Assembly: GCF_003671715.1 (NCBI RefSeq)
Contig: NZ_RAIF01000012.1
Location: 873,370 to 911,358 of the forward strand
DNA: 37,989 nucleotides
From: Streptomyces sp. E2N166
GTDB taxonomy: Bacteria; Actinomycetota; Actinomycetes; Streptomycetales; Streptomycetaceae
Reading direction: 5' to 3'
Notes under the pieces: generated by a model
Seen by the model: the letters and a program-made list of their open reading frames with translations, nothing else
Told to the model about the DNA's origin: nothing
Database searches by the model: none
In this document: positions 1-37,989 of the stretch, in pieces
Layout of the letters: each line of letters starts with the position of its first letter
How positions within the stretch are numbered: position 1 is the first letter of the stretch
Program-made: the position numbers and the translations under genes

Positions 1-3
1 CTC

Positions 4-771
4 TCAGCCCGCCTTTCGGGTGGATGCGGCCGTCTTCTTGCCCCGGCTGCGGGAGGACGCACCGCGCGAAGGACCGGACGTGTCCTTCTTCGCGGTGCTC
101 TTCTTCGCGGTGCTCTTCTTCGCGGGACTCTTCTTGGCCGCGCTCTTCTTGGCGGTGCTCTTTGCCGCGGTGCTCTTCGCGGCGGTGCTCTTCGCGGCGG
201 CCTTCTTGGCGGTGCTCTTGGCCGCGGTGCTCGTCGCCGCTGTGCTCTTCGCCGCGGTCTTCTTGGCGGGGCCGGTCGTCGCGGTGCCCTTCGCCGCCGT
301 GCTCTTCCGGGTGGCGGTCTGGGTCGTGGTCTTCTTGGCGGGACTCCGCCGCGCGGGGCTCTTCTTCGCCGTGCTCGTCCTGGCCGTACTCGTTCCCGCC
401 GTGCTCGTCCCGGCTTTCCCCGAGCCGCCGTCCGCACCGCCGCCGGAGGCCTTCTCCCCGCCCTGCAGCACCCGCGCCGCCTCCGCGTCCGGCGACTCCT
501 GCGGCCGCGGCCGCGTCAGCCACGCCACCGCCGCCCCGGTGGCCGCCACCGGCCACTCCACCAACCCGGCGATGCCCAGCACCCCGGCCCCCATGTAGAC
601 GACCACACGCCGCCCGCGCGGCGACACGGCCCCGATCCTGTCCAGCGCGCCCTCGGCGACCCTGCCGACCGTGCCCGCGCCCGGAACGTTCCGCAGCGCC
701 GACGCGGCCGCGTGCAACGGCCTCGGAAGCGTCTGCGCCGATGTCGTCCGCGCCGATTTCTGCTCAGCCAT
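4..771 (-). CDS. Lys/Ala-rich histone H1-like tail protein with membrane hairpin
   Basis: Predicted 255 aa. The start is the ATG reading MAEQKSARTT, preceded by GAGGAC; an in-frame extension to 858 lacks a comparable ribosome site. Residues 1-50 are polar. Residues about 55-86 form two hydrophobic stretches around a GLVEWP turn, read as a membrane hairpin. From about residue 120 to the end the protein is low-complexity, with repeated KKSTA, AAKS and PAKK units that resemble the C-terminal tails of histone H1-like proteins and of streptomycete HupS. Such tails bind DNA or other polyanions. The combination suggests a membrane-tethered polycationic tail, but function is unknown. The repeats are imperfect in the DNA and expand or contract easily, so length will vary between strains. 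I see no operon partner. Confidence 0.8.
   Translation of the reverse strand: MAEQKSARTTSAQTLPRPLHAAASALRNVPGAGTVGRVAEGALDRIGAVSPRGRRVVVYMGAGVLGIAGLVEWPVAATGAAVAWLTRPRPQESPDAEAARVLQGGEKASGGGADGGSGKAGTSTAGTSTARTSTAKKSPARRSPAKKTTTQTATRKSTAAKGTATTGPAKKTAAKSTAATSTAAKSTAKKAAAKSTAAKSTAAKSTAKKSAAKKSPAKKSTAKKSTAKKDTSGPSRGASSRSRGKKTAASTRKAG
80..300. repeat. Imperfect tandem repeats encoding the PAKK/AAKS tail
   Basis: Units of roughly 15-18 bases, based on ttcttcgcggtgctc and ttcttggcggtgctc, recur many times. They are coding repeats inside the lysine-rich tail of the gene at 4-771, kept in frame, and not a CRISPR array: there are no unique spacers. Confidence 0.7.
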
Positions 772-788
772 GACTGTTCGTCCTCGCC

Positions 789-808
789 TGTGCAAGCTTG
801 TGCAAGCT
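789..808. repeat. Two perfect 10-bp direct repeats upstream of the Lys-rich gene
   Basis: TGTGCAAGCT occurs twice back to back, 18-37 bases upstream of the ATG at 771. That is where a core promoter or its operator would lie for the minus-strand gene. One helical turn of spacing suits a regulator that binds side by side. The binding factor is unknown. Confidence 0.5.
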
Positions 809-920
809 GTGGAAAACCCTGGGAACATCACCTTCCGCATTTCTCCGGGTTCCCGCACTTCGGGCGCTCACCCCGACGAACTCGGCCGGACGGGTGGCAC
901 ACCACTCCGGTCCAGCCCTC

Positions 921-950
921 TTGACGAAAGGTCTGGACCAACATCAGTGT
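921..950 (+). promoter_or_regulatory. Orphan chitinase-type promoter with DasR dre-like operator
   Basis: TTGACG (921-926) and CAGTGT (945-950) are 18 bases apart and read as -35 and -10 elements. Between them lies AAAGGTCTGGACCAAC (927-942), which matches 11 of 16 positions of the DasR dre consensus as I recall it (ACTGGTCTAGACCACT) and carries the GGTCTGGACC dyad typical of Streptomyces chitinase promoters. No glycoside hydrolase follows: the next 90 bases lead straight into the 3' end of the convergent LysE gene. I infer that the target gene was deleted and its promoter left behind. Confidence 0.55.
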
Positions 951-994
951 CATGTCTACGACATCCCAGCCCACCCCACTCGAAGAACTGAACC

Positions 995-1030
995 TTCGGC
1001 GACAACGTCAAGGCCCTCCAGGGCCGCTGA
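995..1030 (+). pseudogene. Possible C-terminal remnant of a deleted gene
   Basis: Read from 995, the sequence gives FGDNVKALQGR followed by TGA, with normal Streptomyces codon use. An in-frame stop (TGA at 989-991) lies just before it, so nothing upstream is joined to it. Its position directly behind the orphan dre promoter suggests it is the tail of the gene once driven by that promoter. It is too short to assign to a family; this is inference. Confidence 0.25.
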
Positions 1031-1037
1031 CGCCCCC

Positions 1038-1652
1038 TCACCGGGCCGTGAACGCCAGCTTCGCCCCCAGCGCCACGAACGACCCCGCGAAGCTCCGCCG
1101 CAGCCACGCCATCACCCTCGGCCGGGAGACGACGTGGCTGCGCACGGACGCGGCCAGGAGGCCGTACCCGGCGAACACGACGAAGGTCACCAGCATGAAC
1201 ACACCGCCCAGCACCAGCATGCGCGGCAGGGCACCGGCCTGTCCCGGGTCCACGAACTGCGGCAGGAAGGCGAAGAAGAACAGCGTCAGCTTCGGGTTCA
1301 GGATGTTGATCAGCACGCCCCGCAGGATCACCCGCCCCGCCGGGACGGGCCCGCCCCGGTCCTCCCCCACCGTGAGCGCCTCCTTGTCCCGGAGGGTGGC
1401 CCACGCCATGTACAGCAGGTAGGCGACACCGGCGTACTTGAGGACCTGGAAGGCGGTGGCACTGGCGTGCAGCACCGCCGCGACCCCGGTGACGGTGGCC
1501 AGCAGGTGCGGCACGATGCCGAGCGCACACCCGAAGGCGGCGACGACGCTGGCGCGGCGCCCGCGCGAGAGCGCGGCGGCGAGGGTGTAGACGACCCCGG
1601 TGCCGGGGGTCGCGACGACCACGAGGGTGGTCAGCAGGAAGGCGATACTCAT
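1038..1652 (-). CDS. LysE/RhtB family amino-acid exporter
   Basis: Predicted 204 aa, the usual length for the family. The start is ATG of MSIAFLLTT, preceded by GGTGGGG; a 19-residue upstream extension looks non-coding. The N-terminal membrane segment carries the family motif ATPGTGVVYTLAAALSRGRR (residues about 13-32), followed by an ATLGCA-type segment (here AAFGCALGIVPHL). The middle has NILNPKLTLFFFAFLPQFV, matching the conserved NPK-xxLFF region of LysE/RhtB proteins. Five to six membrane helices are expected. Members export lysine, homoserine, threonine or related compounds; the substrate here cannot be read from sequence. No LysR-type regulator is adjacent. Confidence 0.85.
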   Translation of the reverse strand: MSIAFLLTTLVVVATPGTGVVYTLAAALSRGRRASVVAAFGCALGIVPHLLATVTGVAAVLHASATAFQVLKYAGVAYLLYMAWATLRDKEALTVGEDRGGPVPAGRVILRGVLINILNPKLTLFFFAFLPQFVDPGQAGALPRMLVLGGVFMLVTFVVFAGYGLLAASVRSHVVSRPRVMAWLRRSFAGSFVALGAKLAFTAR

Positions 1653-1744
1653 GGCCCCCACCCTGGTGCGGGCCGACCGGGCCCCACAGGTCCAATGGCC
1701 CGACGTCATCGGGGACCACTCGCCACGGCCCGCTGAACGACAAC

Positions 1745-1783
1745 GCCCACCCCTCGCCCGACCGAGTCGGGTGAGGGGTGGGC
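1745..1783. terminator. Strong hairpin between glyS and the LysE gene
   Basis: An 18-base arm (1745-1762) pairs with 1766-1783 at 17 of 18 positions around a 3-base loop. It lies downstream of the glyS stop and upstream of the LysE start on the same strand, so it most likely ends glyS transcription. There is no T-run, as is usual in Streptomyces. Confidence 0.65.
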
Positions 1784-1795
1784 ACGGGCCGGGGG

Positions 1796-1816
1796 CCAGG
1801 GGGCGGAGCCCCCTGG
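1796..1816. terminator. Second hairpin directly after glyS
   Basis: CCAGGGGGC (1796-1804) and GCCCCCTGG (1808-1816) are perfect 9-bp arms around GGA, 23 bases past the glyS stop codon. With the hairpin at 1745-1783 this forms a tandem terminator. Confidence 0.6.
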
Positions 1817-1838
1817 TGCGGCAACCGGGACGAACGGG

Positions 1839-3221
1839 TCAGCAGCCGGCGAGCCTCGAAGCGAGGTATCCCTCGATCTGGTCCAGCGACACCCGCTCCT
1901 GCTTCATGGTGTCCCGCTCCCGCACGGTCACCGCGTTGTCGTCCAGCGTGTCGAAGTCGACCGTCACGCAGTACGGCGTACCGATCTCGTCCTGGCGCCG
2001 GTAACGGCGCCCGATCGCACCGGCGTCGTCGAAGTCGATGTTCCAGTTCTGCCGCAGCGCCTGGGCGAGACCCTTGGCCTTGGGCGACAGCTCCGGGTTC
2101 CGGGACAGCGGCAGGACGGCGACCTTCACCGGTGCGAGGCGCGGGTCGAGCCGCAGCACGGTCCGCTTCTCCAGCTTGCCCTTGGCGTTGGGGGCCTCGT
2201 CCTCGACGTACGCGTCGAGGAGGAAGGCGAGCATCGCGCGCCCGACACCGGCCGCCGGCTCGATGACGTACGGCGTCCAGCGCTCGCCGGCCTCCTGGTC
2301 GAAGTAGGAGAGGTCCTGGCCGGAGGCCTTGGCGTGCGAGGAGAGGTCGTAGTCCGTCCGGTTGGCGACACCCTCCAGCTCGCCCCACTCGCTGCCGCCG
2401 AAGGAGAAGCGGTACTCGATGTCGGCCGTGCGCTTGGAGTAGTGGGAGAGCTTCTCGGCCGGGTGCTCGAACCAGCGCATGTTCTCCTCACGGAGACCGA
2501 GGCCGGTGTACCAGTTCCAGCGCTGCTCCATCCAGTACTCCTGCCACTTCTCGTCCTCGCCCGGCTTGACGAAGAACTCCATCTCCATCTGCTCGAACTC
2601 GCGGGTCCGGAAGATGAAGTTGCCGGGCGTGATCTCGTTGCGGAAGGACTTGCCCATCTGGGCGATACCGAACGGCGGCTTGCGGCGCGACGTGGTCTGC
2701 ACCTGGGCGAAGTTGGTGAAGATGCCCTGCGCCGTCTCGGGCCGCAGGTAGGCGACGGAGCCGCTGTCCTGGGTCGGGCCGAGGTGGGTGGAGAGCAGAC
2801 CCGAGAACTGCTTGGGCTCGGTGAAGGTGCCCTTGTTGCCGCAGTTGGGGCAGTTGAGGTCGGCGAGCCCGTTCTCCGGGGCGCGGCCCTTCTTCTCCTC
2901 GTACGCCTCTTCCAGGTGGTCCGCGCGGAACCGCTTGTGGCAGGAGGTGCACTCGGTCAGCGGGTCCGTGAAGGTGGCGACGTGGCCGGAGGCCACCCAG
3001 ACGTCGGGGGCCAGGATCACGGACGAGTCGAGACCGACGACGTCCTCGCGCGAGGTGACCATGTAGCGCCACCACTGGCGCTTGAGGTTCTCCTTGAGCT
3101 CGACACCCAGCGGCCCGTAGTCCCAGGCGGCGCGCTGACCGCCGTAGATCTCACTGCACGGGAATACGAAGCCACGGCGCTTGCTCAGGCTGACGATGGT
3201 GTCGATCTTGTCGGCGGCCAC
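1839..3221 (-). CDS. glyS: Glycyl-tRNA synthetase, alpha2 (class IIA) type
   Basis: Predicted 460 aa. It charges tRNA-Gly in the cytoplasm. The start is the GTG before [20 protein letters not shown], behind GAAGAGA; the open frame runs 90 codons further but that part is not protein-like. Recognisable parts are the [19 protein letters not shown]-terminus of the homodimeric enzyme, two CxxC pairs (CTSCHKRF and CPNCGNKG) inserted early, the motif-2 region [21 protein letters not shown], and motif 3 in [14 protein letters not shown]. The paired CxxC elements should bind zinc, which is notable because the divergent operon is the zinc importer. A minus-strand promoter TTGGCC (3305-3310) and TAACCT (3280-3285) with a 19-base spacer is possible. 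Confidence 0.96.
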
Positions 3222-3344
3222 GGTGCTCTCTTCATTACGACGACGGGCGACGAAGCGAGATGCTTCCAGAGAATGCTTCAGGTTACCGGCGTGGACTGCC
3301 CCCCGGCCAAATCGGGGGGCTCCCCTCCTCGTGACCGGGCATTG

Positions 3345-3382
3345 TTGACAACGGTTTCCATATTTGTTGAAAATGAATGCCA
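3345..3382 (+). promoter_or_regulatory. znuA promoter with two Zur-box-like sites
   Basis: TTGACA (3345-3350) and GAAAAT (3369-3374) are spaced 18 bases and place the transcription start at about 3381, next to the ATG at 3382. Two 15-mers resemble the Streptomyces Zur box as I recall it (TGAAAATGATTTTCA): TGACAACGGTTTCCA at 3346-3360 (11 of 15) and TGAAAATGAATGCCA at 3368-3382 (12 of 15). Their centres are 22 bases apart, two helical turns, so both dimers would sit on one face. One covers the -35 and the other the -10 and start, which suits tight zinc-dependent repression. Confidence 0.65.
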
Positions 3383-4365
3383 TGAACGTACGACGACGCC
3401 ACATATCCGGCATAGCAGTCACCGCGGCCACCGCGCTCGGCCTGGGGACCCTCTCCGCCTGCTCCAGCGACAGCGCGGCCGCGGGCAACACGGAAAAGTT
3501 CGACGTCGTCGCGTCGTTCTACCCGATGCAGTACCTCGCCCAGGAGATCGGCGGGGAGCACGTGAACGTCACCACCCTCACCGAGCCCGGCCAGGAGCCG
3601 CACGACCTGGAGCTGAGCGCCAAGCAGACCGCCGAGATGGGCGAGGCGGACGCGGTGCTCTACCTGAAGTCCCTCCAGCCCGCCGTGGACGAGGCCATCA
3701 CCCAGTCCGGTGTGAAGACCAAGATCGACGCGACGACGCTGACGACGCTGGAGGACCACGGGAGCGTCGAGCACGACCACGCGGGCGGGGAGCACCCCGA
3801 GGACGAGCACGCCGGGGAGAAGCACTCCGAGGAGGAGGAGCACGCCCTCGACCCGCACGTCTGGCTGGACCCGGTGAAGTACGCCGAGATCGCCGAAGGC
3901 GTAGCCAAGGCCTTCGTGAAGGCCGACCCGGACCACGCCGCCGACTACCGGAAGAACGCCGAGGCGCTGTCGAAGAAGCTGGCGGGTCTGAACACGGCGT
4001 ACAAGGAGGGCCTGGCGAACACCGACAGCAAGGTCTTCTTCACCAACCACGCCGCCTTCGGCTACCTCGCCGAGCGCTACGGGCTCACCCAGGAGGCCAT
4101 CAACGGCCTCGACCCGGAGAGCGAGCCCAGCCCCGCCCGGATCAAGGAGCTCCAGGAGGAGGCCAAGGCCGACGGCGTGACCACCGTCTTCTACGAGACA
4201 CTGGTGTCCGACAAGACCGCGAAGACCCTCGCCAAGGACGCCGGCCTGAAGACCGATGTCCTGGACCCGCTGGAGGGCATCACCGACAAGTCCAAGGGCG
4301 ACGACTACCTCGCGGTCATGGAGTCCAACCTCAAGGCGCTCGAGGCCGCCCTCGGCGCCAAGTGA
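3382..4365 (+). CDS. znuA: Zinc ABC transporter substrate-binding lipoprotein (ZnuA-like)
   Basis: Predicted 327 aa from the ATG of [13 protein letters not shown] 3364 and ATG 3373 are in-frame alternatives but lie inside the promoter, and a leaderless transcript from about 3381 favours 3382. Residues 1-26 are a lipoprotein signal ending in LSAC, so Cys27 is lipidated. The fold is cluster A-I (TroA/ZnuA): [13 protein letters not shown] and [14 protein letters not shown] carry the metal-ligand histidines. Between the first two lies a flexible loop, about residues 126-154, rich in His, Glu and Asp, typical of zinc rather than manganese binders. It delivers zinc to the ZnuB/ZnuC-like proteins encoded directly downstream. 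Expression is probably repressed by Zur. Confidence 0.93.
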
Positions 4366-4390
4366 GCGTTCCGATCGTTTGGAGGGCCTC

Positions 4391-5161
4391 GTGAGCGACG
4401 AGACCGTCATATCCCTGCGCGGCGTCCGCGCCGAGCTCGGCTCACGCCCCGTCCTGCGCGGCATCGACCTCACCGTGCGCGGCGGCGAGGTCGTGGCCCT
4501 GCTCGGCGCCAACGGTTCGGGCAAGTCCACGGCCGTGCGCACGGTCATCGGCCAGGTGCCGGTGACGGCCGGGAAGGTCGAGCTGTTCGGCACCCCGCGG
4601 CACCGCTTCCGCGACTGGGCGCGCGTGGGCTACGTCCCGCAGCGCACCACGGCCGCGGGCGGCGTCCCCGCCACGGTGACCGAGATCGTCTCCTCCGGCC
4701 GCCTCTCCCGCGCCCGCTTCGGCGTCCTGCGCAAGGCCGACCACGAGGCCGTGCGCCGCGCCCTCGACCTGGTCGGCATGGCGGACCGCGCCAAGGACTC
4801 GGTGAACGCCCTCTCCGGCGGCCAGCACCAGCGGGTACTGATCGCCCGCGCCCTCGCCGCCGAACCCGAGCTGCTGATCATGGACGAGCCGATGGCGGGC
4901 GTCGACCTGGCCAGCCAGGAGGTGCTGGCCCAGACGCTCAGGAAGCAGGTCGCGGCCGGCACCACCGTCCTGCTGGTACTGCACGAACTCGGCCCCCTGG
5001 AGCCCCTGATCGACCGGGCGGTGGTGCTCCGCGACGGCTGCGTCACGCACGACGGCCCGCCGCCCGAGGCGGTGGGCCAGCACGCGCTGCCCGGCCACGA
5101 CCACGTACACCCGCACGCACCGGCGGGCGCCGAACCGATCCGCACGGGACTGCTGAGCTGA
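4391..5161 (+). CDS. znuC: Zinc ABC transporter ATP-binding protein (ZnuC-like)
   Basis: Predicted 256 aa. GTG start behind GGAGGG at 4381-4386. The ABC ATPase elements are all present: Walker A GANGSGKST, signature LSGGQHQR, Walker B LLIMDEP and the switch histidine in LVLHEL. The protein ends in a histidine-rich tail (HALPGHDHVHPHAPAG), which may sense or buffer zinc; such tails occur in some metal importers. The stop TGA overlaps the ATG of the permease by one base (TGATG), so translation is coupled. It powers zinc uptake together with the upstream lipoprotein and downstream permease. Confidence 0.93.
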   Translation: MSDETVISLRGVRAELGSRPVLRGIDLTVRGGEVVALLGANGSGKSTAVRTVIGQVPVTAGKVELFGTPRHRFRDWARVGYVPQRTTAAGGVPATVTEIVSSGRLSRARFGVLRKADHEAVRRALDLVGMADRAKDSVNALSGGQHQRVLIARALAAEPELLIMDEPMAGVDLASQEVLAQTLRKQVAAGTTVLLVLHELGPLEPLIDRAVVLRDGCVTHDGPPPEAVGQHALPGHDHVHPHAPAGAEPIRTGLLS

Positions 5162-6063
5162 TGGAAATCCTGAACTACGCCTTCATGCAGCGGGCGCTGC
5201 TGGCGGCCGTCCTGGTCGGCATCACCGCCCCCGCCGTCGGCATCTACCTGGTCCAGCGCCGCCAGGCCCTCATGGGCGACGGCATCGGCCACGTGGCGAT
5301 GACCGGCGTCGGCCTCGGCTTCCTGCTCTCCTGGTCCCCGGTGTGGATGGCCACCCTGATCTCCGTGCTCGGCGCGGTCCTCATGGAGCTGATCCGCTGG
5401 TACGGCAAGACCCGCGGCGACATCGCCCTCGCCATGCTCTTCTACGGCGGCATGGCCGGCGGCGTGATGTTCATCAACCTCGCGCCGACGGGCTCCAACG
5501 CCAACCTCACCTCGTACCTCTTCGGCTCGCTGTCGACGGTGTCCGAGTCCGACGTGACCGCGATCTGCCTGCTGGCCGCCTTCGTAGTCGTCGTCACCCT
5601 CGGCCTGCGCCGCCAGCTGTTCGCGGTCAGCCAGGACGAGGAGTTCGCCCGGGTCACCGGCCTGCCGGTGCGCGCGCTGAACCTGCTGACGGCCGTCACG
5701 GCGGCGGTGACGGTGACCGTGGCGATGCGCGTCGTCGGACTGCTGCTGGTGTCGGCGCTGATGGTGGTCCCGGTCGCCGCCGCCCAGCAGCTCACCCGCA
5801 GCTTCGCCGCCACCTTCGCGGTCGCCGTCGCCATCGGCGTCAGCGTGACCATCGGCGGCACGGTCACGTCGTACTACCAGGACGTGCCGCCCGGCGCGAC
5901 CATCGTGCTGCTCACCATCGGCGCGTTCGTCCTGCTCACCGCGCTGGCGGCGCCACTGGCCCGGCGACGCGCGCGGGCGGTCACCGCGGCGCAGGCCGCC
6001 GGGGATCCGGCGGAGTGCAAGATTCCGGCCAGCCGGGGGGCCACCGACGAGGTCGGCGTCTGA
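5161..6063 (+). CDS. znuB: Zinc ABC transporter permease (ZnuB-like)
   Basis: Predicted 300 aa, ABC-3 family permease. It begins MEILNYAFMQRALLAAVLVG and has about eight hydrophobic segments, with family features such as IYLVQRRQALMGDGIGHVAMTGVGLG near the N-terminus and GLLLVSALMVVPVAAAQQLTRSF in the C-terminal half. The last 35 residues are polar and cytoplasmic. It is the third gene of a compact operon with the lipoprotein and ATPase; its stop codon overlaps the presumed -35 element of zur. Confidence 0.93.
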   Translation: MEILNYAFMQRALLAAVLVGITAPAVGIYLVQRRQALMGDGIGHVAMTGVGLGFLLSWSPVWMATLISVLGAVLMELIRWYGKTRGDIALAMLFYGGMAGGVMFINLAPTGSNANLTSYLFGSLSTVSESDVTAICLLAAFVVVVTLGLRRQLFAVSQDEEFARVTGLPVRALNLLTAVTAAVTVTVAMRVVGLLLVSALMVVPVAAAQQLTRSFAATFAVAVAIGVSVTIGGTVTSYYQDVPPGATIVLLTIGAFVLLTALAAPLARRRARAVTAAQAAGDPAECKIPASRGATDEVGV

Positions 6064-6089
6064 CTGCCGGACCGCCGGGCTGGCACAAT
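6060..6089 (+). promoter_or_regulatory. Probable own promoter of zur
   Basis: CTGACT (6060-6065) and CACAAT (6084-6089) are separated by 18 bases, giving a start near 6096 and a 35-base leader to the zur GTG. The -35 overlaps the znuB stop codon. This would let zur be expressed when the upstream operon is repressed. Confidence 0.45.
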
Positions 6090-6130
6090 GGCCCGGCAAG
6101 CCGCAGACGGCAGACGTGAGGAGGAACCCG

Positions 6131-6550
6131 GTGACGACCGCTGGACCGCCCGTGAAGGGCCGCGCCACCCGGCAGCGGGCCGCCGTGTCGGCGGCCCTCC
6201 AGGAGGTCGAGGAGTTCCGCAGCGCACAGGAGCTTCACGACATGCTCAAGCACAAGGGCGACTCGGTCGGGCTCACCACGGTCTACCGCACCCTGCAGTC
6301 CCTCGCCGACGCCGGCGAGGTCGACGTCCTGCGCACCGCCGAGGGCGAGTCCGTCTACCGCCGCTGCTCCAGCGACGACCACCACCACCACCTGGTCTGC
6401 CGCGCCTGCGGCAAGGCGGTCGAGGTCGAGGGCCCCGCGGTCGAGAAGTGGGCGGAGGCCATCGCCGCCGAGCACGGCTACGTCAACGTCGCGCACACGG
6501 TCGAGATCTTCGGCACCTGCGCGGACTGCGCGGGTGCCTCCGGCGGCTGA
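6131..6550 (+). CDS. zur: Zinc uptake regulator Zur (Fur family)
   Basis: Predicted 139 aa from GTG 6131, behind GAGGAGGAA. The N-terminal winged helix spans residues about 10-80, with recognition segment GLTTVYRTLQSL. The metal ligands reported for S. coelicolor Zur fall at identical positions: structural site Cys90, Cys93, Cys130, Cys133; M-site Asp65, Cys79, His85, His87; D-site His84, His86, Glu105, His122. It should therefore be a fully functional zinc-responsive repressor. Known targets of the family include znuABC and zinc-free ribosomal protein paralogues. Here its most obvious target is the znuA promoter about 2.7 kb upstream. Confidence 0.95.
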   Translation: MTTAGPPVKGRATRQRAAVSAALQEVEEFRSAQELHDMLKHKGDSVGLTTVYRTLQSLADAGEVDVLRTAEGESVYRRCSSDDHHHHLVCRACGKAVEVEGPAVEKWAEAIAAEHGYVNVAHTVEIFGTCADCAGASGG

Positions 6551-6557
6551 GCCGCCA

Positions 6558-6582
6558 GGTCCCGGGGCCGCGCCCCGGGACC
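6558..6582. terminator. Bidirectional terminator between zur and uppS
   Basis: GGTCCCGGGGC (6558-6568) pairs perfectly with GCCCCGGGACC (6572-6582) around a 3-base loop. It lies between the convergent zur and uppS genes and should end transcription from both sides. Confidence 0.75.
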
Positions 6583-6623
6583 CCTATCGGCCTGACGGCC
6601 TCGTCCTCGAAGGCCGGACGGGC

Positions 6624-7460
6624 TCAGTTCTCAGCGCTCCGGCCCTCCATGGCGAGGAGTTCCTCGTTCGGAATGGCGCCGCCGAAGCGGCGGTCCCGGG
6701 AGGCGAACTCCAGGCACGCCCGCCACAGGTCGCGGCGGTCGAAGTCGGGCCACAGCACGTCCTGGAAGACCATCTCCGCGTACGCGCTCTGCCAGAGCAG
6801 GTAGTTGGACGTCCGCTGCTCGCCGCTCGGCCGCAGGAACAGGTCGACGTCCGGCATGTCCGGGTAGTACAGGTACTTCGCGAGCGTCTTCTCGTTCACC
6901 TTCGACGGGTCGAGCCGCCCGGCCCGCACGTCCTCGGCGAGGGCCTGCGCCGCGTCGGCGATCTCGGCGCGTCCGCCGTAGTTCATGCAGAAGTACAGCG
7001 TCAGCCGGTCATTGCCCTTGGTCTGCTCCTGGGCGACCTGGAGTTCCTTGGCGACCGACTTCCACAGCTTGGGCATCCGCCCCACCCAGCGCACGCGAAT
7101 CCCCAGCTCGTCGAGCTGGTCGCGGGTCTTGCGGATGAAGTCCCGGTTGAAGTTCATCAGAAAGCGCACCTCGTCCGGCGACCGCTTCCAGTTCTCGGTG
7201 GAGAAGGCGTACAGGGAGATGTTCTTCACGCCCATCTCGATCGCGCCCTGGAGCACGTCCAGCACCCGCTCGGCACCGACCTTGTGGCCCTCGGTGCGCG
7301 GCAGCCCGCGCTCCTTGGCCCAGCGCCCGTTGCCGTCCATGACGATCGCCACATGCTCCGGAACCAGCTCACCGAGGTTCGGAGGCCGCGCGCCGGACGG
7401 GTGCGGCTCCGGCGTCCTGTAGTCCCGGCGCTGACGCCCCAGGATCCCGCGTACGGCCAT
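6624..7460 (-). CDS. uppS: Isoprenyl transferase (undecaprenyl diphosphate synthase family)
   Basis: Predicted 278 aa, cis-prenyltransferase. It adds isopentenyl units to an allylic diphosphate to make the C50-C55 lipid carrier for cell-wall synthesis. The catalytic motif [17 protein letters not shown] places the essential Asp at residue 42; [11 protein letters not shown] and [15 protein letters not shown] are the other family signatures. The N-terminal 30 residues are a basic, proline-rich extension common in actinobacterial members. It starts 16 bases after the recO stop on the same strand, with AAGGAG upstream, so the two are probably one transcript. Chain length of the product cannot be told from sequence. 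Confidence 0.95.
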
Positions 7461-7476
7461 GTGTCTCTCGTCTCCT

Positions 7477-8226
7477 TCAGGATTTTTCGACGTATCGCAG
7501 GGAGCGCAGGCCGCGCTCCAGGTGCCAGTGCAGGTACGCGGACACCAGCCCGCTGCCCTCCCGGACGTACCGCGGCTCGCACGCGTCCGCGGTCCCCCAG
7601 TCTCCCGTGAGCAGCGCCCCGAGCAGTTCCAGTGCCTGCGGCGAGGGTACGACGCTGCCGGGCACCCGGCAGTCGGCGCAGACGGAGCCGCCCGAGCCGA
7701 CCGAGAAGAACCGGTTCGGACCGGGCATGCCGCACTTCGCGCAGTCCCCGAAGGTCGGGGCGTACCCGTTCACGGCGAGGGAGCGCAGCAGGAACGCGTC
7801 GAGGACGAGGTTCGGCGCGTGCTCGCCCCGTGCGAGGGTCCGCAGGGCGCCGACCAGCAGCAGGTACTGCTGCACCGCCGGCTCGCCCTCGTGGTCGGTG
7901 AACCGCTCGGCCGTCTCCAGCATGGCCGTCCCGGCGGTGTACCGCCCGTAGTCCATGACGATCCCGCCGCCGTACGGCGCGATGGTCTCGCTCTGCGTGC
8001 ACAGCGGCAGGCCGCGCCCGACCAGCTCGCTCCCCTTCGAGAAGAACTGCACGTCGACGTGTGAGAACGGCTCCAGTCGCGCCCCGAACTTCGACTTCGT
8101 CCGCCGCACCCCGCGCGCCACGGCGCGTACGCGTCCGTGACCCCGCGTGAGCAAGGTGATGATCCGGTCCGCCTCACCCAGCTTCTGGGTGCGCAGCACG
8201 ATGCCGTCGTCGCGGAACAGACTCAT
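7477..8226 (-). CDS. recO: DNA repair protein RecO
   Basis: Predicted 249 aa from the ATG of [18 protein letters not shown]; a 36-codon upstream extension is discarded because RecO proteins begin at this motif. The N-terminal OB fold covers residues about 1-80. A zinc site is visible as Cys162, Cys165, Cys183 and Cys186 (CAKC ... CADC), seen in many but not all RecO proteins. RecO works with RecF and RecR to load RecA on single-stranded DNA during gap repair. It is the first gene of a recO-uppS transcript. Confidence 0.95.
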
Positions 8227-8248
8227 GGCGCCCATTCTCGCGCATGCT

Positions 8249-8467
8249 TCAAGGCACCTCGCCACGACTTCGCGCGTTGGTGTACGCCGTCGCCGCGCTG
8301 AGCCGCTCGGACGGGGTGGCGTGGCGTACGTCACCCGGTTCGGCGTCCCACTCCCGGCCCCCGCCGTACGGGCGCATCTGGACGTACGGCCCCTCGTGCC
8401 CCATGACGAGGCCCACGCGTCCGGTCCGGGTGTCGATGGCGTGGGAGCCGACGGGCGGGTGGGTCAT
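8249..8467 (-). CDS. Small protein beside the XRE/DUF397 module
   Basis: Predicted 72 aa starting MTHPPVGSHAIDTRTGRVG. The start overlaps the stop of the preceding gene (ATGA), so the two are translationally coupled. The first half reads like a small beta-barrel (TGRVGLVMGHEGPYVQMRPYGGGREWDAEPGDV), the second is polar with an SERLSAATAYTNARSR helix. I do not recognise a function. Similar short proteins commonly accompany XRE/DUF397 regulator pairs in Streptomyces, which suggests a role in the same switch. Confidence 0.7.
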   Translation of the reverse strand: MTHPPVGSHAIDTRTGRVGLVMGHEGPYVQMRPYGGGREWDAEPGDVRHATPSERLSAATAYTNARSRGEVP

Positions 8468-8670
8468 CGCAGCGCCGCCGCGAGCCGCTGCGCGGTCTCG
8501 ACGGAACACCGCCCCAATTCGACGAGTGGACAGGGCGCCTCCCGCGCGAGACTCACCGGGTCGAGCCCGAGGGAGGGAAGAGTAATTCCTGCCTCCGCGA
8601 GTGCTGCGCGCAATTCTTTCACCGCTACCTCCGCTTCTTCGACGCAGAGCGCCGAGTGTCGTGCCTCCAC
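8464..8670 (-). CDS. Small protein divergent from the XRE regulator
   Basis: Predicted 68 aa. GTG start with AGGGAAGGGGAA upstream. Sequence is a helix-rich VEEAEVAVKELRAALAEAG followed by ITLPSLGLDPVSL and a C-terminal ETAQRLAAALR helix, with three cysteines. No family is recognised by eye. It is transcribed away from the XRE gene across a 115-bp shared control region and is coupled by ATGA overlap to the 72-aa gene downstream. Confidence 0.65.
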   Translation of the reverse strand: MEARHSALCVEEAEVAVKELRAALAEAGITLPSLGLDPVSLAREAPCPLVELGRCSVETAQRLAAALR

Positions 8671-8749
8671 CGTGTTCCCCTTCCCTTTACGGTTTCACTC
8701 TTCGTGTCCCCAGGATGCCTCTCTGTGCCTACACTCGACAGGAGTCTTT

Positions 8750-8762
8750 GCACTACAAGTGC
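8750..8762. promoter_or_regulatory. Dyad GCACT-ACA-AGTGC upstream of the XRE gene
   Basis: A perfect 5-bp inverted repeat with a 3-base spacer lies 24-36 bases upstream of the XRE ATG, within the 115-bp divergent control region. XRE-family repressors usually bind short dyads in their own promoters, so this is a candidate operator. Binding is inferred. Confidence 0.45.
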
Positions 8763-8785
8763 GGTTCAGCGCATGGGGGTTGGTT

Positions 8786-9619
8786 ATGGCCAACGGTTCA
8801 CGGCAGGCGGCTTGGGAGTTCTTCGGCACGGAACTCAAACGCCGGCGGGAGGACGCCGGAATCACCCAAGTCGAGCTGGGAGCACGGGTTTTCGTGTCCG
8901 GCGGATACATCGGCCAGTTCGAACAGGCTATTCGGAAACCGCAGCTGGATGTGGCGCAGCGGATTGACGAGACGCTACAAACCGACGGCTTTTTCGAACG
9001 TCTCTGGCGGAAACTCATCAAGGAGCAGCGGTTCGCGGAGTACTTCGCCCACGCGGCGGAGCTCGAGCGGCTGGCGACTGGCATCTGCGAGTGGGCACCC
9101 GCCGTGGTCCCGGGGCTCCTGCAGACCCCTGCTTACGCTCGTGCGATCTATTTCGCGAGCAACCCGCTCTCCCGCGACGAGTACGTCGAGGAGATGGTCG
9201 GTCTCCGTATGGAGCGGACGCGGCTCCTCAAAGACGCAGCACGGCCCGTGTATTGGGTGCTGCTGCATGAGGCTGTGCTACGGGTCCAGGTCGGACCGCC
9301 CGCGGTGATGGGCGAACAACTGGAGCACATCGCGGAGACGGTACGCAGCCGTAAGGCCCTGGTCCTCGTCGTCCCCTTCTCCGCCGGGGCGCATCCGCAG
9401 ATGGGCAAGTTGACGAGGCTCATGGAGTTCGACGACGCACCACCGACCGTCTATACAGAAGCCGTGCTGTCGGGCAATCTGCTGGATGATCCGGCAGTAG
9501 TGAAGCGGGTACGGGCGGATTACGATCTTCTCAGGGCCGCAGCTCTGACACCGGACGCGTCCCTGGCCATGATCGAGGCGGCGGCGGAAGGCTACAGACG
9601 ATGCGCGGGTACGACCTGA
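8786..9619 (+). CDS. XRE-family transcriptional regulator with DUF5753 domain
   Basis: Predicted 277 aa. Start ATG of MANGSRQAAW, GGGGGTTGG just upstream. Residues about 12-70 are a helix-turn-helix of the HTH_31 type (LKRRREDAGITQVELGARVFVSGGYIGQFEQ). The rest is the DUF5753 domain typical of Streptomyces regulators, with FQ/WAPAVVPGLLQTPAYARA and the C-terminal DDPAVVKRVRADYDLLRAAALTPDASLAMI signatures. It overlaps the DUF397 gene by 19 bases, the standard pairing. These pairs act as developmental or antibiotic switches (the whiJ-like class) and may function somewhat like toxin-antitoxin modules; the ligand and target here are unknown. Confidence 0.9.
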   Translation: MANGSRQAAWEFFGTELKRRREDAGITQVELGARVFVSGGYIGQFEQAIRKPQLDVAQRIDETLQTDGFFERLWRKLIKEQRFAEYFAHAAELERLATGICEWAPAVVPGLLQTPAYARAIYFASNPLSRDEYVEEMVGLRMERTRLLKDAARPVYWVLLHEAVLRVQVGPPAVMGEQLEHIAETVRSRKALVLVVPFSAGAHPQMGKLTRLMEFDDAPPTVYTEAVLSGNLLDDPAVVKRVRADYDLLRAAALTPDASLAMIEAAAEGYRRCAGTT

Positions 9620-9837
9620 CCAACGCATGCTGGCGCAAGAGCAGCTACAGCGGCGGGAGCGGCGGTGAGGAATGCCTTGAGGTCGCCGACGGAGTTTCCG
9701 GCGTCGTGCCCGTCCGGGACAGCAAGGTGGCCGTCGGGCCGGTGATCGTCGTGGGGTCGGCGGCCTGGACGGAGTTCGTACGTACCGTGGGGGCCGCCCG
9801 CTTCCTTGCCAGGGTCGTGCCTCCGCGACCCGAGTAA
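9601..9837 (+). CDS. DUF397 protein
   Basis: Predicted 78 aa. The DUF397 core is clear: WRKSSYSGGSGGEECLEVADGVSG, VPVRDSKV and SAAWTEFVRTV. It starts inside the last codons of the XRE gene, so expression is coupled. Partners of this kind modulate the adjacent XRE regulator. The last 17 codons (TVGAARFLARVVPPRPE) extend beyond the usual DUF397 end and are duplicated in inverted orientation about 0.6 kb downstream (10423-10476). Confidence 0.88.
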   Translation: MRGYDLTNACWRKSSYSGGSGGEECLEVADGVSGVVPVRDSKVAVGPVIVVGSAAWTEFVRTVGAARFLARVVPPRPE

Positions 9838-10083
9838 AGGGCGCTACGCGTCGCCTTCGGCGATCGGCCTGCGGCCGACCCTTGACTCGGCTCGCTCCAC
9901 CACGGGTCAGAAGCGAGCGAGCGGCCCGGAAGGACGGGTGGCCGGGCCGGGTTCACGATCAACCGTCAGCTACGTACGCCCCCGGCGTCGGCGGTGCGCG
10001 CTCGCGCCTCGCCGGCACGCCGGGCCGGCTCAGCGGCTTGCGGCCGGTGGGCGGTGCGGCGGCGGGCCCGGACCACCCCCTGA

Positions 10084-10120
10084 AAATGGAGGACACTTCC
10101 CCCCGAAGTGTCCTCCATTT
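10084..10120. terminator. Central perfect hairpin of the inverted repeat
   Basis: AAATGGAGGACACTTC (10084-10099) and GAAGTGTCCTCCATTT (10105-10120) form a 16-bp perfect stem around a five-C loop. It could serve as a bidirectional terminator for the XRE/DUF397 operon, or be the seed of the larger palindrome. Confidence 0.6.
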
Positions 10121-10422
10121 CCAGACCCTCCGGACCCGCCCGCAATCCACTCCCCCTCCTCCTCATCACCACCCAGCACCCACCACGCACCAGTCACCCC
10201 CCACCACCCACCGCAAGCCGCTGAGCCCACCCGGCGTGCTGGCGAGATGCGGGCGCGCCCCCGCACGCCGGACGCCGGCGCAGGCGACGGAAGGGACCGG
10301 TGGGCCCGGGTCACCCACTCTCCCGGGCCGCCCGCACGCTTCTCACCCGTGCTGGAGCGAGCCGAGTCAAGGGTGCCCCGAAGGGGCATCGGCGCAGCCG
10401 ACGCGACCGCAGGGAGCGCTCT

Positions 10423-10476
10423 TTACTCGGGTCGCGGAGGCGCGACACTGGCCAAGAAGCGGGCGGCCCCCACGGT
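10423..10476 (-). pseudogene. Inverted copy of the DUF397 C-terminus
   Basis: On the minus strand this reads TVGAARFLASVAPPRPE followed by TAA, 15 of 17 residues identical to the end of the DUF397 protein at 9601-9837, and the DNA after the stop also matches. No DUF397 core or start codon precedes it. It is the outer end of the right arm of the inverted repeat and is a remnant rather than a gene. Confidence 0.6.
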
Positions 10477-10498
10477 CACCTCACCAGCACTCGGTCCC

Positions 10499-10539
10499 GA
10501 CAACTCCCCCGGACGGGGGCCTTGTCCGGGGGAGTTGTC
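10499..10539. terminator. Perfect 16-bp hairpin upstream of the S33 hydrolase
   Basis: GACAACTCCCCCGGAC (10499-10514) and GTCCGGGGGAGTTGTC (10524-10539) pair perfectly around a 9-base loop. The right arm runs into TTGTCCACA (10535-10543), an exact match to the Streptomyces DnaA box. It could terminate read-through from the left or be a protein site; no T-run follows. Confidence 0.55.
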
Positions 10540-10671
10540 CACAAAGTCGCAACGAACAACTCGTGTGACGGGTCAGGGAGAAACCCCAGTAGTGACACTG
10601 GGGTAATCCCCCCTGTATTTCAGGTTGTGGCCCGGATGGGGAGTGCCCTGGGCATCCGCGAGGCTCGTCGC

Positions 10672-12162
10672 ATGACGCAGCGCACGCGAACCATCCGCAA
10701 CGCCGCCATCGTCGGCGTGTCCACGGCCCTCCTCGGCATCACCGCACCCGTGACCGCCTCCGCCACGGCGGCCCCGGCCGAGCCCTTCGTCTGGACCGCC
10801 TGCGAGGGCACCGGCATTGACCCCCGTCAGCAGTGCGCCACCCTCCAGGTCCCCATGGACCACGCCGACCCCCACAGTCCGCTCATCGACATCGCCGTCT
10901 CGCGCATCCCGAGCGAGAATCCGGACGCCCGGCGCGGGGCCCTGCTGCTCATCGCCGGGGGCCCGGGCGGCTCCAGTCTCAACGACCCGTCGGGGAAGGG
11001 ACAGAAGCTCCCGCAGGAGGTACGGGACACGCACGACCTGATCGGGTTCGCCCCGCGCGGCCTCGCCCCGTCCACCTCCGTCGGCTGCGGACTGGAATAC
11101 GGCGACCTCGCCACCTCCAAGCTCCGTCCCTGGCCCGCCCCCGACGGCTCGGTGGACGGGAACATGGACACCGCACGGCGCATGGCCGACGCCTGCGCCC
11201 GCAACGGCGGTGAACTGATCGGACACCTCAGCACCGCCAACGAGGCCCGCGACATCGACCGCATCCGGGCCGCCCTCGGTGAGCGGAAGATCTCCGCGTG
11301 GGGCGTCTCGTACGGGACGTACGTCGGCGCGGTGTACTCGCAGCTCTTCCCGCACCGTACCGACCGCATCGTGCTGGACAGCGTCGACAACCCGGACCCC
11401 GCCCGCGTCAACCGGGCCTGGCTCGCCGGTCACGAGCAGGGCGTGGAGGACACCTTCCCGCACTTCGCGGCCTGGGCGTCGAAGCCGGGCAATCCCGACC
11501 GCGTGGCGCGCAGGGCCTCCGACGTGCGTCCGATGTTCCTGCGGCTCGCCGCCCGGCTCGACCGCGAGCCGATCCCCTGGCCCGGCGCCAACCCGGAGGA
11601 GCTGAACGGCAACGTGCTGCGCCAGACCATGCTGGACAGCTTCGCGTCCCCCAGCCGCTATCCCACGCTCGCCAAGCTGATGCGGGCCGCGCGGCAGGGC
11701 ACCGTGCCGCCCGCGCCCGCGGGGCCGCCCGAGGCCATGCTGCAGAACGTCATCGGGGTCGGCTCCGGCGTCCTGTGCAACGACGTCGCCTGGCCGAAGC
11801 CGGCCGCCGTGTACCAGAAGGACGTCACCGAGAGCCGCGCCAAGTACCCGCTGACCGCCGGGATGCCCCGTAACGCGATGCTGTGCGCCGCCTGGCCGTA
11901 CCCGCCGCGCGAGGCGCCCGTGCGGATCACCGACCGGGGGCCGTCCAACATCCTGCTCGTGCAGAACGCGCGGGACGTCAACACCCCGCTCAGCGGCGCC
12001 CTGAAGATGCGGGAGGCGCTCGGCCGGCGCGCGGTCATGGTCACCGTGGACTCCACCGGCCACGACGCCTACCTCGCCAACGGCAACGCCTGCGGCGACC
12101 GCACCGTCTCCCGCTTCCTGGCCACCGGGCAGCGGCCGGCCTCGGACACCTACTGCGACTAG
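10672..12162 (+). CDS. Secreted alpha/beta hydrolase, S33 tripeptidyl aminopeptidase-like
   Basis: Predicted 496 aa. Start chosen at MTQRTRTIRN because it opens a typical signal peptide with hydrophobic core AAIVGVSTALLGITAPVTA and cleavage near SATA-AP; an ATG at 10636 would add 12 residues. Oxyanion region GGPGGSS (about 96-102), nucleophile Ser213 in GVSYG, an acidic residue in NARDVNTP and the histidine in STGHDAY complete the triad. The C-terminal TAP-like domain ends in CD with paired cysteines. The family cleaves N-terminal tri- or dipeptides outside the cell. Oddity: the conserved DPRG after strand 4 reads APRG, so the Asp is lost. Confidence 0.85.
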   Translation: MTQRTRTIRNAAIVGVSTALLGITAPVTASATAAPAEPFVWTACEGTGIDPRQQCATLQVPMDHADPHSPLIDIAVSRIPSENPDARRGALLLIAGGPGGSSLNDPSGKGQKLPQEVRDTHDLIGFAPRGLAPSTSVGCGLEYGDLATSKLRPWPAPDGSVDGNMDTARRMADACARNGGELIGHLSTANEARDIDRIRAALGERKISAWGVSYGTYVGAVYSQLFPHRTDRIVLDSVDNPDPARVNRAWLAGHEQGVEDTFPHFAAWASKPGNPDRVARRASDVRPMFLRLAARLDREPIPWPGANPEELNGNVLRQTMLDSFASPSRYPTLAKLMRAARQGTVPPAPAGPPEAMLQNVIGVGSGVLCNDVAWPKPAAVYQKDVTESRAKYPLTAGMPRNAMLCAAWPYPPREAPVRITDRGPSNILLVQNARDVNTPLSGALKMREALGRRAVMVTVDSTGHDAYLANGNACGDRTVSRFLATGQRPASDTYCD

Positions 12163-12192
12163 CGCCGGCCGGTGCCTGACGGTGGCAGGCGG

Positions 12193-12777
12193 TCAGCCTT
12201 CGCCCGCCTGCCCCCGCTCCGCCAAGTCACGTACCGCCCGCTCCAGCCGCGTCTGCCGAGTCTCCGGCGTCGCGGCCTGGAGCAGCGGGAGCATCACCAG
12301 GTAGCGGGTGGTCCGGTCGAGCGCGCCGAAGGCCGCCCGCGCCGCCGGGTCCGCGGCGAGCGCCGCGGCAAGGTCGTCCGGGACGACAGCCGACGCCTGC
12401 GACGCGTACGCCCGGTCCCAGCGGCCGTCCTCCTGGGCCCGGCGGACCTCGGCGAGTCCGGGCTCCCGCATCCGGCCCGCCCCCGCCAGCGCCGCGACCT
12501 TCTCGACATTCACCCGCGACCACATGCTCCTCGGGCGCCGCGGCCCGTACTTCTGCAGGTAGTACCGGCCGTCCAAACCCCGGCGCTGCCCGGAGATCCA
12601 GCCCCAGCACAGCCCCACGTCGACCAGTTCGTCATCCGTGACCGACGCGATCCCCGACGCCTTCTTCGCGACCTTGACCCACACGCCCTCACGGCGGGTG
12701 TGGTGCTCGGCCAGCCACTCCTCGAAGCCCGACGCGTCCGGGAACGCGACGACCTCCACCCCGTTGAACGTCTCCAT
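12193..12777 (-). CDS. YdeI/OmpD-associated family protein
   Basis: Predicted 194 aa. The N-terminal half has the family pattern FPDASGFEEWLAEHHTRREGVWVKVAKK, then DELVDVGLCWGWISGQRRGLDGRYYLQKYGPRRPRSMWSRVN. The C-terminal half is helical with AALAADPAARAAFGALDRTTRYLVMLPLLQAATPETRQTRLERAV, the Omdp-type tail. Family members are described as bacteriocin-protection or YdeI-like proteins; the molecular role is unsettled. It lies 21 bases downstream of the response regulator on the same strand, so it may be the last gene of the MMPL/two-component transcript. Confidence 0.85.
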   Translation of the reverse strand: METFNGVEVVAFPDASGFEEWLAEHHTRREGVWVKVAKKASGIASVTDDELVDVGLCWGWISGQRRGLDGRYYLQKYGPRRPRSMWSRVNVEKVAALAGAGRMREPGLAEVRRAQEDGRWDRAYASQASAVVPDDLAAALAADPAARAAFGALDRTTRYLVMLPLLQAATPETRQTRLERAVRDLAERGQAGEG

Positions 12778-12798
12778 GCGGGCCAGGCTAGTCCGGCC

Positions 12799-13467
12799 CT
12801 AGCCGACCCCCGGCGTCACCAGCCCCGACTCGTAGCCCACGATGACCAGCTGCGCCCGGTCCCGCGCGCCCAGCTTTCCCATGATGCGGCTGACGTGGGT
12901 CTTCGCGGTCAGTGGGCTCAGTCCCAGGGAGTCGGCGATCTCCGTGTTGTTGAGGCCGCGGGCGACCAGGGCGAGCACCTGGCGCTCCCGGTCCGAGAGA
13001 CAGCCGGGGCCGCCGCCGCCCGCCACCGGCGTCGAGGGGCTGCGCAGGAAGCGCTCGATCAGCCGTGCCGTCGGCCCGGGCGACAGGAGCGCGTCGCCCG
13101 CCGTCACCGTGCGGATGGCGTCGAGGAGTTCGGCGGGCCTGGTGTCCTTGACCAGGAATCCGGAGGCGCCCGCGCGGAGCGCTTCCACGATGTTCTCGTC
13201 GGTGTCATAGGTGGTCAGCACCAGCACCCTCACGCCCGCGAGGTCCTCGTCGGCCGCGATGAGCCGGGTCGCCTCGATGCCGTCCAGGTCGGGCATGCGG
13301 ACGTCCATGACGACGAGGTCGGCGCGTTCGGTACGGGCCAGTTCCACGGCCTGACGGCCGGTGCCCGCCTCGCCGACCACCTCCATGTCGGGGGCCGACG
13401 CGACGAGCAGGGCGAACGCGGCACGGACGAGGTTCTGGTCGTCCGCGAGCAGCACTCGTATGGTCAT
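12799..13467 (-). CDS. NarL/FixJ-family response regulator
   Basis: Predicted 222 aa. Receiver domain residues 1-120 with phosphoacceptor Asp55 (VVMDVRMPD), acidic pair DD at 9-10, switch Thr in VLTTYD and Lys in FLVKDTRP. A glycine-rich linker (VAGGGGPG) leads to a LuxR-type helix-turn-helix, LSDRERQVLALVARGLNNTEIADSLGLSPLTAKTHVSRIM. The start ATG overlaps the histidine kinase stop (ATGA), so the two are produced together. Likely targets are the dyads upstream of the MMPL gene. Confidence 0.93.
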   Translation of the reverse strand: MTIRVLLADDQNLVRAAFALLVASAPDMEVVGEAGTGRQAVELARTERADLVVMDVRMPDLDGIEATRLIAADEDLAGVRVLVLTTYDTDENIVEALRAGASGFLVKDTRPAELLDAIRTVTAGDALLSPGPTARLIERFLRSPSTPVAGGGGPGCLSDRERQVLALVARGLNNTEIADSLGLSPLTAKTHVSRIMGKLGARDRAQLVIVGYESGLVTPGVG

Positions 13468-14744
13468 CCGTCTCTCTCCGGGGTCACGGTCGTCAGGGGC
13501 GTGGCCGGTGCCGAGGGTGCCGACGGCGCCGCGGGTGCCGGCAGCAGGGCCGTCACCTCGAAGCCGCCGACGCCCCCGTCCCGCGGCCCGGCGTCGAGTG
13601 TGCCACCCACGCTGCGGGCCCTCTCCCGCATGCCGACGAGACCGAAGCCGGGGGGGCCGTCGGGGTCGGGCCCGGTGCCGTCGTCGGTCACGGCCAGGCG
13701 CAGGACACCCCGCTCGGCGTGCACCTCGACGCGCACGGACGGCTCCGGCCCCGCGTGCCGTACGGCGTTGGTCAGCGCCTCCTGCACGATGCGGTAGGCG
13801 GCGGCGCCGACCGCGGGCGGCACGTCGCCGGCGCGTACCGACAGGTCCACCCGCGCTCCGGCGAGCCGGGCGGCCTCGGCCAGGTCGGGCAGGCCGTGCA
13901 GTCCGGGCAGAGGGCCTCGGGCGTCGGGCGCGTCCTGTTCCCGGAGTACCTCCAGCGTGGTCCGCAGTTCGCCGCGTGCGCTCCGGCAGGTCTCGGCGAT
14001 GTCGTCGAGGGCCTTGGCGACGGCGGCCCGGTCCAGGCGCTCGGGGTCGGCGGTCAGGACGTGGGCGGCGACCGAGGTCTGCACGCCGATGAGGGTGATG
14101 CTGTGCGCGAGCAGGTCGTGCAGGTCCCGGGCGACGCGCAGGCGCTCCTCGGCGACACGGCGCCGGGCCTCCTCCTCGCGGGTGCGTTCGGCGCGCTCGG
14201 CGCGTTCGACGATGGAGGCGACGTACTGGCGGTAGTAGCGGACGTCGACGCCGGCGAAGAGGATGGCGATCACCCAGCCGGAGATGCGGATCAGCTCGAC
14301 GGCCTGGTGGGTGTTGACGGTGAGCATGATGCTCACCGACACGGTGAGGACCGCGACGCCGGTCAGGATCGTGCGCAGCGGGCGGCCGGTGACGGCCAGC
14401 GTGTAGAGCGCCACGTAGGAGGCGGGACCGGCCGCGGCGTGGTTGTTGTCCATCGCGTGGTACGGCCCGACGAGGGCCACCACCGCCGCGAGCACCAGCA
14501 GCGGATGGCGGCGCCGCCACACGATCGGGACGTGCGCCGCGACCAGCAGCGCCCAGCCCGACGCGTCCGGGCGGCGGCCCTCGTCGGTGAGGAGGGCCAG
14601 GCAGGCGGCGCCGGCGAGGAGGACCGCGGCGAGCACGGCGTCGTTGCGGGTGCCGTGCGGGGCGGTGAGCGGATCGCGGTTGATGGCGGCCATGATCCGC
14701 TCACCGAGGCGGGGCCAGGACGACGCCGGAGTGGTTGCCTGCAC
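13464..14744 (-). CDS. Membrane sensor histidine kinase (HisKA_3 type)
   Basis: Predicted 426 aa from GTG 14744 (AGGAT upstream). A GTG at 14819 would add 25 residues but would place the 14767-14792 hairpin inside the gene and overlap the MMPL stop. Four or five membrane segments cover residues about 35-170, with short loops and no large extracellular domain, so the signal is probably sensed in the membrane. The DHp motif RVARDLHDLLAHS puts the phosphorylated His at about residue 209. The ATPase domain has EALTNAVRHAG and DDGTGPDP. The C-terminus is Ala/Pro-rich. It pairs with the overlapping NarL-type regulator. Confidence 0.92.
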   Translation of the reverse strand: MQATTPASSWPRLGERIMAAINRDPLTAPHGTRNDAVLAAVLLAGAACLALLTDEGRRPDASGWALLVAAHVPIVWRRRHPLLVLAAVVALVGPYHAMDNNHAAAGPASYVALYTLAVTGRPLRTILTGVAVLTVSVSIMLTVNTHQAVELIRISGWVIAILFAGVDVRYYRQYVASIVERAERAERTREEEARRRVAEERLRVARDLHDLLAHSITLIGVQTSVAAHVLTADPERLDRAAVAKALDDIAETCRSARGELRTTLEVLREQDAPDARGPLPGLHGLPDLAEAARLAGARVDLSVRAGDVPPAVGAAAYRIVQEALTNAVRHAGPEPSVRVEVHAERGVLRLAVTDDGTGPDPDGPPGFGLVGMRERARSVGGTLDAGPRDGGVGGFEVTALLPAPAAPSAPSAPATPLTTVTPERDG

Positions 14745-14766
14745 GCGCCCATCCTGCGCGACGGAC

Positions 14767-14792
14767 GCGCCCCTCCGGGAGGGGAGGGGCGC
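14767..14792. terminator. Hairpin between MMPL and histidine kinase genes
   Basis: GCGCCCCTCC (14767-14776) and GGAGGGGCGC (14783-14792) form a perfect 10-bp stem with a 6-base loop. It follows the MMPL stop by 20 bases and precedes the kinase GTG at 14744. It may act as a partial terminator or RNA stabiliser that sets exporter and sensor levels apart. Confidence 0.5.
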
Positions 14793-14811
14793 ACTCCGGT
14801 CGTCGGGCACC

Positions 14812-16890
14812 TCAGACACCGACGGGCTCCCGCTCGCCGGCCGGCGCCGGCTTCTCGGGCGCCCGGGACAGCCGGCCCGGCCACCACACCCGGCGGCGCA
14901 GGGCGACGCTCGCGCTGGTGACGAGGTAGGTGCGGACGAGGAAGGTGTCGAGGAGGACGCCGACGGCGATGACGAAGCCCAGCTCGACGAGTTGCACCAT
15001 CGGCATGTTGGTGAGCACCGCGAAGGTGGCCGCGAGGACGAGTCCGGCGGAGGCGATGACGCCGCCGGTGGTGCGCAGCGCGGTGAGCGCGGCCTGCGTG
15101 GGTTCGGCGCCGTGCAGGGACTCCTCGCGCATGCGGTGCATGAGGAAGATGCCGTAGTCGACGCCCAGTGCCACCAGGAAGACGAAGGACAGCAGGCCCA
15201 GGCCCGGGTCGGTGCCCTCGAAGCCGAAGAGGGGTCCGAAGACGAGTCCGCCGATGCCCAGGGCCGCGCCCCACACGGCGACGACGGCGGCGACCAGGAT
15301 CAGCGGCGCGACCAGCGACCGCAGGAGGCCCACGAGGATCAGCAGGACCGACAGCAGCACGATCGGTACGACGATGGCGGTGTCCCGGGCGCTGGTTTCC
15401 TCCAGGTCGATCTGCTGGGCGCTGGGACCGCCGACGTAGGAGCCGTCGAGTGTGTCGCGCAGGGACTCGATGGTGGCGGTCTCGGCCGCCGACTGGGGCT
15501 GGGCTGCGGCGAGTACGGTCAGTTCGGTCCAGCCGTCACCGCTGCGGCCCTTCTCGGCACTCGTGACGCCGCGGGTGCCGCGGGCCTCGGCGAGGGCGGC
15601 GTCGGCCCGGTCGGTGGGTGCGATGACGGTGATGGGCTGGGTGCCGCGCTCCGGGTAGGCGGCGGCGAGGGTCTCCATCGCGGCGATCGCCTCGGGCCTG
15701 GTGGTGAAGGAGTCCTCCTGCTTGAGGGAGCCGGGCAGGTTGAACGACCCGAGCGCCAGCGCGCCCAGCAGGAGGGCACCTCCGACGAGGACGGCTCGCG
15801 GGCGGCGTTCGGCTGAGCCGCCCATCGCGGTGAACAGCGAGCGGCGAGCCTTGGGCGTGCTGCCGTAGCGGGGTACGAGCGGCCAGAAGACACGGCGGCC
15901 GAGCAGGACCAGGAGTGCGGGCAGCAGGGTCAGCATGGCGGCCAGCGCGCACAGCACGCCGACGGTGCCGAGCGGGCCCATGCCCCGGCTGGAGTTGAGG
16001 TCGGCGGCGAGCAGGCACAGCAGCCCGGCGGCGACCGTGCCGGAGGAGGCGAGCACGGCGGGGCCGCAGCCGCGCAGGGCGGCGAGCATGGCGTCGTGGG
16101 GTCGTTCGATACGGCGCAGTTCCTCGCGGTAGCGGGAGATCAGCAGCAGTGCGTAGTCGGTGCCGACGCCGAAGACGAGGATGGTCATGATGCCGGAGCT
16201 CTGGCCGGAGACCGAGGTGCCGAACCCCTGGTTGAGGCCGTAGGCGACGCCCATGGACAGGTAGTCGGCGATTCCGGCGACGGCGAGCGGGACGAGCCAC
16301 AGGAACGGGCTGCGGTAGATGAGGATCAGGAGAAGGGCTACGACGGCGGCGGTGGTGTAGAGCAGCGGGCCGCCCAGGGAGTTGTAGACCTCGGCCGCAT
16401 CGGTGGCGAGCGCGCCCGCGCCGCCGACCTCGACGCTCAGCCCGTCGCCGCCCCGCGCGACGTCCCGTACGGCGTTGACCAGTTCGTCGCGGGCCTCCTC
16501 GTCCTGGCCGGGCTCGGTGCTGGCCACCGGGTACATGAGGGTGGTGCCGTCCTTGGACGGGATGCCGGCCGGGCGGTCGGTCAGCCGGTGCGCGCCCGCC
16601 ACCTCCGCGATCTGGTCGGTGGCGGTGGCCCTGTCGGCCGCGGTCAGTCCGGCGTCGCGGTGGTAGACGACGACCATCTCGGTGGCCTCGCCGCCCGGCA
16701 GCCGGTCCTGGATCTTCGCGACCTGGGTCGAGTCGGCGCTCGCCGGCAGGTAGTCGACGGCGCGGTCGCGCTGCACGTCCGACAGTTTCGACGCGAACGG
16801 TGAGGCGATGGCCAGTACGGCGATCCACAGCCCGAGCACCAGCCAGGGCACGGCCCGCCGTCGCCCCCCACTTGTCCTTGCGGCCCCCAT
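14812..16890 (-). CDS. MMPL/RND-family exporter
   Basis: Predicted 692 aa from the ATG of MGAARTSGGRRR, preceded by GGAGGGAGG. It has the duplicated MMPL layout: one membrane helix (WLVLGLWIAVLAIASPFASKL), a periplasmic-side domain of about 150 residues, five helices, then a second single helix, domain and five helices. GTDYALLLISRYREE and GVDYGIFLMHRMREE are the paired signatures that carry the proton-relay aspartates. Actinobacterial MMPL proteins export lipids, siderophores or antimicrobial compounds by proton motive force. It is the first gene of an MMPL-kinase-regulator unit, an arrangement in which the regulator usually responds to envelope stress and controls the exporter. Confidence 0.92.
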   Translation of the reverse strand: MGAARTSGGRRRAVPWLVLGLWIAVLAIASPFASKLSDVQRDRAVDYLPASADSTQVAKIQDRLPGGEATEMVVVYHRDAGLTAADRATATDQIAEVAGAHRLTDRPAGIPSKDGTTLMYPVASTEPGQDEEARDELVNAVRDVARGGDGLSVEVGGAGALATDAAEVYNSLGGPLLYTTAAVVALLLILIYRSPFLWLVPLAVAGIADYLSMGVAYGLNQGFGTSVSGQSSGIMTILVFGVGTDYALLLISRYREELRRIERPHDAMLAALRGCGPAVLASSGTVAAGLLCLLAADLNSSRGMGPLGTVGVLCALAAMLTLLPALLVLLGRRVFWPLVPRYGSTPKARRSLFTAMGGSAERRPRAVLVGGALLLGALALGSFNLPGSLKQEDSFTTRPEAIAAMETLAAAYPERGTQPITVIAPTDRADAALAEARGTRGVTSAEKGRSGDGWTELTVLAAAQPQSAAETATIESLRDTLDGSYVGGPSAQQIDLEETSARDTAIVVPIVLLSVLLILVGLLRSLVAPLILVAAVVAVWGAALGIGGLVFGPLFGFEGTDPGLGLLSFVFLVALGVDYGIFLMHRMREESLHGAEPTQAALTALRTTGGVIASAGLVLAATFAVLTNMPMVQLVELGFVIAVGVLLDTFLVRTYLVTSASVALRRRVWWPGRLSRAPEKPAPAGEREPVGV

Positions 16891-16910
16891 CTGACGGGCC
16901 TCCCTCCGGT

Positions 16911-16938
16911 GGAAGTCTGGGTAGGTCTCCAGACTTCC
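16911..16938. promoter_or_regulatory. Hairpin next to the MMPL ribosome-binding site
   Basis: GGAAGTCTGG (16911-16920) and CCAGACTTCC (16929-16938) are perfect 10-bp arms with an 8-base loop. On the transcript the hairpin ends about three bases before the GGAGGGAGG ribosome site. It is either an operator for the response regulator or an RNA structure affecting translation. Confidence 0.5.
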
Positions 16939-17010
16939 GGCGGAGGGCCGCCGATACGTCGGACGCGAGGGCGAGTTGGCGGCTACTGCCCGGGGTGACA
17001 CGGTGCCGTC

Positions 17011-17030
17011 GTTACTCCCCGGGGAGTAAC
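17011..17030. promoter_or_regulatory. Perfect 20-bp palindrome upstream of the MMPL operon
   Basis: GTTACTCCCCGGGGAGTAAC is a fully symmetrical 20-mer, 121-140 bases upstream of the MMPL ATG and 13 bases past the stop of the gene at 17044. A dyad of this length without a spacer suits a dimeric regulator such as the NarL-type protein encoded in the operon. Confidence 0.5.
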
Positions 17031-17043
17031 AGGGGACCGGCGG

Positions 17044-18162
17044 TCAGGCCCGGTCGACCATCCAGTTGCCGTCCTCCTCCGCGTCGACCCGCACCTCCAG
17101 CTCCCGCAGGCCCATGCCCGCGTCCCAGAGTTCCCGGAAGCGCTTCAGCCGGTCCCGTACGTAGTCCTGGCGCGCGGTGAGCCGGGTCCGGACGTTGACG
17201 TCGCGCAGGTCCTGCTCGATCTCGAAGGACACCTCCTCGTCGTAGAGGATGAAGTCGTTGGTGGTGCCGCGCTGGAGGTGCGGGGGCAGTTCGGGCAGGA
17301 CCGCCGCGCGGACGTCGATGCGCCGCAGCTCCTGCTCCTCGCACAGCCGCAGCAGCCGGTCGTCCAGCTCGCGGGCGCTCTCCAGCAGGAACAGCCGGCG
17401 CACCGACACGCCCTGCTCGTCGATCGCCGCCTGCTGGGCGTCGAGGTAGCGGCCGGCGGGCTCGCTGTTCCAGAACTCCCGGTCGACGGAGGTGCTGGTG
17501 GCGCAGATGGACTGCTCGGCGGCGCGGGTGAGGGTGAGCATCCAGTCGTGGTTCTCGCCGGGGCACTCGGCGCTCTGGTTGGTGAGGTCGGCCATGTGGC
17601 CCACCACCCGCGCCATCTCCAGGTGGACGAAGGTGTGCAGGATCGAGGGTTCCGGCAGCAGGACGTCGGCGAAGCCCTTGGCCAGGTCGGGCACGCTGTC
17701 GATGCGGGCGCGGTCCAGCTGGGGGTAGGGCTCGGAGGGCCGGTGGTTCACCTGGGTGACGTGGGTCTCGACCAGCTGTTTCACGTCCTCGGTGTGCCGG
17801 GTCAGGCCGGTCTTCAGCTCGTCGTCGTACCGGTTCAGGCCCTCTCGTACGGCGGCGGTGTTCTCGGCGAGGGCGCTCTCCACCCGGCGGGTGTGCTCCT
17901 CCAGACGGATGTGTCCCGGCCGTGGGGCCAGGCCGAGGACGTACTGGACCAGCACCGCGGCGCCGGCGCAGAGCACCGCGGCCCCGAACTGCCGCAGCGT
18001 GCCGTCCTCGGGGCTCAGCAGTGCGACGACGCTCCAGAAGAGGGCACCGACGACCAGGGCGACCAGCAGCATGCGCGCCCATGGGGACTCCCCCCTCATC
18101 GCGTCGGCCGGGCCCGGTGCGCGGGCCGTGTCGTCGGGCTGGGGTGACTGTGCCGTGCTCAT
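17044..18162 (-). CDS. Membrane-anchored protein of unknown function, last gene of the SCO2520-2525-like operon
   Basis: Predicted 372 aa, start behind GGGGGAG. Two membrane helices lie at residues about 29-49 and 58-78, joined by a short loop, with both ends inside. A helical, probably coiled stretch follows (EEHTRRVESALAENTAAVREGLNRYDDELKTGLTRHTEDVKQLVETHV). The C-terminal 200 residues form a globular domain with ICATSTSVDREFWNSEPAGRYL, VSVRRLFLLES and NDFILYDEEVSFEIE. This pattern recalls catalytically dead phospholipase D-like or DUF6879-type domains, but I see no HKD motif. It probably anchors the system to the membrane. It is separated by 73 bases from the gene before it. Confidence 0.85.
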   Translation of the reverse strand: MSTAQSPQPDDTARAPGPADAMRGESPWARMLLVALVVGALFWSVVALLSPEDGTLRQFGAAVLCAGAAVLVQYVLGLAPRPGHIRLEEHTRRVESALAENTAAVREGLNRYDDELKTGLTRHTEDVKQLVETHVTQVNHRPSEPYPQLDRARIDSVPDLAKGFADVLLPEPSILHTFVHLEMARVVGHMADLTNQSAECPGENHDWMLTLTRAAEQSICATSTSVDREFWNSEPAGRYLDAQQAAIDEQGVSVRRLFLLESARELDDRLLRLCEEQELRRIDVRAAVLPELPPHLQRGTTNDFILYDEEVSFEIEQDLRDVNVRTRLTARQDYVRDRLKRFRELWDAGMGLRELEVRVDAEEDGNWMVDRA

Positions 18163-18235
18163 CTCGCTTCTCCCCCCGTTGGGATACGCGTCGGATCGGG
18201 ATGCGGGGATGTGCGTGGGAGGTGCCGGCGCCCGG

Positions 18236-19216
18236 TCAGGGCACCGATTCCACCTCCCGGTGGGGCGCGGGAACGGCCTGGAGGGTGAGCTGGTCGCGGA
18301 TGCGCTGCACCAGGGCCTGCCACTGCCGGCTGAAGCCGGGCCGCTCCTCCAGCGGGTCCCACAGCGGAGCCAGTTCCCTGGGCACCCTGGCCCGGGGCAT
18401 CCACAGGTGCAGCAGGTGGTCGACGGCGGGACGCAGCGCCCTGACGACGGCGGTGGCGTCCTGCGCGGCCGAGCCGCCGAGGCGGATGCCGTCGAGCATG
18501 CGGACGACGGTGGTGAGCAGCCAGTCGTGCAGGGCGAGGTCGTCGCAGAGTGCGGCGAGGTCGGCGCCGGTGGTGCCGTCGGGCACGCGCAGGCGCACGG
18601 TGCGCAGTTCGTCCTCGGCGAGGGTGAACCGTTCGATGGACGGGCCGTCGCCCGGGTCCGCGGGCAGGGCCACCCAGCGCAGCCGGGTGGGCCGGGACCT
18701 GAAGGGCGGTCGCTGGTCGAGCAGGGCGTGGCGCAGCAGCCGGGTGAGCAGTCCGTCGGCGATCAGCCCGACGTCGAGGTCGCCGTGGCGCCCGCCGCCG
18801 AGCACGCCCTGCGCGACGGCCTCGTTCGGCAGCTTGCCGAGGGGTTCGACCACGCCGGGGCGTACCAGGTACTCGCCCCACGGCCGCCGCTGGTCGGGCC
18901 CGGTGGCGGGGAGCCGGAAGTGGGCGGAGGTCTGCAGGACGCGCCCCTCGGTGAGCGCGGCGTGCGCGGTGACGGTACCGACCGCGCGGATCCGGGCGCC
19001 GTTGGCGCTGGGCAGCGGGCAGTCGACGCCGGTGAGGGTGTCGGGGGAACGCGCGTAGAGGCCCGGGCGCTCGGAGAGCAGGACGCGTTCGTCGGCGCGC
19101 AGGGCGAGGAGTTGGGCGGCGGAGCGGATGTCGAGGGCCTGCCGGGCGGGCAGCAGGCAGGTGCGGACCTCGCCGCAGGCGAGTACGGCGCGCGGTGTGC
19201 TCTCCCGCGGCAGCAT
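18236..19216 (-). CDS. SCO2521-family protein, function unknown
   Basis: Predicted 326 aa. It begins two bases after the stop of the previous gene (TGAC-ATG), so translation is coupled. It has no signal or membrane segment. The N-terminal half is beta-rich, with ERVLLSERPGLYARSPDTLTGVDCPLPSANGARIRAVGTVTAHAALTEGRVLQTSAHFRL; the C-terminal half is helical and leucine-rich, ending with RPAVDHLLHLWMPRARVPRELAPLWDPLEERPGFSRQWQALVQRIRDQL. As far as I recall, annotation pipelines call this SCO2521 family. No catalytic motif is evident. Confidence 0.85.
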   Translation of the reverse strand: MLPRESTPRAVLACGEVRTCLLPARQALDIRSAAQLLALRADERVLLSERPGLYARSPDTLTGVDCPLPSANGARIRAVGTVTAHAALTEGRVLQTSAHFRLPATGPDQRRPWGEYLVRPGVVEPLGKLPNEAVAQGVLGGGRHGDLDVGLIADGLLTRLLRHALLDQRPPFRSRPTRLRWVALPADPGDGPSIERFTLAEDELRTVRLRVPDGTTGADLAALCDDLALHDWLLTTVVRMLDGIRLGGSAAQDATAVVRALRPAVDHLLHLWMPRARVPRELAPLWDPLEERPGFSRQWQALVQRIRDQLTLQAVPAPHREVESVP

Positions 19217-19217
19217 G

Positions 19218-20183
19218 TCAGGGCCCCGAGTAGTAGACGTAGGAGACGCGGTCGGCGACCGAGTCGGGGACGGCCGTGCGCTCCCGTCCGGAGCGTTCGG
19301 CGACCTGCCCCAGTGCGCCGGGGTCCACCTCGATCTGGTCGAGGATCACGCGGACGGCGTGCTCGACGGGGAGGAAGCGGGTGGGCAGGACCGAGCAGGT
19401 CCGGTAGGCGGCGAAGGGGTCGGCGTGGGCGTTGAGTCGCAGCAGGGAGGGCAGTTCGTCCCAGGAGTCGGGGAAGCCGGTGCCGGTGTGCGGCTGGGGC
19501 ACGAGGACGGCCTCGCCCTCGTTGCGCAGCAGTCCGAGGCGGGCGAGCTGCCACACGGCGGCGAGGAAGGGGCAGGACCAGGTGCGGTGCCCGTCGGCGT
19601 CGTCGCTCCACAGCTCGACGTCGAGGAAGACGGAGTGGCGGCGGGCGGCGGTCTCCCGGGGCGGCTGCCAGGCGGCGGCGCGCTTCATGGCCTGCGGGGC
19701 GCGGGCGACCGGGCTGCGTTCGCCGTTGGCCAGCCAGCCGGTCTGCGCGGCGGGCGGGCGCAGGCCGTAGCTGCCGGGCGGCGGCGACTCGACGATGCGG
19801 CCGGCCACCGCCTCGGCGACGGGCACCTTGCCGGTGGTGGCGCAGCCGGACTCGCGGGCCAGGTAGTCGACGCTCAGCCCGGCCCGCTCGGCCTCCGCGA
19901 GGAGCATGGGGACGACTTCGGCGGGGGTGGAGAAGCGGGTGAAGTAGTCGTCGACGAGGAAGCAGGTGCTGATCCGGGCGCGTCTGCCGCCGGCCCGGGC
20001 GGTGGCGGCGGTGCGCGCCGCGTCGGCCCAGGGGCGTACTTCGGTGAAGTGCCGGCGCAGGCGCTCGGGACCGGCCTCGAAGTCCTCCATGTAGAGGTGG
20101 CCCAGCTCCAGGGAGAGGTGGGCCAGCGGCACCGACTGGGTGCGCGGCTCGGCGGCGGTCTCCCGGAACACCGCGTCCGTCAT
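19218..20183 (-). CDS. SCO2522-family protein, function unknown
   Basis: Predicted 321 aa from the ATG that overlaps the stop of the P-loop gene (ATGA), with GGGGGCGG upstream. Early motif LAHLSLELGHLYMEDFEAGPERLRRHF, then RISTCFLVDDYFTRFSTPAEVVPMLLAEAERAGLSVDYLARESGCATTG. The acidic VDDYF pair and the ARESGC segment are the parts most likely to be functional. Later comes RTWSCPFLAAVWQLARLGLLR. It is probably a soluble cytoplasmic protein. Matches what I remember as the SCO2522 family. No known fold is certain. Confidence 0.85.
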   Translation of the reverse strand: MTDAVFRETAAEPRTQSVPLAHLSLELGHLYMEDFEAGPERLRRHFTEVRPWADAARTAATARAGGRRARISTCFLVDDYFTRFSTPAEVVPMLLAEAERAGLSVDYLARESGCATTGKVPVAEAVAGRIVESPPPGSYGLRPPAAQTGWLANGERSPVARAPQAMKRAAAWQPPRETAARRHSVFLDVELWSDDADGHRTWSCPFLAAVWQLARLGLLRNEGEAVLVPQPHTGTGFPDSWDELPSLLRLNAHADPFAAYRTCSVLPTRFLPVEHAVRVILDQIEVDPGALGQVAERSGRERTAVPDSVADRVSYVYYSGP

Positions 20184-21097
20184 GGCCGCCCCCAGTGCGA
20201 GTCGTCCGTCAGGCGCCGGGCGATCTCCTCCAGCGCTTCCAGGGTCTCCTTGTTGGCGATCTGGGTGGAGAGCACGTCCTCTTCGGTGATCAGCTGCTCG
20301 CGCCACTGGAGTATGGGTTCCAGCGGTACGACGCCGAGGACGACGCTGTCGCCGATGCGGTGCTCGGCGGCTAGCCGGCGCAACGCCTCGTCGCAGGCCT
20401 GCATCCAGGCGGCCTGGGCGGGCGAGCCCTGGGACCACAGCGGCGACTCGGGGTCGGGCACGGCGGCCCGCACGAAGCGGACGGCGGCCTGGAGCGCCTC
20501 CTTGTCGTGGCCGCGTTCGACGCCGCCGCCGATGATGCCGTGGTCGGCGTGGACGAGTCCGGAGGCGGCGATGACGTGCTGCCGGGTCCAGCGGTGGAAG
20601 ACCAGCCAGCGGAAGGGGACGTTGCGCATCCGGGGGTGGGCGGTGGCCGCGAGGACCATGTCGACGGCGTAGCTGCGGCCGGCGCTGAGGTCGACGACGG
20701 TGACGTCGAACTCGCCGTTGAGCCGCAGCAGCAGGTCGATGCACCGCTCCAGGGTCTCCTCGCCGGTGGCGAACTCGCCGCCGCCCGCGTCACCGGGGAG
20801 CAGGACGAGGCGGCCGGACTGGTTCGGGCGGGCGCGCAGCAGGGGGTGCTCGGTCTGCCGCCAGACGTCGATCCTGGCCGGTTCGGCGACCTCGCCCTCC
20901 AGGTAGGAGTGGAGGCCGCGTTCCTCGGTGCCGCGCATCGCGCCGGGCACGTCGAAGACGGCGGCGGCGGTGGGCGAGCCGAAGTCGAAGTCCACGTACG
21001 CCACGTGGTCGCCGGTGAGGGCGCGCTGGTACGCCAGGTTGGCGCTGGTCACCGAGCGCCCCGTGCCTCCTTTGTCGGAGGCGGCGAAGACGAGCAC
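20180..21097 (-). CDS. SCO2523-family variant P-loop ATPase (MinD/ParA-like)
   Basis: Predicted 305 aa. GTG 21097 is chosen because AGGAGG lies seven bases before it; GTG 21103 is in frame but only one base from that ribosome site. The N-terminus VLVFAASDKGGTGRSVTSANLAY is a deviant Walker A motif (KGGxGKS class) in which the invariant second lysine is arginine (residue 14). YVDFDFGSPTAAAVFD and VTVVDLSAGRS match the A' and Walker B strands. The MinD/ParA superfamily binds ATP, dimerises and often positions or loads partners at membranes. The Lys to Arg change may alter hydrolysis. Coupled at both ends to its neighbours. Confidence 0.88.
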   Translation of the reverse strand: MLVFAASDKGGTGRSVTSANLAYQRALTGDHVAYVDFDFGSPTAAAVFDVPGAMRGTEERGLHSYLEGEVAEPARIDVWRQTEHPLLRARPNQSGRLVLLPGDAGGGEFATGEETLERCIDLLLRLNGEFDVTVVDLSAGRSYAVDMVLAATAHPRMRNVPFRWLVFHRWTRQHVIAASGLVHADHGIIGGGVERGHDKEALQAAVRFVRAAVPDPESPLWSQGSPAQAAWMQACDEALRRLAAEHRIGDSVVLGVVPLEPILQWREQLITEEDVLSTQIANKETLEALEEIARRLTDDSHWGRP

Positions 21098-21099
21098 GC

Positions 21100-22944
21100 T
21101 CACACCTCCTGGGCGGCGGCGCCCCTGGCCTGGGCCAGGGTGTCGAGTTCCTGGAGCACGGGCAGGGCCAGGGCGAAGGCGGTGGCGGGCCGGTCGTCGA
21201 CGAGGCCGCGGGCGTGGTCGAGGCGGCTCTCGATGCTGCGCATGGCGCGGGCTCTGCTGCCGTCGGCGGCCGCGGAGGCCTCCAGCTGCTCCTTGCCGAA
21301 CAGGTGGGTGGCCTCGCTGAGCAGTTCCCTGGCCAGCTCGGCGAGTTCGGGACTGCGGATGGGCTGCTGCTCGTACAGGTTGCGGGCGGCGACGAGGCAT
21401 TCGGTGACGCGCTCGGTGATGCTCCAGGACATGCGCAGTCCGACGTCGCGCGCGTCGGGGTAGACGGCCCGGACGTTGTCCCAGAGGCCCGCGCCGTCCT
21501 CGTCGTCGATCCGCCGGGTCCACAGGTGCTCGAAGGACTGCTCGGCGAGGCGCAGCAGCCGGTCCTGTGCGCCGATGTTCCGGGATAGTTCGGCGAGTTG
21601 GATGATCCGCTTGAGGAGCTGGGCCGAGAAGTCGGTCATCCGCCACAGGAGGAGCCCGCCGGAGCGCTCGGACCCGGCGAGCGGCATGGTGACGCCGGGG
21701 TTGTGCAGCCGGATGGTGGGGTCGTCCTTGGTCATCCGGCTGGTGACCCGGCCGCGGTCGGCGAGGCGCTCCATGATCGCGACGGTGCGGGTGAGGTCGT
21801 CGTCGGTCGCCTTCCGGCGGACCAGGTCGTGGACGAGGATGGCCGCGACGGTCAGGGAGAAGTACTCGGACTCCAGGCGCAGGCCGGTGGTCTGCCAGGG
21901 CAGGTCCTCCAGGGGCCAGCGTTCGGTGCCGAAGCGGGCGATCGCGGACCAGTACTGCTGGCTGAGCTCCCAGCGCAGGCGCAGTGCCTCGGCGAGTTTC
22001 TGCTGGTCGGCGTCGAGCAGGCCGAGGGTGAGGGTGCGGTCGGAGAAGAGGTCCTGGATACCGTCGAGGGCGACGACGGTGAAGTACACGTAGGGCAGCC
22101 GGTCGGCGATGCCGACGGGCTGGCCGGGGACCGGGACGCTCAGGTCGGTGATCTCCGGGGCGTCCTGGACGACGCCCCAGGCCCAGCCGCACTCGAAGAG
22201 CTGGCTCTCGTCGCGGATGCCCTCGTCGACCTCGATGCCGCGGCTGAGGCTCTCGATGATGGTGGCGCGCAGCGGGCGTAACTTGCGGGAGAACTGCTGG
22301 AGGACGGCCCGGTCGGACTGTCTGCCCTGTCCGACGACCTGGATCAGCCGCCTGCCCTGCTCGGACTCGGCGTCGAAGACGTTGACGGTGAAGGAGCGCA
22401 GCAGGCTGACCATGGCGGCGGTCAGCCGGGCGTTCGTGGCCTCGCGCAGTTCACCGATCGCCCTGCGCACCTCGGGGCGGGTCGTGGTGCCCTCGTAGAC
22501 CTTGAGGAATCCGAGGGTGGCGAGGCAGAGGGTGACGGACATGGAGTAGGAGTCGACCACGCCCAACTGGCCCTGCTCGTGCGTGATCTGCCCGTCGGGC
22601 TCGGCGGGCCGGAAGTAGTGGCCGCCGGAGAAGGTGGGGCTGTCGTCCGTCCCGGTGTGGGTGCGCATGAACTGGGTCAGCGCGGTGATCAGGTTGGGCG
22701 GGATCTCCAGCCGGCTGCCGATCCGGTCGAGGGCGCGCAGGACGTCACGTTCGGTGGTGTCCGGCTGGTCGAGACGGAAGGCGGGGACCTCGGTGGCCGG
22801 ATAGAGCAGGCACAGCAGGCGTTCGGCGTCCGCGACGCTGCTCAGCCCGTCCGTGTCGCCCCACAGCAGTTTCCCGTCGTCGAACGAATGACGGGCCATG
22901 GCCTGCCAGATCTCCAGCATGTGCTGGCGTGGCTTGATCTGCAT
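21100..22944 (-). CDS. SCO2524-family large helical protein, contains a TTA codon
   Basis: Predicted 614 aa, start behind GAGGGG. Almost all helical by pattern, soluble. Distinct segments are LLWGDTDGLSSVADAERLLCLLYPA near residue 30, GVVDSYSMSVTLCLATLGFLKVYE, WPLEDLPWQTTGLRLESEYFSLTVAAILVHDLV and HLWTRRIDDEDGAGLWDNVRAVYPDAR. The recurring helices with conserved Trp and Asp could form an alpha/alpha toroid, but this is a guess. Leu222 is encoded by TTA (22279-22281), the codon read by the bldA tRNA, so full-length protein should appear mainly in differentiating cultures. Its stop overlaps the P-loop gene region (GTGTGA). Confidence 0.87.
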   Translation of the reverse strand: MQIKPRQHMLEIWQAMARHSFDDGKLLWGDTDGLSSVADAERLLCLLYPATEVPAFRLDQPDTTERDVLRALDRIGSRLEIPPNLITALTQFMRTHTGTDDSPTFSGGHYFRPAEPDGQITHEQGQLGVVDSYSMSVTLCLATLGFLKVYEGTTTRPEVRRAIGELREATNARLTAAMVSLLRSFTVNVFDAESEQGRRLIQVVGQGRQSDRAVLQQFSRKLRPLRATIIESLSRGIEVDEGIRDESQLFECGWAWGVVQDAPEITDLSVPVPGQPVGIADRLPYVYFTVVALDGIQDLFSDRTLTLGLLDADQQKLAEALRLRWELSQQYWSAIARFGTERWPLEDLPWQTTGLRLESEYFSLTVAAILVHDLVRRKATDDDLTRTVAIMERLADRGRVTSRMTKDDPTIRLHNPGVTMPLAGSERSGGLLLWRMTDFSAQLLKRIIQLAELSRNIGAQDRLLRLAEQSFEHLWTRRIDDEDGAGLWDNVRAVYPDARDVGLRMSWSITERVTECLVAARNLYEQQPIRSPELAELARELLSEATHLFGKEQLEASAAADGSRARAMRSIESRLDHARGLVDDRPATAFALALPVLQELDTLAQARGAAAQEV

Positions 22945-22998
22945 CCCCGCACCCCTCGTACAGATCTCGTTGCCCTGTGTTCAGCATGGTCCCCGTTC

Positions 22999-23751
22999 CT
23001 AGGGGGCGGCAACCTCCGAATTGCGCCGCCCCAGGGCGAGGATCATTCCCTCGTGTCCCGGCCGCACCATGTGGTGCAGATCGTGGATCTCCAGCTCTCC
23101 GGTGAACGGTTCCAGGCTCTCCCTGACCCGGCTCTCGTTCACCCGGTAGGCCGGGTAGTCGTGTTCGCCGACGCGGTAGCCGACCGACTCCTTCATGAAC
23201 GCTGCGGCGAACGGCGCGCCTTCGCTGAGCGCGTTCATGAAGCACCGCACTCCCCGCTGGAACTCCTCGGGGCACTCGGACATCGAGTCGGCGACGAAGA
23301 ACATCGTCCCGATGTCCCAGCGCCGGTGTCCGTGCTCAAGGTCGAACAGGTTGCCGCGCTCCACCCGGACGATCTCGCTGACGCGGCTCCTCGGTTCGAC
23401 GGCGGCGTAGGAGGGTGACTCGCGCAGCACCTCCCAGAACGCGTCCCACGCGGTGTCGTACCCGTCCGGGGAGACCTGCTTCTCCAGGTATTCGACGTTC
23501 GGGCGCGCGTATTCCAGCAGCAGCGTCTTCTCGCACCACGGCAGCATGGAGAGCGCGGGGTAGAGATTCGCACCGGCACCGACGTCGACGCCCCGCACCG
23601 AATCCGGAACGCCTCCGGAGAAACAGCGGCTGAAATAGTCACGCATCAACCGGACGATCAGCAGATCGACTTCGAGTGGCACCCGGTAGTTGTTGTCGAC
23701 ATACACCTCTGGATCGAACTTCGACCAAGGTGCGTCGGCATTGCGATCCAT
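22999..23751 (-). CDS. SCO2525-family SAM-dependent methyltransferase (NNMT/PNMT/TEMT-like)
   Basis: Predicted 250 aa from ATG 23751 with AGGGTGA upstream; an in-frame ATG 43 codons earlier exists but that stretch is cysteine-rich and unlike the family. SAM-binding motif I is VRGVDVGAGANLYPALSML, followed by LLLEYARPNVEYLEKQV. Later FFVADSMSECPEEFQRGVRCFMNALSEGAPFAAAFMKESVGYRVGE matches the C-terminal half of nicotinamide/phenylethanolamine N-methyltransferase-type enzymes. These methylate small amines or thiols. It is the first gene of the six-gene operon, 54 bases before the SCO2524-family gene. The acceptor is unknown. Confidence 0.88.
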   Translation of the reverse strand: MDRNADAPWSKFDPEVYVDNNYRVPLEVDLLIVRLMRDYFSRCFSGGVPDSVRGVDVGAGANLYPALSMLPWCEKTLLLEYARPNVEYLEKQVSPDGYDTAWDAFWEVLRESPSYAAVEPRSRVSEIVRVERGNLFDLEHGHRRWDIGTMFFVADSMSECPEEFQRGVRCFMNALSEGAPFAAAFMKESVGYRVGEHDYPAYRVNESRVRESLEPFTGELEIHDLHHMVRPGHEGMILALGRRNSEVAAP

Positions 23752-24027
23752 AGTCACCCTGCCGCGTTCCATTCGATTCCGGACAAGCCCCAGTGTCGTG
23801 CACGGTAAGCCACCAGGACATGTCGAGACAGCCGGGAACACGCCAGTCCTCTTCCGCCGGGCGCACGTCCGGCGCATCGTCGCACACTCGAACTCGCCCT
23901 TGCACGGGGGAAGTTGGAAGCTCACTCTAGCCAGAAGGGGGCACCGGCCGCCACAGGAGGGCTCATTCCTTCGTGAGCGTTTCCGGTGTCGTCGAGTTGA
24001 CGTCCGCACGTCCTGACTGGGGGTGGC
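23752..24027. promoter_or_regulatory. Divergent control region of the methyltransferase operon and GNAT gene
   Basis: These 276 bases hold the promoters of two divergent transcripts. I see a 6-bp inverted repeat CGCCGG/CCGGCG (23855-23860 and 23869-23874) and a purine-rich ribosome site for the GNAT gene, but no clear -35/-10 pair. G+C is lower than in the neighbouring genes. Confidence 0.35.
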
Positions 24028-24570
24028 ATGACCGCCGAACCGCTGGAACGCTCCTTGGACCGCCACGAGCAGCTCACGAGGCCGGATCCGTACCCCGCGA
24101 CACTGCCCCTGGTCCTGCGGACGGCGCGGGAGTCCGACCTGCCCGAACTGCGGCGGCTCGACGAGGAGGTCTTCCAGGAGGTCGCCTATCCCGGCTTCCT
24201 CCTGCGCCAGCTCTTCGACATGTACGAGGAACACTTCCTGGTACTCGACGACGGCACGGGCCGGCTGCGCGGTTACGTACTGGCCGCCACCCGGGCGCTC
24301 GGCGGGGACAGCTGGATACTCGGCCTGTGCGTCACCCAGGACCGGCGCCGGCACGGGCTGGGCCGGGAGCTGATGACGGAGGTCCTGACCCGGTTGCACC
24401 GGGACGGCATAGGGGTGGTCCGCCTCACCGTGGAGCCGGCCAACCTCGCCGCCATCCTGCTCTACCGCTCCCTGGGCTTTCGCCCCGAGGAACCCGACGG
24501 CGGCCTCCGCCCGGACTACTTCGGCCCGGGCATGCACCGTCAGATCATGCGCCTGGACATTGCCGCCTAG
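24028..24570 (+). CDS. GNAT-family N-acetyltransferase
   Basis: Predicted 180 aa, start behind GGGGGTGG. The GNAT fold begins at LVLRTARESDLPELRRLDEEVF; the acetyl-CoA site is WILGLCVTQDRRRHGLGRELMTEVL (Q/RxxGxG/A reads RRRHGLG), followed by LTVEPANLAAILLYRSLGFRPEE, the usual beta5-alpha4 region. The product could acetylate a small molecule or protein N-terminus. It is divergent from the methyltransferase operon and convergent with the TerB-like gene, sharing the palindromic stop CTAG with it. Confidence 0.9.
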   Translation: MTAEPLERSLDRHEQLTRPDPYPATLPLVLRTARESDLPELRRLDEEVFQEVAYPGFLLRQLFDMYEEHFLVLDDGTGRLRGYVLAATRALGGDSWILGLCVTQDRRRHGLGRELMTEVLTRLHRDGIGVVRLTVEPANLAAILLYRSLGFRPEEPDGGLRPDYFGPGMHRQIMRLDIAA

Positions 24571-25262
24571 GAGGGCGTGCCCGCCGACTCCAGGAGGCGG
24601 GTCACGTCGTCGGAGCAGATGGTCAGGGCCGCGCCGACCGTCGCCAGGGCATCGCGTTCGGCGATGGTGTAGGGGCCGTCGGCCAGGGCGATGCGGGCGC
24701 CCTGGAGGAGGATCGACTCACGGCCGACGGCGGCGAGGTGCGGGGCCAGCGGGTCCAGCGCCTCGTGCAGCTCTATGGCCAGGCCGGGTACACAGGGCTC
24801 CCCGTGGACCCGGCCGGTGTCCGCCTCCAGCGCTTCGACGAGCGCGTTCAGCTGGTCCTCGGTGCAGTCCTCGAAGCCGGCCGCGCGCACCGCGACGGCC
24901 GCCGTCTCCAGCGACGTACGGGAGCAAGTGCCGCCCGCGGCCAGGACCGCCAGGGCGACGGTGTGGACGGCGTCGCGGAGCATCGCGGAGAAGCGGGTGG
25001 TGGTCGGGTGGTCGAGGACCTCGGTGCCGTAGTGGCGGCGGCAGGCCGCGCACTCGACGGTCGGCGCGGACTCGCCGCGGGGCAGCACGGGCACGCCGAG
25101 CATGGTGAAGCGGCGACGGCCGGTGAGCCGCTGGTAGTTGCGGTCTCCTCCGCAGCCGGGGCAGAAGAACTCGCCGTCGCCGACGGGTGTCCACGCGGTG
25201 CGCGTGCCCAGGATGCGCGGCAGCCGGGCAGCTCGGTCGTTTCGTCCCCGTTCAGGCAGCAC
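24567..25262 (-). CDS. TerB-like protein with N-terminal zinc ribbon
   Basis: Predicted 231 aa from GTG 25262, which has GGAGG seven bases upstream; longer in-frame starts have none. Cys34/Cys37 (FFCPGCGGDRNY) and Cys71/Cys74 (VECAACRRHYG) make a zinc ribbon. Residues about 90-231 are a helical TerB-type domain (AMLRDAVHTVALAVLAAGG, ERDALATVGAALTICSDDVTRLLESAG), a fold found in tellurite-resistance and membrane-linked stress proteins. Function unknown. The stop TAG is the other strand of the GNAT stop, so the genes overlap by four bases tail to tail. Confidence 0.85.
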   Translation of the reverse strand: MLPERGRNDRAARLPRILGTRTAWTPVGDGEFFCPGCGGDRNYQRLTGRRRFTMLGVPVLPRGESAPTVECAACRRHYGTEVLDHPTTTRFSAMLRDAVHTVALAVLAAGGTCSRTSLETAAVAVRAAGFEDCTEDQLNALVEALEADTGRVHGEPCVPGLAIELHEALDPLAPHLAAVGRESILLQGARIALADGPYTIAERDALATVGAALTICSDDVTRLLESAGTPS

Positions 25263-25303
25263 GTCGCACCTCCGTAACCGCGCGACAGCATCGTCGCGCT
25301 GGC

Positions 25304-25336
25304 GTGATGTTAGCCACATCACGGACGTGGAGTCAG
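25304..25336 (-). promoter_or_regulatory. Promoter of the TerB-like gene with overlapping dyad
   Basis: On the minus strand CTGACT (25336-25331) and TAACAT (25313-25308) are 17 bases apart. The perfect inverted repeat GTGATGT-TAGCC-ACATCAC (25304-25322) covers the -10, a classic repressor arrangement. The leader to the GTG is about 40 bases. Confidence 0.5.
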
Positions 25337-25392
25337 TACCCGGGAAGAGACCTTTCCGTGACCTGCACACGGAGATGGCCGGTATACGACGG

Positions 25393-25425
25393 GGCCCCGC
25401 CCGCCGTTTTCCGGCGAGCGGGGCC
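25393..25425. terminator. leuA terminator
   Basis: Arms 25393-25406 and 25412-25425 pair at 13 of 14 positions around a 5-base loop, 22-54 bases past the leuA stop on the minus strand. It separates leuA from the TerB-like gene, which has its own promoter. Confidence 0.75.
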
Positions 25426-25446
25426 TCAAACCGCCGATTCGGCTGG

Positions 25447-28589
<3,143 letters not shown>

Positions 28590-28610
28590 TTCCGTACTAG
28601 ACACGGACCC

Positions 28611-28877
28611 ATGCGGATTCAGGTGAGGCGCACAGGAGGCTTCGCGGGCATCGAACGCCACGCGGAGGTCGACACCGCGGGACGCCCCGACGCGGCCGAG
28701 TGGCACGCCCTGGCGGAGCGGGCGGCCGCCAACGGCCGGGGCACGCCGCCCGTCGGGGTGCCGGACGGCTTCAGCTACCAGATCACCGTGGACGGGAAGA
28801 CGGTGTACGCCGCCGATCCCCGCCTGACGGACGAGCAGCGGAGGCTGATCTCGCGGGTACTGAAGGAGGGTGCGTAA
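28611..28877 (+). CDS. Emfourin-type inhibitor of M4 protease
   Basis: Predicted 88 aa, 21 bases after the protease stop; the ribosome site is weak (ACACGGACCC). MRIQVRRTGGFAGIERHAEVDT, then WHALAERA, and the C-terminal FSYQITVDGKTVYAADPRLTDEQRRLISRVLKEGA match the protealysin inhibitor emfourin pattern: a small beta sheet with a C-terminal helix. Its position directly behind an M4 gene is the arrangement in which these inhibitors were recognised. It presumably binds the active site in a reversible, protein-protein manner. Confidence 0.82.
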   Translation: MRIQVRRTGGFAGIERHAEVDTAGRPDAAEWHALAERAAANGRGTPPVGVPDGFSYQITVDGKTVYAADPRLTDEQRRLISRVLKEGA

Positions 28878-28897
28878 CGCCGTTGCCGGCCAGGGCG

Positions 28898-28927
28898 TTG
28901 ACTTCCCGCACCGGCCCTGCGGATGAT
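28898..28927 (+). promoter_or_regulatory. Leaderless promoter of the beta-glucosidase gene
   Basis: TTGACT (28898-28903) and GATGAT (28922-28927) have an 18-base spacer. The start of transcription would fall at about 28934, the A of the ATG, and no ribosome-binding site is visible, so the mRNA is probably leaderless. Confidence 0.5.
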
Positions 28928-28933
28928 CCGCGC

Positions 28934-30238
28934 ATGGCGACGATCCCGGTACCCCGGTTCCCGGACGGCTTCCTGTGGGGCGTGTCGACCTCGGCGCACC
29001 AGATCGAGGGCGCGGCCGAGCTGCGGGGACCGTCCGTGTGGGACGTCTTCACGTCCGAGCCGGGGCGGGTGAAGGACGGCTCCACGGCGGCGGTGGCCTG
29101 CGACCACTACCACCGCTACCGCGAGGACGTGGCGCTGCTGGCGGACCTTGGCGTGGACGCGTACCGTTTCTCGGTCTCCTGGCCGCGGGTGGACTCCCCC
29201 GGCGGCCTCGGCTTCTACGACCGGCTGGTCGACGAGCTGTGCGCGGCGGGCGTCCGGCCGGTGCCGACGCTCTTCCACTGGGACCTGCCGGCGGGCCTGG
29301 ACTGGCTGGAGCGGGACACGGCGTCGCGTTTCGCCCAGTACGTGTCGGTGGTCGCGGACCGGCTCGGCGACCGCGTCGACAAGTGGATCACCCTGAACGA
29401 GCCCGCCGAGCACACCCTGCTGGGTCACGCCCTCGGCGCACACGCCCCCGGCCGGAAGCTGCTGTTCGACGCCCTGCCGGTGGCCCACCACCAGCTGCTC
29501 GCGCACGGCCTCGCGGTACGGGCCCTGCGCGCGTCCGGCGCCGCCGGCATCGGGATCGCCAACTCGCACGGTCCGACCTGGCCGGCGTCGGACGAGACGG
29601 CCGACCGGGAGGCGGCGGACTTCTACGACGTCCTCCTGAACCGGCTGTTCGCCGACCCCGTGCTGACCGGGCGGTACCCGGACGGCATCGGCGAGCTGAT
29701 GCCGGGGGACGTGCGGGCGGACCTGGAGATCATCGCCGAGCCGCTGGACTGGTACGGCGTGAACTACTACGCGCCGACGAGGGTGGGCGCCCCGCAGGGC
29801 GCGGAGACCGAGTCCGGGGGCCTGACCTTCCCCGCGGAACTGCCCTTCTCGGTGCGCGGGATCGAGGGCCGGCCGCTGACCGACTTCGGCTGGCCCGTCG
29901 TCCCCGAAGGGCTCACCGAGCTGCTCACCGGCTTCCGCGACCGCTACGGCGACCGGCTCCCGCCCGTGGTCATCACGGAGAACGGCTGCTCCTACGAGGG
30001 GCTCGACGACCAGGACCGCATCACCTACCTCGACGGGCACGTCCGCGCCCTGCACCGGGCGCTGGAGGCGGGCGTGGACGTGCGCGGCTACTTCGTGTGG
30101 TCGCTGCTGGACAACTTCGAGTGGGCCGAGGGGTACGCGCGCCGGTTCGGGCTGGTGCACGTGGACTTCGCGACGCGGAAGCGCACGCCCAAGGCTTCGT
30201 ACCGCTGGTTCCGGGAGATGGTCCGCGCCCAGCGGTGA
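28934..30238 (+). CDS. GH1 beta-glucosidase
   Basis: Predicted 434 aa, cytoplasmic. Glycoside hydrolase family 1, a TIM barrel that splits beta-linked glucosides or galactosides with retention. The N-terminal signature FPDGFLWGVSTSAHQIEGA, acid/base Glu156 in TLNEP, and nucleophile Glu349 in VITENGCSYEG are intact; the substrate pocket motifs FSVSWPR and NFEWAEGY are also present. No CebR-type operator or sugar transporter gene is adjacent, so the substrate is not indicated by context. It lies 56 bases after the inhibitor gene but appears to have its own leaderless promoter. Confidence 0.95.
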   Translation: MATIPVPRFPDGFLWGVSTSAHQIEGAAELRGPSVWDVFTSEPGRVKDGSTAAVACDHYHRYREDVALLADLGVDAYRFSVSWPRVDSPGGLGFYDRLVDELCAAGVRPVPTLFHWDLPAGLDWLERDTASRFAQYVSVVADRLGDRVDKWITLNEPAEHTLLGHALGAHAPGRKLLFDALPVAHHQLLAHGLAVRALRASGAAGIGIANSHGPTWPASDETADREAADFYDVLLNRLFADPVLTGRYPDGIGELMPGDVRADLEIIAEPLDWYGVNYYAPTRVGAPQGAETESGGLTFPAELPFSVRGIEGRPLTDFGWPVVPEGLTELLTGFRDRYGDRLPPVVITENGCSYEGLDDQDRITYLDGHVRALHRALEAGVDVRGYFVWSLLDNFEWAEGYARRFGLVHVDFATRKRTPKASYRWFREMVRAQR

Positions 30239-30359
30239 GCGCCGGTCGGATAAAAACCTCGGTGCTGTCGGCGGGGAGTCGTACGCTGGAGGAAGCAGAG
30301 CACACCTGTCACGCGGCTCACGCCGCAGAGGAGGACGAGCAGGCCTAGAGCGCCGGCCC

Positions 30360-31439
<1,080 letters not shown>

Positions 31440-31451
31440 ACCAGCACGACC

Positions 31452-31949
31452 ATGTCGATCGACGTCAACAACGAGTCCGGAACCGAGGTCGACGAGCAGG
31501 CGATCCTCGACATCGCCCGCTACGCGCTCGCGCGGATGCGCATCCACCCGCTCTCCGAACTCTCGGTGATCGTCGTGGACACCGACGCCATGGAGCAGCT
31601 TCACATCCAGTGGATGGACCTGCCGGGGCCGACGGATGTCATGTCCTTCCCGATGGACGAGCTGCGTCCGCCGGCGAAGGACGAGGACGAGCCGCCGCAG
31701 GGGCTGCTCGGCGACATCGTGCTCTGCCCGGAGGTCGCCACCAGGCAGGGCACCGAGGCACCCACGCAGCACTCCATGGACGAGGAGCTCCAGTTGCTCA
31801 CCGTCCACGGCGTGCTGCACCTGCTCGGGTACGACCACGAGGAGCCGGACGAGAAGGCCGAGATGTTCGGTCTGCAGGCCGCCATCGTGGACGGCTGGCG
31901 TGCGGAGAAGGGCCTGACCGGCCCGTCCCCGGCCCCGACCGTCTCATGA
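31452..31949 (+). CDS. ybeY: Endoribonuclease YbeY
   Basis: Predicted 165 aa. The zinc-binding motif [16 protein letters not shown] (three histidines, H-x3-H-x5-H) is intact, and the conserved [17 protein letters not shown] and [12 protein letters not shown] blocks precede it. YbeY takes part in 16S rRNA 3'-end processing and 70S ribosome quality control. It starts 12 bases after phoH, and its stop overlaps the next start (ATGA), so the three genes are co-expressed. Confidence 0.96.
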
Positions 31950-33250
31950 GCCTCCCGCTGATCGCGGGCGCGGTCGCCCTGGTCGTGATCGCCTGGCTGG
32001 CCGCGTGCGCGGAGGCGGGGCTCGCCCGGGTCTCCAGTTTCCGCGCCGAGGAGGCCGTGCGGTCCGGGCGGCGCGGCGGCGAGAAGCTCGCCAAGGTCGC
32101 CGCCGACCCGACGCGCTACCTCAACGTGGCGCTGCTGGTCCGCGTCGCCTGCGAGATGGCGGCCGCCGCACTGGTGACGTACGCCTGTCTGAAGCAGTTC
32201 GACGGGACCGGCGAGGCGCTGGTGGTCGCCATCGCGGTCATGGTGCTCGTCTCGTACGTCGCCGTCGGGGTCTCCCCGCGCACCATCGGACGCCAGCACC
32301 CGCTGAACACGGCGACCGCGGCGGCGTACGTCCTGGTACCGCTGGCCCGGATCATGGGCCCGATCCCGTCGCTGCTCATCCTCATCGGCAACGCCCTCAC
32401 CCCCGGCAAGGGCTTCCGCCGCGGCCCCTTCGCCTCCGAGGCGGAGCTGCGCGCGCTGGTCGACTACGCCGAGAAGGAGTCCCTGATCGAGGCCGAGGAG
32501 CGCCGCATGGTGCACTCGGTGTTCGAGCTGGGCGACACGCTGGTGCGGGAGGTCATGGTCCCGCGGACCGACCTCGTCGTCATCGAGCGCTACAAGACCA
32601 TCCGGCAGGCGCTCACCCTCGCCCTGCGCTCCGGTTTCTCGCGGATACCGGTCACCGGTGAGAGCGAGGACGACATCGTCGGCATCGTGTACCTGAAGGA
32701 CCTGGTCCGCAGGACGCACATCAGCCGGGACGCGGAGAGCGACCTCGTCTCCACGGCGATGCGCCCGGCGTTCTTCGTGCCCGACACCAAGAACGCCGGT
32801 GACCTGCTGCGCGAGATGCAGAAGGAGCGCAACCACGTCGCCGTCGTCATCGACGAGTACGGCGGCACGGCGGGCATCGTCACCATCGAGGACATCCTGG
32901 AGGAGATCGTCGGCGAGATCACCGACGAGTACGACCGGGAGCTGCCCCCGGTCGAGGAGCTGGGTGAGGACCGCTTCCGGGTCACCGCCCGCCTCGACAT
33001 CGGCGACCTGGGCGAGCTGTACGGCCTGGAGGAGTTCGACGACGAGGACGTGGAGACGGTGGGCGGTCTGCTGGCGAAGGCGCTGGGCCGGGTGCCGATC
33101 GCCGGTGCCTCGTCGATCGTGGAGCTGCCGGACGGCCGCGAGGTGCGGCTGACGGCGGAGGCCGCGGCGGGCCGCCGGAACAAGATCGTGACGGTGCTGG
33201 TGGAGCCGGTGGGCGCGGTGAAGAGCGCCGAGGAGGCCGTACCGGAATGA
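31946..33250 (+). CDS. CNNM-domain/CBS-pair membrane protein (hemolysin C / CorC-like)
   Basis: Predicted 434 aa. An N-terminal CNNM-type membrane domain with three to four helices (residues 1-150: [34 protein letters not shown] ... [21 protein letters not shown]) is followed by the linker [45 protein letters not shown], two CBS motifs, and a C-terminal CorC/HlyC domain. Related proteins are linked to magnesium or cobalt efflux. It is coupled by ATGA overlaps both to ybeY before it and to the MmcQ-like gene after it. Confidence 0.92.
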
Positions 33251-33630
33251 CCCCCGGGGAACTGCGCGACTTCTGTCTGTCCTTCAACGCCGCGGTGGAG
33301 GACTTCCCCTTCAGCCCCGAGATCTCGGTCTTCAAGGTGCTGGGCAAGATGTTCGCGCTGTCCTTCCTGGACGCGCGCCCCCTCACCGTCAACCTGAAGT
33401 GCGACCCGGACGACGCGATCCGGCTGCGCGCCGGCCACCCGGGCCTGATCGTCCCGGGCTGGCACATGAACAAGCGGCACTGGAACACGGTGACCGTGGG
33501 CGGCGGGCCCGACGGCGAACCCGGTGGCGGGCTCCCGGACCGTGTCGTCCGGGAGCTGGTCGAGGACTCGTACGACCTGGTGGTCGCCGGCCTGCCGCGC
33601 GCGGAGCGTCTCCGTCTCGACCGTCCCTGA
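33247..33630 (+). CDS. MmcQ/YjbR-family protein
   Basis: Predicted 127 aa. The family pattern is plain: ELRDFCLSFNAAVEDFPFSPEISVFKVLGKMFALSFL, LKCDPDDAIRLRAGHPGLIVPGWHMNKRHWNTV, and the closing ELVEDSYDLVVAGLPRAERLRL. The fold is CyaY-like and may bind DNA; the biological role is not established. It overlaps the previous stop by four bases (ATGA). Confidence 0.92.
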   Translation: MTPGELRDFCLSFNAAVEDFPFSPEISVFKVLGKMFALSFLDARPLTVNLKCDPDDAIRLRAGHPGLIVPGWHMNKRHWNTVTVGGGPDGEPGGGLPDRVVRELVEDSYDLVVAGLPRAERLRLDRP

Positions 33631-33685
33631 GCCCGCCGTCCGGCGGTTGCTCGGGGTGACCGGGCCGGCGGTCGGCGGGGCTACG

Positions 33686-33691
33686 TATGCT
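33686..33691 (+). promoter_or_regulatory. -10 element for a probably leaderless transcript
   Basis: TATGCT ends six bases before the ATG at 33698 and no ribosome site is visible, so the mRNA is probably leaderless. No convincing -35 hexamer lies at the expected distance. Confidence 0.35.
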
Positions 33692-33697
33692 CGCCTC

Positions 33698-34051
33698 ATG
33701 ACCGAGACTCCCGACCTCGACCCCGAGGACCGCAAGATCGTGACCCTGGCCCGTTCCGCGCGGGCCCGCAACGGTGTGCCCGAGGGCGCGGCCGTACGCG
33801 ACGAGACCGGCCGTACCTACGTCGCCGGGACCGTCGGCCTCAACTCGCTGAAGCTGAGCGCGCTGCGGACGGCGGTGGCGATGGCGGTGGCGTCCGGCGC
33901 GAAGTCGCTGGAGGCGGCGGCCGTGGTGACGGAGGCGGAGTCGGCGGCGGAGGAGGACCGGGCGGCGGTGCGGGACCTGGGGGGACCCGGGACGCCGCTT
34001 CTCGTCGCCGGTCCGGACGGCACGGTGCGCGACACGGTGCGCGCGGGCTGA
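33698..34051 (+). CDS. Cytidine deaminase-like protein lacking catalytic residues
   Basis: Predicted 117 aa. Overall order follows cytidine deaminase: LARSARARNGVPEGAAVRDETGRTYVAGTVGLNSLKLSALRTAVAMAVASGAKSLEAAAVVTEA. In the enzyme the zinc/catalytic motif is C/H-A-E; here it reads Ser54-Ala55-Leu56. The second motif PCxxCRQ is missing, and DLGGPGTPLLVAGPDGTV stands in its place. It therefore cannot bind zinc in the normal way and is unlikely to deaminate cytidine. It may be a structural or ligand-binding relative. Its place just upstream of era is, I believe, conserved in streptomycetes. Confidence 0.8.
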   Translation: MTETPDLDPEDRKIVTLARSARARNGVPEGAAVRDETGRTYVAGTVGLNSLKLSALRTAVAMAVASGAKSLEAAAVVTEAESAAEEDRAAVRDLGGPGTPLLVAGPDGTVRDTVRAG

Positions 34052-34108
34052 CCCGGCCGTCGCGGGCCCGGTGGGCGACCGTGGTGCGGCGGGGCTCCGG
34101 GGATCAGG

Positions 34109-34114
34109 GACAAT
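34109..34114 (+). promoter_or_regulatory. -10 element of era, leaderless arrangement
   Basis: GACAAT ends seven bases before the era ATG (34122), placing the transcription start on or next to the start codon. There is no Shine-Dalgarno sequence. The -35 is not obvious. Confidence 0.4.
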
Positions 34115-34121
34115 GGGCGCC

Positions 34122-35075
34122 ATGAGCGTTCGTACCCAGTCATCCGAAGAGTCGGCCGAAGCTGTCCACAGGGCCGGTTTCGCCTGCTTCGTGGGCCGCC
34201 CCAACGCGGGCAAGTCCACCCTCACGAACGCTCTGGTCGGGCAGAAGGTGGCCATCACCTCGAACCGTCCGCAGACGACCCGGCACACCGTGCGGGGCAT
34301 CGTGCACCGCCCGGAGGCGCAGCTGATCCTGGTGGACACCCCGGGGCTGCACAAGCCGCGCACCCTGCTGGGCGAGCGGCTCAACGACGTCGTACGGACG
34401 ACGTGGGCCGAGGTGGACGTCATCGGCTTCTGCCTGCCGGCCAACGAGAAGCTGGGCCCGGGCGACCGCTTCATCGCCAAGGAGCTGGCGGGGATCAAGA
34501 AGACCCCGAAGGTCGCGATCGTCACCAAGACCGACCTGGTGGACTCCAAGACCCTGGCCGAGCAGCTGATCGCGATCGATCAGCTCGGCCAGGAACTGGG
34601 GATCACCTGGGCGGAGATCGTCCCGGTGTCGGCCACGGCGAACCAGCAGGTCGACCTGCTCGCGGACCTGCTGACCCCGCTGCTGCCCGAGGGCCCCGCG
34701 CTCTACCCCGAGGGCGACCTGACCGACGAGCCCGAGCAGGTCATGGTCGCCGAGCTGATCCGGGAGGCCGCGCTGGAGGGCGTCCGGGACGAGCTGCCGC
34801 ACTCCATCGCGGTGGTCGTGGAGGAGATGCTCCCGCGCGAGGACCGCCCCGCCGACAAGCCGCTCCTGGACATCCACGCCAACGTCTTCATCGAGCGTCC
34901 CAGCCAGAAGGGCATCATCATCGGCCCGAAGGGCAAGCGCCTGAAGGACGTCGGCATCAAGTCCCGCAAGCAGATCGAGGCGCTGCTCGGCACGCCGGTC
35001 TTCCTCGATCTGCACGTGAAGGTCGCCAAGGACTGGCAGCGCGACCCGAAGCAGCTGCGGCGGCTCGGCTTCTGA
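34122..35075 (+). CDS. era: GTPase Era
   Basis: Predicted 317 aa; the frame is open 17 codons further up but the ATG of MSVRTQSSEE follows a -10 element directly. G1 GRPNAGKST (residues 25-33), G2 around RPQTTRHT, G3 DTPG, G4 TKTD and G5 SATA are intact. The C-terminal KH domain has GIIIGPKGKRLKDVGIKSRKQIEALL. Era binds the 3' end of 16S rRNA and assists 30S assembly, fitting with ybeY and phoH a few genes upstream. Confidence 0.96.
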   Translation: MSVRTQSSEESAEAVHRAGFACFVGRPNAGKSTLTNALVGQKVAITSNRPQTTRHTVRGIVHRPEAQLILVDTPGLHKPRTLLGERLNDVVRTTWAEVDVIGFCLPANEKLGPGDRFIAKELAGIKKTPKVAIVTKTDLVDSKTLAEQLIAIDQLGQELGITWAEIVPVSATANQQVDLLADLLTPLLPEGPALYPEGDLTDEPEQVMVAELIREAALEGVRDELPHSIAVVVEEMLPREDRPADKPLLDIHANVFIERPSQKGIIIGPKGKRLKDVGIKSRKQIEALLGTPVFLDLHVKVAKDWQRDPKQLRRLGF

Positions 35076-35080
35076 GAGCG

Positions 35081-35098
35081 CCCGGGGGTCCTCCCGGG
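35081..35098. terminator. Terminator between era and the PfkB gene
   Basis: CCCGGG (35081-35086) and CCCGGG (35093-35098) with a 6-base loop form a short GC hairpin between convergent genes. Confidence 0.5.
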
Positions 35099-35112
35099 AG
35101 CGTGCCCGGTCG

Positions 35113-36297
35113 TCAGGCCGGGGGGCGGAAGCCGATGGTCGGGACGGCGCGGCGCAGGGGCCACGGTGCCACCAGGTCGGCCGGGACCAGGTCCGCGAGG
35201 AACGCGTAGCGGCGCAGGGCCGTCGGGTCCTGGCTCTCGACGGACTGGACCTTGCGCCACCAGGTGGCGATCTCGCACCAGCCGGGCGCCGACAGCGAGC
35301 CGCCGAACTCCTGGACGGAGAGGGCGGCGGTCAGACCGGCGAAGGCCAGGCGGTCGGCCAGCGGCCAGCCGGCCAGGGTGCCGGTGACGAATCCGGCGAC
35401 GAAGACGTCCCCGGCGCCGGTGGGGTCCAGGGCCTCGACCTCGATGGCCGGGACCTCGGCGCTCTCCCCCGTACGCCGGTCCACCGCGTACGCGCCGTCC
35501 GCGCCGAGGGTGACCACGGCGAGCGGCACGTGCTCGGTCAGGGCGTGCGCGGCTGCGCGCGGGCAGGTGGCGCCGGTGTAGCGCATGGCCTCCTCCGCGT
35601 TCGGCAGGAAGGCCTCGCAGTGCGCGAGGTCGGGCAGCCCGGCCAGGTCCCAGGCGCCGGTGTCGTCCCAGCCGACGTCGGCGAAGACGCGGGTGCCGCG
35701 CGCGGCGGCCTGGGCGATCCAGGGGGCGCGGACGCCGGGTGTGAGGGAGGCTACGGCGGCACGCGCGCGGGGCGGGCAGTCGGGGGACGGTTCCTCCGGC
35801 GGCGGCTCGTGGCCGTGGGAGACCATCGTGCGCTCGCCCTCGTACGCCATCGAGACCGTCACCGGCGAGTGCCAGCCGGGCACGGTGCGCGAGGGGGTCA
35901 GGTCGATGCCCTCGCCCTGCGCGAGGGCGTCCCAGCAGTAGTCGCCGTAGTGGTCGTCGCCGAAGGCCGCGGCCAGCGAGGTGCGCAGCCCGAGGCGGGC
36001 CAGCGCGGTAGCCATGTTCGCCACGCCACCCGGGCTCGACCCCATCCCGCGCGCCCAGGACTCGGTTCCCCGCACCGGTGCGGAGTCCAGCCCGGTGAAG
36101 ACGACGTCGAGGAAGACGGTGCCGGTCAGATACACGTCCCAGGGCGGGTCCTGCGGTGCGCGCAGGGCGGCGAGGGGATCGACCTGGGGCTGGTGGTGCG
36201 ATCCCTCGTCCGGGACGTGGCGGTGTGTTCTCTCGGCGGCCGGCATGACGGGCATGGCGGGCACGCCGGACGCGGTGGACACGGTGGACGCTGTCAC
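35113..36297 (-). CDS. PfkB-family carbohydrate kinase
   Basis: Predicted 394 aa from GTG 36297, which has GGGAG six bases upstream; an internal ATG (MPVMPAAERT) would shorten it. The two PfkB signatures are GGVANMATALARLG near the N-terminus and DPTGAGDVFVAGF, which contains the catalytic Asp, near the C-terminus. It phosphorylates a sugar or sugar acid, possibly of the ribokinase or ketodeoxygluconokinase kind; specificity cannot be fixed. The first 55 residues are a low-complexity, Thr/Val/His-rich extension. It sits just downstream of a degraded glucarate dehydratase gene on the same strand, which hints at former use in aldarate catabolism. Confidence 0.88.
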   Translation of the reverse strand: MTASTVSTASGVPAMPVMPAAERTHRHVPDEGSHHQPQVDPLAALRAPQDPPWDVYLTGTVFLDVVFTGLDSAPVRGTESWARGMGSSPGGVANMATALARLGLRTSLAAAFGDDHYGDYCWDALAQGEGIDLTPSRTVPGWHSPVTVSMAYEGERTMVSHGHEPPPEEPSPDCPPRARAAVASLTPGVRAPWIAQAAARGTRVFADVGWDDTGAWDLAGLPDLAHCEAFLPNAEEAMRYTGATCPRAAAHALTEHVPLAVVTLGADGAYAVDRRTGESAEVPAIEVEALDPTGAGDVFVAGFVTGTLAGWPLADRLAFAGLTAALSVQEFGGSLSAPGWCEIATWWRKVQSVESQDPTALRRYAFLADLVPADLVAPWPLRRAVPTIGFRPPA

Positions 36298-36415
36298 GGT
36301 GCGCTCCCTGGCGTGGTGCGGACCCCGCCAGTGTGCACCACGCCGCTGACAACCCGACGGCGTCGGGGCCGGTGGCAGCGGAGCGTGGCGGCCGCGTCGT
36401 CGCGGTCCCGGAGGT

Positions 36416-36750
36416 ACCGTCGTCGTCGAGCCAGCGGCGGTGGAGGAACTCCAGCCGGTCACGGTCGAGTTCGACGCCGGGACCGGGCGCGTCGGAGACC
36501 GTGGCCCTGCCGCCTGCGAAGGTGAGCCGCTCGGTGAGCACCTCCGCGGTCGTGAACAGGCCGTTGAGGTCGGAGACCTGCCGGCCGACCGGCCTCGCGG
36601 CCGGGGGACGGGCCAGTTCAAGGTATTTCGCGTCGCCGTAGGTCTCGCCGATCCCGGCGCCCCGGCGGCGGTCTCCACCGCGATGATCGGGCGGGGAGTG
36701 TACGGCTGGCGGACGCCCTGGAGATCAGGCGGGCGGACGGGAGCCGTCAA
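36416..36750 (-). pseudogene. Degraded glucarate dehydratase (enolase superfamily)
   Basis: Pieces of one protein lie in two frames. First DLQGVRQPYTPRPIIAVETAAGAPG, then after a one-base deletion near 36653-36658, GIGETYGDAKYLELARP and GRQVSDLNGLF, which match the N-terminal capping domain of glucarate dehydratase. The next residues jump straight to EVLTERLTFAGG, SDAPGPGVELDRDRLEFLHRRWLDDDG, its C-terminus. About 300 central residues, including the whole barrel and active site, are gone; the junction is near 36550-36560. The usual stop is also lost. Normal length is about 430-440 aa. Confidence 0.75.
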
Positions 36751-36954
36751 GGGGGCGGCAACTTCCTCACGAGACGCGAGCGCTCACCGCTACCCAGGCC
36801 CGAAACGCTCAAACCCATCTGTGCCTCAGATCACACCCCCTCGCCTGTTTCTCGCCTCTCCGCGCTTGATACAAATTGCCCGCGCGTTCCTGTCCGTCGA
36901 CGGTCGTCGCCCCCTCCCCCTCCCACCTTCCTTTCGCATGCCCTGGGAACGCCC

Positions 36955-37989
36955 GTGTTCGCCCCCCGCACCACTCCCTGGCCCCTCGTCGCCCTTTTCA
37001 CGGCCGGGTACCTGCCTCCGTATCTGCTGCCCACCACCGTCGGCAGACTCGACACCAGCCTTGCGCTGACCACCACTCAGGCCGGCGCCGTCGGCAGTGC
37101 GCTGTTGCTGAGTTCGGCGACCGCGGGTTTCCTGCTGGCCTCCCGGGTGCGGCGGACCGGCGCCCGGGTCCTGGCCCGTCTCGGGCTCGCCCTGGCCGTC
37201 CTCGGCTACGGCGCCGCCTCGCTCACCACCGCCGTCCCGGCCGTCGTCGCCGGCGTGCTCCTCGGCGGCTTCGGGTCGGGTACGGCGATGACGGTCGCCG
37301 CCACCCGGATCGCCACCGAGAAGGACCCCCACCGCGCCTCCACCGCGGGGCTGCTGACCGTGTCCGCGCTGGCCGGCGCGGTGTATCTGACGGTGCCGCA
37401 CCTCGGCCGGGCGCACGGGCTCCCGCTGGCCGCGATCGCGCTGACCGCGCTCGCGGTGTGGCCACTGACCGGCCGGCGACGTGCTGTGCTGGTCCCTCGC
37501 GCAGAACTCCCTGTGGGGCGTCAGCGGCCGGATCGGGCTGACGCAGGCCGGCCTGGGCGACGCCGCCCTCGGTGTCGTCTTCGCCGTGGCGCTCGGCGCG
37601 GGACTGGTCGGCGTACTGGTGGCCGGCGCGCTCGGGCCGCGGCTGGGGCGGGCGATGCCCGTCGGGGCGGGGACGGTGGTCATCGCCGTCTGCATCGCCC
37701 TGACCGCGTCCGCGACCACTCCCACGGCCTTCGCGGCCGGGGAGATCGCCTGGAACACGCTGTACCCGGTCGTGCTGTCGTACCTGATCGGCCTCGCCGC
37801 CTCACTCGACCCGCGCGGCCGCTGGGCGGTCCTCGTCGGGTCGGCGTCCTCGCTGGGCACGGCGGCCGGGCCGCTGGCCGGCGGTGTGCTGTCGGCGCAG
37901 GCCGGCTACCCGGTGATGGGCCTGGTCCTCGGCGCCGGTCTGCTGCTGGTCGCCGCCCCGATGACCGCCGTCGCCCTGCACACCGGCGG
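36955..37989 (+). pseudogene. MFS transporter disrupted by a frame change, runs off the window
   Basis: GTG 36955 (GGGAAC upstream) opens WPLVALFTAGYLPPYLLPTTVG, GAVGSALLLSSATAGFLLASR and VVAGVLLGGFGSGTAMTVAATRIA, six membrane helices of a 12-helix MFS protein, up to AIALTALAVWPLTGRR. From about 37478 the MFS sequence continues in another frame: DVLCWSLAQNSLWGVSGRIG, GVVFAVALGAGLVGVLVAG, AVLVGSASSLGTAAGPLAGGVLSAQAGYPVMG. The break lies at the loop between helices 6 and 7 (37466-37484), where a deletion with frameshift is likely. A two-polypeptide reading is possible but less probable. The 3' end is outside the window. Confidence 0.75.

Follow-up and report, generated by a model that had tools for sequence, protein, structure and literature searches.

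A conserved four-gene core of the SCO2521 to SCO2524 families and its exchangeable accessory genes in Streptomyces and Nocardia

Four core genes, of the SCO2524, SCO2523, SCO2522 and SCO2521 families, occur together in every intact copy examined of an actinobacterial gene cassette, and a GNAT acetyltransferase gene, a methyltransferase gene and a gene for a membrane partner are linked to this core yet dispensable or exchangeable. The cassette is real, conserved and uncharacterised, with a reported phenotype, and to our knowledge it resembles no named system. The families themselves had already been catalogued; this analysis adds the division into core and accessory genes, the GNAT and channel-like partners, and fold predictions for two core proteins. 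An earlier note on the window, the whole stretch of 37,989 nucleotides analysed from Streptomyces sp. E2N166, had missed both the core/accessory distinction and the GNAT gene.

The six minus-strand genes of that note are all present at the position it gave (Table 1). Its family calls for SCO2521, SCO2522 and SCO2524 are borne out, as five operon genes are NCBIfam equivalogs over the curated cut-off; the sixth gene, encoding the membrane protein, has no NCBIfam family over cut-off. The spacing described as 4-nt overlaps (ATGA or GTGA) and gaps of 1 to 73 nt holds in part. SCO2523 and SCO2522 share a true ATGA overlap, and the gaps of 1 nt (SCO2522/SCO2521) and 73 nt (SCO2521/membrane protein) are both there, but the GTGA overlap between SCO2524 and SCO2523 exists only as letters (GTG at 21103). 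The SCO2523 start is better placed at GTG 21097, with a 2-nt gap to SCO2524, because this codon follows AGGAGG at a distance of 7 nt and coincides with position 1 of the NCBIfam profile. The methyltransferase and SCO2524 genes are 54 nt apart. A promoter and terminator scan returned no site, and the region upstream of the operon showed no sigma-70 consensus. From gene order, one might guess that SCO2526 is the GNAT gene. The nearest named cassette locus among the matches listed is that of S. mutabilis (95%).

Table 1. Cassette features in the window, in positions of the 37,989-nt stretch.
Feature	Coordinates	Strand	Evidence
SCO2525-family SAM-dependent methyltransferase, NNMT/PNMT-like, accessory	22999..23751	-	NF040568 312 bits; PF01234 E 8.6e-9
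SCO2524 family, core; predicted (alpha/alpha)6 toroid at about residues 1-530, then C-terminal helices	21100..22944	-	NF040567 935 bits
SCO2523 family, core; MinD/ParA-type P-loop protein with KGGTGRS	20180..21097 (alternative start 21103)	-	NF040564 505 bits
SCO2522 family, core; catalytic fold predicted to resemble that of class I aminoacyl-tRNA synthetases, HIGH and KMSKS absent	19218..20183	-	NF040566 484 bits
SCO2521 family, core	18236..19216	-	NF040565 416 bits
Membrane protein, accessory; two N-terminal hydrophobic segments, helical linker (by eye), C-terminus resembling a diverged DUF6879 domain	17044..18162	-	
Divergent GNAT acetyltransferase, seventh cassette gene, outside the operon as first noted	24028..24570	+	PF00583 E 1.1e-14
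Intergenic region upstream of both operon and GNAT gene, presumably with divergent promoters	23752..24027	.	Gene layout

The families form one unit, as had been proposed. The SCO2521 and SCO2522 profiles and the SCO2523 family over its cut-off mark the identical 10 of 118 genomes of the class, none of the three occurs alone, and the comparison of genomes thus found no independent scatter of families. These ten genomes span 6 of 72 genera and four families, and SCO2524, looked for in those ten, is present in all of them. Fourteen more of the 118 genomes have weak SCO2523 matches below cut-off. The methyltransferase family is over cut-off in 6/118 genomes, all six of them core-bearing, and a weaker homologue (128.8 bits, cut-off 240) is found in one core-less genome. 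The methyltransferase is therefore linked to the set, as claimed earlier, but it is optional rather than obligatory (6/10 core-bearing genomes over cut-off and 0/13 Nocardia loci). When SCO2524 was sampled separately, it was found in 5/296 genomes of the phylum, 13/251 genomes of the Nocardia family, 40/199 Streptomyces genomes (39 over cut-off) and 42/59 Nocardia genomes (41 over cut-off, the other being a 40-residue trace below it in G858). No cassette gene was found at locus L120, where genome G584 gives a 22-bit SCO2524 trace.

Neighbours were counted by tblastn on the 80 best of 266 confirmed loci obtained with SCO2524 as query, a sample biased towards close relatives (by title, 78 Streptomyces, one Kitasatospora and one unclassified actinobacterium). 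Among these best 80 loci, SCO2524 (the query), SCO2523 and SCO2522 are each present in 80, SCO2521 and the methyltransferase in 79, the GNAT gene in 78 and the membrane protein in 77. All of the misses, including both for GNAT, fall at five contig-end loci. On the outer flanks a leuA-type gene was found in 51/80 and a recO-type gene in 46/80, some of these misses also being contig ends; the seven genes are thus better conserved as a block than the more variable flanks around them.

Accessory genes vary at other loci. Among nine further Streptomyces loci, L115 is without the membrane protein, L119 has the methyltransferase as a fragment only, and in L117 the methyltransferase is absent and the GNAT gene has relocated to the membrane-protein end. 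All six loci from two further families have the core; the membrane protein is present at five of them, and the methyltransferase and the GNAT gene at three each. At one of the six (L175) the membrane gene sits between SCO2523 and SCO2522. Thirteen Nocardia loci (14 copies, one locus having two back to back) all keep the gene order SCO2524-2523-2522-2521 together with the GNAT gene, which adjoins all 14 copies, and the methyltransferase and the DUF6879-type membrane protein are absent from 13/13.

The earlier note made the membrane protein the partner of the other proteins, which fits Streptomyces but not Nocardia, where an ion-channel-like protein replaces it. The Nocardia gene lies on the opposite strand between SCO2521 and the GNAT gene, and its helical product carries a pair of membrane segments close to the end; the gene was recognised at 10/13 loci by a membrane-segment filter and at the remaining three by profile. 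The commonest Pfam match of this partner is to two-helix pore channels (PF07885, Ion_trans_2; 6/26 members, best E 8.8e-4), but 20/26 members are without that match, the G[YF]GD selectivity filter of potassium-channel-type pores occurs in 0/26, and the partner is absent from the window. One homologue is annotated 'Ion channel', and the N-terminal part gives weak TPR-like matches. Across 59 Nocardia genomes the channel-like protein is found in 38 (in G842 as a fragment) and never without SCO2524: all 38 have both genes, on one contig and at most 3177 bp apart (Fisher p 2e-11, uncorrected for relatedness). In G832, G857 and G865 the channel-like gene lies 100–264 bp upstream of SCO2524 on the same strand, at the opposite side of the cassette.

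Hydropathy agrees with the reading of the Streptomyces membrane protein as a two-helix protein, with hydrophobic segments that begin near residues 27 and 58. Its supposed dead PLD-like domain found no confirmation. The signature of the phospholipase D superfamily is HxKxxxxD, which occurs in 1/87 copies, and Pfam gives DUF6879 (PF21806) in relatives, over cut-off in L088, L116 and L174 and below it or absent in L087 and L173. The protein of the window scores 13.6 bits against a DUF6879 cut-off of 23.9, and its C-terminal half resembles DUF6879 in diverged form. The methyltransferase is NNMT-like, as first described, by both its NCBIfam and Pfam matches. The GNAT protein has weak similarity to MshD (25.6 bits, cut-off 163).

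Two soluble proteins had been described as of unknown fold. One of them, SCO2522, is now predicted, from its structural model, to share its catalytic fold with class I aminoacyl-tRNA synthetases such as ArgRS, CysRS, MetRS and GluRS. The 50 structural matches listed are full synthetases, with no cyclodipeptide synthase or MshC among them. SCO2522 differs from these enzymes in both signature motifs: HIGH is absent (H.GH in 0/108 copies, E.GH in 107/108), as is KMSKS (KMSK in 0/108), and at just 321 residues the protein would be too short for the additional domains that such enzymes usually carry. A Pfam scan of 39 SCO2522 members at E<=10 gave no synthetase family, and hhalign against five ArgRS (from 21 loci) scored 13.5, compared with a permuted mean of 15.5. 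A class I synthetase assignment by sequence was therefore rejected, and the fold similarity alone was retained. A viral fold library gave nothing useful for SCO2522.

The protein described as 614 residues of helix, SCO2524, resolves in the model into a probable (alpha/alpha)6 toroid, a scaffold known from epimerases and isomerases of sugars and from glycosidases. The predicted toroid is common to N-acylglucosamine and cellobiose 2-epimerases and D-mannose isomerase, at 7–11% identity and with about 80 extra C-terminal residues in SCO2524. Members of the GlcNAc/cellobiose 2-epimerase superfamily have a catalytic histidine pair. The structural comparison also finds this fold in the non-enzymatic domains of complement C3/C4. 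Conservation is high in both proteins, with 46/321 positions of SCO2522 invariant over 45 sequences and 67/614 positions of SCO2524 over 40. PDB profile searches with SCO2521, SCO2522 and SCO2524 gave no significant match, and profile comparison of SCO2521 with either of the other two found no relation.

The arginine noted in the P-loop of the ATPase, SCO2523, is a family trait: KGGTGRS is found in 108/109 homologues and the canonical KGGxGK[ST] in 0/109, and SDKGGTGRS is invariant across 35 aligned sequences. Like the MinD/ParA deviant-Walker ATPases, SCO2523 keeps the signature lysine of KGGxG, but the usual GK[ST] lysine is replaced by arginine. On sequence grounds nucleotide binding is plausible and hydrolysis uncertain. 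The arginine is shared with the KGGVGR-motif variant ATPases (NF047398; 38.9 bits, cut-off 90), but no vWA, MoxR or STAND partner of that system was found among the window genes scanned. Weak STAND-type matches within the window are confined to a PhoH-like protein at 30360–31439. A KGGVGR ATPase elsewhere in the genome adjoins a Sll1717-type ATPase that is below its cut-off; a scan of nine ORFs around it listed no SCO2521–2525 family.

The 2004 work of Gehring reportedly concerned a transposon mutant with altered colony growth and development. Where PMC11472566 takes up these genes, it cites Gehring 2004 for a requirement for SCO2525 in normal growth and places the 'operon sco2521-sco2526' among the genes altered in hupS-deleted strains only. 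The relevant passage of PMC6344877 has SCO2525 under HrdB control and with a morphogenetic role, and PMC3017869 mentions SCO2525 as a SAM-dependent methyltransferase. The link to development proposed in the earlier note thus finds a footing in the HupS regulon and in the morphogenetic role, as these sources present them; the reports on SCO2525 are the basis for giving the cassette a part in growth and development. The literature searched by locus and family names has no function for SCO2521–2524.

The reading we tentatively prefer, with all of its biochemical steps inferred, is that the core enzymes build a tailored small molecule that acts through the membrane partner. This is suggested by the enzyme-type folds and many conserved residues of two of the four core proteins, by optional genes that are tailoring-type transferases, and by the membrane protein being the exchangeable part. 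The four core proteins would form one enzyme complex that yields a small amino-acid-containing molecule: SCO2522 may handle an amino acid, an adenylate or aminoacyl-tRNA, the SCO2524 toroid may hold a sugar-like or lipid-like substrate, and SCO2523 may bind ATP through its KGGTGRS loop and switch or assemble the complex. Completion of the product is predicted to fall to the linked acetyltransferase and methyltransferase, and the membrane protein would sense it or let it through. In Streptomyces the product would work via the DUF6879-type membrane protein, in Nocardia via the ion-channel-like one. The closest parallel is mycothiol synthesis, in which the synthetase-derived ligase MshC and the GNAT enzyme MshD work on an aminosugar; there, as in the cassette, a synthetase-fold protein and a GNAT occur together in actinobacteria. 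The cassette differs in its patchy presence, its added toroid, ATPase and membrane partner, and a GNAT that is only weakly MshD-like.

Nearly as likely is that the core is a ligand-sensing switch, in which SCO2522 and SCO2524 would serve as binding modules, SCO2523 as a nucleotide-dependent assembly switch, and the complex would control the membrane partner, in Nocardia a pore. The loss of synthetase signature motifs from SCO2522, the lack of the canonical P-loop lysine in 109/109 SCO2523 copies, a membrane partner that is both co-inherited and exchangeable, and the toroids of complement all argue for a switch, while the high residue conservation of SCO2522 and SCO2524 and the linkage of tailoring-type enzymes to the core argue against it.

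Cyclodipeptide synthases have a class I synthetase fold without HIGH and KMSKS. SCO2522 might likewise use aminoacyl-tRNA or a tRNA-like RNA directly, the cassette making a tRNA-dependent peptide, which the methyltransferase and GNAT could tailor, or modifying tRNA. We consider this unlikely. The 50 structural matches listed, all full synthetases, include no cyclodipeptide synthase, a negative limited to that list, and Pfam scans of SCO2522 and the operon proteins recognised no RNA-binding domain.

The conflict system offered in the earlier note, with a nucleotide-dependent core that triggers a membrane effector against phage or rival strains, is more doubtful again. Its main point in favour is the patchy presence among Streptomyces genomes; the exchangeable membrane protein, the occurrence of a KGGVGR-type ATPase domain close to a second P-loop ATPase at a different place in this genome, and the inactive MinD/ParA-like domains that a passage of PMC7159879 reports in NTP-dependent conflict systems also fit. 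However, PADLOC on the six operon proteins returned one partial match (PDC-M28B on the ATPase, 18.6 bits over 38 residues), SCO2524 had no plasmid or phage match at E<=1e-5, the leuA-type and recO-type neighbours among the best 80 of 266 loci mark a recurrent chromosomal site, and the literature passages cited above point to HrdB and HupS control and a role in growth. With no real support from the PADLOC, plasmid and phage searches, the phage-defence reading was set aside. Least probable is that the proteins form a MinD/ParA-like assembly that acts in positioning during growth or septation, the enzymes being incidental; this would suit the type of SCO2523 and the morphogenetic role that a passage in the literature gives SCO2525, but the ATPase is just one of four co-retained core genes and all 109 copies are without the canonical P-loop lysine.

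The NCBIfam families SCO2521–2525 are named by locus tags without a pathway, and the GNAT, membrane and channel-like partners fall outside them. A bolder proposal, which we regard as unlikely, is a new kind of chromosomal signalling system of actinomycetes in which a repurposed synthetase fold and a sugar-enzyme toroid, gated by an Arg-P-loop ATPase, would make an acetylated and, in some lineages, methylated messenger that controls an interchangeable membrane output; in Nocardia this output would be an ion channel whose selectivity filter has been remodelled. SCO2525 has been tied to growth and development of S. coelicolor since 2004, as cited in the part of PMC11472566 that concerns it, and the literature searched offered no explanation. 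A phenotype that stood by itself can now be put to the test as a pathway, given the linked core, the additional GNAT gene, the fold predictions for SCO2522 and SCO2524 and the channel-like protein of Nocardia. Should the core indeed produce a small molecule, the best-studied antibiotic producers would have a metabolite or signal of a new class.

Downstream of the cassette, an MMPL-family exporter gene adjoins that of a HisKA_3 sensor kinase. Among the best 80 of 266 confirmed cassette loci, the exporter lies beside the cassette in 23 and the kinase in 27, and we therefore regard both as frequent neighbours outside the block. A perfect 20-bp palindrome, GTTACTCCCCGGGGAGTAAC, possibly an operator or a bidirectional stem, lies in the interval that separates the exporter and membrane protein genes; the start of the listed MMPL ORF, at 17001, may be too early.

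Coordinates of the features described
Feature	Source	Position
MMPL-family exporter with adjoining HisKA_3 sensor kinase	Window	13464-17001
Palindrome	Window	17011-17030
Tandem membrane genes	L061, Streptomyces cassette	14765-16665
Double core	L105, Nocardia	8420-16481
KGGVGR-motif ATPase locus	L129, window's genome	8567-10303
SCO2525-like methyltransferase	G182, window's genus	C2:172367-173074

The membrane gene is present in two tandem copies at L061. In one Nocardia genome (L105) the whole core occurs twice, as divergent, back-to-back copies that each have a separate GNAT gene, and the channel-like gene lies between SCO2521 and GNAT in only one of the two.

A candidate NTP-dependent conflict locus lies elsewhere in the window's genome (L129), where a KGGVGR-motif ATPase (183 bits) adjoins a P-loop ATPase of Sll1717 type whose match falls below cut-off. 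Profile searches of 118 class genomes found no SCO2521, SCO2522 or over-cut-off SCO2523 match in G182, and its SCO2525-like methyltransferase (128.8 bits, below cut-off) is possibly a stand-alone relative that might give substrate hints.
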